64,000 nt of DNA, taken from positions 186,001 through 250,000 of the forward strand of contig NZ_JADEYS010000005.1 of the NCBI RefSeq assembly GCF_015209595.1, in the 5' to 3' direction. Every line of letters starts with the position of its first letter. The stretch's first letter is position 1. The notes under the pieces are model-generated. The model had not been told where the DNA came from. It did not search any database and was given only the letters and a program-made list of their open reading frames with translations. This DNA is from Pontibacterium sinense (GTDB taxonomy: Bacteria; Pseudomonadota; Gammaproteobacteria; Pseudomonadales; Balneatricaceae). A program made the translations under genes and the position numbers. Shown piece by piece: positions 1-64,000 of this stretch.

Positions 1-1
1 C

Positions 2-295
2 ATTCGTATGCACCGCTTCCCGTGTCCGATGAAGGGCGTTTATGCGGTGCGGGTGGCGATGCCCGATGGTAGCTACGAGCGGGGTGTTTGCAACGTAGGC
101 CCGCGTCCTACCGTTAACGGTATTCAGCCCGTACTGGAAGTGCACTTGCTGGATTATCAGGGCCATCTCTACGGACAGCTACTCAGCGTAGAATTTTTAG
201 AATTTATCCGCGCCGAACAGAAGTTCGACGGACTGGAACAGCTTAAAAAACAGATTTTTGCAGATATCGATCAGGCGCGCGCTTACTTTGCGTGA
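2..295 (+). CDS. ribF: Riboflavin kinase / FAD synthetase, C-terminal fragment
   Basis: This is the 3' end of ribF, cut by the left edge of the window; about 97 codons remain and the reading frame is open from base 2. The fragment covers the riboflavin kinase half of the bifunctional enzyme that makes FMN and FAD in the cytosol. It shows the beta-barrel pattern of that domain: a G-V-Y-A-V-R-V strand, then C-N-V-G-x-R-P-T and a V-H-L-L-D segment, followed by the family's F-I-R-x-E-Q-K-F-x-x-L-x-x-L-K-x-Q-I helix. Placement just before ileS, 33 bases away, matches the usual ribF-ileS-lspA order and supports the call. The N-terminal adenylyltransferase half is outside the window. Confidence 0.93.
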   Translation: MRMHRFPCPMKGVYAVRVAMPDGSYERGVCNVGPRPTVNGIQPVLEVHLLDYQGHLYGQLLSVEFLEFIRAEQKFDGLEQLKKQIFADIDQARAYFA

Positions 296-328
296 TGCAC
301 CTGAACATCAATCCGGAAGCGACAGATC

Positions 329-3154
329 ATGACCGATTACAAAGCGACACTGAACTTGCCTAAAACGGCATTCCCGATGCGAGGCAATCTGGCCCAGCGC
401 GAACCAAAAATGCTGAAGCGCTGGCAGGAGATGGACCTGTATCAGAAGATTCGTGAGGTTAGCAAAGGTCGTAAGAGCTTCATTCTGCACGATGGCCCTC
501 CGTACGCAAACGGCGATATTCACATCGGTCACGCCGTGAACAAAATCCTCAAGGATATGATTATCAAGTCCCGTACTCTGGCGGGCTTTGATGCGCCATA
601 CGTGCCGGGCTGGGATTGCCACGGGTTGCCCATCGAACACAAAGTTGAAACCAAATTCGGTAAAGCCGGCGCCAAACTGAGCCATAAAGAGTTTCGTCAG
701 AAGTGCCGTGCTTATGCCAGCAGGCAGGTTGATGGTCAGAAAGCGGATTTCGTACGTCTGGGTGTTCTGGGTGACTGGGACAATCCATACCTGACGATGA
801 ACTTCGATACTGAAGCGAACATCATCCGTGCACTGGGTCGTATTGCTGAAAACGGTCATCTGGTGAAGGGTTACAAGCCGGTTTACTGGAGTGTTGTTGG
901 TGGTTCTGCACTGGCGGAAGCGGAAGTTGAATATCAGGACAAAACCTCCACCGCGATCGACGTGCGTTATGCACCGGTTGATGCGGCTGATTTCCTGGGG
1001 CGTTTTGAGCAGGAAAACGGTGGCGGTGAAGGTAACGTCTCTGTGGTTATCTGGACCACTACGCCATGGACCTTGCCATCGAGTCAGGCCGTATCTCTGA
1101 ATGCCGAGCTGGATTACGTGCTGGTACAGGCGGATCTGGGTCTGGGTCAGGAACGCGTTTTGCTGGCAGAAGGTCTGGTTGAGTCTGCGATGCAGCGTTA
1201 CGGTGTGGACAGCTACAGCATTGTTGCCCGCTGTAAAGGTCAGGCGCTGGAAAACAGCCCGCTGCAGCACCCGTTTGTCGCTGAGCGCACAACGCCGGTA
1301 ATTCTGGGTGACCACGTAACACTGGATGCCGGTACGGGCGCAGTACATACCGCACCGGATCACGGCGTGGAAGACTTTGAGGCAGGTCGTCGTTACGGTA
1401 TCGGTACACTGAATCTGGTCAGCGATAACGGTGTCTTTGTTGAAGGTGCCGGGCAGTTTGCCGGACAGCATGTATACAAAGTGGATGACGCTGTTGTTGA
1501 GGTTCTGAAAGAGAATCACGCGCTGATTCTGGAACATAAGTTCCAGCACAGCTACCCACACTGCTGGCGTACTAAAACACCGCTGATCTACCGTGCGACA
1601 CCGCAGTGGTTTATCAGCATGGAAGAGAAAGGTCTGAAGGCCGATGCGCTGACTGCGATCAAAGGTGTGGAGTGGTTCCCGGCCTGGGGTCAGAACCGCA
1701 TCGAAGCGATGGTTGAGCAGAGCCCGGACTGGTGTGTCTCCCGTCAGCGTACCTGGGGTGTGCCAATCACTCTGTTTATCCACAAAGAAACTCAGCAGCT
1801 GCATCCAAAAACGGCTGAGCTGATTGAGCAGGTTGCCCTGCGTGTGGAAAAAGAAGGGATTGATGCGTGGTTTGATCTGGATGCGGCTGAGCTGCTGGGT
1901 GATGAAGCTGAGCAGTACTCTAAAGTGACCGATACGCTGGATGTGTGGTTTGACTCCGGTGTGACGCACTGCTCTGTACTGGATACCCGTGAAGGTCTGC
2001 ATTCACCTGCCGATCTGTATCTGGAAGGATCTGATCAGCACCGTGGCTGGTTCCAGTCTTCCCTGAAAACCGGTATCGCAATCAAAGGTGAAGCGCCTTA
2101 CAAACAGGTTCTGACACACGGCTTCACCGTGGATGGTCAGGGTCGCAAGATGTCCAAGTCCATCGGTAACGTTGTTGCGCCGCAGGAAGTGATGAACAAA
2201 TACGGTGCAGATATCCTGCGCTTGTGGGTTGCATCCACCGATTACAGCGGTGAAATGACCTGTTCTGATGAGATCCTGAATCGTGCAGCGGATGCCTATC
2301 GTCGTATCCGTAACACGGCGCGTTTCCTGCTGTCGAACCTGAGTGGTTTCAATCCGGAAACGGATCTGGTTGCAGCAGAAGAGATGGTTGCACTGGATCG
2401 CTGGGCGGTTGATCGTGCGGCACGCCTGCAGAAAGAGCTGGAAGGTCATTACGACCGGTATGAATTCCTGAACGTATATCAGAAAATCTCTCACTTCTGT
2501 TCGCAGGAGCTGGGTGGTTTCTATCTGGATATCATCAAGGACCGTCAGTACACCGCAGCGACCGATGGCGTAGCACGTCGTTCTTGTCAGACCGCGCTGT
2601 ACCATATCGTTGAAGCACTGACCCGCTGGATTGCACCGATCCTCAGCTTCACGGCTGATGAGATTCTGGAACAGATCCCAGGCGAGCATGACGAATCTGT
2701 GCTGCTGGGTACCTGGTATGAGAATCTGGCCGAATTGTCTGATGATGCGCAGATGGGGCGTGACTTCTGGAATCAGGTGATGGCTGTGAAAACAGCGGTC
2801 AACAAAGAGCTGGAAACCCGTCGTACAGAAGGTCTGATTGGCTCCAGTCTGGAAGCAGAAGTGACGTTGTACTGCAGTGAAGAGCTGAAAGCGACGCTGG
2901 ATCTGTTGGGTGATGAGCTGCGCTTTGTCTTGCTGACCTCTAAAGCGGCGGTTGCGACTTCTACTGAAGCGGCCGACGCACAGGCGACTGACGTAGACGG
3001 TTTGCAGGTGAGTGTAGCGAAAACCGCACACGAAAAATGTGATCGCTGCTGGCACCACCGTGAAGATGTGGGTGCGAACGCTGAACACGAAGCATTGTGT
3101 GGTCGTTGCGTAGAGAATATCACCGGTGAAGGTGAAAGCCGCAGCTTTGCATAA
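329..3154 (+). CDS. ileS: Isoleucyl-tRNA synthetase
   Basis: Class I aminoacyl-tRNA synthetase that charges tRNA-Ile and edits valine in the cytosol. The 941-residue length is normal for the bacterial enzyme. The H-I-G-H signature is at residues 65-68 and K-M-S-K-S at 607-611, so both ATP-binding motifs are intact. The C-terminal zinc knuckle is present with Cys904, Cys907, Cys924 and Cys927. The W-T-T-T-P-W-T-L-P motif of the CP1 editing domain is visible. The start ATG at 329 is preceded by a purine-rich stretch (ggaagcgacag). It is followed after 12 bases by lspA and is probably cotranscribed with ribF, lspA and fkpB. Confidence 0.99.
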
Positions 3155-3166
3155 GGACTTCGGTTG

Positions 3167-3685
3167 ATGTCTGCCGCTTCGCAAAAGAGTTCGCTGATCT
3201 GGCTATGGTTGGCGGTGGTTATTGTCGTCCTGGACCTGTGGTCCAAGTTTGTGACCAATACCTCGCTGGATTACGGTGTACCGGTGGAGATTCTGCCGGT
3301 CTTTGATCTGCGTCTTTCCTACAATACGGGCGCTGCATTCAGCTTTCTGGCGGATGCCGGTGGCTTGCAGCGCTGGTTCTTTGTGGCCGTTGCCGTGGGT
3401 GTCAGCGCCATGCTGGTGGTGTGGATGAAGCGTACACCCCGCTGGCAGTGGTGGGTTGGTATTGCTCAGGCTCTGGTTCTGGGTGGGGCGTTAGGCAATC
3501 TTTACGACCGGGTGGTGCAGGGGTATGTCATCGACTTTATCTCACTGCACTACGGCGAGTACTATTTTGCCGTGTTTAATCTGGCCGATGTGGCCATCTC
3601 TGTCGGCGCGACATTATTGATCATTGATATGCTGTTTCTGGAAGGTAAGTTCCGGGACAGAAACGAAACAGAAGGTGAAGCATGA
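3167..3685 (+). CDS. lspA: Lipoprotein signal peptidase (signal peptidase II)
   Basis: Inner-membrane aspartyl protease that removes the signal peptide of diacylglyceryl-modified prolipoproteins. About 172 residues with four hydrophobic segments. The two catalytic aspartates are recognisable: Asp123 in the N-L-Y-D-R-V...Y-V-I-D-F block and Asp141 in F-N-L-A-D-V-A-I-S. I place the start at ATG 3167 rather than the adjacent in-frame TTG at 3164, because ATG is more likely and the aaggac motif lies upstream. The 3' end overlaps fkpB by 4 bases (ATGA), which indicates translational coupling. Confidence 0.98.
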   Translation: MSAASQKSSLIWLWLAVVIVVLDLWSKFVTNTSLDYGVPVEILPVFDLRLSYNTGAAFSFLADAGGLQRWFFVAVAVGVSAMLVVWMKRTPRWQWWVGIAQALVLGGALGNLYDRVVQGYVIDFISLHYGEYYFAVFNLADVAISVGATLLIIDMLFLEGKFRDRNETEGEA

Positions 3686-4122
3686 GCGAACAGATCATTG
3701 GTCCGGGTAAAACCGTGACTCTGCACTTTGCGATCAAACTGGAAGATGGTCAGGTTGTTGATTCTAACTTTGAAGGACAGCCAGCAACATTTACCGTGGG
3801 CGATGGCAACCTGCCAGAAGGGTTCGAGCAGGCTTTATTTGGTTTGGTAGAAGGGGCAAAAGATTCCCTGCAGATCTCACCGGAGCATGCCTTTGGGATG
3901 CCAAACCCAAGCAATGTCCAGCGCTTTCCGCGTACCCAGTTTGAAGATATGAAACTGGAGAAAGGTCTGGTGATCACTTTTCAGGACGCCAAGCAGGGTG
4001 AGCTGCCAGGTGTGATCGATCGTTTTGATGAGCAATCGGTGCATGTTGATTTTAACCACCCGCTGGCTGGCCGTGAGCTGAGCTTTGAGGTGGCGATCCT
4101 GTCGGTAGCTGACGCGAGCTAA
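3682..4122 (+). CDS. fkpB: FKBP-type peptidyl-prolyl cis-trans isomerase (SlpA-like)
   Basis: Small cytosolic FKBP-family prolyl isomerase of 146 residues, the SlpA/FkpB type. The N-terminal FKBP strand pattern (V-T-L-H-F-A-I-K-L-E-D-G-Q-V-V-D-S) is followed by an insert-in-flap region (about residues 60-120) ending in V-D-F-N-H-P-L-A-G-R-E-L, typical of SlyD/SlpA proteins. The long His-rich metal-binding tail of SlyD is missing. It is coupled to lspA through a 4-base overlap and is closed by a strong terminator 20 bases downstream. In many relatives ispH follows directly; here it does not. Confidence 0.96.
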   Translation: MSEQIIGPGKTVTLHFAIKLEDGQVVDSNFEGQPATFTVGDGNLPEGFEQALFGLVEGAKDSLQISPEHAFGMPNPSNVQRFPRTQFEDMKLEKGLVITFQDAKQGELPGVIDRFDEQSVHVDFNHPLAGRELSFEVAILSVADAS

Positions 4123-4136
4123 GCCTTCCGGGGCAT

Positions 4137-4172
4137 AAAAAAACCGATGCCGTTGCATCGGTTTTTTTATGT
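4137..4172 (+). terminator. Rho-independent terminator after fkpB
   Basis: A perfect 10-bp stem (4141-4150 with 4155-4164) encloses a cgtt loop and runs into a T tract. It ends the ribF-ileS-lspA-fkpB transcript before the pilin genes. An A-rich run on the 5' side means it could also work on the reverse strand. Confidence 0.92.
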
Positions 4173-4378
4173 CTGATATATCAATTTGCCCCTTTGTTTT
4201 ACCTTCTTTCGCCTGCCTTCACGTACTTCCCGCCTTTCTTAAGCCCCTTTTTTAATCGAGTGTTTTTTGATCAGGAGCAGATTCCGTCTATTTTTTACGT
4301 CGTCGTATGGCGGGACTTGAAGGCAGCGACTAGACTATTTCACTACGAAGAAAGTATTAGTTTAGGCCTTGTTCAAAA

Positions 4379-4885
4379 ATGAAGAAATTTGATGGTTTTA
4401 CGTTGATAGAGTTACTGATCGTACTGTCGATTATCGTGATTCTCTCCACAATCGTAATGCCCAATTTCGGACCGTTTGTTCAGCAGAGCCGAATGGATTC
4501 GATTCAAAACCGGTTACTCGCCAGTGTTTCACTGGCAAGAGCAGAGGCGATACGCCAGGACGTGCAAGTAACCGTGTGTGCGCGTAACAACACCGAAAAT
4601 ATGGCGAACTACACCTGTGGCAGTAACTGGGCCAACGGTTGGGCAGTTATTGCGGGTAGTTCGGCGGTGCGGGTTGAAGATGCACCTGCAAATGCCATTG
4701 CGGTCAGTGGAAGTAATATTACGTTTAAGAGCTCAGGGCTTCTCAGTAGCGGTAATGATGTCTGCTTTTCTGCCGATGATGGCAATGGAGATACTGATGT
4801 ACGGTATCTGCAGGTCAATCAGTTCGGCAGAATCCGGGCCTGGGATGGAGCGCAGAATGATGGTGTCTGTGGGTCCGATGGGTGA
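4379..4885 (+). CDS. fimU: Type IV minor pilin, FimT/FimU (GspH) family, cassette 1
   Basis: Minor pilin of 168 residues with a very short leader. The prepilin peptidase site is G6/F7 (M-K-K-F-D-G then F-T-L-I-E-L-L), and the conserved Glu5 of the mature N-terminus is present in the hydrophobic helix. The soluble part is of the GspH/FimT type: A-R-A-E-A-I-R after the helix, a Cys pair, and a C-terminal D-D-G-N-G-D-T-D-V-R-Y segment near the last strand. No good ribosome binding site precedes the ATG. It starts the first minor-pilin cassette, and the next gene begins inside its 3' end. FimU versus FimT cannot be decided by eye; the FimU name follows from its place before pilV. Confidence 0.88.
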   Translation: MKKFDGFTLIELLIVLSIIVILSTIVMPNFGPFVQQSRMDSIQNRLLASVSLARAEAIRQDVQVTVCARNNTENMANYTCGSNWANGWAVIAGSSAVRVEDAPANAIAVSGSNITFKSSGLLSSGNDVCFSADDGNGDTDVRYLQVNQFGRIRAWDGAQNDGVCGSDG

Positions 4886-5381
4886 ACGTGGTTACACCCT
4901 GATCGAAGTGTTGGTCGCATTGTTACTCACATCTCTGGGGTTGATGGGAATGGCAGGGTTGCAGGTGGTTTCCCTAAAACAGAATCAGAGCGCTTATATG
5001 CGCAGCCAGGCGACAATTCTGGCGTATGACATTATCGATAGAATGCGCGCCAACGTTGCTGCGGTCGAGAATGGTAACTATTTTCTCGCCTCTGGTACGG
5101 AAGACAGTGACTGTGAAACGACCGCGGGCTGCACTGATGCGGAGATGGCGGCGCATGATGTATTTCGTTGGCAGGCACGGTTGGCGGAAGAGCTACCTTT
5201 AGGGAGTGGTTTAGTGTGTCGTGATACTGACCCTGATGACAGTACCGATGGTGATATAACAACCCCGGCATGTGGTACCAGTACCGACACTGATCTGCCC
5301 ATTGTGGTGTATGTCTGGTGGAATGATGAACGTGCCAGCAATGCCGTTTCAACACGTTTGGCGGTCAGCGCGAGCTTATGA
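4857..5381 (+). CDS. pilV: Type IV pilus minor pilin PilV, cassette 1
   Basis: About 174 residues with prepilin leader ending in E-R-G, cleaved before Y-T-L-I-E-V-L-V-A-L-L. The open frame extends far upstream, but that part lies in the coding region of the preceding pilin, so ATG 4857 (or 4860, 4878) is the likely start, overlapping fimU by 29 bases or less. PilV-type features are the L-K-Q-N-Q-S-A-Y-x-R-S-Q segment after the helix, a Cys-containing loop, and the C-terminal V-V-Y-V-W-W-N-D strand. It initiates pilus assembly at the inner membrane with the other minor pilins. The stop overlaps the pilW start by 4 bases. Confidence 0.9.
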   Translation: MMVSVGPMGERGYTLIEVLVALLLTSLGLMGMAGLQVVSLKQNQSAYMRSQATILAYDIIDRMRANVAAVENGNYFLASGTEDSDCETTAGCTDAEMAAHDVFRWQARLAEELPLGSGLVCRDTDPDDSTDGDITTPACGTSTDTDLPIVVYVWWNDERASNAVSTRLAVSASL

Positions 5382-6487
5382 AACTGTTAGGTAGATTAAA
5401 CCGTAAGCGGCAGCAGGGGCTGTCGATGATTGAGCTGATGGTTGCCTTGCTGATCGGTACGTTGTTGACGGCGGCCGTTCTGCAGATGTTTCTTGGCAGC
5501 CGTACGACATACGCTATGCAAAGTGCACTGGCGACGATGCAGGAGAATGCCCGCTTCGCGGTTGAGTTCCTGTCGCGGGATCTGCGCAAGGCGGGGTATA
5601 CCGGGTGTTCCACGAATACAACAATTGCCAATACGCTGCGTGACAGCAGTAACAGTGACGAAATCTACGCCCAGTACGACATGTCTGCACCTGTCTCGCT
5701 TGAGGATAACTACAGCGTTGCTGCGGGTACCAGTATACCGTTACCCACATCCGCTTCACCTACCGCTGGTACCGATATTGTGAGTGTGAAGTTTGCTGAT
5801 GGTGAAGGTAGCTGCACGGTGGAAAGCCATGTAGCGGCTTCGGCTACCATTCATTGCTACGCCAATCACGATTACCAGAAAGGCCAGGTACTGTTGATCT
5901 CGGACTGTTCTCATTCAGCGATTTTCCAGCAGAGCAATACGGTCAACACGAACAGCCAGACCAAGCAGGTCAATCACAATACCGGTCAGGCAGTGCCGGG
6001 AAATTGTACGAAAGGGCTGGGATTGCCAGTGGATTGTTCGACTACCCTGGGAACTGCATACACCTTTCCCACTGGGGCTACGGTGCAACTATATAAAAAC
6101 TACACCTACTACATTGATGACAATGACTTCGGCTCGCCAGCCCTGCACCGTTCTGCCATCAGCTTAACCAGTGGTACCGCAGCACTGGCTGAGCAGGAAT
6201 TGGTTGAAGGTGTAGAAGATATGCAGATCACCTACGGCATCGATAATGATGATGATGGCGATGCAGATTATTACGTGGCGGCAGATACCAACGGCGATGG
6301 TGTTGAAGATCTGGACGTGACTGAGGTCGTTGCCATCCGTGTCAGCCTGCTGATGCGCAGTATTGAGAACAATGTGCTCTCGAGTGCGCAGACATACAGT
6401 TATAACGGGGCAACGGTTACCGCAACGGACAGACGCTTACGCAAAGTGTTTACGGCAACCATTACCCTGCGTAACCGGGTGATCTAG
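5378..6487 (+). CDS. pilW: Type IV pilus minor pilin PilW, cassette 1
   Basis: Minor pilin of 369 residues, the usual large size of PilW. Leader M-K-L-L-G-R-L-N-R-K-R-Q-Q-G is cleaved before L-S-M-I-E-L-M, with Glu5 in place. The body carries the family pattern Q-E-N-A-R-F-A-V-E-F-L-S-R-D-L-R-K-A-G-Y-x-G-C. Near residues 288-312 there is an unusually Asp-rich stretch (D-N-D-D-D-G-D-A-D, then D-T-N-G-D-G-V-E-D) that resembles calcium-binding loops. Start and stop are tightly coupled to pilV (4-base overlap) and pilX (no gap). Confidence 0.92.
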   Translation: MKLLGRLNRKRQQGLSMIELMVALLIGTLLTAAVLQMFLGSRTTYAMQSALATMQENARFAVEFLSRDLRKAGYTGCSTNTTIANTLRDSSNSDEIYAQYDMSAPVSLEDNYSVAAGTSIPLPTSASPTAGTDIVSVKFADGEGSCTVESHVAASATIHCYANHDYQKGQVLLISDCSHSAIFQQSNTVNTNSQTKQVNHNTGQAVPGNCTKGLGLPVDCSTTLGTAYTFPTGATVQLYKNYTYYIDDNDFGSPALHRSAISLTSGTAALAEQELVEGVEDMQITYGIDNDDDGDADYYVAADTNGDGVEDLDVTEVVAIRVSLLMRSIENNVLSSAQTYSYNGATVTATDRRLRKVFTATITLRNRVI

Positions 6488-7009
6488 ATGAGTGAGATAA
6501 AAAAGCAGCAAGGCGCAGTGCTGATTGTGTCGATGATTTTTCTGGTGATCATGACGCTGATAGGGATGGCAGGTCTTGAAGTGACCGGATTGGAAGAGAA
6601 GATGGCGGCGCAGTCACGCGACCGGCAGATGGCGTTTGAGGCTGCAGAAGCGGCGTTACATGACGGCGAAGCGTATTTGGAGTCAGTTGTGACCATGCCT
6701 GCGTTCAATGGTAGTAACGGTCTGTACAGCCCGAAAACCGATGGCACCAACAATTGGGATGACTGGTCTGCGTTGGGGACCAGTGTCCGGACCATGCGTT
6801 CCCAAGTAACGGATGCGGATAAAAAAGGCTTTGCGCAATTATCAGCATTTTCGACCTATATCATCGAGGAGTTAGCGGCGTCGGCACCAGACGACAGTAA
6901 GGAAGCGGGAAAAGCGATCGAAAAACGCCGTTATTACCGTATTACCGCCCGCGCAGTCGGGCTGAGTTCGTCATCCGAAGTGAAATTACAGTCAGTCTAT
7001 AAACGTTAA
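6488..7009 (+). CDS. pilX: Type IV pilus minor pilin PilX, cassette 1
   Basis: PilX-type minor pilin of 173 residues. The leader ends Q-Q-G before A-V-L-I-V-S-M-I-F-L-V, and the mature helix lacks Glu at position 5, as is common for PilX and GspK-like pilins that sit at the tip of the initiation complex. The next block, G-L-E-E-K-M-A-A-Q-S-R-D-R-Q-M-A-F-E-A-A-E-A-A-L, is the recognisable PilX N-terminal signature. The C-terminus ends with S-S-S-E-V-K-L-Q-S-V-Y-K, also seen in the second copy. The start abuts the pilW stop; pilY1 follows after 17 bases. Confidence 0.91.
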   Translation: MSEIKKQQGAVLIVSMIFLVIMTLIGMAGLEVTGLEEKMAAQSRDRQMAFEAAEAALHDGEAYLESVVTMPAFNGSNGLYSPKTDGTNNWDDWSALGTSVRTMRSQVTDADKKGFAQLSAFSTYIIEELAASAPDDSKEAGKAIEKRRYYRITARAVGLSSSSEVKLQSVYKR

Positions 7010-7026
7010 CCGCAGGAACTGAAACT

Positions 7027-10000
7027 ATGAACAGGATCTTCCGGATGCGATTGGGGTATCTGTCGCTGCCCATCGTCATGTTTCTTCCCTCGTTCTCGGC
7101 GGCTGAGCTTTCACAGACCCCGCTTTATCTGACGACATCGGTTAAACCGAACATTTTTTTTCTGGTGGATGATTCCGGCAGCATGGATTGGGAGGTGCTG
7201 AAATCAACCGATGCCAACGCCATCTCTATCTACGACAGTTACCCTAATAGCGGCAATGTTGATATTACGCCGACCCGCGAAGATCGCGATGAGATTTTGG
7301 AATCCTGCGCAGGCTATAACGTCTTGTATTACGATCCAAGCAAGACCTATATACCTTGGGAAGGGGTGGACGAAGACGGTAACGCTTATGCTGATCAGTT
7401 GATTACCGCTGCCCGTATGGATCCTTATGATGCTAACGGTTCAACCAAAGACCTTACCGACGATGAGGGATACGGTGATCCGCCAGGTTATATGATCTGG
7501 GCGGACGACGGAGACGGCGTTTTCGAATTGGATGAGTGTCCTGACCCCGGACGCTCCGGATATGACTACGTTAACCAGTTTGTGGCTACCACATCCGGTT
7601 TTGGCGTGAATACCGTCATGACCGCCGCCCAGCAAACAAATTTTGCCAATTGGTACACCTACTATCGTAAGCGTGAATATGTGATCAAGGCGGCGCTGCT
7701 GAGCATTACGAATAACTCTGAACAGCGTTTGGGATTGGCGACTTTGCATCGTAATAACAGTGTCGACTTTCCTGTCGCTGACCTGGCTACGGGTAGCAAT
7801 AAAACCGATCTGATGACCCAGATCTCAAGTATTGGATCCAGTGGGAACACGCCACTACGCTCAAAGCTTGCGCAAGTCGGTGAATACTTTAAGGGGACTA
7901 CATCAACTTCACTGTTTGGCTCAGCTCAGGCAACGCCAATTCTTTCTGAAGCGTCTGGCGGGGCCTGTCAGCAAAACTTTTCGGTAGTGATGTCGGATGG
8001 TTACTGGAACGGCAGCGCACCCAGTGTGGGTAATGCTGACCGGGGTTCGACCAGTGACGGGGATGCAAATGATTCGGAATACGATGGCGGTGTGTACCGC
8101 GATCAATATAACGGTGTATCCAATACGCTGGCTGATGTTGCGATGCATTACTACGAAACGGATCTCAGCACACTGGATAATAAAGTACCGGGCACGCCCG
8201 ATGACAGCAACACCCGGCAACACTTAGTGACCTATACCGTTGCGTTTGGTGTGAATGGCACGCTGAGCAGTAATCCGGATGCCAACGCCACCAGTTTTGA
8301 TTGGCCTACACCGGTCAGTGATCAGAGTACCACCATCGATGATATGCGCCACGCGGCGTGGAACGGACGGGGAGAATTCCTTAGTGCGGATGATCCGCAG
8401 ACATTGATTAACGCTTTCACGACCGCCATTGCCAGTATTGAGTCCCGCACCTCCAGTGCGGCAACCGTTGCGACTAACTCAACTCGGCTGGATGCGAACT
8501 CCAAAATTTATCAGGCACGATTTAACAGTGGTGAATGGAGCGGTCAGTTCCGTGCTTATGCTCTGAACTCCACCACCGGAGATGTGGGAACCTTGCAGTG
8601 GGATGCGGCAGACCTGATTCCGTCAGCCAGTGCGCGTAAAGTCTATAGCAGCCATAGCAATACGGGTTTCTCGTTTGATACCACATCATGGGATGGCGGA
8701 CTCTTTAGTACTTCGCAGATGAGCGCACTGAATGCATTAGGTGGTACCACTGATAACCGAGGACGGGATCGGGTTAATTACCTGCGCGGTGATACTGCCT
8801 ACGAAGGCACTGACTTTCGGACGCGTGCCGGACGGTTAGGCGACATTGTGCACTCGGACCCGGTATTTGCTTTCAATGAGAGTTTTGATTACTACGGTGT
8901 AGCCCCTACGGTCAGCGTTGGTGGGGTGGCGACAGATAGTTACTACGTCTACCTGACTGACGACAGCACGGATACTAATAAAGCGGCACGAGACTCGATG
9001 CTGTATGTGGGGGCCAATGATGGGATGTTGCATGCTATGCGTGCCGAAGGAGCGGTGGGGACTATTGAAACCCCCTGTAACGTTGCGACTGCGGATTGCG
9101 AAGGGGAGGAGATGTTTGCCTATGTTCCTAAGGCGCTGTATTCCAAACTGAGTAATCTGTCGGATACCAATTACAGTCATACCTATTATGTAGATGGTTC
9201 AGTCCGTATTGCTGATGCCTATTTTGATTATAACGATGATGGTGTGTCGGATACGACGCGCTGGGGGACAGTATTGGTCGGGTTGCTGGCCGGTGGTGGT
9301 CAGGGTGTTTACGCGCTGGACGTATCCGCCCCGTTTAGTTTTTCAGCCAAAGATGTGTTGTGGGATCTGGACAGTACCGATCTGGCGGAGTTGGGATACA
9401 CCTTTGGTAACGCTTCAGTGGTGAAACTACCGGATGGTACTTGGGCGGCGATCTTTGGAAACGGCTATGAGAGCGCAAACCATAAAGCCGGTCTCTATAT
9501 CGTTAATATGGAAGATCCCAGCGACGTCGTCTTTATCGACACAGAAGCAGATGGTACCGCCGGTTCGCCAAACGGCTTGTCCTCTCCACTGCCAGTGGAT
9601 ACCAATAACGACAAAATAGCCGATGCTGTATACGCGGGAGATCTCTACGGTAATCTCTGGAAGTTCGATCTGAGCAGTAGCAACCGTAATGGATGGGACG
9701 TGGCGTTTAAGCAGGGCAGTACCCCAAAACCACTGTATCGGGCGTGTACCAGCGACGACTGCAGCAGCCCGCAACCAATTACATCGCGACCGGAAGTGGC
9801 CGATCATACCCAGGGCGGGCTGATGGTGCTCTTTGGTACGGGCCGTTATATTTCAACCAGTGATCCATCAACTACTCAGATGCAGACCTTTTATGGTATT
9901 CGCGATAACGGTTCCGCCGTCACTAATCGCAGTGCATTACAGGTACAGGATATTCTCACCGAATTTTATGTGGCTGCCAGTGATACCGATTATCGGGTGA

Positions 10001-10482
10001 CCAGCAATACCCAGGTTGATTACACTGCAAATGATGGCTGGTATCTGGATATGGACTCCAGCAGTTATGTCGGAGAACGTGTGGTTGCCAACCCCATTGT
10101 GCGTGGAGGGCGTATTATCTTCACCACGTTGTCGCCGGATACTGAGCCCTGTGAATTTGGCGGCAGTAGCTGGTTAATGGAACTGGATTATGAAAATGGA
10201 TCGCGTCTTACGGTCTCTCCATTTGATGTGAACGATGATACGGTAATCAATTCATCTGATTTTGTGACCGTCACTATCTCTGAAAATGGAGGTCAGGCTT
10301 CAGAAGTCACTGTGCCTGTATCCGGACGAAAATCTACGGTGGGTATTGTAAAAACACCTGCTGTTATCTCTACCGGCACTAAAGAGCTGAAGTATTTCTC
10401 CGGCTCAAGCGGTGCGGTTGAAACCGTACGTGAATCCAGTGGAGATAAATTGGGGCGCCAGTCCTGGATTCAGTTAAACTGA
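7027..10482 (+). CDS. pilY1: PilY1 pilus-tip adhesin/assembly protein, copy 1
   Basis: Large secreted PilY1 family protein of 1151 residues with an N-terminal signal peptide ending near S-A-A-E (about residue 27). A von Willebrand A-like region follows, with an intact MIDAS start D48-x-S50-x-S52. The C-terminal half is the conserved beta-propeller region (H-S-D-P-V, Y-V-G-A-N-D-G-M-L-H, W-G-T-V-L-V-G, G-L-Y-G-N-L-type blades). An EF-hand-like calcium loop D-x-N-x-D-x-x-x-D lies at 858-866, in the position where P. aeruginosa PilY1 binds calcium to control retraction. Close to the end another Asp-rich F-D-V-N-D-D motif looks dockerin-like. RBS cagga precedes ATG 7027. It acts with the minor pilins in pilus priming and adhesion. 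Confidence 0.93.
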   Translation: MNRIFRMRLGYLSLPIVMFLPSFSAAELSQTPLYLTTSVKPNIFFLVDDSGSMDWEVLKSTDANAISIYDSYPNSGNVDITPTREDRDEILESCAGYNVLYYDPSKTYIPWEGVDEDGNAYADQLITAARMDPYDANGSTKDLTDDEGYGDPPGYMIWADDGDGVFELDECPDPGRSGYDYVNQFVATTSGFGVNTVMTAAQQTNFANWYTYYRKREYVIKAALLSITNNSEQRLGLATLHRNNSVDFPVADLATGSNKTDLMTQISSIGSSGNTPLRSKLAQVGEYFKGTTSTSLFGSAQATPILSEASGGACQQNFSVVMSDGYWNGSAPSVGNADRGSTSDGDANDSEYDGGVYRDQYNGVSNTLADVAMHYYETDLSTLDNKVPGTPDDSNTRQHLVTYTVAFGVNGTLSSNPDANATSFDWPTPVSDQSTTIDDMRHAAWNGRGEFLSADDPQTLINAFTTAIASIESRTSSAATVATNSTRLDANSKIYQARFNSGEWSGQFRAYALNSTTGDVGTLQWDAADLIPSASARKVYSSHSNTGFSFDTTSWDGGLFSTSQMSALNALGGTTDNRGRDRVNYLRGDTAYEGTDFRTRAGRLGDIVHSDPVFAFNESFDYYGVAPTVSVGGVATDSYYVYLTDDSTDTNKAARDSMLYVGANDGMLHAMRAEGAVGTIETPCNVATADCEGEEMFAYVPKALYSKLSNLSDTNYSHTYYVDGSVRIADAYFDYNDDGVSDTTRWGTVLVGLLAGGGQGVYALDVSAPFSFSAKDVLWDLDSTDLAELGYTFGNASVVKLPDGTWAAIFGNGYESANHKAGLYIVNMEDPSDVVFIDTEADGTAGSPNGLSSPLPVDTNNDKIADAVYAGDLYGNLWKFDLSSSNRNGWDVAFKQGSTPKPLYRACTSDDCSSPQPITSRPEVADHTQGGLMVLFGTGRYISTSDPSTTQMQTFYGIRDNGSAVTNRSALQVQDILTEFYVAASDTDYRVTSNTQVDYTANDGWYLDMDSSSYVGERVVANPIVRGGRIIFTTLSPDTEPCEFGGSSWLMELDYENGSRLTVSPFDVNDDTVINSSDFVTVTISENGGQASEVTVPVSGRKSTVGIVKTPAVISTGTKELKYFSGSSGAVETVRESSGDKLGRQSWIQLN

Positions 10483-10551
10483 TAGCCTTACCGCAGTAGT
10501 TGGCCGTAACAAGGATGTTGGCTTTTACCATTGTTAGAGGGATCTGTTAAG

Positions 10552-10582
10552 AAGGCCCACGGGCATGCTTGTGGGCTTTATA
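10552..10582 (+). terminator. Terminator-like hairpin after pilY1 copy 1
   Basis: gcccac at 10555-10560 pairs with gtgggc at 10571-10576 across a 10-base loop and is followed by a short T-rich run. It lies 70 bases after the pilY1 stop and would separate the two cassettes into two transcripts. The T tract is weak (ttta), so termination may be partial. Confidence 0.55.
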
Positions 10583-10680
10583 CTCATCTTTATACCAGCT
10601 CCCTTCTACGATCGTCGTGTAACACCGACTTGCGTCATCTTGTCGCGATGTTTAAGCCAGTTTAATGCTATTAACGACCT

Positions 10681-10711
10681 ATAAAACTGTATTAATATTG
10701 ATCAGTTTTAT
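10681..10711. promoter_or_regulatory. Perfect 9-bp inverted repeat upstream of cassette 2
   Basis: ATAAAACTG (10681-10689) and its exact complement CAGTTTTAT (10703-10711) are separated by 13 AT-rich bases, giving a 22-base centre-to-centre distance, two helical turns. That geometry suits a dimeric regulator bound on one DNA face. No such repeat was seen before cassette 1. The regulator is unknown. Confidence 0.4.
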
Positions 10712-10857
10712 CGCGTTGCCGCGGCATATTGACTGAATGGCTGTTTCATTAATTGTTAATACACATAGATTCTTCCGATGCCGATAATGAGTGGTGATTA
10801 GCATGCGTGGCATTACAAATGAATCAGAAGAGCCTGATAGAGCGATTATCCCTGAAT

Positions 10858-11373
10858 ATGGAAAGCAGAGTGGTTTTTAAAAAGGTTAAAGACAGGGGAT
10901 TTACGCTGGTTGAATTAATGATCACGTTGGCGATCCTCGCAATATTGATGACTGTTGCGGTGCCGAATTTTGGTTTGTTTGTACAGACGGGGCGAATGGA
11001 CACGATTCAAAACCGGTTGGTGGCCAGCTTGGCACAAGCGAGGTCTGAAGCGATTCGTCGGGGTGAAGATGTCACGGTGGCCTTTACCGTTTCCGGTGGG
11101 CGCGTCACCCAGTGGCTGTCGACAGATGAAGGTGGTGATTCGATTCGTCAGGAATCCGGGTCTGATGCCAACGTATCACTGACTCTGTCTGCCGCTCAGA
11201 ATACCGTAGTCTTTACGAGAGATGGTGAACTAAGTTCGGCGAGTGACGTCTGTTTTGTCGTGGATGATGGAGATAGCGCAACAGATGTGCGATATGTGCA
11301 GCTGAATGCGGTTGGCCGTGCCCGGGCCTGGGATGGAGAAACCGATGATACGGTATGTGGTAGTGGAAGCTGA
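10858..11373 (+). CDS. Type IV minor pilin, FimT/FimU (GspH) family, cassette 2
   Basis: Second copy of the FimU-like pilin, about 171 residues from ATG 10858. The leader M-E-S-R-V-V-F-K-K-V-K-D-R-G is cut before F-T-L-V-E-L-M, with Glu5 present. It is clearly paralogous to the cassette 1 protein: M-D-x-I-Q-N-R-L follows the helix in both, and both end in D-V-R-Y-V/L-Q-x-N plus R-A-W-D-G. The second protein lacks the internal Cys pair of the first in its middle part. Upstream in-frame starts (GTG 10807, ATG 10819) would give an unusually long leader, so I prefer 10858, with no strong RBS for any of them. Confidence 0.86.
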   Translation: MESRVVFKKVKDRGFTLVELMITLAILAILMTVAVPNFGLFVQTGRMDTIQNRLVASLAQARSEAIRRGEDVTVAFTVSGGRVTQWLSTDEGGDSIRQESGSDANVSLTLSAAQNTVVFTRDGELSSASDVCFVVDDGDSATDVRYVQLNAVGRARAWDGETDDTVCGSGS

Positions 11374-11911
11374 ACGCGGTTACACCCTGATTGAGGTGCT
11401 GGTGGCTCTGTTAGTTATCTCTCTGGGCCTGCTGGGGATGGCGAGCCTTCAGGTGACAGGGCTTAAACAGAACCAGAATGCTTATATACGTAGTCAAGTT
11501 TTGGTTGCTACTCAAGACATTGTCGGGCGGATGCGGGCAAATAAAACGGGTGTGTTAAACGGCGATTATTTCGAAGCGGCGTCCGATGAACAGATCAAAA
11601 ATATTGATACGTCCTGTGAAAGCACTGCCTGCACCAGTGCAGAGCTGGCGATCTACGACCTGAATAATTGGAAATACCATTTGCAGCAAGAGGCCGGTGG
11701 TGGCGGTTGTATGACGCGTGCTATAGAGACAAGTAATAGTTATCAAGAAGAAGCGGTTAGCGATCTGACTAAGCTTTGCACCGACAGTAATGACCAAAGT
11801 AAGCCGGTGGTTATGTATGTTTGGTGGAACGACTCTCGGTATAAAAATAAGGAAGAAGCGAAGAGCAGTGACAAGGATATTCAAGTCATCGCTTTGAGTG
11901 TGGAAATATGA
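11345..11911 (+). CDS. pilV: Type IV pilus minor pilin PilV, cassette 2
   Basis: Second PilV, about 188 residues from ATG 11345 (ATG 11333 is an alternative). The leader ends E-A-E-R-G before Y-T-L-I-E-V-L-V-A-L-L, the same boundary as copy 1. The L-K-Q-N-Q-N-A-Y-I-R-S-Q block and the C-terminal V-V-M-Y-V-W-W-N-D strand are retained, while the region between is diverged and richer in Cys (C-E-S-T-A-C). The gene begins inside the preceding pilin and its stop overlaps pilW by 4 bases, so the overlapping architecture of cassette 1 is kept. Confidence 0.88.
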   Translation: MIRYVVVEAERGYTLIEVLVALLVISLGLLGMASLQVTGLKQNQNAYIRSQVLVATQDIVGRMRANKTGVLNGDYFEAASDEQIKNIDTSCESTACTSAELAIYDLNNWKYHLQQEAGGGGCMTRAIETSNSYQEEAVSDLTKLCTDSNDQSKPVVMYVWWNDSRYKNKEEAKSSDKDIQVIALSVEI

Positions 11912-13002
11912 TGAAGCGACATGGAATTCATATGAAATATCAGAAAGGTCTGTCTCTGATAGAGCTAATGATCGCTCTGGTGATTGGTTTGTTGCTGGTG
12001 GCTGCTACCGTCCAGATGTTTGTGGGCAGTCGTGTCACATATAGCATGCAAAACGAGCTGGCCAAAGTTCAGGAAAATGCCCGTTTTGCGATGAATTTCA
12101 TTAGCCGGGACTTGCGTATGGCGGGATATATCGGCTGTACCAAACACCTTACTATTGCGAATACATTGCGTGATACTGCAAATGGGGATGCTGCCCATGG
12201 TGAATATGATCTATCTGTACCTATAGCAATAGAAGATAACTATGTGTCTGCGTCAGGTACAAGTATCGATCTTCCATCAAACGCATCTCCGAGTGATGGT
12301 ACTGATATCGTCAGTATTAAGTTTTCCGACACCGAGGGGGCTTGTTCGGTTACGGATCATAATACGAGCTCCGCTGTGATGACATGCACCGGACATGAGT
12401 TTGTGACGGGACAGGTTTTATTGGTTTCTGACTGTAAGAAGGCCGCGATTGTTCAGCATACAGGTGGAAACCCCAATAAAATTGTTCACAACACAGGAAA
12501 CTCTGTTACACCGGGAAATTGTACCAAGGGGCTTGGTCTGCCAATAGTTTGCAGCACGCTGGGAACAGCAGAAGACTTCACCGGTGGGACAGTCATGTTG
12601 CTGCGTAATTACACCTATTATATCGATCAGAACGCCTTTGGAGTGCCTGCGTTGTATCGGACTAGCATTGGGGTGACAGACAAAAATGCTACGTTGAATC
12701 AGCAAGAACTGGTAGAGGGCGTCGAGAATATGCAGGTTTTGCTTGGTTTGGATACCGATGATGACGGTACCGCAGACTGCTTTAAGAGTTCTGTGAGTCG
12801 GTGTGTAAGCAGTGGTTCTGTTACTGTGACGGAAGATAACATTGTCGCGATAAGGGTCAGTTTAGTAATACGTAGTATCGCAAATAATGTTACGTCTACT
12901 CCCCAAAGTTATGTATTAAACGGTGTGACAATAACCCCTACGGATAACTATCTGCGCAAGGTTTTCACCTCAACAGTTACGCTTCGCAACAGGACGCTTT
13001 AA
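11908..13002 (+). CDS. pilW: Type IV pilus minor pilin PilW, cassette 2
   Basis: Second PilW, 364 residues. Cleavage is expected after M-K-Y-Q-K-G when ATG 11932 is used, or after a 14-residue leader from ATG 11908; L-S-L-I-E-L-M follows. It aligns along its whole length with copy 1: Q-E-N-A-R-F-A-M-N-F-I-S-R-D-L-R-M-A-G-Y-I-G-C, then G-N-C-T-K-G-L-G-L-P, Y-T-Y-Y-I-D and E-L-V-E-G-V-E-N-M-Q. The double Asp-rich loop of copy 1 is shortened here to D-T-D-D-D-G-T-A-D and replaced by a Cys pair. It is coupled to pilV by a 4-base overlap. Confidence 0.9.
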   Translation: MMKRHGIHMKYQKGLSLIELMIALVIGLLLVAATVQMFVGSRVTYSMQNELAKVQENARFAMNFISRDLRMAGYIGCTKHLTIANTLRDTANGDAAHGEYDLSVPIAIEDNYVSASGTSIDLPSNASPSDGTDIVSIKFSDTEGACSVTDHNTSSAVMTCTGHEFVTGQVLLVSDCKKAAIVQHTGGNPNKIVHNTGNSVTPGNCTKGLGLPIVCSTLGTAEDFTGGTVMLLRNYTYYIDQNAFGVPALYRTSIGVTDKNATLNQQELVEGVENMQVLLGLDTDDDGTADCFKSSVSRCVSSGSVTVTEDNIVAIRVSLVIRSIANNVTSTPQSYVLNGVTITPTDNYLRKVFTSTVTLRNRTL

Positions 13003-13004
13003 GG

Positions 13005-13658
13005 ATGAAACAGCGGCTACAGAGAGGCTCGGTACTGATTGTATCTATGGTGCTCTTACTCGTTATGACTTTGATTGGTATGGCAGGCATAGAGGTTACC
13101 AGTCTCGAAGAAAAGATGGTGTTTAATCTGCGTGATCGACAGGTTGCGTTTGAAGCAGCTGAAGCTGCATTGTTGAGCGCAGAGGAATATTTGCAGCTGG
13201 ATACAGGAGACACCTCAATTATTCAGTTTGAAGGTGGTAGTGGTGGTCTTTACTCCGTCGAGCAGTCTGATTCTTGCAATGATTCACCGTCGTCAGATTC
13301 AGACGAAGATGATAGTCCTGGAAACAGCGGAAACAGCGGAAACAGCGGAAACAGCGGAAACAGCAACAACGAGGACGATAGTGAAAGCAGTGAAACCGTT
13401 GACAGCATAGCGCTAGCTAAAAAAGATTGGGACGTGGGTTGCCGTATAGAGTTCAGCAGTCTTCAGCCAGATGCATTTACGAAGCAAGCGCCCAACTTTA
13501 TTGTGGAAGAGCTTTTGGTCGATGAACTGTCGCCTTCGCTGAAGGTCGGTGAAGTCAGTGATCGTTATATCTACTACCGGGTAACCACGAGTGCACAAGG
13601 GCTGACCGGTTCCTCGGAAGTGCGTGTTCAAACTGTGTATAAGGTTTATCGAAAATAA
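13005..13658 (+). CDS. pilX: Type IV pilus minor pilin PilX, cassette 2, with repeat insert
   Basis: Second PilX, 217 residues against 173 for copy 1. The N-terminus is conserved (R-G then S-V-L-I-V-S-M-V-L-L-L, again without Glu5; S-L-E-E-K-M-V-F-N-L-R-D-R-Q-V-A-F-E-A-A-E-A-A-L), as is the end (G-S-S-E-V-R-V-Q-T-V-Y-K). The extra length is an acidic, low-complexity insert around residues 86-128, rich in Asp, Ser, Asn and Gly. It contains G-N-S repeated five times, encoded by a 9-bp tandem repeat. Such a loop would be exposed at the pilus tip. Confidence 0.89.
   Translation: MKQRLQRGSVLIVSMVLLLVMTLIGMAGIEVTSLEEKMVFNLRDRQVAFEAAEAALLSAEEYLQLDTGDTSIIQFEGGSGGLYSVEQSDSCNDSPSSDSDEDDSPGNSGNSGNSGNSGNSNNEDDSESSETVDSIALAKKDWDVGCRIEFSSLQPDAFTKQAPNFIVEELLVDELSPSLKVGEVSDRYIYYRVTTSAQGLTGSSEVRVQTVYKVYRK
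13320..13364 (+). repeat. Five perfect 9-bp tandem repeats inside pilX copy 2
   Basis: The unit ggaaacagc occurs five times without change and encodes Gly-Asn-Ser each time, followed by a diverged aacaac. The unit is a multiple of three, so gain or loss of copies would change loop length without breaking the frame. Copy 1 of pilX has nothing comparable. Confidence 0.97.
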
Positions 13659-13685
13659 CCGTCGGATAAGGGAAAAGGTCACGGG

Positions 13686-16600
13686 ATGATGGGGAAAATA
13701 GAGTGGAAGAACATGCGTCGAATGTTTCAGGACGGCTTCCCGGTTGCCTTTAATTTATTAATAGCTGTATCTACCTTGTTGGTCTTGAGTCAGCCTTTAC
13801 AGGCTGATTCAACGTTGCATCTAAAGGATGTACCACAGGCAAATATCCTGTTTTTGATTGATGATGCGTTGAGCTTGGATTTTGAGAAACTCATGGATAG
13901 GGAGGAGGAGGAACGTTTAGGGATTGATGACTATCGCTTTTACTTTAAGTATAAAAGTCTCAATAAATTTAATGATATAGCGCCACATTGTACCCGCTAC
14001 AATAAGCTGGCGTATGACCCGTCTAAAACGTATCGCCCTTGGTGGGGAACAGACTCAGAAGGTAATATATTTCAAGATCAGACCAATATCAGTTCTGTAC
14101 CCTTCGATCCTTATTTACCGAAAGATGTGGGAATAGCAGATGCCGATGAGATTGCTAGAAACCAAGACAATCACACAGATCTGTCTCAGGCATTTTATCT
14201 TGTTTGGACGGATGGCAATGATAATGGTGAGCATGATGAAGGGGAATGTTCGGTTCCGACTCAATTACATTCCGACTGCAAAGAAGGGGAAGGTAACGAG
14301 AAGCTTGCCAGTAGCATATGCGTCTCTGTCGCTGATATGTCATCCGCAGAGCAGATTAATTTTGCCAATTGGTACGCGTATCACCGTAAGCGTGAATATG
14401 TCATTAAATACGCCTTAGCCGAAGTCATCAATAAATCTCAAGCACGTATCGGAATCGGATTTTCCAGTACCGAGAAATTCCATAATACGGTTAGCCGCGG
14501 AGCTGAAATTAAAGATGTAGATGATATTTCTTTTCCGATTGACCCGCAGGCTAAGGCAAACAAAGAGGAATTGTTAACCCGGGTTTTTGCGTTTGATACG
14601 AAAGCAGTAGGAAAAGATATTTCTCAAGTCCGCCGTACCTATGAAGCTGCTGGTAACTACTTTGAGCGTGAAGAGGTGTATGAATCGGGTGATACCTCAG
14701 GTGTGAGGGAGCTGTTTGGATATGATAGTGATGAGGCCGAGCCAGAATCCCCTATCGTAATCAGTGATGCACGAGGCGTTTGTCAGAATAACGCTACTGT
14801 TGTTATTGCAGGTCGGTATGAAAATGGTTCAGACAGTAGTAACTATTCGCGCCGAATCCTTCATAAACATATAGATGGTGACAATAGTTCTGACTACGAC
14901 GGCGAGTGGGTTGCTGGGATCTCGCCAAAAGATTCTTATGCCGATGATTATTTCGATACTCTAGCCGATGCGGCGATGTTCTTTTATGAACGTGATCTCT
15001 ACCCGGATGAAGATAACCCTAATATTATCCAGCGTATGTCTACCCATATGGTGGCGCTTGGATTGGAGGGGACATTAAGTGCAGGACCAAGTTCAGCGAC
15101 GGAGCCCTTTACTTGGACTGATCGTGTGAATAGCCATAAAGAAACTATCGACGATATGCGTCATGCTGCCTGGAATGGCCGGGGGCGGTTTCATGATCCA
15201 AGTGATGGTGAAGAACTAGTCGACGCGCTTAAGGATATTCTATTCAACGTCGAGCTCGCCTCTGAAAATGAGGCTAATGCCGTGGGCTCGAACATGCTGT
15301 CAGTGACTTCGTTGCGCGCCAGCAGTGCAACCACTGCTTTTGTGACTAGGTTTGAGCCGAGTATCTGGACGGGGCATTTGCTGGCATTTCCGATCAATCA
15401 AACTACGTTGGCTTTGGAAGATCAGGCGTGGAATGCTGCTGATTTGATCCCGACCCATACACGCAGGAACATATTTAGTCACAATGGTGATGCCGGTTTC
15501 GAGTTTACGACCGCTGCACTGACTAATAGCAATGGCTTTTCCGATACGCAGCTGGCTAATCTGAATGCACTGAATGATGTGACAGATAGCCTGGCGCAGA
15601 AGCGTGTTGCTTATCTGCGGGGGGATCAAACAGATGAAGGGAACCCCTTCCGTTCTCGTAGTGGACTGTTGGGCGATATCGTGAACTCCGATGCCTTTTA
15701 TACCTATGATGAAAACCACCGCTATCATGGTTTAGAAACGGCAGAAAGTGATACGACGGGCAGTTACTACTATTACCTCAAAAATAAAAAGCGTTCGAAA
15801 CGCCCTATGGTCTATGTGGGCGCGAATGATGGAATGTTGCATGGTTTTTACGCGACAGCGGATAGTGATCTGGCTGATGACGTTGATGCTGCGACCTGTA
15901 AAGAAACCAGTGCTAAATGTGCCGGTGAGGAGGCCTTTGCCTACATTCCCAAGAGTGTTTACGGAAAACTGAGTAACCTGACCGATCCGGACTATTCACA
16001 CAATTATTTTGTTGATGGACCGGCGATTGTGGCGGATGCCTATATCAATTTCAGTGATGAGGGCAGTAGTGCGAAACGTTGGGGCTCGGTGCTGCTTGGC
16101 TCACTGGGTGTCGGCGGCGCTGGTGTGTTTGCACTGGATGTCTCAAAGCCAGACAGCTTTGGCAGTAACGATGTGCTTTGGGACTTAGATGCCACTGATC
16201 TGCCGGACTTAGGTTCCTTATCCGGCCGTATCTCTGTGGTGAAACTACAGAACGATTCTTGGGCCGCGGTGTTTGGCAATGGTTACGACAGCGCCAATCA
16301 TAAAGCAGGCCTTTACATCGTACCGCTGGAAAGCCCGAAAGACGCAATCTTTATTAATACTGAGTCCGACGGGACGTCAGACAGTCCGAATGGTTTGTCG
16401 GCGGCTTTGGCAACGGATACCGACGGTGATAAAAGAGCGGATCGCATCTATGCCGGTGATCTGCAGGGGAATATGTGGGTGTTTGATCTGAGTGCAGATA
16501 ATAGCGACGATTGGAAAGTGGCATATAAACAGGGTTCATCCCCCGAACCACTATTCCGCTCCTGCACTAACGACGATTGTAGCAATCCCCAGCCGATTAC

Positions 16601-17291
16601 CATGCGCCCTGAAGTGGTCAAATATAGTGGTGCCGGTGGGGGGCAATTGGTCTTGTTTGGTACCGGTAGTTATCGCACGGCGGATGATGTAGATAGCACC
16701 CAGGTACAGAGCTTTTATGGTGTGCGTGATGACACCGACAATGCAGTTCCTGGCCGATCTAGTTTGCAGCAGCAGGAAATCGTAAAAGAGTTCACTGTGC
16801 AAACCACCGGGGAACATCGTGTTACCTCTAAAAATAGTGTGGATTACAGCAGTTCGAGAGGTTGGTATATCGATTTCAATTCATCTCGTTTCATCGGTGA
16901 ACGTATGATCACCGACCCTGTGGTAAGGCGCGATACAGTGCGGTTCTTTACCTTCACTGTAGAAGGTGGCGTTTGCAGCCGTAATGGCGGCGATAGCTGG
17001 TTTATGGAACTGGACTTCAACACTGGTGCCCGGGCAGATTCATCTACCTTTGATGTGAATGGCGATGGGCGGGTAGATGCGGATGATCTGGAAACGCTGG
17101 AGACTAGCGCAGGCACTGAGCAAGTCCCTGTGTCCGGGTTTAAAGCGGAAGGTTTGGTGAAAACCCCCGATTTTGCCTCCAATGGTGAGACTACCCGTCT
17201 GCGTGGTGATTCATCCGGTGGTGGGCTGGTTGAGCGTGCGCGTCAGGAGGGGCCGCCACTGGGGCGTCAGTCCTGGATTCAGGTTCGATAA
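13686..17291 (+). CDS. pilY1: PilY1 pilus-tip protein, copy 2, degenerate MIDAS
   Basis: Second PilY1, 1201 residues, with an N-terminal signal anchor (about residues 20-40, ending L-Q-A-D). The whole C-terminal propeller parallels copy 1: Y-V-G-A-N-D-G-M-L-H-G-F, C-A-G-E-E-A-F-A-Y-I-P-K, F-G-N-G-Y-D-S-A-N-H-K-A-G-L-Y-I-V and Q-S-W-I-Q at the end. The calcium loop is intact as D-x-D-x-D-x-x-x-D at 911-919. The N-terminal half is much more diverged, and the MIDAS start reads D59-x-A61-x-S63, so the first serine ligand is replaced by alanine. A dockerin-like D-V-N-G-D-G-R-V-D motif lies near the C-terminus. It is preceded by aaaagg and followed by pilE after 27 bases. Confidence 0.91.
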   Translation: MMGKIEWKNMRRMFQDGFPVAFNLLIAVSTLLVLSQPLQADSTLHLKDVPQANILFLIDDALSLDFEKLMDREEEERLGIDDYRFYFKYKSLNKFNDIAPHCTRYNKLAYDPSKTYRPWWGTDSEGNIFQDQTNISSVPFDPYLPKDVGIADADEIARNQDNHTDLSQAFYLVWTDGNDNGEHDEGECSVPTQLHSDCKEGEGNEKLASSICVSVADMSSAEQINFANWYAYHRKREYVIKYALAEVINKSQARIGIGFSSTEKFHNTVSRGAEIKDVDDISFPIDPQAKANKEELLTRVFAFDTKAVGKDISQVRRTYEAAGNYFEREEVYESGDTSGVRELFGYDSDEAEPESPIVISDARGVCQNNATVVIAGRYENGSDSSNYSRRILHKHIDGDNSSDYDGEWVAGISPKDSYADDYFDTLADAAMFFYERDLYPDEDNPNIIQRMSTHMVALGLEGTLSAGPSSATEPFTWTDRVNSHKETIDDMRHAAWNGRGRFHDPSDGEELVDALKDILFNVELASENEANAVGSNMLSVTSLRASSATTAFVTRFEPSIWTGHLLAFPINQTTLALEDQAWNAADLIPTHTRRNIFSHNGDAGFEFTTAALTNSNGFSDTQLANLNALNDVTDSLAQKRVAYLRGDQTDEGNPFRSRSGLLGDIVNSDAFYTYDENHRYHGLETAESDTTGSYYYYLKNKKRSKRPMVYVGANDGMLHGFYATADSDLADDVDAATCKETSAKCAGEEAFAYIPKSVYGKLSNLTDPDYSHNYFVDGPAIVADAYINFSDEGSSAKRWGSVLLGSLGVGGAGVFALDVSKPDSFGSNDVLWDLDATDLPDLGSLSGRISVVKLQNDSWAAVFGNGYDSANHKAGLYIVPLESPKDAIFINTESDGTSDSPNGLSAALATDTDGDKRADRIYAGDLQGNMWVFDLSADNSDDWKVAYKQGSSPEPLFRSCTNDDCSNPQPITMRPEVVKYSGAGGGQLVLFGTGSYRTADDVDSTQVQSFYGVRDDTDNAVPGRSSLQQQEIVKEFTVQTTGEHRVTSKNSVDYSSSRGWYIDFNSSRFIGERMITDPVVRRDTVRFFTFTVEGGVCSRNGGDSWFMELDFNTGARADSSTFDVNGDGRVDADDLETLETSAGTEQVPVSGFKAEGLVKTPDFASNGETTRLRGDSSGGGLVERARQEGPPLGRQSWIQVR

Positions 17292-17318
17292 TTTAGATAA
17301 TCAGAGAAGGCGAACAAC

Positions 17319-17732
17319 GTGAAGCAGAAAGGTTTCAGTCTGATTGAGCTGATGATCACAGTGGCGATTATCGGCATTATTGCCGCGATTGCGTATCCGT
17401 CTTACACCGACTATGTACAGCAGGCCCGTCGAGCCGATGGGCAGGGCGCTATGTTGCAAGCGGCGCAGTGGATGGAGCGACAGTTTACAGTAAATGGAAA
17501 TTACAATTCGGACTTCAATTCCGTTGATGGTGACGGTAATGCAATAAAGCCTTATGACACAGACTTTTATAGCATCGTGGTTTCAGGCTCTACAACAAGT
17601 ACTTACACGATCCAAGGGACCCCAACAGGCGCTCAGGCCAGTGATGATTGCAAGATATTGTCTGTGACCAGCGTGGGTGTAAAATCCGCCAAAGAATCTG
17701 ATGGTACTGCGATAGACGGTTGTTGGGACTGA
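17319..17732 (+). CDS. pilE: Type IV minor pilin PilE
   Basis: PilE-type minor pilin of 137 residues starting at GTG 17319, with agagaagg as RBS. The leader M-K-Q-K-G is cut before [14 protein letters not shown], with Glu5 present. The following [30 protein letters not shown] block is characteristic of PilE. Two C-terminal cysteines (D-D-C and D-G-C-W-D) form the expected D-region disulphide. It closes the second cassette; only one pilE is present for two upstream sets. Confidence 0.92.
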
Positions 17733-17912
17733 ATATCCTAATCAATGCGTGGTGTTTTCATATTATGATTTTTGTTGGCTCTGCTATATCAGGATGATGT
17801 TCAGGGCCAGTTTGCTGAGGGGTTGTATCGCTTATTGATCAGTTCTGATACTGGTAAAGGTCTATCAGGTCTGGAATTCACTTAACCTGCAACGGATTGT
17901 AGGGAGTACCTT

Positions 17913-18512
17913 ATGTACAAGGATGTGTGTCGTCGCCCGGCAGGGCACTTTGTGGCTGAGGCAAGGGGTTTTACCCTGATTGAGCTGTTGGTCACCCTCT
18001 CTGTTCTTTCTATTCTGATGTTTGTTGCTGTTCCCAGTATGAGCGATGTAGTCGCGGACTCTCGTGTCGCTGAAACTCGTCATCGTGTGCGTGCTGCGCT
18101 GGCGTTGGCACGTTCAGAAGCGATTCGACGGGGTATTACGGTGACGATGTGTGCGTCAGTCGATAGCCAAAGTTGTGAAGGGAGGGCCAAGCAGGGTAAG
18201 TATCTCTGGTCGCAACTGCTGTTATTCAAAGACAATAATGCCGATCGGATGTTCTTCACTGCCGATCAGGATGAGTTAATTCGTGTGGTTGATCTGAGCG
18301 GTGGAGGTCAGGTGTTATGGAACCGAGGGCAGTCCACGATCTATGCGAGTGATGGCAGTTTGTCGGGCAGTGTGAATGGCTCGTTTTACATCTTCGATGA
18401 AGCGGAGATGAGCAAAGGGGTGAGGATGTTGCTGCAGTTGACCGGTCGGCTACGGCAAGCGGATTTCTCTAATCAAGACATTGCTTATGTAGACCAGTAT
18501 CTGGGTCATTAA
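17913..18512 (+). CDS. fimT: Type IV pilin-like protein, FimT/GspH family (third copy)
   Basis: Protein of 199 residues with RBS agggag before ATG 17913. The leader is longer than in the other pilins (19 residues, ending E-A-R-G) and is cut before F-T-L-I-E-L-L-V-T-L-S-V-L. The GspH/FimT signature follows: V-P-S-M-S-D-V-V-A-D-S-R-V-A, then A-L-A-L-A-R-S-E-A-I-R-R-G-I-T-V-T-M-C. A Cys pair (C-A-S...C-E-G) resembles FimT of other species. It stands 180 bases after pilE with its own RBS, next to thiO, which matches the place of fimT in Pseudomonas and suggests this one is the true FimT. Confidence 0.85.
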   Translation: MYKDVCRRPAGHFVAEARGFTLIELLVTLSVLSILMFVAVPSMSDVVADSRVAETRHRVRAALALARSEAIRRGITVTMCASVDSQSCEGRAKQGKYLWSQLLLFKDNNADRMFFTADQDELIRVVDLSGGGQVLWNRGQSTIYASDGSLSGSVNGSFYIFDEAEMSKGVRMLLQLTGRLRQADFSNQDIAYVDQYLGH

Positions 18513-18595
18513 AGCGTAAATTGGCCCTTGAGAGGGTAGGTGTTGTGTCATACTCTCGGCATTCGGTCTAAGTTGTTGAGAATACTGGAGGATGC

Positions 18596-19696
18596 ATGTC
18601 TGATTATCTGATCGTTGGTGGTGGTGTTATCGGGATGATGATGGCGCGTGAGCTGTCTACAGCCGGTGCCGATGTTACCTTGGTTGATCGTCGCGGCTGT
18701 GCGGAAGAATCCTCCTGGGCGGGGGGCGGTATTGTTTCTCCGCTGTACCCGTGGCGCTACAAAGATCCAATTACTGCTCTGGCGACCTGGTCCCAAAGCA
18801 GTTATGTCCTGCTTGCACAGGAGCTGCTGGAAGAGACCGGTTACGATCCGGAGCTGCGCCAAAAAGGTATGTTTATGGTGTCGGTGGAAGACGCGGACGA
18901 CGCGCGTCGCTGGGCAGCGAAGCATCACCGTCCTCTGACAACTGTAGATGCAGATTTCCTCTACCAGAAAGAACCGCACCTGAAAGAAAACCTTGGAGAA
19001 GCGTTATGGATGCCGGAAGTGGCCAGTATCCGCAACCCTCGTTTGGGTCGCTCGTTGCGTCAGAGTCTGGTTGGGCGTGATAACGTGACGGTGCTTGAGC
19101 ATCAACCGCTGGAAAGCCTGATCATTGAAGGTGAGCAGGTAAAAGGGATCAAGACCCATAAAGGTGAGATCCGTGCAGACAAGACGATTATCGCAGCGGG
19201 TTCATGGAGTGGTGAGCTGGTGAAACCACTGGGGTTGAATGTGCCCGTTGAACCGGTACGTGGTCAGATGATGATCTTTAAAGCACCGCAAGGGTTGGTG
19301 AATCGTGTGGTGTTGATGGACGGACGTTATGTGATTCCACGTAATGACGGTCGTGTGTTGATCGGCAGTACTATGGAACATACCGGCTTTGTAAAAGAGA
19401 CTACCGAAGACGCACGTGCCTCACTCTATGAGACGGCCATTAATATAGTGCCGGCGCTGGCGGACCATCCGATTGAGCACCATTGGGCGGGCTTACGTCC
19501 GGGATCACCGGAAGGTGTACCGTTTATTGGTGCGGTGCCGGGATACGAAAATCTGTATATGAATGCTGGGCATTTCCGTAATGGATTGGTGCTGGCGCCG
19601 GCATCAACCCGCTTGCTGGCCGATCAGTTACTGGGACGTACACCGATTATCGATCCGGCTGCGTATGCGCTGAGTGGACGGGTCACATCTGGCTGA
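18596..19696 (+). CDS. thiO: Glycine oxidase / FAD-dependent amine oxidoreductase ThiO
   Basis: DAO-family flavoenzyme of 366 residues that would oxidise glycine to iminoacetate for the thiazole part of thiamine. The N-terminal dinucleotide-binding motif is G-G-G-V-I-G-M-M-M-A-R-E-L (residues 7-19), with the acidic residue ending strand 2 in V-D-R. The S-S-W-A-G-G-G-I-V-S-P-L motif and the C-terminal G-L-R-P-G-S-P-E-G-V-P-F-I-G and G-H-F-R-N-G-L-V-L-A-P-A-S motifs are those of ThiO. RBS ctggagg lies at the right distance before ATG 18596. No other thiamine gene is nearby. A broad-specificity D-amino acid oxidase role is possible. Confidence 0.87.
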   Translation: MSDYLIVGGGVIGMMMARELSTAGADVTLVDRRGCAEESSWAGGGIVSPLYPWRYKDPITALATWSQSSYVLLAQELLEETGYDPELRQKGMFMVSVEDADDARRWAAKHHRPLTTVDADFLYQKEPHLKENLGEALWMPEVASIRNPRLGRSLRQSLVGRDNVTVLEHQPLESLIIEGEQVKGIKTHKGEIRADKTIIAAGSWSGELVKPLGLNVPVEPVRGQMMIFKAPQGLVNRVVLMDGRYVIPRNDGRVLIGSTMEHTGFVKETTEDARASLYETAINIVPALADHPIEHHWAGLRPGSPEGVPFIGAVPGYENLYMNAGHFRNGLVLAPASTRLLADQLLGRTPIIDPAAYALSGRVTSG

Positions 19697-19719
19697 TCCA
19701 ATCGCCTGAGTGCAGATAC

Positions 19720-19750
19720 AAAAAAGCCCGGTTATCACCGGGCTTTTTAT
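19720..19750. terminator. Bidirectional terminator between thiO and bamD
   Basis: A-rich and T-rich arms flank the stem agcccgg / ccgggct with a ttat loop (about 19722-19747). It serves both convergent genes, thiO on the plus strand and bamD on the minus strand. Confidence 0.9.
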
Positions 19751-19785
19751 CGTTTGTAACTATTTATTGCTTGTGACTGTGGCTC

Positions 19786-20730
19786 TTATTTGTCCTGAGT
19801 CTCTTTGGCGTCTTCTTCGCCGTCGTCACCGAACAGGCCAAAGGAGAGACGGTTCAGCCAGGAGCGCTTCTCTTCCGCTTCTTCGTCAGACAGTGTGTTG
19901 ATAACGGGTGCAGGTGCCTCAGGTGCGCCACGGAACAGATCGAAAGTGGCGGCATCCAGCAGGGTCTTTTCAGACTCTTTAACCGGACGGTATACGTAGT
20001 TCGGATAGTTCGCATTCAGCACGGCCATTGCATCGTCGGCGAGTTCAACCTGTCCCAGTAGAGTGTAGGCTTCAACCATTACGGCCAGTGCAGCCGGAAT
20101 CGCCGGGGTTTTCTGCAGATTCTCGATTACATAACGACCACGGTTAGCGGCTGCCAGATAAGCGCCACGCTGGATGTAGTAGTGTGCTACGTGAACTTCG
20201 TAGGTTGCCAGACGGTTTTTCAGGTGGACCATACGTTTACGCGCGTCCGGTGCGTATTCGCTGTCCGGATACAGACGTACCAGAGATCGGAAGCTGTCGA
20301 ATCCATCCAGTGCCGCACCCGGATCACGTTTTGTCTCATCCAGTGGCAGGTACTTGATGAAGAAGGTGCGATCCTGCTCAAACGCGGTCAGACCTTTCAG
20401 GTAATACGCGTAATCGATGTTTTCATGGTTAGGATGCAGACGGATAAAGCGGTCGGCCGAGGCGCGGGCAGCTTCCGGTTCGAAGTTCTTGAAGTAGGCA
20501 TATGTCAGCTCAAGCTGTGCCTGTTCAGAATAACGACCGAAGGGGTAGCGGGCTTCCAGCAGCTGCAGCTTTTCAATCGCCAGAACATAGTTGTCCAGCT
20601 CGAGTGCTTCCAGTGCATCTTCGTAGATCTCTTGCTCAGGTAGATCCGGAATCTCTAGTTCATCATTGGAGGAGCAGGCAGAAACCAGAACACAGAGGGC
20701 TGCGACTGCGATAATCTTGGTGATACGCAT
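19786..20730 (-). CDS. bamD: Outer membrane protein assembly factor BamD
   Basis: Lipoprotein of the BAM complex that inserts beta-barrel proteins into the outer membrane. 314 residues; signal peptide with lipobox L-V-S-A-C, lipidated Cys19. Tetratricopeptide-like helices follow, with the family motif [25 protein letters not shown] and Y-Y-L-K-G-L. It is about 70 residues longer than E. coli BamD because of a C-terminal tail rich in Pro, Ala, Glu and Asp. It is divergent from rluD, the classic arrangement in gammaproteobacteria. Confidence 0.96.
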
Positions 20731-20937
20731 CCTGTTGAATCTCGATGTAGTCCTAAGCCGTAACCAGTTATACTGGGCGGATATGATTGAAAAACGCAGC
20801 GGACATGGCTTGGTCCATCAGGCCGCTTGCGGTTGAATAACAGCCTATTTAAACACAACCCCTATCTAAGCCAAAGTCTCTAAGGCATTTAAAGGCAATT
20901 TCCCGGCAGATAGGCGGCATAGCAGATTAAGGTTTCA

Positions 20938-21906
20938 ATGTCAGAACAGATAAGCTTGCACGCACAGGTCTCCGATGACTTGGTAGGGAAACGGTTGGAT
21001 CAGGCCGTTGCGCAATTGTTCCCGGATTATTCCCGTTCCCGTCTTCAGGAATGGATTAAAGACGGATCTATCACCGTAGACGGTCAGGCAAAACGTCCAC
21101 GGGATAAGTTGATGGGTGGCGAATCGGTACAGCTGGATGCGCAGCTCGAAGTGATCGAAGCCCATCAGCCACAGGATATTCCATTGAATATTGTCTATGA
21201 AGATGACGATATTATGGTGATCAACAAACCGGCTGGGCTGGTGGTACATCCGGCTCCGGGCCATCCTGATGGCACCTTGCTGAATGCCTTGCTGCATCAT
21301 TTCCCGGAGATCAATCAGGTGCCACGTGCAGGGATTGTGCACCGCCTTGATATGGATACCACCGGTTTGATGGTGATTGCGAAAACGATTCAGGCGCAAA
21401 CTGAGCTGGTGGTTCAGTTGCAGGAACGCACCATGGGTCGTGAATATGAAGCGGTGGTGAACCGCGTCATGACGGGGGGTGGTACGGTAGACGAGCCGAT
21501 GGCCCGTCACTCCAAACACCGCCAGAAAATGGCGGTTGTCGGATTGGGTAAAGAAGCAACAACCCATTACCGGATACTGGAGAAGTTCAGCGCCCATACG
21601 CATATTCGCCTGAAGCTGGAAACGGGCCGTACCCACCAGATTCGTGTGCATATGTCTTACATTAACTATCCGCTGATTGGCGACCCGCTATACGGTGGTC
21701 GTTTCCGTCTGCCGAAAGGCACCACTGAAGAGCTGCAACAGTTACTGCGTGGCTTTAAGCGTCAGGCGCTGCATGCGAAGAAGCTGGAACTCTGGCATCC
21801 GAAAACCGGTGAGCTGATGTCTTGGGAAGTGGATCTGCCTGATGATATCCAGCAGCTGCTGGAAGCACTGAAGCAGGATGCGGTTGTTCAGGATAATGAT
21901 TTCTAA
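20938..21906 (+). CDS. rluD: 23S rRNA pseudouridine synthase RluD
   Basis: Pseudouridine synthase of 322 residues that modifies helix 69 of 23S rRNA (positions 1911, 1915, 1917 in E. coli numbering). An N-terminal S4 domain (L-D-Q-A-V-A-Q-L-F-P-D-Y-S-R-S-R-L-Q-E-W-I) is followed by the RsuA/RluA catalytic domain. The catalytic aspartate is Asp138 in H-R-L-D-M-D-T-T-G-L. The K-L-E-T-G-R-T-H-Q-I-R-V-H motif is also intact. It lies 28 bases upstream of pgeF, probably in one transcript. Confidence 0.97.
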   Translation: MSEQISLHAQVSDDLVGKRLDQAVAQLFPDYSRSRLQEWIKDGSITVDGQAKRPRDKLMGGESVQLDAQLEVIEAHQPQDIPLNIVYEDDDIMVINKPAGLVVHPAPGHPDGTLLNALLHHFPEINQVPRAGIVHRLDMDTTGLMVIAKTIQAQTELVVQLQERTMGREYEAVVNRVMTGGGTVDEPMARHSKHRQKMAVVGLGKEATTHYRILEKFSAHTHIRLKLETGRTHQIRVHMSYINYPLIGDPLYGGRFRLPKGTTEELQQLLRGFKRQALHAKKLELWHPKTGELMSWEVDLPDDIQQLLEALKQDAVVQDNDF

Positions 21907-21934
21907 GATCGCCGAATAAGAAGAGAGTATCAAC

Positions 21935-22672
21935 ATGCAACGGATCATCGCAGACTGGGCTGCCCCGACGAATGTTCATGCACTGACGACAACCCGGTTG
22001 GGCGGTGTCAGTATCATGCCTTATGCGGGTTTGAATCTGGGTGATCATGTTGATGATGATCCGGCCGCAGTTGCCGCCAATCGCAGTCAACTGATACGTG
22101 AACTGGGCTTGAAGCAGCCACCACAATGGTTGCAGCAGGTGCACGGTATTCAGGTGGTGGAAGCCCGTGCCGATGGCATTGTGCCTGAAGCTGATGCCTG
22201 CTGGAGCGATCAACCCGGACAGGCGTGTATTGTGATGACCGCCGATTGTTTGCCGGTCTTCTTTGCGGATCAAAAGGGACGGAAGGTGGCTGTTGCACAC
22301 GCAGGCTGGCGCGGGCTGGCGGATGGTGTATTGGAAGCGACCCTGAACTGCTTTGATGACCCTGCACAGATGACGTGCTGGCTGGGTCCGGCGATTGGTC
22401 CGCAGGCGTTTGAGGTGGGTGGTGAAGTCCGTACACAATTCTGTGATCTGCTGCCGGCTTCCGAACAGGCCTTTCAGCCGGTAGCGGGGAAAGAGGCTGA
22501 AGATAAGTGGCTGGCAGATATCTATCAATTGGCACGTTTACGATTGAGCGCTGCGGGTGTGACGGCTATCAGCGGTGGGGAACACTGCACTTATACCGAC
22601 TCTGACCTGTTCTACTCCTACCGCCGTGATGGCGTGACCGGTCGTATGGCCAGCGTCATCTGGCTCGATTGA
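21935..22672 (+). CDS. pgeF: Purine nucleoside phosphorylase / laccase-domain protein PgeF (YfiH)
   Basis: Multicopper-polyphenol-oxidase-fold protein of 245 residues, the YfiH family. Members act on purine nucleosides and, in E. coli, edit peptidoglycan precursors. Zinc-site motifs are visible: V-H-G (about residue 69), T-A-D-C-L-P-V, H-A-G-W-R-G-L and G-P-A-I-G; the end carries F-Y-S-Y-R-R-D-G-V-T-G-R. RBS agaagagag precedes ATG 21935. In E. coli and Pseudomonas clpB follows directly; here about 13.7 kb intervenes. Confidence 0.94.
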   Translation: MQRIIADWAAPTNVHALTTTRLGGVSIMPYAGLNLGDHVDDDPAAVAANRSQLIRELGLKQPPQWLQQVHGIQVVEARADGIVPEADACWSDQPGQACIVMTADCLPVFFADQKGRKVAVAHAGWRGLADGVLEATLNCFDDPAQMTCWLGPAIGPQAFEVGGEVRTQFCDLLPASEQAFQPVAGKEAEDKWLADIYQLARLRLSAAGVTAISGGEHCTYTDSDLFYSYRRDGVTGRMASVIWLD

Positions 22673-22679
22673 TCTTATA

Positions 22680-22835
22680 GTCATGTTGTAGGGCAGGCTT
22701 TTAGCCTGTCAGGCAGCCTGAAGGCTGCCCTACAAGCGCGTTGTAGTAAGTCTGAACCCTTTGTAGGGTCGGCTTCAGCTGACCGGCAGACTCATCACCT
22801 ACGGTGACGCTGAGCCTGCCCTATACAGGTAGTTA
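22680..22835. repeat. REP-like palindromic elements after pgeF
   Basis: Two adjacent palindromic units fill the intergenic space. Unit 1 has an outer 11-bp inverted repeat (22686-22696 with 22725-22735) enclosing two further perfect hairpins, CAGGCT/AGCCTG and GGCAGCC/GGCTGCC with a TGAA loop. Unit 2 (about 22759-22830) starts with a similar TTTGTAGGG and contains GTCGGC/GCTGAC and TCACC/GGTGA stems, ending in GCCTGCCCTATACA. The build is that of a REP/BIME-type repeat. It sits at the left edge of the accessory block. Confidence 0.7.
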
Positions 22836-22906
22836 TCATCACAGCGATACAGCCCTGTCATTCGCCTTTTTATCATCCTGAGAACGTTTCCCTCTATATT
22901 CGAGTA

Positions 22907-22936
22907 TTGCCACACGGGATTTTTGCGTCATAATAT
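22907..22936 (+). promoter_or_regulatory. Predicted sigma70 promoter of imuA-imuB-dnaE2
   Basis: TTGCCA at 22907-22912 and TAATAT at 22931-22936 are separated by 18 bases. The -10 element abuts the LexA box, so LexA binding would block transcription. Inference from position and match. Confidence 0.5.
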
Positions 22937-22955
22937 ACTGTATATAAATACAGTA
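22936..22955 (+). promoter_or_regulatory. LexA (SOS) box
   Basis: This 20-base palindrome matches the E. coli SOS box (TACTGT-N8-ACAGTA) at 19 of 20 positions. It ends 15 bases before the imuA ATG at 22971. It predicts SOS induction of the whole imuA-imuB-dnaE2 cassette. Confidence 0.95.
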
Positions 22956-22970
22956 TTGTTGTGTTTTCCT

Positions 22971-23669
22971 ATGGCTACAGAAACTGGTTCACTGCATAAA
23001 TTGCTTCACAAAGGCGAGGTTTGGCGCGGGCGACAGGCCGCTGAGCAGCTGCGTCACCGATGTTTGAGCAGTGGCTTTCCACAGTTGGATGCCCTGTTAC
23101 CCGGCCAGGGCTGGCAGGCATCACAGCTGGTGGAGCTGCTCTACAGCGATGAGGGCAGTGGTGAACTGGGTGTGCTGTTGCCGCTGCTGGCAGAGCTGTC
23201 CCAGCAGGAGCGTTGGGTGTTGTGGGTGGATCCGCCACATATTCCTTATGCGCCGGCTTTACTGGGTGCAGGGGTGAATCTGGATCGGGTGCAGGTCGTG
23301 CGGAGTAATAGCCGTCGAGATCGACTCTGGTGTCTGGAGCAAAGCTTAAAAAGTGGGTGTTGCAGTGCGGTTCTGGGGTGGTTGCCCGCCGGGCAAGAGA
23401 AAGCGATCCGGCGTTTACAGGTGGCGGCAGTTGAGGGGGATTGTCGGGGATTCCTGTTTCGCCATAGCCGTTGTCAGTCACAGCACTCTGCTGCGCCTTG
23501 TCGTTTGTTGCTGGAACCTCATCCTGAAGGTGTCACGGTGAGTGCCCTGAAACGGCGTGGAGGCTGGCCATTACCGCCACGTCTGATTCCGGTCTCTCCC
23601 GTGGTTTCTCAAACCGCTGAACCTGATGCCGGGCCAGCGCGCCTGACTCTGGTTGGCACATCCACTTAA
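22971..23669 (+). CDS. imuA: ImuA, translesion-synthesis accessory protein
   Basis: RecA/SulA-like accessory protein of about 232 residues, first gene of the SOS mutagenesis cassette. It carries W-R-G-R-Q-A near the start, then L-S-S-G-F-P-Q-L-D-A-L-L-P-G-Q-G-W, the recognisable ImuA opening, and G-S-G-E-L-G-V-L-L-P-L-L. The frame is open from 22923, but that start lies upstream of and within the LexA box, so ATG 22971 is chosen. The imuB start follows 6 bases after the stop, implying one operon. ImuA is thought to link ImuB and DnaE2 to RecA filaments. Confidence 0.9.
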   Translation: MATETGSLHKLLHKGEVWRGRQAAEQLRHRCLSSGFPQLDALLPGQGWQASQLVELLYSDEGSGELGVLLPLLAELSQQERWVLWVDPPHIPYAPALLGAGVNLDRVQVVRSNSRRDRLWCLEQSLKSGCCSAVLGWLPAGQEKAIRRLQVAAVEGDCRGFLFRHSRCQSQHSAAPCRLLLEPHPEGVTVSALKRRGGWPLPPRLIPVSPVVSQTAEPDAGPARLTLVGTST

Positions 23670-23675
23670 AAGCCG

Positions 23676-25115
23676 ATGAACCGTTTAGCCACCGAACGGG
23701 AGTCCCTTTGGCTCTACCTGCATTTTTCACAGCTGGCGTTAGAAGCTCAGCAGCTGGAAGCAGGGATTGCCGGGTTGCTGGACACACGGGGACAGAAGCT
23801 GGAATTGTGCAGTTACGATGCGGTGCAGGCCGGACTGGAACCGGGCATGGCCATCGCCACTGCGTTTAGTATCTGCCCGGAGGTAGAGCTCTTTCATCCC
23901 AACCCGGAACGAGTCCAGCAGCAGTTGGAAGCGCTGGCGTTATGGGCGGGCAGCTTCAGTGCGCAGGTGGTGCTGTATCCGCCGGAAGGTCTGTTGCTGG
24001 AAGTGGCATCGATGCTGGATTATTTCGGTGGCCTCAACAATCTCTGGCAACAGATGGAACAGCGGCTTAAGCGTTTGGGGTTTCAGGTACGTTATGCCAC
24101 CGGGCATACTCCGTTGGCAGCACGCTTACTGGCCCGGGCGGGGCGTTCATTGGTTATTGAAGGGCGGGCATCTCACCGGCAAGTATTGCAGATGCTGCCT
24201 CTGAGCCAATTGGAACTGCCTGCTAAACAACAGGATCAGCTCCGGGGAATGGGGTTGTTACGCCTGGAGCAGTTACACGCCTTGCCCCGGGATGCCATTA
24301 GTAGTCGCTTTGGTGTGAAGTTACTCGATTATCTGGATCGCCTTGAGGGGCGTCGTCCCGATCCTCAAGTGCTATTTGAACCCCCACCGATCTTCCAGCA
24401 ATTTCATGAATTCTCCCGCGAAATTGAACACAGTCTGGCGCTGTTATTTCCTCTGCGGCGTATTCTGGAAGCGTTAGCCGGTTATCTGCAACGTCGCGAA
24501 CTGCTGGCACAGCAATTGATTCTGACGCTGGTTGAACGCGATGGTGGTCATCAACAGCATGATATTGGCCATGCCAGTGGTTCAGCGGATGATGAGACCT
24601 GGTTAGAGCTGTGCAAGTTACGACTGGAGCAGGTGAAACTGCAGCAACCGATCTTGGCGTTACAGGTGGAGGTGGAACGGTTTAAAACCAGTCAGCAGCA
24701 GAGTTATGACCTGTTTGACTCTCAGCGCCATGCCGAAGATCCAATGGATCTGCTCAGCCGTTTGCAGGTGCGGCTCGGAGAGGCGGCGGTGCAGCCGGTG
24801 ACGCTCTGTGCTGATCATCGCCCTGAACAGAGCTGGCAGCTCAAACAACACCCGCAGAAGGCAGTGGATAACGCTACGATGCCCCTACCTAAAGGCCGCC
24901 CCGGCTGGTTGCTGAAAAGTCCGCAGCGGATATCTCAGCACCAATTACCTCCGCATATTGAACTCAAAACCGGTCCGGAGCGGATCAGTAGTGGCTGGTG
25001 GGATGCTCAGCAGGTACGCCGCGACTATTACATCGCCCGCTGGGCCGATGGGCGCCACGGCTGGTTATTTCGTGATGCGCAGGGAGGCTGGTATCTGCAT
25101 GGCTGGTTTGGTTGA
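23676..25115 (+). CDS. imuB: ImuB, Y-family polymerase-like mutagenesis protein
   Basis: 479-residue relative of Y-family DNA polymerases that lacks polymerase activity in characterised members and serves as the clamp-binding hub of the mutasome. The N-terminus W-L-Y-L-H-F-S-Q-L-A-L-E replaces the catalytic D-x-D motif of active Y-family enzymes, consistent with ImuB. Palm/little-finger-like segments follow (D-A-V-Q-A-G-L-E-P-G-M; V-A-S-M-L-D-Y-F-G-G; A-T-G-H-T-P-L-A-A-R-L-L-A). The C-terminus (G-P-E-R-I-S-S-G-W-W...R-R-D-Y-Y-I-A-R) is the ImuB-specific tail. The stop lies 11 bases before the dnaE2 ATG. Confidence 0.92.
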   Translation: MNRLATERESLWLYLHFSQLALEAQQLEAGIAGLLDTRGQKLELCSYDAVQAGLEPGMAIATAFSICPEVELFHPNPERVQQQLEALALWAGSFSAQVVLYPPEGLLLEVASMLDYFGGLNNLWQQMEQRLKRLGFQVRYATGHTPLAARLLARAGRSLVIEGRASHRQVLQMLPLSQLELPAKQQDQLRGMGLLRLEQLHALPRDAISSRFGVKLLDYLDRLEGRRPDPQVLFEPPPIFQQFHEFSREIEHSLALLFPLRRILEALAGYLQRRELLAQQLILTLVERDGGHQQHDIGHASGSADDETWLELCKLRLEQVKLQQPILALQVEVERFKTSQQQSYDLFDSQRHAEDPMDLLSRLQVRLGEAAVQPVTLCADHRPEQSWQLKQHPQKAVDNATMPLPKGRPGWLLKSPQRISQHQLPPHIELKTGPERISSGWWDAQQVRRDYYIARWADGRHGWLFRDAQGGWYLHGWFG

Positions 25116-25126
25116 GAGGTGGGGCG

Positions 25127-28100
25127 ATGCAATACGCTGAACTGCACTGTATCAGTAATTTCAGTTTCCTACGGGGTGCGTCCCACCCGGATGAACTGGT
25201 GAAGCGCGCCCATGAACTGGGCTATCAGGCGCTGGCCATCACCGACGAGTGTTCCGTGGCCGGGGTGGTGAGGGCATGGGAGGCCCGCCGAGATCTGCCG
25301 CTGAAACTGATCGTGGGGGCTGAGTTCTATCTGGACGACCACTGTTTGGTGCTGTTAGCCCCGGATCGTCAGGCATATGCCGCACTGTGTGCCTTGATCT
25401 CCACCTGCCGACGCCGATGCGAAAAGGGTCAATATGAACTGCGCTGGGATGATTTGGCGGAAGGCGTGGGAGGCTGTCTGCTGCTGTTCCGTCCAGCAAA
25501 TAGCCCCGCATCGGATACAGAGAACGCCTTGGCGTGCGGGAAGCGGCTGAAGGCATGGTTTCCCCAGCGTTGCTGGTGGTTGTTAGAACGTCTGCTAGAG
25601 AATGGCGACGATGGCCGCTTCCAGCAACAGATACGGCAATCCCGGATGCTGGGGATTCCGCCGGTCTGTGGCAATGATGTGCATATGCACCACCCTGACC
25701 GGCAACGTTTGCAGGATGTACTCACGGCCATTCGATTACGCACCAGTGTGCAGCGGGCTGGTTTTGCGCTGGCCGCGAATGCGGAGCGTCATCTGCGTTC
25801 CTTTCGTAAATTGCAGCACTTGTATCCTGATGAGTTACTGCAAGAGACCGCCGCGATAGCGGAGCGCTGTCACTTTGACCTGTCCGAACTGCGCTACGAA
25901 TATCCCGCCGAGCTGGTACCAGAGGGATCCAGTGCGAAACAGCATTTGCTGGGTCTGGTGATGGCCGGACAAAAGGTACGTTATCCAGACGGCACGCCCG
26001 AACAGGTACAGCGGCAGATTGATTATGAGCTGAAAGTGATTGGGGAGATGCAGTACGAGCACTACTTCCTCACCATTCACGACATCGTCCGTTTTGCCCG
26101 TGCTCAGCAAATTCTGTGTCAGGGTCGCGGATCAGCGGCGAACTCGGTGGTCTGTTACTGCTTACATATCACCGAAGTGGACCCGTTGAAGGTCAACCTG
26201 CTGTTCGAACGTTTTATCTCCAAAGAGCGCAACGAACCACCCGATATCGATGTGGATTTTGAGCACGAACGGCGCGAGGAGGTGATTCAGTATATCTACC
26301 GCCAATACGGTCGGGAGCGGGCAGGGCTGGCCGCGACGGTGATCAGCTATCGGGCGAAAAGTGCGGTGCGGGATGTGGGCAAAGCGTTGGGAATGGATGA
26401 AAGTTATCTGACATGGTTGCTCAGCCGTTTGGATCGCCGTGACCACGAAAACCCCTGGTTAGCGCAGCTGGCTACCATGGGCGGCGATGAACCGGCTCCT
26501 ATCTATCAGCAGTTTGTTGCGCTAGTGGCGGAGATACTCGATTTCCCGCGCCATCTGTCCCAACACGTGGGTGGTTTCGTGATCTCTGCCGGGCCTCTGT
26601 CGGAGCTGGTGCCAGTGGAGAATGCCGCGATGAAAGACCGCACGGTGATTCAGTGGAATAAGGATGATCTGGAAGCCCTTGGTCTGCTGAAGGTGGATGT
26701 GTTGTCACTGGGCATGCTTACCGCAATTCGCAAAACGCTGGACCTGCTCAGCGAACAGACCGGTAAGCCGGTGCGGCTGCAGGATATTCCCCGTGAAGAT
26801 CCGGCAGTGTACGCCATGCTCAGTCAGGCAGATAGCATTGGCGTATTTCAGGTCGAATCCCGCGCCCAGATGAGTATGCTGCCGCGCCTGAAACCACAGA
26901 GATATTATGACTTGGTGATCGAGGTGGCGATTGTGCGTCCCGGCCCGATTCAGGGCGATATGGTGCACCCTTACCTGCGCCGACGGGATGGTATTGAAGC
27001 GGTGGATTATCCCAGTGAGGCGGTGAAAGAGGTATTGGAACGCACCTTGGGCGTGCCGATTTTTCAGGAGCAGGTGATTAAACTGGCGATGGTCGCCGCA
27101 GGGTTCACTGGTGGTGAAGCGGATCAGTTGCGCCGTGCGATGGCAGCGTGGCGCCGCACAGGGTATATCCGCCAATATCAGCAGAAGCTGGTGGATGGGA
27201 TGCTGGAACGGGGTTATGAGCTGGACTTCGCGCAGCGGATCTGTCGCCAGATTGAAGGATTTGGGGAGTACGGCTTCCCCGAATCCCATGCGGCCAGTTT
27301 TGCACTGTTGGTGTATATATCTGCCTGGCTCAAATGCCATCATCCGGCGGCATTCTGTTGTTCGTTGCTGAACAGTCAGCCGATGGGATTCTATACCCCC
27401 GCACAGTTAATACAGGATGCACAGCGACATGGGGTGACGGTGTTGCCGGTCGACCTGAATGCCAGTGGTTGGGATCATTCCCTTGAACCGCGATCTCCCG
27501 TCGACACGCTCCCTGAAGATCAGTATCGCTCCCTGCGGTTGGGATTAAGATTAATCAAAGGTCTCTCCAAGCGTGGTGCGGAAGCGCTGATCGAAGCCCG
27601 CCCCGCAACAGGCTATCAATCTGTTTCCCAAGCCCGGCAGCGTTGCCGCTTATCCCGTTCAGATTGGGACGCACTGGCTGCAGCGGGTGCCATGAACAGC
27701 ATCTCGGAACACCGTTATCAGGCGCGTTGGGAGTTGCTGGCCGATACCCCGTGGCTGGAACTCGATTCTGACCCGGTTGCAGCGATTCACGATGATCCGA
27801 TCCGCCTGGCTGCCCCCGATGAACAATCGGATCTGGAAGAGGACTTTCGTAATACGGGGGTCAGTCTGGGGCGTCATCCACTGGCCCTGATGCGTGAACA
27901 GGGTGTTTTACCCCGTTGTCTGAAGGCTGAGCAGTTAACCGAGTGTCGTCACGGTCAGCTGGTGCATGTGGCGGGTCTGGTGACCAACCGACAACGACCA
28001 GGCACCGCCAGCGGGGTGACCTTTGTCACACTGGAAGATGAAAGCGGGCAGATCAATCTGGTGGTCTGGCAGGCAACGGCGAAGGCTCAGCGACGTGCGC

Positions 28101-28237
28101 TGCTGGCGGCCAATATCCTACAGGTCTCCGGGGTGCTGGAGCGGGAAGGGGAGGTGATTCATGTGGTCGCCGGGCGGTTGCAGGATATTAGCTTCCAGTG
28201 GGATGCGCTGAAGGTGAAGTCACGGGATTTCCGCTGA
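25127..28237 (+). CDS. dnaE2: Error-prone DNA polymerase DnaE2 (ImuC)
   Basis: C-family polymerase of 1036 residues that performs SOS-induced translesion synthesis with ImuA and ImuB. A PHP domain is at the start (Y-A-E-L-H-C-I-S-N-F-S-F-L-R-G-A-S). The catalytic aspartates are Asp375 and Asp377 in P-D-I-D-V-D-F-E and Asp524 in L-K-V-D-V-L. The C-terminal OB fold (V-A-G-L-V-T-N-R-Q-R-P-G) is present. A TTG at 25112 is in frame, but ATG 25127 with gaggtgggg directly upstream is preferred. It is shorter than replicative DnaE (about 1160), as expected for the DnaE2 class. Confidence 0.96.
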   Translation: MQYAELHCISNFSFLRGASHPDELVKRAHELGYQALAITDECSVAGVVRAWEARRDLPLKLIVGAEFYLDDHCLVLLAPDRQAYAALCALISTCRRRCEKGQYELRWDDLAEGVGGCLLLFRPANSPASDTENALACGKRLKAWFPQRCWWLLERLLENGDDGRFQQQIRQSRMLGIPPVCGNDVHMHHPDRQRLQDVLTAIRLRTSVQRAGFALAANAERHLRSFRKLQHLYPDELLQETAAIAERCHFDLSELRYEYPAELVPEGSSAKQHLLGLVMAGQKVRYPDGTPEQVQRQIDYELKVIGEMQYEHYFLTIHDIVRFARAQQILCQGRGSAANSVVCYCLHITEVDPLKVNLLFERFISKERNEPPDIDVDFEHERREEVIQYIYRQYGRERAGLAATVISYRAKSAVRDVGKALGMDESYLTWLLSRLDRRDHENPWLAQLATMGGDEPAPIYQQFVALVAEILDFPRHLSQHVGGFVISAGPLSELVPVENAAMKDRTVIQWNKDDLEALGLLKVDVLSLGMLTAIRKTLDLLSEQTGKPVRLQDIPREDPAVYAMLSQADSIGVFQVESRAQMSMLPRLKPQRYYDLVIEVAIVRPGPIQGDMVHPYLRRRDGIEAVDYPSEAVKEVLERTLGVPIFQEQVIKLAMVAAGFTGGEADQLRRAMAAWRRTGYIRQYQQKLVDGMLERGYELDFAQRICRQIEGFGEYGFPESHAASFALLVYISAWLKCHHPAAFCCSLLNSQPMGFYTPAQLIQDAQRHGVTVLPVDLNASGWDHSLEPRSPVDTLPEDQYRSLRLGLRLIKGLSKRGAEALIEARPATGYQSVSQARQRCRLSRSDWDALAAAGAMNSISEHRYQARWELLADTPWLELDSDPVAAIHDDPIRLAAPDEQSDLEEDFRNTGVSLGRHPLALMREQGVLPRCLKAEQLTECRHGQLVHVAGLVTNRQRPGTASGVTFVTLEDESGQINLVVWQATAKAQRRALLAANILQVSGVLEREGEVIHVVAGRLQDISFQWDALKVKSRDFR

Positions 28238-28335
28238 CCGTACACTTTCAGTGTGTTTCTCTCATTTTGCAGTAGCGAAAAGCAGAGGCCGCCGTTACTC
28301 TGGTAGATGCATGCCATCTCTCTAAGGAAACCACC

Positions 28336-28959
28336 GTGAATCCCAAGCAACGCCCTGATCTGATTGTTGATCTGCTCTCCATTGCTCCGAACATTCAGTT
28401 GGACCTGAAATACCTGACCGGCGATAACTTTGTCGGTGACCGTATAGAGGGGTATGACGCAGAACTGTGCCTGATCAGCCGTCCGGCCGCGAGTGCGTTA
28501 CAGCGGGTACAGCTGGCATTAGCTGAGTTCGGGTTGGGATTAAAAGTGTTTGACGCTTACCGGCCGCAACGTTCAGTGGATCATTTCCTGCGCTGGTCAG
28601 AGGATCACCAGGATATCCGGCATAAAGCAGATTATTATCCCGAGCTTGCCAAACCCGAGCTGTTCTCTAAAGGCTATCTGGTGCAGCACTCCAGTCACTC
28701 CCGTGGCAGTACGGTGGATCTGACCGTGATTGATCTGGAGACCGGTGATGAACTGGAGATGGGCACCCGCTTTGATTTCTTTGGAGAGGAAAGCTGGATT
28801 GACTGTCAGAGCATCAGCGCCCAAGCCCGCGGCAACCGGATGCTACTTCAGCATGTGATGGTGCAGCATGGTTTTGTACCGTTTCATCATGAATGGTGGC
28901 ACTTCACCCTGCAGGATGAGCCGTATCCAAATATCTGCTTTGATTTTCCTATTGCTTAG
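28336..28959 (+). CDS. VanX/DdpX-family D-Ala-D-Ala dipeptidase
   Basis: Zinc metallodipeptidase of 207 residues, peptidase family M15D. The ligand set is intact: His121 and Asp128 in S-S-H-S-R-G-S-T-V-D, His189 and catalytic Glu186 in H-H-E-W-W-H, and Arg76 in D-A-Y-R-P, the equivalent of the VanX transition-state arginine. No signal peptide is visible, so it is cytosolic, like DdpX. It starts at GTG 28336 with taaggaaa upstream. There are no vanA/vanH or ddp permease genes nearby, which speaks for peptidoglycan-dipeptide salvage rather than vancomycin resistance. Whether it is coexpressed with feoAB is unclear. Confidence 0.88.
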   Translation: MNPKQRPDLIVDLLSIAPNIQLDLKYLTGDNFVGDRIEGYDAELCLISRPAASALQRVQLALAEFGLGLKVFDAYRPQRSVDHFLRWSEDHQDIRHKADYYPELAKPELFSKGYLVQHSSHSRGSTVDLTVIDLETGDELEMGTRFDFFGEESWIDCQSISAQARGNRMLLQHVMVQHGFVPFHHEWWHFTLQDEPYPNICFDFPIA

Positions 28960-29030
28960 CAGTGACAGCTGATTTTTCCATATATTAGTAAACCTTGATA
29001 TTAATCATGTGTCGTAGTGTAAGGGTGTCG

Positions 29031-29049
29031 GATAATCATTCGCATTCTC
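29031..29049 (+). promoter_or_regulatory. Candidate Fur box before feoA
   Basis: Matches the 19-base Fur consensus GATAATGATAATCATTATC at 14 positions and ends 18 bases upstream of the feoA ATG. Iron-dependent repression of feoAB is standard in gammaproteobacteria. Confidence 0.75.
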
Positions 29050-29067
29050 TTATACGGTGGTTGGCCC

Positions 29068-29298
29068 ATGACATTAACTGACGTCGCAAAAAAACAAACC
29101 TGTCGTATTCTAGCGATCAAAGGCCCCGATAATCTGCGCCAACGATTAACCGCTTTGGGGGTATTACGAGGCCAGCGGGTGCGACTCAGTGCCAATACCC
29201 TGTGGGGTAATCCACGTACCTACGCGATTGGACGCCAGCAGATCTGCCTGCGCAATGAAGATGCGGTGATGGTGGAAGTGGAGCTGTGCAATGACTGA
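29068..29298 (+). CDS. feoA: Ferrous iron transport protein A
   Basis: SH3-like cytosolic partner of FeoB, 76 residues. The pattern L-G-V-L-R-G-Q-R-V-R-L near the middle and I-G-R-Q-Q-I-C-L-R-N-E-D-A near the C-terminus is typical of FeoA. Its 3' end overlaps feoB by 8 bases, so the two are translationally coupled, and a Fur box precedes it. Confidence 0.92.
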   Translation: MTLTDVAKKQTCRILAIKGPDNLRQRLTALGVLRGQRVRLSANTLWGNPRTYAIGRQQICLRNEDAVMVEVELCND

Positions 29299-31249
29299 AC
29301 GTGTGTTTACCGTCGCCCTGCTTGGTAATCCCAATTGCGGTAAAACCTCTCTGTTCAATCTGCTGACCGGTTCCCGGCAACGTACCGGCAATATGGCGGG
29401 TGTGACCGTGACTGGACGGGAAGGTGAGCGCGAACATCAGGGTGTCACGCTGAAATTTGTCGATCTGCCAGGTATCTATTCGCTGAGCCACAACCGCGTT
29501 GAAGAGCGGGTCGCACGGGATTACCTGTTTGAGACGCCACCCGATTTGATCCTGAACGTCTTGGATGCAGGCAACCTGTCCCGCAATCTGGCGTTAACCA
29601 CTCAGTTGTTGGAGCAGCAGTTACCCAGCGTCATAGCCGTTAATATGCTGGATGAAGCAGAAGCACAAGGGATCGCTCCAGACTGCGATGAACTCGGACA
29701 GCTGTTGGGTTTACCGGTGCTGCCCAGTGACGGTCGCCGTCCTCGTTTCCTTGATCTGCTGCTAGACACTTTAGTTGGGCAGCTACGCATCCCATCCCAG
29801 CAACCTGATCTGGCCATCGATTACGAAAAACACGTCGAGCAGTCGCTGACTCAGTTGATGGCAACAGGCCTTAATCGCTGGCAAGCGGTGCAGGCGCTGG
29901 AGTCGGGTGGTGATGTTGCGTTTGTTCTGCATGATGACCAGCAAGCGTTGGTCAAAAAACAGATTAAACAGTTAGAAAACTATCACGATGACAGCGCTGC
30001 TCAATTGATCGCCGAGGGCCGTTACGGCTTTATTCACGGACTGATGCATAACAGCGGTAGCGATCATGAAGAGCTGACCTTCGCTGAGCACTGGCTGGAT
30101 TCTATCGCGCTGAACCGTTGGTTGGGTTTTCCTGTCTTTGTGGGTCTGTTGTGGTTGATGTTTGAGGCTACCTTTACCTTAGGTGCGTATCCGGCGGATT
30201 GGATCGACGCGACTGTGAGTGCTTTGGGCCAGTGGCTGGCGTCAGGGTTACCTGACGGTTTATTGCGTGATGTGCTGGTGGATGGATTGATTGCTGGAGT
30301 TGGCGGGGTGTTGGTGTTCCTGCCCAATGTGGTGTTGCTGTTCACCTTTATCGCCATCATGGAGCAGTCCGGTTATATGGCGCGGGCCGCTTTCCTCACT
30401 GACCGCCTGATGAGCCGGGTTGGCTTGCACGGCAAGGCGTTTGTGCCTTTGGTGATGGGGTTTGGCTGTAACGTCCCTGCGATTATGGCGACCCGAACGA
30501 TTGAAGAACCCCGTGCCCGCCTGATCACGATTCTGATCAATCCGTTTATGAGTTGTTCTGCACGGCTTCCCGTCTATGTGTTGCTGGCGGGTGTCTTCTT
30601 TGCGGACCGTGCTGGTACCGTGATGTTTGGTATCTACATACTGGGCATCTTGATGGCGTTTACTGTGGCGTTGATTTTGTCCCGTACGATCCCGACTCAG
30701 CACGATGAGTCCTTCATTATGGAGCTGCCGCCGTGGCGTTTCCCGTCCCTACGCTCTTTGTGTCTGCATGTTTGGGATAAAGCAGGCGATTTTCTGTCCA
30801 AAATCGGTGGGGTGATTCTGGTGGGATCGTTGCTGATCTGGCTGTTGCAGACTTTCCCGCAAGGTGCAGACCAATCTTTCCTGGAGCAGTTGGGACATTT
30901 TCTGGCGCCGCTGTTTGCCCCGTTAGGGTTTGGCTGGCAGGAAACGGTCGCGTTGCTTTCGGGTTTTATCGCGAAAGAGGTGATTGTTGCCACGTTGGCG
31001 GTGGTCTATCAGATGGGCGAACACGATATGGTGGGCTTACAGGCGGCCATGTTGGCCGGTATGGCACCGGCTGCGGGGTTGGCTCTGATGGTATTTACCC
31101 TGCTTTATATGCCGTGTCTGGCCACCATTGCGGTGATCCGGCGTGAAACGGGTAGCTGGCGCTGGGCATTAATCTCGATTCTGATGGGATTAGTATTAGC
31201 GTGGGGCGGAGCGTTTATTACCTATCGGGTGGGTAGCCTGTTTTTTTGA
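29291..31249 (+). CDS. feoB: Ferrous iron transporter FeoB
   Basis: Inner-membrane Fe(II) transporter with an N-terminal GTPase, 652 residues. The G-protein motifs are G1 G-N-P-N-C-G-K-T-S (from residue 10), G3 D-L-P-G and G4 N-M-L-D. The membrane domain shows both conserved gate motifs, G-F-G-C-N-V-P-A-I-M-A-T-R and N-P-F-M-S-C-S-A-R-L-P. It is about 120 residues shorter than E. coli FeoB, mainly at the C-terminus and in the spacer. A Cys-rich small protein follows after 10 bases instead of FeoC. Confidence 0.96.
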   Translation: MTERVFTVALLGNPNCGKTSLFNLLTGSRQRTGNMAGVTVTGREGEREHQGVTLKFVDLPGIYSLSHNRVEERVARDYLFETPPDLILNVLDAGNLSRNLALTTQLLEQQLPSVIAVNMLDEAEAQGIAPDCDELGQLLGLPVLPSDGRRPRFLDLLLDTLVGQLRIPSQQPDLAIDYEKHVEQSLTQLMATGLNRWQAVQALESGGDVAFVLHDDQQALVKKQIKQLENYHDDSAAQLIAEGRYGFIHGLMHNSGSDHEELTFAEHWLDSIALNRWLGFPVFVGLLWLMFEATFTLGAYPADWIDATVSALGQWLASGLPDGLLRDVLVDGLIAGVGGVLVFLPNVVLLFTFIAIMEQSGYMARAAFLTDRLMSRVGLHGKAFVPLVMGFGCNVPAIMATRTIEEPRARLITILINPFMSCSARLPVYVLLAGVFFADRAGTVMFGIYILGILMAFTVALILSRTIPTQHDESFIMELPPWRFPSLRSLCLHVWDKAGDFLSKIGGVILVGSLLIWLLQTFPQGADQSFLEQLGHFLAPLFAPLGFGWQETVALLSGFIAKEVIVATLAVVYQMGEHDMVGLQAAMLAGMAPAAGLALMVFTLLYMPCLATIAVIRRETGSWRWALISILMGLVLAWGGAFITYRVGSLFF

Positions 31250-31259
31250 GGACGTTGAT

Positions 31260-31442
31260 ATGCAAGATTTAGGTCTGCTCGACTGGTTGGTATTACTGGC
31301 CGTGATTGGCGTCATCCTGATCTGGTTTAGTCGCTTTATCCGTCGCAGCCTTAAACCCGGATGCAGTCAGTCGTCAGGGTGCGAGGGGTGTAAGGGCTGT
31401 GATCAGCCAGAACCACCTCGCGAGCCCTCATCTTCTTCCTGA
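31260..31442 (+). CDS. FeoB-associated Cys-rich membrane protein
   Basis: 60-residue protein with one N-terminal transmembrane segment (about residues 8-25), a short basic stretch, then a Cys cluster G-C-S-Q-S-S-G-C-E-G-C-K-G-C and a Pro/Ser tail. Small proteins with this layout directly after feoB are known as FeoB-associated Cys-rich proteins; their role is not settled, and metal binding is the obvious guess. ATG 31260 is 10 bases after the feoB stop, with gaggac upstream. It takes the place of FeoC. Confidence 0.82.
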   Translation: MQDLGLLDWLVLLAVIGVILIWFSRFIRRSLKPGCSQSSGCEGCKGCDQPEPPREPSSSS

Positions 31443-31551
31443 TACGGTAGTGCAACTGTAGGTAGCGAATAGTGCTACCTGAACGGAGAAAATTCCTTCC
31501 ATTGAGACTCTAACCAATACTGCAGCCATCAACTTAACGGGAGGCAGCGGT

Positions 31552-32148
31552 ATGACACGTCAGGCGCAATTGGATCAGCTGGAAGCACAAGTTCGCGACA
31601 CTTTGCAGGAAGGCGATATCCTGTTTATCTCCATCAACAGCTTTTTGTATAAGCAGGTCGCCCGCGGCACCGGTAGCTGGTGTTCCCACGTGGGTTTTGT
31701 GGTGCGGGAGCAGGGTGAGTGGTTTGTCATGGAGAGCGCCGTACCGGTGGTAAAACGCAGTCCTCTACGCTCATTTCTGAGTAAAACCTGTGAGGATCAG
31801 GTCGCGATCCGTCGTCTCAAATCCGGAGTCAGTAGCGACCAGATTGATCGCCTGAAAGCTGAAGCTGAAAAGCGCTTAGGCACCTTCTACCATCTGGGGT
31901 TTAAGTACGATTCCAAACGCCAGTTCTGTTCCAAGTTTGTCCACGAATGTTTCCGTGATGCACTGGATATTAAGCTGGGTAAAGTCGAAACACTGGAGGT
32001 CTTGCTGGAGCAGAATCCTCAGGCCTCGGTCGGCTTTTGGCGCGCATGGTATTTTGGATTGATCCCATGGCAGCGCCGTACCTTAACTCCTGCCAGTCAG
32101 CTGGCTGATGATGCACTGGAAACGGTGTTTTCCACCCGATCCTGCTAA
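31552..32148 (+). CDS. YebB/YaeF-type permuted papain-like amidase
   Basis: 198-residue cytosolic protein of the circularly permuted NlpC/P60 (papain-like) superfamily. The order of catalytic residues is the permuted one: His46 in C-S-H-V-G-F-V, an acidic residue at Glu61 in M-E-S-A, and the nucleophile Cys126 in Q-F-C-S-K-F-V-H-E-C-F. The opening L-Q-E-G-D-I-L-F-I-S is typical of YiiX/YebB proteins. Substrates of this group are mostly unknown; peptide or lipid amides are likely. RBS gggagg precedes ATG 31552. It ends 4 bases inside the convergent yjeH-like gene. Confidence 0.82.
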   Translation: MTRQAQLDQLEAQVRDTLQEGDILFISINSFLYKQVARGTGSWCSHVGFVVREQGEWFVMESAVPVVKRSPLRSFLSKTCEDQVAIRRLKSGVSSDQIDRLKAEAEKRLGTFYHLGFKYDSKRQFCSKFVHECFRDALDIKLGKVETLEVLLEQNPQASVGFWRAWYFGLIPWQRRTLTPASQLADDALETVFSTRSC

Positions 32149-33425
32149 TTAACCGGCAGGTTGGGACGAGCCGCGCGATTCTCAACAGGAGGGATGGGCC
32201 TTTTCCGTTTCCACCATTGCTGGCCGAGTAAGACCAGCGTGATGAATAGCGCCAGCCCCAATGCATATAACATGGCATCGCCCAGACAGTAGACAAACAA
32301 ACCGCAGGCGCATAAACCGATGGCAATGGCAGGACGGTGGCGGCGTGACAAAAGCTTCCATGCAGCCAGCAGGGAGGTGGTGTAGATCAGGATAAAGGCA
32401 CCATTCACCCAGTGAGCTAACGCGGGGAAGTCCAGTTCTGCCAGATAGCTCAGGATCAGCATGGCAGCGGAGATCAGGATGAACATCAGCAGTGCCACCG
32501 CAGGCACCTGGTGTTGATTCAGGGGTTTCAGCTGAGCGGGTAATATGCCTTCATTACTGAAGCTCCACGCCAGTCGTGACAGGCTGGCAAAGTAGATATT
32601 AATCGTCGCAATGCCACTAATCAGTCCTAATGCGCCGATAATCCAGCGCCCGCCATCACCCAGTAAGACCTTAAAGGCCCCAACCATCGCGAGATTGTCT
32701 TGTGGTGCTAAGAGGGATAGATATGTACAGCCGATAAAGATGATCCCCACTAGCGTGATACCTCCGACCGTTGCTGGAATAAAATCTCTTTTTACATCTT
32801 TGAATTCGGTCGCCAGATGGGTGATCGCTTCAACCCCCAGAAAACACCAGATTGCCAGACCAATGGCAGACAGTATGTCGCTGGATGTCCCTGCTTTGAC
32901 CGGTGCGGTTTCCGGCGATGTTATCAGCAAGGTTATGAGCATAATTCCTACAACCGCGAGGATGGCGAGTGCCAGTCCCAGTTGAAGCTTGCCGGATAAC
33001 TGTAATCCACGTCGGTTGATAAAAAACAGCAGGCCGAACACCAGCAGCTCACCACAAAAGGCTTCCCGAGGGGACAGCGTGACCAGCGGATTAAAGAATT
33101 CAAAGGTCATGATCAGCGCTGCGGCGGCCCCCGGTGGTACGGCAAACAAGAACACCAATCCGACCACCCGACCGGCAGTGACGCCAAAGGCTTTGCTGAC
33201 AAAGTACGCAGGGCCTGCCGCATGGGTAAACTTACGGCCCAGCTCAGCGAATACGTAGGCCAACGGCAAGATCGACAGCAACAGGATGAGCCATGCCCAG
33301 ATCGCTTTGTCGCCTGCTTGAGCAATGGTGAGTTGGGGAACAATAAATACGCCGGTGCCTAGCAGTGTGGTCGCAATCAATCCCATCCCTTGCCAGCGTG
33401 TAATTGTTTGATTTAGCCTTGTCAT
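32145..33425 (-). CDS. APC-family amino acid exporter, YjeH-like
   Basis: Multi-spanning inner-membrane protein of 426 residues. The opening W-Q-G-M-G-L-I-A-T-T-L-L-G-T-G-V-F-I-V-P and the L-G-R-K-F-T-H-A-A-G-P-A-Y-F-V block are close to E. coli YjeH, an exporter of methionine and branched-chain amino acids. The frame opens 15 codons earlier, but ATG 33425 has a ggag RBS seven bases upstream and starts directly before the family N-terminus. It is divergent from an Lrp-type regulator, which probably controls it by sensing an amino acid. Confidence 0.88.
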   Translation of the reverse strand: MTRLNQTITRWQGMGLIATTLLGTGVFIVPQLTIAQAGDKAIWAWLILLLSILPLAYVFAELGRKFTHAAGPAYFVSKAFGVTAGRVVGLVFLFAVPPGAAAALIMTFEFFNPLVTLSPREAFCGELLVFGLLFFINRRGLQLSGKLQLGLALAILAVVGIMLITLLITSPETAPVKAGTSSDILSAIGLAIWCFLGVEAITHLATEFKDVKRDFIPATVGGITLVGIIFIGCTYLSLLAPQDNLAMVGAFKVLLGDGGRWIIGALGLISGIATINIYFASLSRLAWSFSNEGILPAQLKPLNQHQVPAVALLMFILISAAMLILSYLAELDFPALAHWVNGAFILIYTTSLLAAWKLLSRRHRPAIAIGLCACGLFVYCLGDAMLYALGLALFITLVLLGQQWWKRKRPIPPVENRAARPNLPVN

Positions 33426-33547
33426 CCCAACGCTCCGAATCGAAAACAACAGTGTACGGATGATGGCCAAAACAAGGCGTCGTTATGACGTTTCGATTTG
33501 CAGGTATTTATACGATTTCCCGACGTTATGCGGGGGAAGGTAGTCAG

Positions 33548-33976
33548 ATGGACAGCTTTGATCAGAAAATAATCGCGGCGCTGAAGGACAATGCCCGTCA
33601 GAGTGTGTCCAGCATCGCAGAGCAGGTGAATCTTTCCCGAACGGCGGTTTCAGAACGCATGAAGCGGATGGAAGCGCAGGGTGAGATTCTGGGTTATCAG
33701 GTGCTGACCGCATCACACAACGAGAGCGGAAATGCCTTAAAAGCGTACTTTGAAGTCAGCCACGGCGGGTTTGAATGTGCACCCTTTGTGCAGGAATTGA
33801 TGAAGTTTCCCGAAGTACAGAGCTGCCACGGTATCAGTGGTGAAGTCGATGTTCTGGTGTATGTGGAAGCACCTACTATGCAGCGCCTGCATGATCTGCT
33901 GGAAGCGGTTGATGCCCTTAAACCCAGTGGCGCCCGGATTAAGACCCATATGATTATGCGTGAGTGGCATCGCTAA
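33548..33976 (+). CDS. Lrp/AsnC-family transcriptional regulator
   Basis: 142-residue regulator with an N-terminal helix-turn-helix (L-K-D-N-A-R-Q-S-V-S-S-I-A-E-Q-V-N-L-S-R-T-A-V-S-E-R-M) and a C-terminal RAM ligand domain (V-Q-S-C-H-G-I-S-G-E-V-D-V-L-V-Y-V). The open frame starts at 33485, but ATG 33548 with gggggaagg upstream gives the normal length and N-terminus. It is divergent from the YjeH-like exporter with a 122-base gap, the expected location of its operator. Confidence 0.92.
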   Translation: MDSFDQKIIAALKDNARQSVSSIAEQVNLSRTAVSERMKRMEAQGEILGYQVLTASHNESGNALKAYFEVSHGGFECAPFVQELMKFPEVQSCHGISGEVDVLVYVEAPTMQRLHDLLEAVDALKPSGARIKTHMIMREWHR

Positions 33977-34041
33977 CACGTAGGTTGATGATGAGCGTCG
34001 TGATTCCCAACTGGGATGGCGGCAGGCCCGGTTAATCAGTC

Positions 34042-34073
34042 CGAAAAAAGGCGCCCGAAGGCGCCTTTTTTAA
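34042..34073. terminator. Bidirectional terminator between the lrp-type gene and phoX
   Basis: A ggcgcc/ggcgcc stem with a cgaa loop is flanked by A and T runs on either side (34044-34071). It serves the plus-strand regulator and the convergent minus-strand phosphatase. Confidence 0.9.
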
Positions 34074-34091
34074 TACGGTATTAGCAGAGTT

Positions 34092-36008
34092 TTACGCGCC
34101 GATGATGCCACCGTCGTTACGGCGCACCACCATGATGGTGGAACGTGGTTTGCTATCGCCGCCTGCCGGGAAGTGAGACGGTTTGCCTTTTTCACCCGGA
34201 TGCTGCACACCAACGAACATGGTGCGCTGATCAGGTGAGAAGGTCAGGCCGGTAATTTCACAGGCGATAGGGCCGGTTGCAAAGCGGCGAATTTCGCCCG
34301 ATTCCGGGTCCGCACACAACATCTGGTTGTTCCCCATACCGGCGAAGTCATCCTTATTGGAGTACTTGCCGTCAGTCAGAATCCACAGGCGACCGGCATC
34401 GTCGAAGCCCAAGCCATCAGGGCTGTTGAACATGTTTTCGTTGCTGATGTTGCTGGAACCCGCGTACAGGTTGCCGGAGTGAACGTCCGGGTTACCGGCG
34501 ATCACCATCAGGTCCCAGTCAAATTCCGCGGCGGCGTGATCTTCATTGGCAGGCCACCAACGTACGATCTGACCGTACTTGTTGTTGATGCGTGGGTTAG
34601 GACCGCCCACCGGCTGGCCGTCTTTCTTGCCACGGTGTTTGTTGTTGGTCAGGGTGCAGAACACAGTCTTGTTGTTCGGGTGTACGGCCACCCATTCAGG
34701 GCGATCCATAGTGGTTGCGCCCACCTGAGTGGCTGCTTCACGGGCAAAGATCATCACCGCTGCCTGATCGTCGAAGCCGTTTTCTTTGGTCAGGCCGTTT
34801 TTGCCGTGCGTCAGTTCAACCCACTCGCCTTTACCTTTTAGCTCGCCTTCTGCTGCGTTGAAGCGCGCCACGTATAGAGTGCCTTCTTCCAGCAGGTTGC
34901 GGTTCGCTTTCATATCGTTCGCGTTGTAACGGTCTTTAGAGACGAACTTGTACAAGTGTTCGCCACGCTCGTCGTCACCCAGATAGACCACAACCTGACC
35001 GTCTTTGTTGATGGTCAGTGCTGCGTTCTCGTGCTTAAAGCGGCCCAATGCAGAACGTTTCTTCGGCGTTGAAGTGGGATCAAATGGATCGATCTCGACC
35101 ACCCAACCGTGGCGGTTTGCTTCCTGAGATTCTTTCGCCAGATCAAAACGCTCGTCGAACTTCGCCCACTGGTAACCGCGATCTTTTGCTTTGATCCCGT
35201 AACGTTTCTGCTGAGCGGTCAGTTTGATATCGGCATCGGAAGAGGAGAAGTAACCGTTAAAGTTCTCTTCACAGGTCAGGTACGTGCCCCAAGGGGTCTG
35301 GCCATTTGCACAGTTGTTGAATGTGCCCAGTACCTTAGTCCCGGTTGGGTCCGCTTTGGTTTTCACCAGATCGTGACCTGCCGCTGGGCCGGTCAGTTCC
35401 ATCTCGGTGTACGCTGTGATACGACGGTTATACGCGGAATCGTTCAGGTAATCCCAAGTGCCGTCAGCGTTCTGCTTCACTTCGAATACGGATACACCGT
35501 GTGCTGCCTGAGATTTACGGACATCATCCGCTGTCATCACGTCGCCTTTGTGCGCGAATAGCAGTTGGTAGTTGGTGTATTCGTTGTTCACGGCCAATAG
35601 CGCACGGTCTTCAGATAGCGGGAACAGACTCATGCCGTCGGTGTTGTCACCAAACTGAGCAGCCTGCGCTGCCGCGTTCTGAGTGCCGGACTGATCAAAG
35701 GCTGGTGCCCCGCGTAGGATCGGATCACCCCAGGAGATCAACGGCTGCGCGCTGTAACCTTCCGGAACGATAAACGTATCGGCTGTGCTGGCGCGTACTG
35801 CAGAGAAACCGATCAGCTTGCTTGTCGCCGGTTTAGTGGCTGCCGCGACAGCCTGTGCCAGAGGGTTTGCTGCCAGAAACAGCCCCATCGCCGCAGCACC
35901 ACCCCGGAGGAAACCACGACGGCTGACGGCCTTATCTACAATCGTTTCCAGATCAGAAGCGTTATCCTGCAGGCGATCTGCGTCACCCTGAAGTTGATTC
36001 TTAAGCAT
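34092..36008 (-). CDS. phoX: PhoX-family alkaline phosphatase, Tat-exported
   Basis: 638-residue PhoX (DUF839) protein, a calcium/iron-dependent phosphomonoesterase common in marine bacteria. A twin-arginine motif S-R-R-G-F-L-R (Arg30, Arg31) precedes a hydrophobic stretch and an A-x-A region near residue 57, so export of the folded enzyme is expected. Conserved blocks include W-G-D-P-I, N-N-E-Y-T-N, G-T-F-N-N-C-A-N-G-Q-T-P-W-G-T-Y-L-T-C-E-E-N-F-N-G-Y-F, G-D-D-E-R-G-E and the end F-V-G-V-Q-H-P-G-E. The leader is preceded by about 29 residues before the RR, somewhat long but normal for this family. A candidate Pho box lies upstream. Confidence 0.93.
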   Translation of the reverse strand: MLKNQLQGDADRLQDNASDLETIVDKAVSRRGFLRGGAAAMGLFLAANPLAQAVAAATKPATSKLIGFSAVRASTADTFIVPEGYSAQPLISWGDPILRGAPAFDQSGTQNAAAQAAQFGDNTDGMSLFPLSEDRALLAVNNEYTNYQLLFAHKGDVMTADDVRKSQAAHGVSVFEVKQNADGTWDYLNDSAYNRRITAYTEMELTGPAAGHDLVKTKADPTGTKVLGTFNNCANGQTPWGTYLTCEENFNGYFSSSDADIKLTAQQKRYGIKAKDRGYQWAKFDERFDLAKESQEANRHGWVVEIDPFDPTSTPKKRSALGRFKHENAALTINKDGQVVVYLGDDERGEHLYKFVSKDRYNANDMKANRNLLEEGTLYVARFNAAEGELKGKGEWVELTHGKNGLTKENGFDDQAAVMIFAREAATQVGATTMDRPEWVAVHPNNKTVFCTLTNNKHRGKKDGQPVGGPNPRINNKYGQIVRWWPANEDHAAAEFDWDLMVIAGNPDVHSGNLYAGSSNISNENMFNSPDGLGFDDAGRLWILTDGKYSNKDDFAGMGNNQMLCADPESGEIRRFATGPIACEITGLTFSPDQRTMFVGVQHPGEKGKPSHFPAGGDSKPRSTIMVVRRNDGGIIGA

Positions 36009-36061
36009 CTCACGAGTCCTGTTGACGTATTTTCATTGGGTCCATGTTTTAGTGGATGGGT

Positions 36062-36079
36062 ATGACAATGGGGTGACCA
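36062..36079 (-). promoter_or_regulatory. Candidate Pho box of phoX
   Basis: On the minus strand two GTCA half-sites stand 11 bases apart, the spacing of the PhoB direct repeat (consensus CTGTCAT-N4-CTGTCAC). About 11 of 18 positions agree. It starts 54 bases upstream of the phoX start codon. Phosphate-starvation control is expected for phoX. Confidence 0.5.
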
Positions 36080-36185
36080 AATTATTGAACTTTTGTTTCT
36101 GAACTCTTTTCTGACGTCTTGGGTTCCATCGTTTTGCACAAAACATGCGCCTGATCAAAAAATAATCAGGCTGATGATGTGTCGG

Positions 36186-36212
36186 CTTGAAAGGCGCTGA
36201 TAGAGGCCCCAT
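36186..36212 (+). promoter_or_regulatory. Sigma-32 heat-shock promoter of clpB
   Basis: CTTGAAA (36186-36192), a 14-base spacer and CCCCAT (36207-36212) match the RpoH consensus without mismatch. Transcription would begin near 36219, giving a leader of about 157 bases before clpB. This is the strongest promoter prediction in the window. Confidence 0.93.
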
Positions 36213-36375
36213 ACATTAGGAGAGTAACAGAGAACCTTATATTTCTGGCAGCGCGCCAGAGGTGTAAACCGCACTTGCCTGATTAGGGAGTGCAGGAGGA
36301 GGACAGTGGCTGGCCTGATGCCAGATCTGTCGTCGTCTAAGCCACACAGGCCGACAGGCTGTGAAAGGAGAAACT

Positions 36376-38958
36376 ATGAGACCCGATAAATTTACTGCCA
36401 AGCTTCAGGAAGCCCTGGCTGACGCGCAGTCGCTTGCCGTAGGCCGTGACCACAATTACATCGAACCGCTGCACTTGCTCAGTGCATTGATGGATCAGCA
36501 GCAAGGTTCCACCCCACAACTGCTGGCGCAGGCGGGCGCTGATATTAATGTATTGCGACAGAAATTGTCGCAGGCGCTGACCGACCTGCCCCGTGTACCG
36601 AATGCCGACGGTGAGATCCGTATCTCGCCTGATACCGGCCGTATCTTCAATTTAACCGATAAGCTGGCACAACAACGTGGCGATCAATATATCGCCAGTG
36701 AACTGGTGTTGCTGGCGATGGTGGATGATAAATCCCCCGTCGGAAAATTGTTGCGTGAAATGGGTGTGAATAAACAACGTCTGGAAGGAGTGGTCAGTCA
36801 GATGCGCGGTGGTGAAAACGTAAACGATCCGAATGCGGAAGAGAGCCGTCAGGCATTGGACAAATACTGTGTAGATCTGACCGAACGTGCCGAAAGCGGC
36901 AAGCTGGATCCGGTGATTGGCCGTGACGATGAAATTCGCCGGGCAATTCAGGTGTTGCAGCGCCGTACCAAAAACAACCCGGTATTAATTGGTGAACCGG
37001 GTGTGGGTAAAACCGCCATCGTGGAAGGCCTGGCGCAGCGCATTATCAACGGTGAAGTACCTGAAGGGCTGAAGCGCAAACGGGTACTGTCGCTGGATAT
37101 GGGCGCCTTGATCGCCGGGGCGAAGTTCCGCGGTGAGTTCGAAGAGCGCCTGAAAGCGGTGCTGAACGAACTGTCGAAACAGGAAGGCCAGATCATTCTG
37201 TTTATTGACGAACTGCACACCATGGTCGGTGCCGGCAAAGCAGACGGCGCCATGGATGCGGGTAATATGCTCAAGCCTGCGCTGGCACGTGGTGAACTGC
37301 ACTGCGTGGGTGCCACGACACTGGACGAGTACCGTCAGTATGTAGAGAAAGATGCCGCACTGGAACGCCGTTTCCAGAAGGTGCTGGTGGATGAACCCAA
37401 CGAAGAAGATACCGTGGCGATCCTGCGTGGCTTGAAAGAGCGCTATGAAGTGCATCATGGTGTTGATATCACCGACTCGGCCATTATTGCGGCCGCGAAG
37501 TTGTCACAGCGTTATATCACCGACCGTCAGCTACCGGATAAAGCGATCGACCTGATCGATGAAGCAGCCAGCCGAATCCGCATGGAGATGGACTCCAAGC
37601 CGGAAGATATGGACCGCCTGGAACGTCGCCTGATCCAGCTAAAAATGGAACGTGAAGCGCTGAAGAAAGAGAAAGACAGTGCGGCCCAGAAACGTCTGGC
37701 CGAGCTGATCAGCACCATCGGTACATTGGAAAAAGAGTTTGCCGATCTGGATGAGATCTGGAAAGCAGAGAAAATTGCCCTGCAAGGCTCCCAAAAAGTG
37801 AAAGAGGAGCTGGATCAGGTGCGCGTGGAGATGGAAAAAGCACGCCGCGAAGGTGATCTCTCCCGCATGTCTGAGCTGCAATACGGACGTATCCCCGAGT
37901 TGGAACGCCAGCTCGAACAGGCCCGTGAAGCCGAGCAGCATGAAGGCGAAAGTAAAAATACCCTGCTGCGCAATAAAGTCACTGAAGAAGAGGTGGCCGA
38001 AGTGGTCTCCCGCTGGACCGGGATCCCGATCAGCAAAATGCTGGAAGGTGAGCGCGAGAAACTGTTGCGTATGGAAGCCGAGCTGCACAAGCGTGTTATG
38101 GGTCAGGAAGAAGCGGTCGTGGCGGTGTCGAATGCCGTTCGTCGTTCGCGTGCCGGTTTGTCCGATCCTAATCGTCCGCACGGTTCTTTCCTGTTCCTTG
38201 GTCCAACCGGGGTGGGTAAAACCGAACTCTGTAAGGCGCTGGCCGGTTTCCTGTTTGATACGGAAGAAGCGATGGTACGCATCGATATGTCCGAGTTTAT
38301 GGAGAAACACTCTGTTGCTCGCCTGATTGGTGCACCTCCGGGTTACGTGGGGTACGAAGAGGGTGGTTATCTGACCGAAGCGGTACGCCGTAAACCATAC
38401 TCTGTGCTGCTGCTGGATGAGGTGGAAAAAGCCCACCCGGATGTGTTTAACATCCTGCTGCAGGTGCTAGAAGATGGCCGCCTTACCGATGGGCAGGGGC
38501 GTACCGTCGACTTCCGTAACACCATCATCGTAATGACCTCCAATCTGGGGTCGGATCTGATACAGAACTTCAGCGACGATGATGATTACGAGCTAATGCA
38601 TGCGGCGGTGATGGAGGCCGTGGGTGGTCACTTCCGTCCAGAGGTGATCAACCGTATCGATGAAGTTGTCGTGTTCCACAGCCTGAAGAAAGAGCAGGTG
38701 GCGGGTATCGCCGAAATTCAGCTCAACCGTTTGCGGGCACGCTTAGCCGAGCGTGAACTGACGCTGAGTATGACCTCAACGGCGATGGATAAACTGGTGG
38801 AGAGAGGCTTTGAACCGATCTACGGTGCACGTCCGCTAAAACGGGCGATTCAGCAGTACATTGAAAACCCATTAGCGCAGAAGCTGCTGGCAGGCGATTT
38901 TGCGAAGGGGGATGAGATTGCTGTGGATGTGGAAACCGGAGAATTCACGTTCCGCTGA
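36376..38958 (+). CDS. clpB: ATP-dependent disaggregase ClpB
   Basis: Hexameric AAA+ chaperone of 860 residues that resolubilises protein aggregates with DnaK. Order: N-domain, AAA1 with Walker A G-E-P-G-V-G-K-T at 206-213, coiled-coil middle domain (about 410-530), AAA2 with Walker A G-P-T-G-V-G-K-T from 609. The pore loops ([17 protein letters not shown]) are intact. A GTG at 36361 is in frame, but ATG 36376 behind aaggag is the better start. A sigma-32 promoter lies 160 bases upstream. Confidence 0.98.
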
Positions 38959-38959
38959 A

Positions 38960-38990
38960 CAAAAAAAACGGCCCGGAAACGGGCCGTAAG
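38960..38990 (-). terminator. Terminator of the dctPQM direction, next to the clpB end
   Basis: An 8-bp perfect stem (38968-38975 with 38980-38987, gaaa loop) is followed on the minus strand by eight T residues. It therefore ends transcripts coming from dctM; on the plus strand the T run is poor, so it is weaker for clpB. Confidence 0.85.
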
Positions 38991-39067
38991 TGTTTGGGAG
39001 CATGCCCCCGGGCTGACATGACAATTAGGGAGGTATCAATGTCAGATTCGTTGTGCCTTACGCTGTG

Positions 39068-40348
39068 TTAACGGAAGGCCAGATCGCGCAAGCCGAGAGA
39101 GATCTCTGGGAACAACACCAGCAGTATGGTGGCAAACATCAGGATCAGCAGAAACGCGGATACGCCGCGGATTACGTCGATAAATGGACGCCGGAATACC
39201 GCAACCGCTGTGAATATGTTGCAACCGAATGGCGGTGTGGCCGCCCCAATCGCTACCTGTAATGTAATCAGCACACCAACCAATACTGGATCGAGGCCCG
39301 CTGCTTTCACCAGCGGTGCGAAGATTGGCACCAGAATCAGAATCACCACAATCGAATCCACAAACATACAGCCCACAAAGAAGGCGATGTTGATGGCGAT
39401 CAGCGTCATGATCGGACCTGCGCCTTCCAATCCAATTGCCGCGATGATCTGCTGCGGAATCTGTGCGAACGACAACACCCAGGAGAAGGCTGCACCCGCT
39501 GCGATCAGGATGAACACCACAGAGGTGATGGCACCAGTCGAGAGTGCGATGTCGAATACATCACGGAATTTGATGGAACGAAAGACCAGCGCTTCCAAGA
39601 CCAATGCATAGAGCACACAGATAGCCGCTGCTTCGGTAGGGCTGAATACGCCGCCATAGATACCGCCGACAATAATCGCTGGAAAACCCAGAGGCCAGAG
39701 GGCGCGGCGCAGCGCGACGAAACGTTCTTTCCAGCTGGCGCGTGGTTCCACCGGAATATTGTGTTTCTTCGCGTAGTACATGCAGTAAAGCGAGAACAGC
39801 ACGATGATCAGTAAGCCGGGACCAAGACCGGCGATAAACAGCTCGGAAATCGACGTGCCGGAGATCACACCGTAGATGATCATGCCGATGGACGGTGGAA
39901 TCAGGTACGCCAGATCCGCCGCGTTGATGATCAGCCCCATGGCGAAGGAGTCGTTATACCCGGCCTTCAGCATGCGTGGACGCATCGCGCCGCCTACTGC
40001 AACAACCGTGGCCTGCGTGGAGCCACACACTGCCCCAAATAATGCACAGGCTGCCGTCACAGAGACTGCCATGCCGCCCCGGATATGCCCCATAAAGCGC
40101 ATCACCAGATCAACCAGTCGGTCTGCGGAATGACCGCGTGTGATGATATCGGCCGCCAGGATAAACATTGGGATAGCGATCAGCGCAGCGGGTTTGACAC
40201 CACCGATCATCTGTTGTGCAACTAACTGCAGGTTCAGGTCCGGCAGGTAGATAAAGAAGGCCAGCAGGGTAGCGGCCAACAGCGGCATCATCATCGGGAA
40301 TCCCGCCGCGAGCAGCAGGATCATTACAGCTAACATCATCAGAGTCAT
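39068..40348 (-). CDS. dctM: TRAP transporter large permease DctM
   Basis: 426-residue multi-spanning permease of a tripartite ATP-independent periplasmic transporter, driven by an ion gradient. Family features: G-A-V-C-G-S-T-Q-A-T-V-V-A-V-G, I-N-A-A-D-L-A-Y-L-I-P-P-S-I-G-M-I-I-Y-G and G-A-A-T-P-P-F-G-C-N-I-F. The start codon overlaps the dctQ stop by 4 bases. Order dctP-dctQ-dctM on the minus strand indicates one operon. The substrate cannot be read from the permease. Confidence 0.95.
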   Translation of the reverse strand: MTLMMLAVMILLLAAGFPMMMPLLAATLLAFFIYLPDLNLQLVAQQMIGGVKPAALIAIPMFILAADIITRGHSADRLVDLVMRFMGHIRGGMAVSVTAACALFGAVCGSTQATVVAVGGAMRPRMLKAGYNDSFAMGLIINAADLAYLIPPSIGMIIYGVISGTSISELFIAGLGPGLLIIVLFSLYCMYYAKKHNIPVEPRASWKERFVALRRALWPLGFPAIIVGGIYGGVFSPTEAAAICVLYALVLEALVFRSIKFRDVFDIALSTGAITSVVFILIAAGAAFSWVLSFAQIPQQIIAAIGLEGAGPIMTLIAINIAFFVGCMFVDSIVVILILVPIFAPLVKAAGLDPVLVGVLITLQVAIGAATPPFGCNIFTAVAVFRRPFIDVIRGVSAFLLILMFATILLVLFPEISLGLRDLAFR

Positions 40349-41001
40349 GATTTGCTCTCCTGTGTATCGGCAAGGGTGTGCTGAGCGGATTCAGGTACTG
40401 TCTCCAGTTCGTGATCCTGTTGATACAGGTGCATCACTTCGCTGATTTCAGGATCTTCGTACTGATCAATCGTGGTGTACGAGATGTAGACATCCGGGTC
40501 CGCCAGATTCAGGTTCTTCACTACCGTCAGGACATACTGAATACCGGTGAGGGCGAAGCCGACCACCACCCAGACGTAGGTCATGTACAGTGGAGCCTGC
40601 AGGGCAGGGGTTACCCGGCCACGACGGGCAATCTTAGCCACGTATTCGAAGGCATACCAGGCGAGGATAAACATCGCCACAGCGGTCGTGCTGGCGATAA
40701 GAATCATCATCAGCTTTTTGCTGCGTGCGGGCAGCAAATCGTAAAAGGCGGACATACGGATATGGCGGCCTTTACGGGTCACATAACCGAGCCCCATAAA
40801 GGTGATGATAATAATCAGGAACTCATTGAGCTCCTCGGTAAAGTAGATACTTTGAGAAAAGACATAACGGCCGAAGACGTTCGCGATGGTATTAGTCGCC
40901 ATAATGATGACGCCCCAACCCAGAATGAACGCTTCGGTGCGGTCGATAAAGTTGTCCAGACCCGATAAGAGACGGTGTGGCGCATTACCTTGTGAGATCA
41001 T
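40345..41001 (-). CDS. dctQ: TRAP transporter small permease DctQ
   Basis: 218-residue small membrane subunit with four predicted helices. The conserved N-terminal T-E-A-F-I-L-G-W-G-V...N-V-F-G-R-Y-V-F and the E-E-L-N-E-F-L-I-I motif are typical of DctQ. A GTG at 41010 is in frame, but it forms part of the ribosome binding site (aggtgg) for ATG 41001, which is the better start. It has an acidic C-terminal tail of about 50 residues that is longer than usual. Confidence 0.93.
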   Translation of the reverse strand: MISQGNAPHRLLSGLDNFIDRTEAFILGWGVIIMATNTIANVFGRYVFSQSIYFTEELNEFLIIIITFMGLGYVTRKGRHIRMSAFYDLLPARSKKLMMILIASTTAVAMFILAWYAFEYVAKIARRGRVTPALQAPLYMTYVWVVVGFALTGIQYVLTVVKNLNLADPDVYISYTTIDQYEDPEISEVMHLYQQDHELETVPESAQHTLADTQESKS

Positions 41002-41170
41002 TGCTTCCACCTTTTGTTTTTATAATTAAAGCTAGTTGAATCCCGGTGGATCGGAGTGGATTATGTTCTGAGGTGATGCAGACACGTCAGATCGGTACTA
41101 TTCCGGTAGGTGTAGCCGGGAGAAGGCTGTGCAGGCGCTCACTACCTGCACAGCGATGGGGTGCCGGGTT

Positions 41171-42187
41171 TTACTTGATACCCAGTTCGTTCAACAGAGA
41201 GGTCAGCAGTTCTTCACCGCGCTCACCGGCAATCTTGGTGTAGGCGCTGCGGGTTGCGATACTCCGCTGCTGAAATACTTCACGTTCTGCGGCAGTCAGG
41301 TGAATCAGGTTGATCTCTGGCTTGGCTGCCTTGATCTTCTCCAGTTTTTCCTTGTTGAAGCGCTCTACTACTTCGTAGATATATCCATCCAGCTCAGCCA
41401 GGGTGTCGCGAATCAGCTTTTGGCGTTCGGCGGATTGGTTATCGTACCAGTAGGTACCGGACATGACGGTGGTGAGATGCTGTTGCTCACCCGCCCAGAT
41501 CAGATAATCGGTGACTTCGTAAAACTTCATCTCTTCGATGGTGGCAGCCGGATTAACCTGACCATCCACCTGTTTCAGCTGCAGAGCACCGTATACTTCA
41601 CCAAACGGTAATGGGGTTGGGCTTGCGCCCAGATCTTCATAAGCGCGTAACAGAATCGGTGACACCATCACCCGCATCTTGAAGTTATCGAATTCGTCCG
41701 GATTACGGACAGGACGGTTTGTGGTCCAGACCTGCTCGCCTTCCGAATACATCGTGTGCAGCTTCAGGCCTTTGGATTCGAAATCCTGGCTGAGCTGATT
41801 GTAGATGGTGTTACTGCTGCTGAGGAATTTTGAGGTGGCTTTGTTATCGGCCGGCAGGGTGTAGGGCAGCATAAACAGCTGGGATTCCGGCACGATGGTG
41901 CCCAGGTTGCCCACCGATACGTTGGTGAACTGCACAACGCCATCCGCGACATGTTCGACCAGCTCAGTCGGAGTGCCCAGAGAACCGAGGGGATAGATCT
42001 TGACCGTTACATCACCGTTCGTTTTGTTCTCAATCAGCTTCTTAAATTCCTGCGCATAGGTATCCATGATCGAGCCAGGAATCTCTTCAATCGCAAACTT
42101 CCACTCTTCTGCCAGCGCCGCGCCGCTGCTCATGACCAGAGCGGTGGTTAAAGCTACGCCTTTAAGTACTTTTTTTATTGTTGGCAT
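41171..42187 (-). CDS. dctP: TRAP transporter substrate-binding protein DctP
   Basis: Periplasmic binding protein of 338 residues with a signal peptide cleaved near A26/E27 (A-L-A-E-E-W-K-F). DctP-family features are Y-A-Q-E-F-K-K-L-I-E-N-K-T-N-G-D-V-T-V-K-I-Y-P-L-G-S-L-G and the R-V-M-V-S-P-I-L-L-R...P-F-G-E-V-Y-G-A-L-Q...D-G-Q-V-N-P block, which contains the usual ligand-binding arginine. RBS aaggtg precedes ATG 42187. The neighbouring ureohydrolase suggests a guanidino compound as ligand; that is inference. Confidence 0.95.
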   Translation of the reverse strand: MPTIKKVLKGVALTTALVMSSGAALAEEWKFAIEEIPGSIMDTYAQEFKKLIENKTNGDVTVKIYPLGSLGTPTELVEHVADGVVQFTNVSVGNLGTIVPESQLFMLPYTLPADNKATSKFLSSSNTIYNQLSQDFESKGLKLHTMYSEGEQVWTTNRPVRNPDEFDNFKMRVMVSPILLRAYEDLGASPTPLPFGEVYGALQLKQVDGQVNPAATIEEMKFYEVTDYLIWAGEQQHLTTVMSGTYWYDNQSAERQKLIRDTLAELDGYIYEVVERFNKEKLEKIKAAKPEINLIHLTAAEREVFQQRSIATRSAYTKIAGERGEELLTSLLNELGIK

Positions 42188-42414
42188 GGTGAATCACCTT
42201 TTGTAGTTATTTTAGTTCAAGTCGTTCGGGACTGATTTGAGTATTGCAAAGGGTATTTCATTAAAAAATATAAAAGTTGATATGTTTATATTGTGTAATG
42301 TAATGTAATTGCCTGGTTAAAGTTTAAACAGTAACGGCCGTGTGCGATTCAGCTATTCAGCGAAACTGGATTGGACGGGGGATCAGCAACGGCAAAGGAT
42401 GACGGTAGCGGCTT
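42188..42414. promoter_or_regulatory. Divergent dctP/LysR control region with inverted repeat
   Basis: AT-rich intergenic space between divergent dctP and the LysR gene. It contains a perfect 8-bp inverted repeat AATATAAA-N10-TTTATATT at 42267-42292, a plausible binding site for the adjacent LysR protein. A TTTATATT half-site recurs in the ureohydrolase leader region near 43438. Confidence 0.5.
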
Positions 42415-43311
42415 ATGCATTCCATCAAACATATGAGAACCTTTTGTACCGTGGTGGAGTATGGGGGCTTTGTCGGCGCTCAAGCCTCGCTGGGGATGAG
42501 TCAGCCAGCGATCAGCACCCATATTCGGGACTTCGAGATCCGCTTAGGATTTCGCTTGTGTCACCGTGGTCGTAGCGGTTTCAGGCTGACCGAAAAAGGA
42601 GAGATCACCTACCGCAAGTGTCGTGAGATGTTAAACATGATCGCCGACTTTGATGCGGATCTAGGTGAGTTGCGGAATAAGCTGACCGGGGTACTGCGTG
42701 TTGGGCTGATTGATAACACCGTGACGAATCGGGAGTTTCCAATCCCGGATGCGATCAACCGCTTCTATAGCCGGGATAACGATGTGTCACTGTCGCTGAC
42801 AGTACTATCGCCTGAGGATTTGGAGCGGGAGTTGCTCAGTGGCAATATTCATTTAGCCATCGGTATCTTCAGCAACCGTCACAGTGCAGTCCGCTACCGA
42901 CACCTCTATACCGAAGCGCACAAGTTCTATTGTGGCAAGGGACATCCGCTGTTTGATCTGCCGGATGATGAGATTACGCTGGAAACCCTGCGCAAGCATC
43001 CGATCTCGTCCCGCACCTATCTGCAGCAGGCTGACTTGCAGTATTTCCGTAAAAATCACAATACCGCCTCTGTGTCTAATATGGAGGCGCAAGCAATCCT
43101 GATAACCAGTGGTAGCTTCATGGGATTTCTGCCGGTGCATTATGCTCAACAATGGGTAAAGCGGGGTGAAATGCGTGCGCTGGAGCATCTGGGGCTGAAC
43201 TGGAGTTCCGATTTCCAGTTGGCCGTGCGCTCCTCTCCCGCCCCCAAGAATATCGCGCGGGTGTTTGTTGAAGATATAGAGGCCTCGATCAACACCCTTT
43301 CTAGTAGCTGA
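42415..43311 (+). CDS. LysR-family transcriptional regulator
   Basis: 298-residue regulator. N-terminal helix-turn-helix (F-C-T-V-V-E-Y-G-G-F-V-G-A-Q-A-S-L-G-M-S-Q-P-A-I-S-T-H-I-R-D-F-E) followed by R-L-T-E-K-G and a type 2 periplasmic-binding-like effector domain. It is divergent from the TRAP operon and upstream of the ureohydrolase, so it probably controls both. The effector may be the transported substrate. No recognised characterised ortholog. Confidence 0.92.
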   Translation: MHSIKHMRTFCTVVEYGGFVGAQASLGMSQPAISTHIRDFEIRLGFRLCHRGRSGFRLTEKGEITYRKCREMLNMIADFDADLGELRNKLTGVLRVGLIDNTVTNREFPIPDAINRFYSRDNDVSLSLTVLSPEDLERELLSGNIHLAIGIFSNRHSAVRYRHLYTEAHKFYCGKGHPLFDLPDDEITLETLRKHPISSRTYLQQADLQYFRKNHNTASVSNMEAQAILITSGSFMGFLPVHYAQQWVKRGEMRALEHLGLNWSSDFQLAVRSSPAPKNIARVFVEDIEASINTLSSS

Positions 43312-43415
43312 TTTTTCATGTCTGCCAGCGTACCTGTAAGTGGCTTATATCCCTTTGTTTTTATGTGGTTTTATCTTCAAGGTGTCGAGCTGCGTATGTG
43401 GTTATATATAGAATT

Positions 43416-43435
43416 TTATAATGTGAACATCATAA
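43416..43435 (+). promoter_or_regulatory. Inverted repeat upstream of the ureohydrolase
   Basis: TTATAATG and CATCATAA flank a 4-base centre, with one mismatch in the 8-bp arms. It lies about 150 bases before the ureohydrolase start and could be an operator for the neighbouring LysR protein. Weak evidence. Confidence 0.35.
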
Positions 43436-43473
43436 GTTTTATATTTTTGGAAGTAAGTGCTTTTGCAATACTG

Positions 43474-43559
43474 ATCGGGCTGTGAGCCAAAACCGATAGC
43501 CGTCTCAACGTTGGCACACGAGCGTTCCGATAACATCCCCCCGGTGCTCCTGCGCCGGG
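43474..43559 (+). other. Structured leader of the ureohydrolase gene (candidate)
   Basis: Three hairpins follow each other. The first is a bulged one (ATCG 43474-43477 with CGAT 43494-43497, inner GGCT/AGCC). The second is AACG/CGTT (43507-43526). The third is a strong 8-bp stem with a TCCT loop at 43540-43559. The last stem ends 23 bases before the start codon. No known riboswitch class was recognised, and the fold is by eye only. Confidence 0.35.
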
Positions 43560-43582
43560 CGACACAGTAAGGTTGCAGAATA

Positions 43583-44548
43583 ATGAGTAATAACACTTAC
43601 GAAAAAGGCCGCTTGAACCTGCCATTTGTTGGCTTTTGTACATTTGCTAAAAGCCGTACCTGCGAAGATTGGGACAATATCAAAGCCGACGTTGCCTTTA
43701 TGGGCGCACCCTTTGATTGCGGCACCCAGTGGCGTTCCGGTGCCCGAATGGGACCGCGTGCGATACGTGAGGCTTCCACTTTATTTTCCTTTGGCCACAG
43801 CGGTGCTTACGATCATGAAGATGATGTGATGTATCTGGATGGTGTGGATATCGTGGATATTGGTGATGCCGATATGGTGCACACCAACACGGAAAAGAGC
43901 CACGCCAACATTGAATACGGTGTACGTAAAATTCTTGAAGCTGGCGCGCTACCAGTTGTTGTCGGTGGTGATCATTCGGTTAATGCGCCGATTATCCGCG
44001 CTTTTGAGGGCAAGGGGCCGGTACATATTATCCAGATCGATGCCCACCTGGATTTCGTCGATGAGCGTCATGGTGTGCGTTTTGGTCATGGTAATCCTAT
44101 TCGTCGTGCCTCTGAGAAAGAGTTTGTAACGGGTATGACCCAGTTGGGTATCCGTAATGTTTCTTCCTCCAACCGTACCGATCACCAGGCGGCGGAAGAT
44201 GCAGGTTCGACTGTGCTGTCCGTACGCGATGTGCGCCGCTTGGGGCCTGAAGGTGTGCTGGCGTTGATTCCGAAAGGGGTGAACTACTACATTACTATCG
44301 ATATCGACGGTTTCGATCCGTCTATTGCTCCGGGTACCGGCACGCCAAGTCACGGTGGCTTCACTTATTACGAAGTGATGGAGGTTCTGCAGGGAGTAGC
44401 GAATCAGGGGGAAGTGATTGGTATCGACCTGTGTGAAGTTGCGCCCGATTACGACCAGACCGGTTCCACCAGCATTTTGGCCGCTCAAGTGTTGATGAAC
44501 CTGATCGGTTATGTGTTCCATGCCCGTGGCGAACGCGCTAAAGCATAG
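43583..44548 (+). CDS. Agmatinase/guanidino-acid ureohydrolase
   Basis: 321-residue ureohydrolase that cleaves urea from a guanidino compound using a dinuclear metal centre. All ligands are visible: His131 in G-G-D-H-S, Asp153-x-His155-x-Asp157, Asp240 and Asp242 in D-I-D-G-F-D-P. Glu285 in D-L-C-E-V-A-P-D-Y-D is the expected guanidinium-binding acid. Substrate may be agmatine, guanidinobutyrate, guanidinopropionate or guanidine; the sequence alone does not decide. It stands alone downstream of the LysR gene and the divergent TRAP operon. There are no spe, put or urease genes nearby. Start ATG 43583 has a weak taagg signal. Confidence 0.9.
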   Translation: MSNNTYEKGRLNLPFVGFCTFAKSRTCEDWDNIKADVAFMGAPFDCGTQWRSGARMGPRAIREASTLFSFGHSGAYDHEDDVMYLDGVDIVDIGDADMVHTNTEKSHANIEYGVRKILEAGALPVVVGGDHSVNAPIIRAFEGKGPVHIIQIDAHLDFVDERHGVRFGHGNPIRRASEKEFVTGMTQLGIRNVSSSNRTDHQAAEDAGSTVLSVRDVRRLGPEGVLALIPKGVNYYITIDIDGFDPSIAPGTGTPSHGGFTYYEVMEVLQGVANQGEVIGIDLCEVAPDYDQTGSTSILAAQVLMNLIGYVFHARGERAKA

Positions 44549-44600
44549 GGTTAGCTATCGCTTAATGTGGCGGTTGGGGCAATGCACCTGATCACTACGC

Positions 44601-44643
44601 CCAAAAAGCCCCGGTTGCAGGCCATGCAACCGGGGCTTTTTTG
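44601..44643 (+). terminator. Strong terminator after the ureohydrolase
   Basis: A 17-bp stem formed by A5-GCCCCGGTTGCA and its complement encloses a ggcca loop and ends in six T residues. Among the strongest in the window. Confidence 0.95.
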
Positions 44644-44716
44644 TCTTGGTTCTCATCCGTGGGTTTCCGCGTTACAGTCTTAGAGGTAATCAGACTCTAG
44701 ATGCCGGAATACCTCC

Positions 44717-45532
44717 ATGGACCTCGCCACTTTCATTACCACTCACGAAACCACTATCCGCCTAAGTTGCTTTTTAGGCATCCTATTGCTGGTGGCACTA
44801 TGGGAGCTGGTTGCCCCTCGTCGTACGTTACGTATCTCCAAAGCTGTGCGTTGGGCCAATAATCTGGGATTGGTCTTTCTGAATAGCATTATGTTACGCC
44901 AGCTCTTTCCTGCGGCAGCCGTTGGGGTTGCTGTTTGGGCGCAAGACAATGGCTGGGGGCTGTTCAACCTGCTAGAGCTGCCGTTCGCTGCCAGTCTGAT
45001 ACTCGGCCTGCTATTGATGGATCTGGCGATCTACGCCCAACATGTTCTCTTCCATCATATACCTGTCCTTTGGCGCTTACACCGAGTGCATCATGTGGAT
45101 CTGGATTATGACGTTACAACGGGCGCACGCTTTCATCCCATCGAAATAATTCTTTCCATGTTGATCAAGTTCGCACTGATCTGCGTATTAGGAGTAGTAC
45201 CGTTAACGGTCATTCTGTTTGAGCTGATATTGAACGGTGCGGCGATGTTTAACCACGGTAATATCCGTCTGCCAAACGCTCTGGATCGTTATCTGAGGTT
45301 GGTATTAGTGACACCGGATATGCATCGGGTGCATCACTCCATTCAGATGGATGAAACCAACAGCAACTTTGGCTTTAACCTGCCGTGGTGGGATCGCCTG
45401 TTCGGAACTTATAAAGCGCAGCCGGATGCCGGGCAAGAGGGTATGCAGATTGGGGTAAAAGGGTTTGATAACCCGAAAGAGACTCAGTGGCTACCGGGAA
45501 TGTTATGGGTGCCGTTTCGTAGAAAAGGATAA
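44717..45532 (+). CDS. Fatty acid hydroxylase / sterol desaturase superfamily protein
   Basis: Integral membrane di-iron enzyme of 271 residues. The His boxes are intact: H109-x3-H113-H114, H122-x2-H125-H126, N-H-G-N, and H203-x2-H206-H207. Four or five hydrophobic segments surround them. This family hydroxylates or desaturates lipids; bacterial members of this size act on unknown lipids. The start ATG 44717 is preceded by acctcc rather than a clear Shine-Dalgarno. It is monocistronic between a terminator and a hairpin. Confidence 0.87.
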   Translation: MDLATFITTHETTIRLSCFLGILLLVALWELVAPRRTLRISKAVRWANNLGLVFLNSIMLRQLFPAAAVGVAVWAQDNGWGLFNLLELPFAASLILGLLLMDLAIYAQHVLFHHIPVLWRLHRVHHVDLDYDVTTGARFHPIEIILSMLIKFALICVLGVVPLTVILFELILNGAAMFNHGNIRLPNALDRYLRLVLVTPDMHRVHHSIQMDETNSNFGFNLPWWDRLFGTYKAQPDAGQEGMQIGVKGFDNPKETQWLPGMLWVPFRRKG

Positions 45533-45542
45533 AGAGGGGTAT

Positions 45543-45570
45543 CAGCAGAGGCCAGATGTCGCCTCTGCTG
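45543..45570. terminator. Perfect 10-bp hairpin between convergent genes
   Basis: CAGCAGAGGC (45543-45552) pairs exactly with 45561-45570 around an 8-base loop. It lies between the convergent hydroxylase and the small unknown gene. No T tract follows on the plus strand and only a T-rich stretch further on the minus strand, so it may be a transcript-end hairpin rather than a classic terminator. Confidence 0.5.
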
Positions 45571-45597
45571 GGAACGATGACGCTGAACTACGCTGGC

Positions 45598-45864
45598 TTA
45601 ATAAAGCGCAGTTTCGTCCCGTACGACGTCTTTGAGCACTTGCAGAAACAGGGTGTCTGCATCGCTGTGTTCAATCGGAATTTTAACGTTGGTGGTGGAG
45701 GACAGCTCATCCGCGATCAGCATATCCGCGTTCGGTTCGTTGATATGTTTGCGGGCGATTTCGATCGCTTTTTCGCTGATTTCCGGTTCCGCCAGGACTT
45801 TGCGGATAAACAACATCAATTCGTTGATTACACGGTCTTTATTTTTAATTTCTGCAACGCTCAT
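45598..45864 (-). CDS. Small conserved-looking protein of unknown function
   Basis: 88 residues, acidic and probably helical, cytosolic with no signal or membrane segment. I do not recognise the family. The gene is credible because aaggag lies 8 bases before ATG 45864, the frame has normal codon use, and no other gene occupies the region. It contains two helical blocks (N-E-L-M-L-F-I-R-K-V-L-A-E-P-E-I-S and A-I-E-I-A-R-K-H-I) and ends in L-F-L-Q-V-L-K-D-V-V-R-D-E. It is divergent from ilvI with a 442-base gap. Confidence 0.7.
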   Translation of the reverse strand: MSVAEIKNKDRVINELMLFIRKVLAEPEISEKAIEIARKHINEPNADMLIADELSSTTNVKIPIEHSDADTLFLQVLKDVVRDETALY

Positions 45865-46306
45865 TCAGGCGCTCCTTAGGTAATCTGTTGTACAGGCCCA
45901 TCGTCGTATAGCAATTACAAAAACGCCGTGGGTTTTTCCTCACTATAACCCGAAGATGGATTCTCTGCATTCCCCGTTTTTCGTTGGTTGTAGGTTGATC
46001 AATGGCTGACTAAATGCGAGAATTAGCGCCAAATTTCTTCCGACCTTGGACTATTAGGCCACCCCGAATGTCCGGCGGAGTTAAGTATTGCCGCTTAACT
46101 TCCTGAAAGGTCTGCCAGTTGAGCGATCCTCAATCTTGGCGAGCACCCGAACGTGAGTCGCTTGTATCTCGTTTATCAGGAACGGTATTTGTAAGTTTTC
46201 CCATCCCGGGCGTCATCCACGCTTGATGGGCGACTACGTTCATTCGTTGCAGAAATAAACTGTCAAAATGTCGGAATTGAGTCCGACGCAGTGAGAGGGT
46301 GAAACA
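45865..46306. other. Long structured region upstream of ilvI
   Basis: 442 bases without a gene. The right part (46032-46287) is dense with hairpins and is listed as a candidate leader RNA. A short frame at 46014-46106 (31 codons) is not rich in Ile, Leu or Val, so a classic ilv attenuator peptide is not seen. Confidence 0.6.
46032..46287 (+). ncRNA. Candidate structured leader RNA of ilvIH
   Basis: By eye this leader begins with a three-way junction: P1 GACCTT/AAGGTC (46032-46037, 46107-46112), P2 GGAC/GTCC (46038-46041, 46070-46073) and P3 GTTAAG/CTTAAC (46080-46085, 46094-46099). Further hairpins follow: TTGAG/CTCAA (46119-46133), GCGA/TCGC (46139-46161), CCCATC/GATGGG with an inner GCGT/ACGC (46200-46230), and GTCGGA/TCCGAC (46270-46287). 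The last one sits 20 bases before the ilvI GTG. Candidate RNA motifs upstream of ilv genes are known in proteobacteria; whether this is one of them I cannot tell. Confidence 0.4.
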
Positions 46307-48028
46307 GTGGAATTACTTTCAGGCGCCGAAATGGTTGTGCGCGCCCTTAAAGACGAGGGTGTTGAAAACATCTACGGGTATCCGGGTGGCTCAGTACTGC
46401 ACCTGTACGATGCTCTTTTCCAGCAGGAAGATGTCAAACACATACTGGTGCGCCACGAGCAGGCGGCTACTCATATGGCCGATGCTTACGCACGTGCGAC
46501 CGGTAAAGCGGGCGTTGCGCTGGTAACGTCTGGCCCAGGTGCAACCAATGCCGTCACCGGTATTGCAACTGCCTACATGGATTCTATTCCGATGGTTGTT
46601 ATTACCGGTCAGGTAATGAGCCATCTGATTGGTGAAGACGCGTTCCAGGAAACCGACATGATCGGTATTTCCCGTCCGGTGGTGAAACACAACTTCAGTG
46701 TTCAGCATCCGGAAGAGATCCCGTCGATCATCAAGAAAGCATTCCATATTGCTCAGACGGGTCGTCCGGGTCCGGTGGTTGTCGATATCCCTAAGGATAT
46801 GACGAACCCAACCGACCGCTACCCATACGAATATCCGAAGAACGTGAAACTGCGTTCTTACAACCCGGTTAACCGCGGTCACGCAGGTCAGATCAAGAAA
46901 GCAATGGATCTGTTCCTGACGGCGAAACGCCCGGTTATTCTGGCCGGTGGTGGTGTTGTTATTGGTCATGCGTCTGAAGAGCTGCGTGAACTGATCCATC
47001 TGACTAACGTACCGTGCACGAATACGCTGATGGCGTTGGGTGCGCTGGCGGGTCGGGATCAGAACAACGTTGGCATGCTGGGCATGCACGGTTCTTACGA
47101 AGCGAACATGGTGATGCACCATGCAGACGTGATCCTGAACATCGGCGCGCGCTTTGATGACCGTGTAACTAACGGCACAGACAAGTTCTGTCCGACCGCG
47201 AAGATTATCCACGTGGATATCGATCCGGCGTCTATCTCCAAAACCATTCGTGCGGACATTCCGATTGTAGGTCCTGCGAAGAACGTTCTGGATGAGATGC
47301 TGGCCATCGTTAAAGCGTCTAACAAGCAGTTGGATGCGGAAGCGCTGAAGTCCTGGTGGGAGCAGATCGAAGAGTGGCGTGGTCGTCACGGCGGTCGCTA
47401 CCGTACCGATGACTCTGAGCTGATGAAGCCACAGCAGGTTATTGAAACGCTGGACATGGTGACTGGCGGTGATGCGTATGTATGTTCTGACGTAGGTCAG
47501 CACCAGATGTACGCGGCACAGTACTACAAGTTCAATCACCCGAATCGTTGGATCAACTCCGGCGGTCTGGGCACGATGGGCTTTGGTCTGCCAGCAGCAA
47601 TGGGTGTGAAACTGAATTTCCCTGAAGCCGATGTTGCCTGTGTAACCGGTGAAGGCAGTATTCAGATGAACATTCAGGAGCTGTCGACCTGCAACCAGTA
47701 CGATATCCCGGTCAAGGTTATCTGTCTGAACAACCAGTCTCTGGGTATGGTTCGCCAGTGGCAGGACATGAACTATGAGTCTCGTCACTCTCAGTCTTAC
47801 ATGAACTCCCTGCCGGACTTCGTGAAGCTGGTTGAGTCCTACGGTCATGTTGGGATGAAGGTTGATAAATTCTCGGATCTGGAAGCGGCGATGCGTGAAG
47901 CATTTGCACTGAAAGATCGTCTGGTATTTATGGATGTTGCGGTTGATCCGTATGAGCACGTATACCCAATGCAGGTACCGCGTGGCTCTATGCGTGATAT
48001 GTGGTTGAGCAAGACGGAGAGAACTTAA
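46307..48028 (+). CDS. ilvI: Acetolactate synthase large subunit
   Basis: ThDP-dependent enzyme of 573 residues, first common step of branched-chain amino acid synthesis. The cofactor glutamate lies in [12 protein letters not shown]. The ThDP motif reads [14 protein letters not shown]...L-N-N-Q-S-L-G, with Glu in place of the usual Asp of G-D-G. The start is GTG 46307 with gagaggg upstream. ilvH follows after 2 bases. ilvC, which often completes this operon, is absent here. Confidence 0.97.
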
Positions 48029-48030
48029 TC

Positions 48031-48525
48031 ATGCGCCATATTATTTCGGTACTGCTGGAAAACGAACCGGGTGCATTGTCCCGAGTTGTTGGGCTGTTCT
48101 CTCAGCGTAACTTCAACATCGAGTCTTTGACCGTTGCGCCAACTGACGACGAGACGTTATCCCGTCTGACCGTCACTACGCAGGGTGATGACCGTGTTGT
48201 TGAGCAGATCACGAAGCAGCTGAACAAGCTGATCGACGTGGTGAAAGTGGTTGACCTGACCGAGGGTGAACACATCGAGCGTGAGCTGATGATGATCAAA
48301 CTGAAGGCCAACAACGGTACTGTGCGTGCAGAGATCAAACGTACTGCGGATATCTTCCGTGGTCAGGTGATCGATGCAACACAGAACACTTTCACCGTGC
48401 AGCTGATCGGTTCTAGCAGCAAACTGGATGCGTTTATCGAAGCGTTGTCCGGTGCCAGCATTCTTGAAGTGGTGCGTTCCGGTGTGTCCGGTATCGCCCG
48501 TGGTGAGAAAGTGCTGAGCCTGTAA
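48031..48525 (+). CDS. ilvH: Acetolactate synthase small (regulatory) subunit
   Basis: 164-residue regulatory subunit with an N-terminal ACT domain (H-I-I-S-V-L-L-E-N-E-P-G-A-L-S-R-V-V-G-L-F-S-Q-R-N-F-N-I-E-S-L-T-V) that binds valine for feedback inhibition, and the IlvH C-terminal domain. The frame is open from 48001, but ATG 48031 directly after the ilvI stop, with ggagag upstream, gives the standard N-terminus. Confidence 0.97.
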   Translation: MRHIISVLLENEPGALSRVVGLFSQRNFNIESLTVAPTDDETLSRLTVTTQGDDRVVEQITKQLNKLIDVVKVVDLTEGEHIERELMMIKLKANNGTVRAEIKRTADIFRGQVIDATQNTFTVQLIGSSSKLDAFIEALSGASILEVVRSGVSGIARGEKVLSL

Positions 48526-48542
48526 AAAGGCTGATCAGTACC

Positions 48543-48573
48543 AGAAAAGCCGCTCATTGAGCGGCTTTTTTTA
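48543..48573 (+). terminator. Terminator after ilvH
   Basis: Stem aaaagccgctc / gagcggctttt with an att(g) loop followed by a T run, 20 bases after the ilvH stop. It ends the ilvIH operon before phnN. Confidence 0.92.
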
Positions 48574-48709
48574 TGCCTGTCATTTGATCGTGGGCGGCTT
48601 GGGTGTCGGTAAGTCGTTAAAGTCACTGGTCTTTACGAGATTCTCGGATTACTCTTGGACTTACCAAAATTGCTTAAAAAGCGATCTGATTGCACAGAGA
48701 ACCTGTTAC

Positions 48710-49294
48710 ATGAATGGAAAGCTACTCTACCTGGTAGGCGCATCCGGCAGTGGTAAAGACAGTTTGCTGGATGGTTGTCGTAAACGTCTTCAGTCTCACC
48801 ACGGCTGCTTTGTGGCCCACCGCTACATCACTCGTGCCGCTAATATCGGCGGTGAAAACCACATCCACCTGTCACCCGAAGAGTTTGATATGCGCGCCAG
48901 CATGGGCATGTTTGCCATGCAGTGGTATTCCCACGGTTACAGTTACGGGATCGGTTCCGAAGTGGATGACTGGCTGTCGAAGGGCATCAATGTGGTCATC
49001 AACGGCTCGCGTGAATACCTGCAGATTGCCATGGCGAGTTATCCCAACCTGATTCCGGTACTGGTCGATGTTGATCCGGACTTGCTGTACGAGCGTCTGA
49101 AGCAGCGCGGTCGAGAGAGCGAGGACGAAATCCGTCGACGGTTGCAACGTCATCAGCAGATTGTCGATAGCATGCCGGACAACATTCAGCGGATCGATAA
49201 TAATTCTGAGCTTCAGGATGGTGTAGATGCGTTGCTGAAACTGATTGAAGATCTGTCGCCCGATCAGATCAAGCCGATTCGCGCGACTCACTGA
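48710..49294 (+). CDS. phnN: Ribose 1,5-bisphosphate phosphokinase PhnN
   Basis: 194-residue guanylate-kinase-like enzyme that phosphorylates ribose 1,5-bisphosphate to PRPP. Walker A is G-A-S-G-S-G-K-D-S at residues 10-18; R-Y-I-T-R-A and the Q-W-Y-S-H-G-Y-S-Y-G-I motif are those of PhnN rather than of guanylate kinase. The long upstream frame begins inside the ilvH terminator, so ATG 48710 is the start. No other C-P lyase gene is present, so it is a stand-alone phnN that may serve PRPP or NAD supply. Confidence 0.88.
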   Translation: MNGKLLYLVGASGSGKDSLLDGCRKRLQSHHGCFVAHRYITRAANIGGENHIHLSPEEFDMRASMGMFAMQWYSHGYSYGIGSEVDDWLSKGINVVINGSREYLQIAMASYPNLIPVLVDVDPDLLYERLKQRGRESEDEIRRRLQRHQQIVDSMPDNIQRIDNNSELQDGVDALLKLIEDLSPDQIKPIRATH

Positions 49295-49341
49295 CCTTAG
49301 TCGAGCGCGTTTACTTAACGTATCTCAATTTCCGGTCATTC

Positions 49342-49371
49342 AAAAGAGCCGCTCATCCGAGCGGTTTTTTG
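49342..49371 (+). terminator. Terminator after phnN
   Basis: ccgctc/gagcgg stem (49349-49364) with an atcc loop, followed by six T residues. Confidence 0.85.
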
Positions 49372-49464
49372 TGTCTTGTGAATATGGATGGTCTCAGCAG
49401 CGGTGTTAAAGCTGCGTTAGAATAGGCCGCCTTATCCAATGACCAAACAGAGGAATTTCCAACC

Positions 49465-49863
49465 ATGAGTACCCCGTTTCGACTGGAACTGAAAGTCCGT
49501 GATTACGAACTGGATATGCAGGGTATTGTGAACAACGGTGTGTATTTCAATTATCTGGAACATGCCCGCCATGAGTTCCTGTTAGACAAAGGCGTAGATT
49601 TCGCCGCATTGGCCGAGCAGGGTATTCACCTAGTGGTGATTCGCTCTGAGCTGGATTACAAAGCCTCTTTGAAAAGTGGTGATCGTTTTGTTATTGAGGT
49701 TGAAGCGGAGCGTTTGAGTAAAGTGAAGTTTGGCTTCCGTCAGCGCGTCATTCGTCTGTCTGATGAGAAAGTGTGCGTGGAAGGTTTAGTGATCGGGACA
49801 GCACTGAACGAACGCGGTCGCCCGTATCTGTCACCTGCAATTGAATCGCTGTTTGAAGTGTAA
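49465..49863 (+). CDS. Acyl-CoA thioesterase, 4HBT/YbgC-like
   Basis: Hot-dog-fold thioesterase of 132 residues. The motif D-M-Q-G-I-V-N-N-G-V-Y-F-N-Y-L-E-H-A-R-H-E-F matches the 4-hydroxybenzoyl-CoA thioesterase active-site helix, but the usual catalytic Asp before the motif (D-x-x-G-x-V) is present as the D of D-M-Q-G. The physiological acyl-CoA is unknown. It is monocistronic and convergent with ilvY, 3 bases apart. Confidence 0.87.
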   Translation: MSTPFRLELKVRDYELDMQGIVNNGVYFNYLEHARHEFLLDKGVDFAALAEQGIHLVVIRSELDYKASLKSGDRFVIEVEAERLSKVKFGFRQRVIRLSDEKVCVEGLVIGTALNERGRPYLSPAIESLFEV

Positions 49864-49866
49864 GTT

Positions 49867-50751
49867 CTAACCCTTCAACTGCTCCCAGAAAGCCCGTATC
49901 AGCGGGCTTTTAAGTTTCTTCTCCAATGCAAACAGGCCCACATCGTACGCTTCCAGTTCTGGTTGCACGTCTAATATCTGTACCCGATCGGCCAAAGGGC
50001 TGTTGTCCAATACGATACGGGGCACCACACCTACACCAAATCCCAGACTGACCATCGAGACAATGGCTTCGTTACCCGCGACTTGTGCATAGATCGTTGG
50101 TTTCTGATGCATCTGCTCAAACCATTCATCGACCCGCTGACGTCCGATACCGCTTTCGGGCAGAATCATAGGGATCTGCGCCCAGGATTCGTCGCTAATC
50201 GGAGTTTGCAGTAGGGGCTCAAGCGCGCCTTGTTCGGCAGGAGCAATAAAGAGAAGTGGTGAGATCGCGATGGGTTTAAATGCGACCCCGGTTGGCAGCG
50301 GGGCAGGGCGCGCGGCGATGGTGATATCTTCAGTGCCGGAGAGAATGTGTCCAATGGCGTGTTCCGGATCGCCGGTGTGCAGTTTGATTTCGACGCCGGG
50401 GTGATTGAGGCGGAATTGACTGAGGATGTCATATAGAAAGCTGTAACTGGCGGTGACGGAGCAATATACGCTGATCTCGCCGTGTAACTCTTCAGCTTCT
50501 TCCATCAACGAGTCGCGAATCACATCCCACTGCAATAAGGCTTCACGAGCGTACTCACGAAACAGCTCGCCTTCGTGGGTCAGAATGACTGTGCGATTGT
50601 TACGCTCAAACAGCGCCACGCCGACTTCATCTTCCAGCTGTTTAATGCTGCGAGAGAGTGCCGAAGGGCTGATATGGTTGAGTTCGCTGGCACGACCAAA
50701 GTGCAGGGTGTCAGTGAGGCTGAGAAAGAGTTTGAGCAATCGAGTATCCAT
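49867..50751 (-). CDS. ilvY: LysR-family regulator IlvY
   Basis: 294-residue LysR protein. The opening M-D-T-R-L-L-K-L-F-L-S-L-T-D-T-L-H-F-G-R-A-S and the S-P-S-A-L-S-R-S-I-K-Q-L-E-D helix, with F-E-R-N-N-R-T-V-I-L-T, are close to E. coli IlvY. Further IlvY matches are S-V-T-A-S-Y-S-F-L, H-P-G-V-E-I-K-L-H-T-G-D and A-T/Q-V-A-G-N-E-A-I-V-S-M-V-S-L-G. IlvY activates ilvC in response to acetolactate. Here the divergent gene is a protoglobin, not ilvC. ATG 50751 is chosen over an upstream frame extension because it matches the family start. Confidence 0.9.
   Translation of the reverse strand: MDTRLLKLFLSLTDTLHFGRASELNHISPSALSRSIKQLEDEVGVALFERNNRTVILTHEGELFREYAREALLQWDVIRDSLMEEAEELHGEISVYCSVTASYSFLYDILSQFRLNHPGVEIKLHTGDPEHAIGHILSGTEDITIAARPAPLPTGVAFKPIAISPLLFIAPAEQGALEPLLQTPISDESWAQIPMILPESGIGRQRVDEWFEQMHQKPTIYAQVAGNEAIVSMVSLGFGVGVVPRIVLDNSPLADRVQILDVQPELEAYDVGLFALEKKLKSPLIRAFWEQLKG
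49887..49912 (+). terminator. Terminator hairpin inside the ilvY 3' end
   Basis: AAAGCCCG (49889-49896) pairs with CGGGCTTT (49903-49910) around a tatcag loop. It lies within the last codons of ilvY on the other strand and is suited to ending the convergent thioesterase transcript. The T run is short. Confidence 0.5.
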
Positions 50752-50953
50752 AGCTGGAAGTATTGCATGAACCGGCATGCCAGTGCTCGTATATATCAAT
50801 ATTCGCAATCTACATTCAGGTTTTATCGATGAGTAATCCCATCCGACAGGGTGTCATACACAGTATTCAATATCTCGGTATGACTGGCCTGTAAGTTGTG
50901 ATGGGGATGCTTTAAACTGCGCCGCATTAGAACGCAGCGATAGGGAATACCCG

Positions 50954-51523
50954 ATGAGTGAGATCGATTTTGCCGCCCTCGCGGTGCACGGAAAAAGCTA
51001 TGCAGGCTTCACGGCTGAAGATGAAGCGCTGTTGTTGGCTGAAGGTACCAAGCTGCTGCCATATATGGCACAAGTGACCGATGGCTTCTACGCTGATCTA
51101 CAGAGTATTCCAGAGGCGACCCAATTTCTTGAAGGCCGTTTGGAAAGCCTGAAGAAAACGCATCAGGCGTGGTTGGAAGGTATTTTTACCGGTCCTTATG
51201 ATGAGAAATTTGCCGCACTGATGCATCACGTGGGTGAAGTCCACGTCCGGGTTAAACTGCCGGTGGAATTCATGTCCAGTGGCATTGTGTTGATTAACAA
51301 TCATATGAGCCCGGTGCTGGCGGAAGTCTATGCGGACGATGTGCCAACAATGGGGCGTATGATGCGTGCGGTCAATGCGGTGACCGGATTTGCGCTTATT
51401 ATCATGCAAGAGTCTTATCAGACCTCTTTGCTGGCTGAAGAGCTGGAGCGTTTTCTGGCGATCACCGGGATGAGCCGTCGATTGTTTGATAATCTGGCGA
51501 ACGCCTATCGTGATACTGACTGA
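50954..51523 (+). CDS. Protoglobin-family heme protein
   Basis: Stand-alone protoglobin/globin-sensor domain of 189 residues without any output domain. The V-G-E-V-H-V-R-V-K-L-P motif supplies the proximal heme ligand His97, and the preceding H-A-x-W-L-E-G-I-F-T-G-type helix and the C-terminal helices fit the fold. It may bind O2, NO or CO; the function is unknown. ATG 50954 has a gggaat signal. Its divergence from ilvY is unusual. Confidence 0.85.
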   Translation: MSEIDFAALAVHGKSYAGFTAEDEALLLAEGTKLLPYMAQVTDGFYADLQSIPEATQFLEGRLESLKKTHQAWLEGIFTGPYDEKFAALMHHVGEVHVRVKLPVEFMSSGIVLINNHMSPVLAEVYADDVPTMGRMMRAVNAVTGFALIIMQESYQTSLLAEELERFLAITGMSRRLFDNLANAYRDTD

Positions 51524-51586
51524 CCCGGCACTGCCATTCTGCGGAGCCTTTGTATAACATAATGACAAAGAACCAAGGGAGCGATC

Positions 51587-52324
51587 ATGGATAAGTCACG
51601 CCAAAGCCTGAAAGTCCTGCTGTTGCAGATCCGTGAAGGCGGAAAGGTCAGGGAAGAAGAACACGCCAGTTTTGCCGCGTATAGTGGTTTGGCACCTCAA
51701 CAGATTGAAGTACTGAATGTCTTTGACACCCCTGAGTTTCCAGAGACTGTGGCGGATGACTATGATGCGCTCTTTGTGGGCGGTGCCAGTGAAGCCAATG
51801 TACTGAAGCCGGACGCGTTTCCATTTGTGGATAACTGTAAGGCCCTGTTGAGTCATTGCGCTGAAACGGGCAAGCCGGTGTTTGCATCCTGCTTTGGTTT
51901 TCAGCTGGTGGTCTTGGCGTTGGGCGGTGAAATCCTGCATAAGGATGACGACTTTGAAATGGGTACGTTGCCTATCTTGCTGACAGATCGTTCGTTGGAT
52001 GATCCTCTGTTCAGGGATGTACCGAATGGTTTTCCGGCGGTTTCGGTTCATCGTCAGTATGCTGCGGACTTGCCGGACAGTTGCGAAGTGATCGCTTATA
52101 CCAGTCAGTGTATCCATGTGTTGCGGGTAAAAGGTAAGCCGTTTTGGGCGTTCCAGTTCCATCCTGAGGTGGATAAGCGAACGCTGGTTGAACGTTTGAC
52201 GCATTACAAAGCCCACTATACCGATGGTGACGGGCATCTGGATCGCGTGCTGAACTCTGCCGTTGAGACGCCGGATTCCAATCAGTTGGTGAAAAAATTT
52301 GTTGAGCGCGTGCTGCTCGGCTGA
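51587..52324 (+). CDS. Class I glutamine amidotransferase-like protein
   Basis: 245-residue stand-alone amidotransferase of the GMP-synthase-like (GATase1) group. Catalytic triad: nucleophile Cys102 in F-A-S-C-F-G-F-Q, His192 and Glu194 in F-Q-F-H-P-E-V. A partner synthetase is not encoded next to it. Members of this group act on gamma-glutamyl peptides or related amides, but the substrate here is not clear. The RBS is aagggag before ATG 51587. Confidence 0.85.
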   Translation: MDKSRQSLKVLLLQIREGGKVREEEHASFAAYSGLAPQQIEVLNVFDTPEFPETVADDYDALFVGGASEANVLKPDAFPFVDNCKALLSHCAETGKPVFASCFGFQLVVLALGGEILHKDDDFEMGTLPILLTDRSLDDPLFRDVPNGFPAVSVHRQYAADLPDSCEVIAYTSQCIHVLRVKGKPFWAFQFHPEVDKRTLVERLTHYKAHYTDGDGHLDRVLNSAVETPDSNQLVKKFVERVLLG

Positions 52325-52396
52325 GACTAATTTGAGATAACGGGGGCGGGCACAGTAGAATGGTCGCTCTTTGTGTATACAGGAACTGAAAACAGA

Positions 52397-53155
52397 ATGA
52401 CTGAGCAACCGGAAAAGCCAACGTCCGAACAAGACGCGGAATCTCCAAAGCCACGTAGCCGTGGTATTTATCTGCTACCAAACCTGTTTACCACAGGTGC
52501 CCTGTTTTCCGGCTTCTATGCGGTTATTGCCAGCATGAACGGTCAGTTCGAAAGCGCTGCGATTGCGATTTTTGTCGCGATGGTGCTGGATGGTCTGGAC
52601 GGTCGTGTGGCCCGTATGACGAATACGTCCAGTGCGTTTGGCGCTGAGTATGACTCTCTCTCCGATATGGTCTCCTTTGGTGTGGCCCCGTCGTTGGTCG
52701 CCTTTAACTGGGTGCTGGCGGATATTGGTAAGTTGGGTTGGTTTGCCGCCTTTATTTATGTGGCAGGCGCAGCGTTACGTCTGGCGCGCTTTAATACCCA
52801 GATTGGTTCCGTTGATAAGCGCTACTTTATTGGCTTGCCAAGCCCGGCAGCGGCAGCCGCTGTTGCAGGTCTGGTATGGGCTGCGGTCGAATACGGTGTG
52901 GATGGCAGCCCGTATGCGTATGCCATTGCTTTCTATGTGGCCGCGGTTGGCTTGCTGATGGTCAGTAATGTGCTGTACTACAGCTTTAAGGATGTGGACT
53001 TTAAAGGCAAAGTGCCTTTTATCATTCTGGCGGCGATCGTGCTGGGGCTTGGTATTATCTCAATTAGCCCACCAACATTCCTTTGGTTGCTGCTGCTGGT
53101 GTATACGTTATCCGGCCCGGTCTTATGGGTGGTGCGAAAGCGCAAAAAAGCCTGA
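52397..53155 (+). CDS. pssA: CDP-diacylglycerol-serine O-phosphatidyltransferase
   Basis: Integral membrane enzyme of 252 residues making phosphatidylserine for phosphatidylethanolamine synthesis. The CDP-alcohol phosphotransferase motif is complete: D-G-L-D-G-R-V-A-R-M-T...F-G-A-E-Y-D-S-L-S-D. Several hydrophobic segments follow, and the C-terminus is basic. The start is ATG 52397, as a GTG at 52373 lacks an RBS. This is the archaeal/Gram-positive-like type II enzyme found in Pseudomonas next to msrP-msrQ. Confidence 0.93.
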   Translation: MTEQPEKPTSEQDAESPKPRSRGIYLLPNLFTTGALFSGFYAVIASMNGQFESAAIAIFVAMVLDGLDGRVARMTNTSSAFGAEYDSLSDMVSFGVAPSLVAFNWVLADIGKLGWFAAFIYVAGAALRLARFNTQIGSVDKRYFIGLPSPAAAAAVAGLVWAAVEYGVDGSPYAYAIAFYVAAVGLLMVSNVLYYSFKDVDFKGKVPFIILAAIVLGLGIISISPPTFLWLLLLVYTLSGPVLWVVRKRKKA

Positions 53156-53167
53156 TCAAACGCCTAT

Positions 53168-53198
53168 TAAAAAACCGGCCTCTGTGCCGGTTTTTTTG
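53168..53198 (+). terminator. Terminator after pssA
   Basis: Six A residues, a ccggc/gccgg stem with a ctctgt loop and seven T residues. Good in both directions. Confidence 0.92.
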
Positions 53199-53377
53199 TG
53201 TCTGAAATCTCTCGCTTCAGAGCGTAGAGTTTGTTGAATTCGCCTATTCTTAACGCTTTTTATTTTCCACGTTCCGCTGTCTCATTTTTAGAGTTGACTG
53301 GTTTTTCAGGCTATTTTCAGCTTGGCAGGGTAATCTGCAATCATTCTCCTGTTATCCCAACGACAACGGATGCCGAT

Positions 53378-54385
53378 ATGCTGATTAAAAAGCCAGATTC
53401 AATTAAGTCTTCTGAAATTACCTCTGAATCGGTGTATCTCAACCGCCGGCACTTTATGCGAGGTCTGTTGGGAACAACGGCACTGCTGGCCACCGGTTCA
53501 GCGAATGCCGTGCCTGAGTACGAGTTTGAAAAAGATCTGCCGATTTATCGTGGTCCGGATTGGATGCAGCAGAAAATCCGTGAAAGTGTGCGTAATACAG
53601 CATTGTCCACGGACGACAAACTGACGCCTTATTTTCATGTGATGAGTTACAACAACTTCTATGAATTTGGCACCGGCAAAAAAGACCCTGCGCGCCATGC
53701 ACAAAACTTTCAGACGGATCCGTGGAAGGTCGAGATCAGTGGTGAGGTGGGTAAACCGGGGGTGTATAACCTGGAAGATCTGATTAAACCCCATCTGTTA
53801 GAAGAGCGTATTTATCGTTTACGGTGTGTTGAAGCCTGGTCGATGGTTGTGCCGTGGATGGGATTATCTCTGGGTGATCTGCTGAAGAAATTTGATCCAA
53901 CCTCTAAAGCGAAATATGTGGAGTTCACCACCTTGCATGATCCGGATCAGATGCCCGGACAGCGTTCCCGTTTCAGTACGTTGGAGTGGCCGTATGTGGA
54001 GGGCTTGCGTATCGATGAGGCGATGCATCCTTTGACCATGTTGGCGGTGGGCGTATACGGAAATGCAATGCCACCACAGAACGGAGCACCACTGCGTTTG
54101 GTGGTGCCGTGGAAGTACGGTTTTAAGAGTATTAAGTCGATTGTAAAAATCCGCCTGACCGACAAAATGCCTAACACCACATGGAACCTGATGGCACCGC
54201 AAGAATACGGTTTCTATTCCAATGTGAATCCAGCGGTGGATCATCCGCGCTGGAGTCAGGCATCGGAGCGTCGCTTGCCGTCATCACTGTTTAATCCTAA
54301 TCGGGTTGATACCTTGCCGTTTAACGGTTACGCCGACGAAGTGGCTGAGCTGTACAGAGGTATGGACCTGAAGAAATGGTTCTGA
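53378..54385 (+). CDS. msrP: Protein-methionine-sulfoxide reductase, molybdenum subunit MsrP
   Basis: Periplasmic Moco enzyme (YedY) of 335 residues that reduces methionine sulfoxide in exported proteins. A Tat signal is visible ([10 protein letters not shown], Arg23-Arg24; cleavage near A44). The Moco-ligating cysteine is Cys150 in Y-R-L-R-C-V-E-A-W. The frame is open from 53231, but ATG 53378 gives the Tat leader at the proper distance. msrQ follows after 14 bases. Confidence 0.94.
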
Positions 54386-54399
54386 TCAGGTAGACCGTT

Positions 54400-55029
54400 A
54401 TGGCTAAAGCAAAATCTAAAGCGCTGGGTTATCTGGAGTGGTGGGTGGTTTTCCTGCTGCCATTAGCACCGCTTGGCTGGCTGACGTACAACGCCTGGAT
54501 CTTCAATCTGGGCGCTGATCCGGCTCAGGAGATTGTGCTGGAAACCGGGGTGTGGGCGATTAATCTGTTGTGGATAACGTTGGCGATTACGCCGTTGCGT
54601 CGGGTATTTAAATTGAACTGGCCCCTGCGCTACCGCCGCATGATGGGTCTGTACAGTTTGTTCTATGCTGCAGTGCATCTGCTTGCGTTTGCCACCTTTA
54701 TTCTTGGATGGCGCTGGGACTTGCTCCTCAAGGAACTGAGTGAACGCCCCTACATTATCGTGGGTGCATTGGGATTACTGTTGCTGATCCCGCTGGGTGT
54801 GACTTCGACGCGTGGCATGCAGCGTAGGTTGGGACGTAACTGGCTGAAGTTACATAAGCTAGTCTATCCGATCTCCCTATTGGTGATGGTGCATATTATC
54901 TGGCAGATCCGTTCCGACTTTGGTGAGCAGCTTGTGTACGGCCTGATCTTAGGCTTCCTGCTAGGTAGCCGTATGTATTTCTATCTGCAGAGGAAAACGC
55001 GGGTTATGAGGGCTGCCCGAGCAGCCTGA
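54400..55029 (+). CDS. msrQ: MsrQ heme-binding membrane subunit
   Basis: 209-residue membrane protein of six helices that passes electrons from the quinone pool to MsrP through heme b. Typical blocks: Y-R-R-M-M-G-L-Y-S-L-F-Y-A-A-V-H-L (heme His), L-S-E-R-P-Y-I-I-V-G, T-S-T-R-G-M-Q-R-R-L-G-R-N-W-L-K-L-H-K-L-V-Y. Coupled with msrP. Confidence 0.93.
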   Translation: MAKAKSKALGYLEWWVVFLLPLAPLGWLTYNAWIFNLGADPAQEIVLETGVWAINLLWITLAITPLRRVFKLNWPLRYRRMMGLYSLFYAAVHLLAFATFILGWRWDLLLKELSERPYIIVGALGLLLLIPLGVTSTRGMQRRLGRNWLKLHKLVYPISLLVMVHIIWQIRSDFGEQLVYGLILGFLLGSRMYFYLQRKTRVMRAARAA

Positions 55030-55072
55030 TTCCCTTTCAGATATTTTGTGCCAGACTGAAAAAGGAGGCGCC

Positions 55073-55114
55073 GTGATTATCTTGCTGACGGTTCTATTCT
55101 GCTCATCCATGTAA
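55073..55114 (+). pseudogene. Possible decayed gene remnant behind a strong RBS
   Basis: aaaggagg at 55061-55068 is followed by GTG 55073 and only 13 codons to TAA. In a neighbouring frame the same bases read D-Y-L-A-D-G-S-I-L-L-I-H-V-I-W, which resembles the first membrane helix of small membrane proteins. The strong RBS without a gene suggests a decayed or truncated gene. Low certainty. Confidence 0.2.
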
Positions 55115-55177
55115 TCTGGATTACCACCTAAACTTGGCCCTCCGTGTGGCAGCCAGAGCTTGCTGCCGGGAGGCGTT

Positions 55178-55381
55178 ATGTCGGACAAACCCAACCTTCT
55201 TCAGATGTTTCTCAGTGTGTTAGCTGCCTGTTTTGGTGTGCAATCTTCACATAATCGGGAACGCGATTTTGCTGCCGGTCATACCTGGGCCTGGATGCTG
55301 CTAGGCCTTGTTGTCATGGGGTTATTTGTTGTGTTCGTGATTGCTCTTGTGAGCTGGGCGCTATCCCTTGCGGGTGCCTGA
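55178..55381 (+). CDS. DUF2970 single-membrane-helix protein
   Basis: 67-residue protein with a C-terminal hydrophobic helix (about residues 40-62) and the DUF2970 opening L-L-Q-M-F-L-S-V-L-A-A-C-F-G-V-Q-S. ATG 55178 has gggagg directly upstream, so the upstream extension to 55160 is rejected. DUF2970 genes are commonly found near cytochrome c oxidase clusters; the function is unknown, though a role in oxidase assembly is plausible. Confidence 0.82.
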   Translation: MSDKPNLLQMFLSVLAACFGVQSSHNRERDFAAGHTWAWMLLGLVVMGLFVVFVIALVSWALSLAGA

Positions 55382-55414
55382 TTGGTTAAATTGAACTTGC
55401 GAAAAATTCAGGAC

Positions 55415-55423
55415 TGCTATACT
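55415..55423 (+). promoter_or_regulatory. Extended -10 promoter of the cox operon
   Basis: TGCTATACT is a good extended -10 element. A -35 at 55391 (TTGAAC) would be too far (21 bases), so the promoter probably relies on the extended -10. Transcription would begin near 55430 and leave a leader of about 155 bases. Confidence 0.5.
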
Positions 55424-55434
55424 TCACAAAACCA

Positions 55435-55500
55435 AGCGGACTGGTAGGAATTTGGGACGGAACTCAGGCGACGATAAAGGCCTGCCGTAATCCTACCGCT
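55435..55500 (+). other. Structured leader of the cox operon (candidate)
   Basis: A long imperfect hairpin forms right after the promoter: GGTAGGA (55443-55449) with TCCTACC (55491-55497), then ACGG/CCGT (55457-55460, 55485-55488), a one-sided AACT bulge, and CAGGC/GCCTG (55465-55469, 55480-55484) closing a 10-base loop. An alternative pairing AGCGG/CCGCT (55435-55439, 55496-55500) competes with the outer stem, the kind of switch seen in regulatory leaders. Fold by eye. Confidence 0.4.
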
Positions 55501-55586
55501 ACCGACGTTGAAATTGTTGTACAGCGCCATAGTGTGTATTTATAGGATTCGACAGGCTTTTTGCGTGGATGCGAGGGGGCCTGGAG

Positions 55587-56711
55587 ATGAAGATCATAGG
55601 ATGGGGATTGCCCGCACTGTTTGGTGCATTAGGGCTGATCTTTCCCCTGTCAGCAGCAGCTGAGTGGCAAGTTAATTTAGGACCGGGCGTGACTGAAATC
55701 AGTCGTGCGGTCTACGATCTGCATATGACCATTTTCTGGGTCTGTGTGGCCATTGGCGCCGTCGTCTTCGGCGTCATGCTCTATTCAATCGTTCATCACC
55801 GCAAATCCCGCGGTGCCAAAGCGCACAATTTTCATGAAAACACGTTAGTTGAGATTATCTGGACGGTCGTGCCTTTTGTGATCCTTGTTGGTATGGCGGT
55901 GCCGGCAACGGCTACGCTCATCAAAATGTACGACCAGAGTGAAGCTGAGCTGGATATTCAGGTTACCGGTTACCAGTGGAAATGGCGCTACCAGTATCTG
56001 GGCGAAGATATCGATTTCTTCTCTTCCCTTTCGACCCCCCGCGAACAAATTTCAAATGATGAAACCAAAGGTGAGCATTATCTGCTGGAAGTGGATAACG
56101 CCATGGTGATTCCTGCCGGGAAAAAGGTGCGCTTACTCCTCACCGCCAATGATGTGATTCATTCCTGGTGGGTACCTGATCTGGCCGTGAAAAAGGATGC
56201 GATTCCCGGTTTTATCAATGAGGCCTGGACCATCGCTCCTGAACCCGGCATCTATCGGGGGCAGTGCGCGGAACTCTGCGGTAAAGATCATGGCTTTATG
56301 CCGATTGTGGTGGATGTGCGCAGTGAAGAAGACTTCAACCAGTGGCTAGTGGAGATGAAGCAGGCTAAAGCTCAGGCGAGTGATGCGGCTACGAAAAACT
56401 GGACGCTGGCGGAGTTGATGGCGAAAGGCGAAGAGGTCTACAACCGAGCCTGTGCTGCGTGTCACCAACCGAATGGTGAGGGGATCCCAGGGGCGTTTCC
56501 TGCGTTAAAAGGCAGTCCGATGATGGTGGGTGATCCGGCAGCACACATCGATGTCGTGCTCAATGGTAAGAGCGGTACGGCGATGCAGGCCTTCCGCGAT
56601 CAGCTCAGCGCTGTCGAACTGGCGGCGGTTATTACCTACGAGCGAAATGCTTGGGGCAATACCACGGGTGATCTGGTGAGTCCGGCCCAGATCAACACGT
56701 TGAAGCAGTAA
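55587..56711 (+). CDS. coxB: Cytochrome c oxidase subunit II with fused cytochrome c domain
   Basis: 374-residue CoxB with signal peptide, two membrane helices, a periplasmic cupredoxin domain and a C-terminal cytochrome c. CuA ligands are intact: Cys227, Glu229, Cys231, His235 and Met238 in C-A-E-L-C-G-K-D-H-G-F-M. The heme c site is C289-A-A-C292-H293. The fusion marks a caa3/aa3-type enzyme as in Pseudomonas and Oceanospirillales. ATG 55587 is preferred over 55569, since gaggggg lies between them as RBS. coxA follows after 18 bases. Confidence 0.95.
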   Translation: MKIIGWGLPALFGALGLIFPLSAAAEWQVNLGPGVTEISRAVYDLHMTIFWVCVAIGAVVFGVMLYSIVHHRKSRGAKAHNFHENTLVEIIWTVVPFVILVGMAVPATATLIKMYDQSEAELDIQVTGYQWKWRYQYLGEDIDFFSSLSTPREQISNDETKGEHYLLEVDNAMVIPAGKKVRLLLTANDVIHSWWVPDLAVKKDAIPGFINEAWTIAPEPGIYRGQCAELCGKDHGFMPIVVDVRSEEDFNQWLVEMKQAKAQASDAATKNWTLAELMAKGEEVYNRACAACHQPNGEGIPGAFPALKGSPMMVGDPAAHIDVVLNGKSGTAMQAFRDQLSAVELAAVITYERNAWGNTTGDLVSPAQINTLKQ

Positions 56712-56729
56712 AGCATCAGGAGAGTGCAG

Positions 56730-58313
56730 ATGGGTACACTGGAGCAAACTGTTGAGACCGAGGTTCATCACGGTCCTGCCCGCGGTATCACCCGCTGGTT
56801 ATACACCACCAACCACAAAGATATCGGCAGTATGTACCTCTGGTTCAGTTTGCTGATGTTCCTGCTCGGGGGCTGCATGGCTCTGACTATCCGTGCTGAA
56901 CTCTTTCAGCCCGGCTTGCAGTTGATGGAACCTAATTTCTTTAACCAGATGACCACCATGCATGGCCTGATCATGGTATTTGGTGCAGTCATGCCTGCAT
57001 TTGTAGGGTTGGCGAACTGGATGGTGCCGATGATGATTGGAGCGCCGGATATGGCGCTACCACGCATGAACAACTGGAGTTTCTGGATACTGCCGTTTGC
57101 GTTCTGCATGATGGTGGCGACCTTGTTCATGGAAGGTGGCGCACCTAACTTTGGCTGGACCTTCTACGCACCGCTCTCAACCACATATGCGCCACCCAGC
57201 GTGACTTTCTTTATCTTCGCAGTACATATGATGGGGATCAGCTCGATTATGGGCGCGATCAACATCATCGCCACGATTCTTAATCTGCGTGCGCCAGGTA
57301 TGACCATGATGAAGCTGCCGCTATTCGTCTGGACCTGGCTGATCACCGCGTTCCTGCTGATTGCTGTGATGCCGGTGCTGGCTGGTGTGGTAACGATGAT
57401 GTTGATGGATATCCACTTTGGCACCAGTTTCTTTAATGCCGCGGGTGGCGGTGATCCGGTGCTGTTCCAGCATGTGTTCTGGTTCTTTGGTCATCCCGAG
57501 GTGTACATCATGATCCTGCCGGCGTTTGGTATCGTCAGCCAGATCATTCCGACTTTTGCCCGTAAGAAGCTGTTTGGTTACGCCTCGATGGTGTATGCCA
57601 CGGCCTCGATCGCTTTCTTGGCCTTTATTGTCTGGGCGCACCATATGTTTACGGTTGGTATGCCGCTGGCCGGTGAGTTGTTCTTCATGTACGCCACGAT
57701 GCTGATCGCAGTGCCGACCGGGGTGAAAGTATTCAATTGGGTTGCCACCATGTTCCGTGGGTCGATGACGTTTGAAACCCCCATGCTGTTTGCGCTGGCC
57801 TTTGTGGTGTTGTTCACCATTGGTGGTTTCTCCGGACTGATGCTGGCGATCGCGCCCGCTGACTTCCAGTATCACGATACCTATTTTGTGGTGGCTCACT
57901 TTCACTATGTGCTGGTGCCGGGAGCAATCTTTTCCATTGTGGCTGCGGTCTATTACTGGTTACCGAAATGGACCGGCAATATGTACAACGAAACGATGGG
58001 GCGCTGGCATTTCTGGCTCAGTTTTATCGGCGTGAATGTCACGTTCTTCCCAATGCATTTTGTCGGGCTGGCGGGTATGCCACGGCGCATCCCGGATTAC
58101 GCGCTGCAATTCGCGGACTTTAACGCTGTCGCGTCAGTGGGCGCTTTTATGTTTGGTCTATCTCAGCTGTTACTGGTGTACAACGTGGTTCAGTGTATTC
58201 GCGTGAAACGTCCGGCGACAGCTGAAGTGTGGGAGGGGGCAGAAGGTCTGGAATGGACAGTGCCGTCCCCCGCGCCTTATCACACCTTCGCGCAACCGCC
58301 GCTGGTGAAATAA
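56730..58313 (+). CDS. coxA: Cytochrome c oxidase subunit I
   Basis: 527-residue heme-copper oxidase catalytic subunit with about 12 helices, holding heme a, heme a3 and CuB. Signatures: N-H-K-D-I-G near the start, T-M-H-G-L-I-M-V-F, W-F-F-G-H-P-E-V-Y-I-M-I-L-P (CuB His and the Tyr cross-link), and H-D-T-Y-F-V-V-A-H-F-H-Y-V. A GTG at 56724 is in frame, but aggag sits 7 bases before ATG 56730. Confidence 0.98.
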   Translation: MGTLEQTVETEVHHGPARGITRWLYTTNHKDIGSMYLWFSLLMFLLGGCMALTIRAELFQPGLQLMEPNFFNQMTTMHGLIMVFGAVMPAFVGLANWMVPMMIGAPDMALPRMNNWSFWILPFAFCMMVATLFMEGGAPNFGWTFYAPLSTTYAPPSVTFFIFAVHMMGISSIMGAINIIATILNLRAPGMTMMKLPLFVWTWLITAFLLIAVMPVLAGVVTMMLMDIHFGTSFFNAAGGGDPVLFQHVFWFFGHPEVYIMILPAFGIVSQIIPTFARKKLFGYASMVYATASIAFLAFIVWAHHMFTVGMPLAGELFFMYATMLIAVPTGVKVFNWVATMFRGSMTFETPMLFALAFVVLFTIGGFSGLMLAIAPADFQYHDTYFVVAHFHYVLVPGAIFSIVAAVYYWLPKWTGNMYNETMGRWHFWLSFIGVNVTFFPMHFVGLAGMPRRIPDYALQFADFNAVASVGAFMFGLSQLLLVYNVVQCIRVKRPATAEVWEGAEGLEWTVPSPAPYHTFAQPPLVK

Positions 58314-58339
58314 CTATAACGAGATGATGGAGGTGCTGT

Positions 58340-58918
58340 ATGGCACAACTCCAGAGAAAACACACTAAGGTCGTCCGTAACTTGTTGCTGAGTAGTGTAC
58401 TGATGTTTGGCTTCGGCTTTGCGCTGGTGCCGTTATATGACGTGTTTTGTGACATCACCGGATTGAACGGAAAAGTGACCCGAACCGGTCCTGCTGAGCC
58501 CATGCTGGTGGACCGATCCCGCACTGTGAGTTTGCAGCTGACGGCTGTGAATAATGAAGCGATGCCATGGCTATTTGAGCCGATGACGGCGGAAATGAAT
58601 ATTCATCCGGGCATGACGGGACAGACCGCCTTTATCGCCAGGAACCCAACCGGCAAGACCATGATTGCGCAGGCTGTACCGTCTGTGGCTCCGGCGGAAG
58701 CGGCCGCATATGTGCAGAAGATCAACTGTTTCTGTTTTGAGCGCCAATCGCTGGAAGCCGGTCAGCAACAAGAGATGCCGTTGTTGTTTGTCATTGATCC
58801 TGATCTGCCGGATCACATCTCTAAGATCACACTGTCGTACACCTTGTTTGATATCACGCCGCAACTGCAGGCGAGTCATTATGCCGAGCAGCCGCAGACG
58901 GGGAGGTTCATGTTATGA
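58340..58918 (+). CDS. ctaG: Cytochrome c oxidase assembly protein CtaG (Cox11)
   Basis: 192-residue membrane-anchored copper chaperone that delivers CuB to subunit I. One N-terminal helix, followed by Y-D-V-F-C-D-I-T-G. The essential copper-binding motif C130-F-C132-F is in N-C-F-C-F-E-R-Q-S-L. Its stop overlaps the coxC start by 4 bases. Confidence 0.96.
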   Translation: MAQLQRKHTKVVRNLLLSSVLMFGFGFALVPLYDVFCDITGLNGKVTRTGPAEPMLVDRSRTVSLQLTAVNNEAMPWLFEPMTAEMNIHPGMTGQTAFIARNPTGKTMIAQAVPSVAPAEAAAYVQKINCFCFERQSLEAGQQQEMPLLFVIDPDLPDHISKITLSYTLFDITPQLQASHYAEQPQTGRFML

Positions 58919-59799
58919 GCACCGAAAGTTATTACGTTCCCCATCAAAGCCGTTGGCCGATTCTGGCCTCTATTGCGCTGTTTCTGATGGCGATGGGGGC
59001 AGGGGGATTTATCAATAACCTTAGTGCTCAGGATGGCGCAGGCTTCAGCGGAATTATCTTGCTCGTAGGTGCAGGGCTGCTCGCTGTCATTCTGATCGGG
59101 TGGTTTCGCAACGTGATTAACGAAAGTCGGGCCGGTATGTATAGCGACCAGATGGATGCGTCGTATCGCTGGGGTATGAGCTGGTTCATCTTTTCGGAAA
59201 TCATGTTCTTTGCGGCGTTTTTTGGTGCGCTTTTTTACGTCCGTACGCTTGCGGTTCCATGGCTTGGCGGGGAAGGTGATAAGGGTGTAACGAATATGCT
59301 GTGGCAAGGGTTTGAAGCCCAGTGGCCGTTAATGACGACACCGGACATGGAGGCGTTTCCCGGGCCGAAGGCGGTGATTGATCCGTGGCATATCCCCTTG
59401 TTGAACACGGTGTTGCTGTTGAGTTCCAGCGTTACTGTCACACTGGCGCATCGTGCCCTGAAACAGAATAACCGCGACTGGATTGTGATCTGGCTGGCCG
59501 CCACGGTCTTGTTGGGTGTGGTCTTTATCTATTATCAGGCGGAAGAGTATGTGCTGGCCTATCAGGAGTTGGGATTGACTCTGAATGCGGGGATCTATGG
59601 CGCGACGTTTTTTATCCTGACGGGCTTTCATGGTTTACACGTCACACTTGGGACCTTCATGTTGCTGGTGATTTGGTTTCGGGTAATGCGTGGACATTTT
59701 TCACCTAAACAGCATTTCGCGTTTGAAGCAGTGTCCTGGTATTGGCATTTCGTCGATGTGGTGTGGGTTGGCTTGTTTTTATTCGTGTACATCCTGTGA
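58915..59799 (+). CDS. coxC: Cytochrome c oxidase subunit III
   Basis: 294-residue subunit III with seven predicted helices. E-I-M-F-F-A-A-F-F-G-A-L-F-Y, Y-Q-A-E-E-Y and F-E-A-V-S-W-Y-W-H-F-V-D-V-V-W-V-G-L-F-L-F are family signatures. An insert of about 30 residues between helices (E-G-D-K-G-V-T-N-M...P-G-P-K-A) is typical of this Pseudomonas-like type. Confidence 0.97.
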   Translation: MSTESYYVPHQSRWPILASIALFLMAMGAGGFINNLSAQDGAGFSGIILLVGAGLLAVILIGWFRNVINESRAGMYSDQMDASYRWGMSWFIFSEIMFFAAFFGALFYVRTLAVPWLGGEGDKGVTNMLWQGFEAQWPLMTTPDMEAFPGPKAVIDPWHIPLLNTVLLLSSSVTVTLAHRALKQNNRDWIVIWLAATVLLGVVFIYYQAEEYVLAYQELGLTLNAGIYGATFFILTGFHGLHVTLGTFMLLVIWFRVMRGHFSPKQHFAFEAVSWYWHFVDVVWVGLFLFVYIL

Positions 59800-59803
59800 G
59801 GCG

Positions 59804-60013
59804 TTAGACCGGCCAAGGATGGTTTGGCATCAGCTGACCGCTGTAGATGCCGTAAACAAGCAGAAGGAGCAGGAGCATGCAGAAAAAAACACGCAACGTC
59901 AGAGCATGGACTGTACGACTGGATTGCCCCCGGTCCCGCAGGATATAGAACAGGCCAGAGAAAAGGCTGATGACTGCGGCAAGGAAGACTACAACAAGGA
60001 GAGCTTTGAACAT
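59804..60013 (-). CDS. DUF2909 twin-transmembrane protein
   Basis: 69-residue protein with two membrane helices, on the minus strand between coxC and surf1. The start region M-F-K-A-L-L-V-V-V-F-L-A-A-V-I-S-L-F-S-G-L-F and R-V-F-F-C-M-L-L-L-L are those of DUF2909. RBS gaggga lies before ATG 60013. An antisense DUF2909 gene is present at the same place in Pseudomonas cox clusters, so the position is conserved. Function unknown. Confidence 0.85.
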   Translation of the reverse strand: MFKALLVVVFLAAVISLFSGLFYILRDRGQSSRTVHALTLRVFFCMLLLLLLVYGIYSGQLMPNHPWPV

Positions 60014-60050
60014 GGTCGGTTCCCTCGATCAAAGTTGCAGGGGAGACACA

Positions 60051-60767
60051 GTGAGTAAAGTTCAGAGTACCCGGGGCTTCAAGTGGATGCTGATCATCAT
60101 GGGAATTTTTGTGTTACCCGGTTTGTTGGCGTTGGGGATCTGGCAGCTAGGGCGAGCAGAAGAAAAGCAGGTGTTGATGCAGCAATGGCAGGATTCAGAT
60201 GAAGTGGCTAAAAGATTGGATCACCGTTCATTGCAGCAGTTTAGCCTGATTCGTCATGAAGGTGTATTTGATCGGGAGCGTTGGTTCTTGCTCGACAATC
60301 GGACCCGTCAGGGAAAAGTGGGTTACGAGATTGTGGCATTGTTCCTGCCGCAAGAGAGTGAGCGTCACATACTGGTTAATTTGGGTTGGGTAAGTGCTGA
60401 TCAGGACCGGGGCATACTACCGAAGATTGAATTGCCAAAAGGGGTTGTAACTGTTCGTGGGCGGCTGACAGAAGTCTCGCAGCCATTGGTCCTGGGTGAA
60501 AGCCTGTGGCGACCAACATGGCCACAGCGGATACAACGAATTGAACTGGACGGGCTGGAACAACGGTTGGGTCTCACTCTGATGCCCTGGGTGATTCGGC
60601 CTAATGAGCCTGTATTACCGGAAGCTGACCTGAGCTGGTCACCGGCGGTGATGTTGCCGGAAAAACATCAAGCCTACGCTGTGCAGTGGTTTGCCATGGC
60701 TGGGGTGCTGATGTTGTTGATTGGCTGGAATCTCTTGCGGATGCGAAGAGAGGAGGCGGGCACATGA
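60051..60767 (+). CDS. SURF1-family cytochrome c oxidase assembly protein
   Basis: 238-residue SURF1 (Shy1) protein with a helix at each end, believed to handle heme a insertion. W-Q-L-G-R-A-E-E-K near the start and V-L-V-N-L-G-W-V-S in the middle are the SURF1 signatures; the last helix ends L-I-G-W-N-L-L-R-M-R-R. GTG 60051 with gggga upstream is the start. The stop overlaps the next gene by 4 bases. Confidence 0.9.
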   Translation: MSKVQSTRGFKWMLIIMGIFVLPGLLALGIWQLGRAEEKQVLMQQWQDSDEVAKRLDHRSLQQFSLIRHEGVFDRERWFLLDNRTRQGKVGYEIVALFLPQESERHILVNLGWVSADQDRGILPKIELPKGVVTVRGRLTEVSQPLVLGESLWRPTWPQRIQRIELDGLEQRLGLTLMPWVIRPNEPVLPEADLSWSPAVMLPEKHQAYAVQWFAMAGVLMLLIGWNLLRMRREEAGT

Positions 60768-61258
60768 ATAAAGGAATGTTTTGGTTAGTGTGGGGCGTCG
60801 GAGTCCTGCCGATGTTGTTAGCAATGGGTATGTATTTTGGTCAGGTGGGTGTGCCTGACGGGCGCATGAATCACGGTGATCTTCTGCCTCCCGGTGCAGA
60901 GCTGGAGGAGTGGGAGATAGAGGATGCAGCGGGCGAACAATGGGTGCATAGCGGGGACTGGCATCTGTTGCTGACCTATAACGAATGTGATCGCTCATGT
61001 GTGACCTGGAAAACAACGTTGCCCAATTTGCACCAAGCATTGGGGCGTGAGCGAGATAGAGTTCAATGGCATCTGTTGAGTGGTCATCCGGCAGAAACCA
61101 AAACGATGTTGGTGAGTGACCGGATCGGTGAAATTGGCAGCGCTGTTTGGGTAGCCGATCCGTTGGGGAATCTGGTAATGCGTTATCCATTAGATCAAGA
61201 CCCGCGTGATCTGTTGTTGGATTTGAAACGCATGCTGAAACTGTCAAAAGTCGGCTAA
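60764..61258 (+). CDS. Sco-like membrane protein with CX3C motif (oxidase assembly)
   Basis: 164-residue protein with an N-terminal membrane helix and a thioredoxin-like domain. It has Cys75-D-R-S-Cys79, the CX3C spacing of Sco copper chaperones, and a C-terminal V-A-D-P-L-G-N-L-V-M-R-Y-P strand like the end of Sco proteins. The conserved Sco histidine further on is not obvious. It overlaps surf1 by 4 bases and precedes ctaA, in the place of small unnamed proteins in Pseudomonas cox operons. Function inferred: copper or thiol handling for CuA. Confidence 0.75.
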   Translation: MNKGMFWLVWGVGVLPMLLAMGMYFGQVGVPDGRMNHGDLLPPGAELEEWEIEDAAGEQWVHSGDWHLLLTYNECDRSCVTWKTTLPNLHQALGRERDRVQWHLLSGHPAETKTMLVSDRIGEIGSAVWVADPLGNLVMRYPLDQDPRDLLLDLKRMLKLSKVG

Positions 61259-61270
61259 AGGTAAGCTGCG

Positions 61271-62272
61271 ATGGAACGTGTGTTGCGACTCTGTCATCTG
61301 GCAATTCTCCTGGCGCTAGTGGTTGTGCTGTTGGGGGCTTGGACACGTATCAATGACGCCGGATTGGGATGCCCTGACTGGCCGGGTTGTTATGGTGAAT
61401 GGATCTTGCCATCTGACACGCAGCAGCTGGCATCTGCGCAGGAGCTTTATCCCGAACAGCCCATCGTTGCCGCGAAAGGTTGGCTGGAAATGGTTCACCG
61501 TTATGCGGCTGGAATGCTGGGTCTTTTGATTGCGGCCATCGCCTGGTTGGCATGGCAGCAACGTCACCGCCCAGAATCTCCTTTGAAACTATCTATTGCG
61601 TTGTTGGGCTTGGTCATTGTCCAGGCGGCATTTGGGATGTGGACGGTCACCCTGAAATTATTGCCGCAGGTCGTTACGTTGCATCTGCTGGGTGGGTTGC
61701 TGACGCTCACATTGTTACTGGTACTGAGATATCGATTGATTCGAGTGAAAGCGAGACATCGGTTGTCGTCTTCCAATCGTCAGAGGCTGGTGGCTGTTGG
61801 TGCGATGCTGTTGTTTGCTCAGATTATGCTGGGAGGGTGGACCAGCTCCAACTATGCAGGGTGGGCATGCACGGATTGGCTGCTTTGTGAGCGCAATGAA
61901 CAGGTGAATTTTGATTACAGCGGAGGGTTTTCGCTACCTGCGTATACAGGGCAGAGTCATGAAGGTGGGCTGAAAGATCGTGAATCCCGTGCAGCCATTC
62001 AGGTGGTGCATCGATTCGGGGCCGTGATGGTCAGCCTCTACTTATTGGCTCTTTGTCTTATCTTGAAAAAGCAGCGAGCGTTGCTGTTTCCCCTGAGTGC
62101 GATAGCAATAATCCTGATCGGGCAAAACGTACTGGGGATGTTAAATGTTGCTTGGGGGTTGCCGCGTTATATGGCGATCGCTCATCACGGTGGTGCAGTG
62201 GCATTGTTAGTCAGTCTTGTTTGGCTATACAGCCGGATTGGGTTGCTACGGGAGGGAGTTCGTCATGCGTAA
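61271..62272 (+). CDS. ctaA: Heme A synthase
   Basis: 333-residue COX15/CtaA membrane protein with eight helices. It oxidises the heme O methyl group to a formyl. Four heme-ligating histidines are placed as expected (M-V-H-R-Y, T-L-H-L-L-G-G, Q-V-V-H-R-F, A-H-H-G-G). D-A-G-L-G-C-P-D-W-P-G-C-Y-G-E with its Cys pair is the family signature; a second Cys pair is W-A-C-T-D-W-L-L-C. ctaB overlaps by 8 bases. Confidence 0.95.
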   Translation: MERVLRLCHLAILLALVVVLLGAWTRINDAGLGCPDWPGCYGEWILPSDTQQLASAQELYPEQPIVAAKGWLEMVHRYAAGMLGLLIAAIAWLAWQQRHRPESPLKLSIALLGLVIVQAAFGMWTVTLKLLPQVVTLHLLGGLLTLTLLLVLRYRLIRVKARHRLSSSNRQRLVAVGAMLLFAQIMLGGWTSSNYAGWACTDWLLCERNEQVNFDYSGGFSLPAYTGQSHEGGLKDRESRAAIQVVHRFGAVMVSLYLLALCLILKKQRALLFPLSAIAIILIGQNVLGMLNVAWGLPRYMAIAHHGGAVALLVSLVWLYSRIGLLREGVRHA

Positions 62273-63176
62273 TGAAAAGATGCTGGTGGTCGCGGTTGAA
62301 CATGCGGGATGGAGAGATTATCTCGAGCTGTGTAAACCGAAAGTCGTGGCGGTGATGTTGTTGACTGCTGTGGTGGGTATGTTTGTTGCGATGCCGGGCT
62401 TGCCTGCATGGGATGCCGTTGTGTTTGGAACTATAGGTATCGGTTTGGCGGCGGGCAGTGCTGCCGCAGTCAATCATGTGATGGATCGTCGTATTGATGA
62501 GCAGATGGCCCGAACTCAACGCCGTCCATTGCCGCAAGGTAAGCTCTCACCTGCAAGTGCGCTCATGTTTGCGGCGTTAACTGGCACATTGGGTATTGGT
62601 TTGCTGGTGGTGATGGTCAATCCATTGACTGCGTGGCTGACTTTGGCATCGTTGATCGGATATGCATTGATCTACACCGTTTATCTGAAGCGCGCCACGC
62701 CTCAAAACATTGTCATCGGGGGAATAGCCGGTGCTGCGCCACCGCTTCTGGGTTGGACATCGGTGACTGGTACATTAGACCCCAATGCGCTGTTGCTTGT
62801 GCTTATCATTTTTGCATGGACACCACCTCACTTCTGGGCACTGTGCATTGCGCGTAAAAATGACTATGCCAAAGCGGGAATTCCAATGTTGCCTGTTACC
62901 CATGGTGAAGACTATACGCGGCTACAAATTATGCTGTATTCAATATTGTTGGTGCTCTGTTCCCTCTTTCCGTACGTAACGGGAATGTCTGGAGGGATCT
63001 ATCTGCTGGGCGTTATGTTGCTCAATCTGCGCTTCATGTATTGGGCGTATCGTTTGTACAGCAAGCGGATAGTTGGGGAGCCTATGAAAATGTTTCGTCA
63101 CAGCATCAACTACATCATGCTATTTTTTGTGGTATTGCTGGTGGATCACTTCACGGTTGTGATCCCCGCTGGCTAA
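62265..63176 (+). CDS. ctaB: Heme O synthase (protoheme IX farnesyltransferase)
   Basis: 303-residue UbiA-type prenyltransferase with about nine helices. The aspartate-rich motif N-H-V-M-D-R-R-I-D-E-Q-M-A-R-T-Q-R-R-P-L-P and the second motif K-N-D-Y-A-K-A-G-I-P-M-L-P-V are intact. ATG 62265 with gggagggag is the start, not the upstream frame extension. It provides heme O to CtaA. Confidence 0.96.
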   Translation: MRNEKMLVVAVEHAGWRDYLELCKPKVVAVMLLTAVVGMFVAMPGLPAWDAVVFGTIGIGLAAGSAAAVNHVMDRRIDEQMARTQRRPLPQGKLSPASALMFAALTGTLGIGLLVVMVNPLTAWLTLASLIGYALIYTVYLKRATPQNIVIGGIAGAAPPLLGWTSVTGTLDPNALLLVLIIFAWTPPHFWALCIARKNDYAKAGIPMLPVTHGEDYTRLQIMLYSILLVLCSLFPYVTGMSGGIYLLGVMLLNLRFMYWAYRLYSKRIVGEPMKMFRHSINYIMLFFVVLLVDHFTVVIPAG

Positions 63177-63299
63177 CACTTTGAATTTGAAAGTTCCTGA
63201 AACCTCAAGGAAATGGAGTAATACCGAAACGATGAAGATCACTCAACTTTAAAAGGTGTACTCGCGAAAGGGAGGTGCGGCACCTGAGGGGGTAGCCTC

Positions 63300-63902
63300 A
63301 TGTTCTTACAACATATGATGGGAATCTTGTATCACCCTAAAGATGAATGGGGAATGATACGCAAGGAGCACTATTCGACTTTTCACGTGTTTTTGGCACA
63401 AATCAGCATTCTTGCTGCAATACCGGCCGTGTCGCTGTTTATCGGTACTACCCAGATCGGGTGGAGTATCGCAGGCTCCGAATATGTCCGGCTGGAGACG
63501 ATGAGCGCCTTCATGGCGGGAGTCGCATTCTATTTCGCCATGTGGTTTGCGGTGGGCGTAATTGCATATGCTATTCACTGGATGGAAAAAACCTACGGCG
63601 GTAACGTGTCGTTTGATGAGTGTTTGGTGCTCACAACGTTCACTGCAACCCCGTTATTCCTCTCCGGGCTGGCAGGTTTGTATCCGATGCTGTGGTTTAA
63701 CGTGATTGTGGGCATGATCGCCCTTTGTTACACCGTTTATCTGTTGTATACCGGTGTACCAATCATTATGCAGATCCCGGAAGAGCGTGGTTTCTTCTTC
63801 TCTACCTCAATTCTGACTGTGGGTTTATGTGTCCTGGTCGGATTGATTGCGACAACGGTTGTACTCTGGGGGACCTTTGTTCCGCTGAGTTACACCTCTT
63901 AG
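63300..63902 (+). CDS. Yip1-family membrane protein
   Basis: 200-residue membrane protein with five hydrophobic helices. The opening Y-H-P-K-D-E-W-G-M-I-R-K-E-H and the later T-A-T-P-L-F-L-S-G-L-A-G-L-Y-P are typical of bacterial Yip1-domain proteins. Bacterial function unknown. RBS gaggggg lies 6 bases before ATG 63300. Separated from ctaB by 123 bases, so it may have its own promoter. In Pseudomonas a Sco gene is common at this position. Confidence 0.85.
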   Translation: MFLQHMMGILYHPKDEWGMIRKEHYSTFHVFLAQISILAAIPAVSLFIGTTQIGWSIAGSEYVRLETMSAFMAGVAFYFAMWFAVGVIAYAIHWMEKTYGGNVSFDECLVLTTFTATPLFLSGLAGLYPMLWFNVIVGMIALCYTVYLLYTGVPIIMQIPEERGFFFSTSILTVGLCVLVGLIATTVVLWGTFVPLSYTS

Positions 63903-63919
63903 TTAACGGTTTTACCGTA

Positions 63920-63950
63920 AAGAAAGGGCGCCGTCAGGCGCCTTTTTTGT
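63920..63950 (+). terminator. Terminator after the Yip1 gene
   Basis: ggcgcc / ggcgcc stem with a gtca loop (63927-63942) followed by six T residues. Confidence 0.92.
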
Positions 63951-64000
63951 GTCTGGTGCTTTGGTTTGATTGTTATTTAATCGGAATTGGTTGTTTGTTG

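Follow-up and report, generated by a model that had tools for sequence, protein, structure and literature searches.

The type IVa pilus (T4aP) tip locus of Pontibacterium sinense, carried on the 64,000-nucleotide stretch of DNA that was analyzed (here called the window), contains two complete minor-pilin/PilY1 gene sets, and these probably act as two alternative tip sets for one pilus machine, with set A conserved and set B lying in a slot whose contents are exchanged. We hypothesize that the locus encodes two alternative tip (priming) complexes, each set building one complex that would end at the pilus tip, as described for Myxococcus xanthus in the available part of PMC7541494; by analogy with that precedent, alternative tips are plausible. 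A single pilus would carry A or B, depending on expression, and the two tips would be expected to bind different ligands; the evidence speaks neither for nor against the composite tip that the original prediction also suggested. The slot, which would run from the spacer after pilY1-A through pilE, would supply a tip of changing specificity, because homologous recombination through the conserved flanks would replace or reshuffle it from one species to the next.

Two tandem gene sets and a probable single pilus machine

The original prediction of two complete fimU-pilV-pilW-pilX-pilY1 sets in tandem was borne out, as all frames are open, the gene order is identical, and Pfam or NCBIfam matches support the assignments. 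All genes are on the forward strand unless noted. The left flank consists of ileS-lspA-fkpB (329..4122), identified by Pfam; the same genes adjoin the locus in relatives and are presumably also the neighbors of the Pseudomonas aeruginosa operon. Set A comprises fimU (4379..4885; Pfam GspH and N_methyl), pilV (4878..5381, from an ATG at 4878 within a longer open reading frame), pilW (5378..6487; Pfam PilW), pilX (6488..7009; Pfam PilX_N), and pilY1-A (7027..10482; 1151 aa). Set B repeats this order with fimU (10858..11373, from an ATG at 10858 in a frame that opens with GTG at 10807; Pfam GspH and N_methyl), pilV (11345..11911, from an ATG at 11345 in a frame open from 11306; NCBIfam PilV above cutoff), pilW (11908..13002; Pfam PilW), pilX (13005..13658; Pfam PilX_N), and pilY1-B (13686..17291; 1201 aa). 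The doubled cassette has, as predicted, a single pilE (17319..17732, with a GTG start), which lies 3′ of pilY1-B. It is followed by a gene for a fimT-like pilin (17913..18512; GspH and N_methyl) and by the right flank, recognized by Pfam and by comparison with a sister genome, which consists of a thiO-like FAD oxidoreductase gene (18596..19696) and bamD (YfiO; 19786..20730, reverse strand).

In each set, an operon-like row of genes encodes four class III prepilins, followed by a PilY1 that has a C-terminal propeller. PilV-A was assigned solely by its similarity to PilV-B (50% identity). The propeller was found by Pfam in both PilY1 proteins, which match the solved PilY1 C-terminal domain (3hx6) with E values of 4.7e-68 (PilY1-A) and 3.6e-64 (PilY1-B) and which both retain the calcium-type propeller loop. 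The gene overlaps had been described as the same in the two sets, and this holds for pilV/pilW (4 bp in both) but not for fimU/pilV (8 bp in set A versus about 29 bp in set B) or for pilW/pilX (abutting in set A, a 2-bp gap in set B); the start codons of these genes are our choice. PilX-B contains a low-complexity run of repeated GNS and acidic residues that PilX-A does not have.

Whole-genome profile searches found two PilY1 genes, both at this locus (PF05567), together with one PilB and one PilQ above cutoff and one PF00114 pilin. Above the cutoffs, a single core machine and a single major pilin go with more than one tip set, as in Myxococcus. Weaker PilB- and PilQ-like matches, below cutoff and from other systems, occur elsewhere in the genome, so one set may serve a second system. 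Two of them, one PilQ-like and one PilB-like, lie near each other on the contig of the window but not within it (C44:9404-14874) and may represent another pilus or secretion system.

PilY1-A and PilY1-B are identical in 501 of 1230 alignment columns (41%). The earlier observation that the paralogy is strongest in the PilY1 propeller was confirmed, with 60-64% identity there versus 29% in the first 100 residues, the lowest value. The minor pilins of the two sets are 47-58% identical, protein by protein, and GC3 is 45-46% in pilW, pilX, and pilY1 of set B and 52-59% in set A, a difference that favors the reading of set B as an exchanged slot. Phylogenies were built from 27 FimU, 25 PilV, 29 PilW, 21 PilX, and 33 PilY1 C-terminal sequences (loci retrieved twice were left out, namely L071-L074, L076, and L077, and, in these trees and the metal-site count given below, L147-L176). 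The A and B copies of the genus formed one clade in five of six trees (support, 95/97 to 100/100), which is consistent with set B having arisen by local duplication of a set A-like cassette; the same clade leaves an origin of set B in another genus without support as far as the minor pilins and the C-terminal part of PilY1 are concerned. In the sixth tree, of the PilY1 N-terminal part, the placement of PilY1-B is not resolved. Local duplication, one of the two origins that the original prediction proposed to distinguish by trees, is therefore upheld where the trees resolve the copies, in the minor pilins and the C-terminal portion of PilY1. The N-terminal part of PilY1-B has a long branch and an odd composition and may be of outside or chimeric origin; its best identity (42%) is to the lone PilY1 of another family genome, G003, in which a pilE-like gene comes after set A and is accompanied by this PilY1 without minor pilins. 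The second PilY1 of Pontibacterium granulatum (G002) is 68% identical to PilY1-A and 44% identical to PilY1-B.

Divergence of set B between conserved flanks

The nearest relative is G004, a single Oceanospirillaceae metagenome-assembled genome in 500 contigs (86% complete, 6% contamination), and the species comparison uses one genome per species. The set A proteins FimU, PilV, PilW, PilX, and PilY1 share 100, 100, 98, 98, and 97% of their residues with their G004 counterparts (dS, 0.06-0.35), and the flanking proteins FkpB, ThiO, BamD, and RluD are 98% identical (dS of thiO, 0.26). In contrast, FimU, PilV, PilW, and PilX of set B (PilX over the part present) are 53, 62, 53, and 69% identical, with dS from 1.69 to beyond estimate in the genes present in G004; PilE is 60% identical over the 57 aa present, and FimT is 65% identical. 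With set A conserved and set B divergent between the same conserved flanks, A looks like a constant cassette and B like a recombining slot. The earlier view of two sets stands in that both are real, but their histories differ: set A appears to have been inherited normally, and set B, pilE, and the FimT head are far more divergent between the sister species than the genes next to them. Set B combines deep divergence between close genomes with conserved flanks, as does the exchangeable cassette of Acinetobacter; set A, in the same comparison with G004, is not divergent, unlike such a cassette.

In 100-bp steps, DNA identity to G004 is mostly ≥90% up to about 10700 and falls to 45-81% beyond that point, until the G004 contig ends near 13290. 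Positions from about 13290 to 17565 have no counterpart in the G004 contigs, which leaves the slot PilY1 of that genome and the greater part of its pilE unseen. Identity is 60-67% in the end of pilE and rises to 93-96% at 17800-17999; it drops again to 55-75% in the fimT head (18000-18499) before returning to mostly ≥90% from 18500. The divergent fimT head is separated from the set B block by a conserved spacer. In a control region of 20 kb elsewhere in the window, one part matches G004 at 93% over 6.2 kb and further parts have no close G004 match, so variable or missing stretches are not peculiar to the tip locus. A segment of about 1.75 kb (32143-33896) is absent from G004, in which contig C222 matches both sides with few bases between them.

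Given the 500 contigs and 6% contamination of G004, its bin could mix two organisms and the contrast could be false. We consider this very improbable, since the divergent set B and a 99% identical pilY1-A end lie on one G004 contig at the left junction, and the divergent fimT head and a 98% identical thiO lie on another at the right. P. granulatum also gives the same contrast in milder form (set A, 77-84% identical; set B, 47-58%), although there the synonymous sites of both sets are close to saturation or past it.

It is also possible that the pair is an old tandem duplication that descended vertically, set B merely evolving faster under relaxed or positive selection and without exchange between species. 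The single genus clade of A and B copies and the long branch and odd composition of the PilY1-B N-terminal part would fit this scenario, as would the loss of metal-site residues described below, which is compatible with relaxed constraint. However, a speed-up at the protein level would not saturate the synonymous sites of set B while those of set A and thiO remain at the low values given above. Within fimT, dS against G004 is 0.10 in codons 1 to 40 and 1.52 thereafter, a jump that selection on the protein alone does not explain; in fimU-B the shift is gradual, with dS of 0.57 in codons 11 to 45 and saturation later.

The gene trees of set B conflict as well. For set A, P. sinense and G004 are nearest kin in all six trees. 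In set B, G004 joins P. granulatum for PilW (support, 100/100) and FimU (97/96), and the topology uniting P. sinense with G004 is rejected for both (p-AU, 0.0003 and 0.021), whereas P. sinense joins G004 for PilV (99/95) and PilX (100/96), and the topology uniting P. granulatum with G004 is rejected (p-AU, 0.033 and 0.014). Three of these four rejections fall at p values of 0.01-0.04, with topologies that were not fixed beforehand. We read the conflict as mosaicism; disagreement with the flank or species tree, as expected of an exchangeable cassette of the Acinetobacter kind, is seen here in PilW and FimU, and PilV and PilX agree with the pairing of P. sinense and G004. With the synonymous divergence and the fimT jump, these trees leave vertical descent improbable. 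Under the preferred reading of an exchanged slot beside a fixed set, the FimT head would have been exchanged separately from the slot; the direction and donor of exchange are matters that we infer from these comparisons.

Another explanation is that the two sets are fixed and divide labor, for example, between twitching and DNA uptake, and are not interchangeable tips. The available part of a study of Xylella fastidiosa reports two paralogous sets that, for the most part, affect movement and competence in opposite ways (PMC9956873). A fimT-like gene adjoins set B and pilE at the P. sinense locus. Division of labor by itself would leave the exchange of set B between species unexplained, and the present evidence has no bearing on DNA uptake; we regard it as an unlikely explanation, albeit one that is compatible with alternative tips and could coexist with them.

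The proposed PilY1-B tip and candidate control elements

The VWA domain of PilY1 and its metal ion-dependent adhesion site (MIDAS) are treated in the available part of PMC9210963. We scored five residues, DxSxS plus a Thr and an Asp, all of which are present in PilY1-A. PilY1-B has lost three of the five: Ala stands in place of the first Ser, Ser in place of the Thr, and Gly in place of the last Asp. For comparison, we retained the 101 of 109 BLAST-matched PilY1 candidates whose alignments spanned 270 or more query positions and combined them with PilY1-A and PilY1-B, giving 98 distinct VWA segments, these two included. All five residues are present in 82 of the 98; the Thr is kept in 96 and the last Asp in 97, PilY1-B being the sole exception. 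The 16 segments that are noncanonical in at least one of the five columns include PilY1-B, and several of them seem to have misaligned or missing starts. The motif is kept in the lone PilY1 of G003 and in the second PilY1 of P. granulatum.

AlphaFold models have pLDDT values of 88 (PilY1-A) and 79 (PilY1-B) and a similar order of strands and helices. Fold matches were modest for PilY1-A, with eight at E ≤ 0.001, several of which we take to be VWA adhesins; for PilY1-B no match reached E ≤ 0.001, and the best, to BatB, was weak (E = 4e-3). Set A, with its intact MIDAS, would provide the fixed tip. PilY1-B lacks the MIDAS but may retain a VWA-like fold, and it would be expected to bind without that metal site or to act mainly in assembly.

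The lost MIDAS residues might instead mark set B as a decaying or silent paralogue, and set B has no close orthologue for a selection test. This we consider quite improbable, since set B consists of six consecutive open genes, its PilY1 retains the propeller and the calcium-type loop, a conserved 20-bp element lies 5′ of the set, and the second set is open in P. granulatum also.

With one mismatch allowed, that 20-bp element (10689..10708) is present as a single copy in each of the three genomes of the genus that have a second minor-pilin set, always 5′ of the second fimU, and is absent from the other two; in P. granulatum the spacer around it is largely dissimilar. It was considered as a site for site-specific recombination, and this was rejected; because it is single copy and does not flank both ends, we read it as regulatory. 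A hairpin 3′ of pilY1-A (10552..10579; −18 kcal/mol, z = −3.5) is a possible terminator, which the consensus terminator scan does not list. Together, the hairpin and the private 20-bp element suggest separate transcription of the sets. The promoter scan was uninformative (9 sites found versus 19.7 expected from shuffles).

Because set A would keep the pilus working, set B could vary. We offer as a tentative and, on balance, doubtful extension that this is a two-tip strategy of the family, in which the constant cassette secures piliation, its neighbor is exchanged between species, and the VWA domain of PilY1-B works without a MIDAS. Were this so, surface, host, or phage specificity could change without risk to piliation.

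Tandem sets in the family and in known systems

PilY1 matches of any kind occur in 70 of 116 family genomes. By hand count, 15 of the 116, P. sinense included, have PilY1 genes in tandem, defined as at least two matches that share a contig and a strand and lie no more than 12 kb apart; G060, at 13 kb, would bring the count to 16. Two minor-pilin sets were seen gene by gene in eleven other genomes: G002, G009, G018 (cut by the locus edge), G030 (Amphritea opalescens), G057, G061, G063, G067, G068, G069, and G070. The 15 also include G071, which has broken frames, and G003, which has no second minor-pilin set. Close relatives carrying the same pair with a described function had been named as the finding that would count against the original prediction; relatives do carry tandems, but of a different pair, and no described function for them was found in the literature searched. 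G053, a more distant relative within the order, has eight matches to the PilY1 propeller family.

In the genus g15, seven of the nine tandem genomes have a layout comparable to the constant-plus-variable arrangement. Pairwise identity among these seven is 44-79% for the upstream PilY1 (mean, 57%) and 18-77% for the downstream one (mean, 32%), whose length ranges from 1099 to 1707 aa; the upstream value is the higher in 18 of 21 pairs, all but those formed by G057, G063, and G069. The other two genomes, G061 and G070, were left out of this comparison. Their upstream PilY1 proteins (1478 and 1529 aa, versus about 920-950 aa) do not belong to the shared upstream type, so the layout is not general in g15. 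Marker genes of the same flanks adjoin the g15 tandem loci, in which a separate pilE-like gene tends to accompany each set, in contrast to the single pilE at the P. sinense locus.

Literature searches covering few subscription journals found no paper on Pontibacterium type IV pili or Amphritea PilY1, and in what they listed, mainly titles and the starts of abstracts, we did not recognize a tandem of a constant and an exchanged set. Such a tandem would make a fixed and a free tip comparable within one cell and would let one ask whether a backup tip permits its neighbor to vary. A VWA PilY1 without a MIDAS would likewise be a natural test of whether the metal site is needed in tip adhesion or surface sensing.

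The known systems, each described here from the available parts of the sources, share some of these features. The gene order is identical to that of the fimU-pilVWXY1E operon of P. aeruginosa, which has one set only, versus two here, and in which the minor pilin alleles of PA14 and PAO1 show 61-75% similarity (PMC5979040). X. fastidiosa also has two paralogous minor-pilin/PilY1 sets, with knockout phenotypes that differ, but mostly in two genome regions and not in tandem (PMC9956873). M. xanthus likewise combines several complete FimU-PilV-PilW-PilX-PilY1 sets, in clusters 1 to 3, with one major pilin and machine; their expression differs and their tips are proposed to be alternative, but the clusters are separate, not tandem, and PilY1.1 and PilY1.2 have DUF4114 (PMC7541494, PMC13190605, PMC9109919). 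In Acinetobacter baumannii, the T4aP tip cassette around comC, a pilY1 relative, is replaced, and there, as here, a block of minor pilins and tip adhesin is replaced by recombination with the flanking genes remaining outside it (PMC10374093). Variation in that cassette peaks in the N-terminal VWA part. Unlike in P. sinense, the A. baumannii cassette is single, with no constant set described beside it, and its variants retain the MIDAS, which PilY1-B does not (PMC10374093). Tip-cassette replacement (Acinetobacter) and multiple tip sets (Myxococcus) are thus already known, but apart; judged from the literature searched, what appears new is the tandem of a constant and a variable set, together with the tip that lacks a MIDAS.
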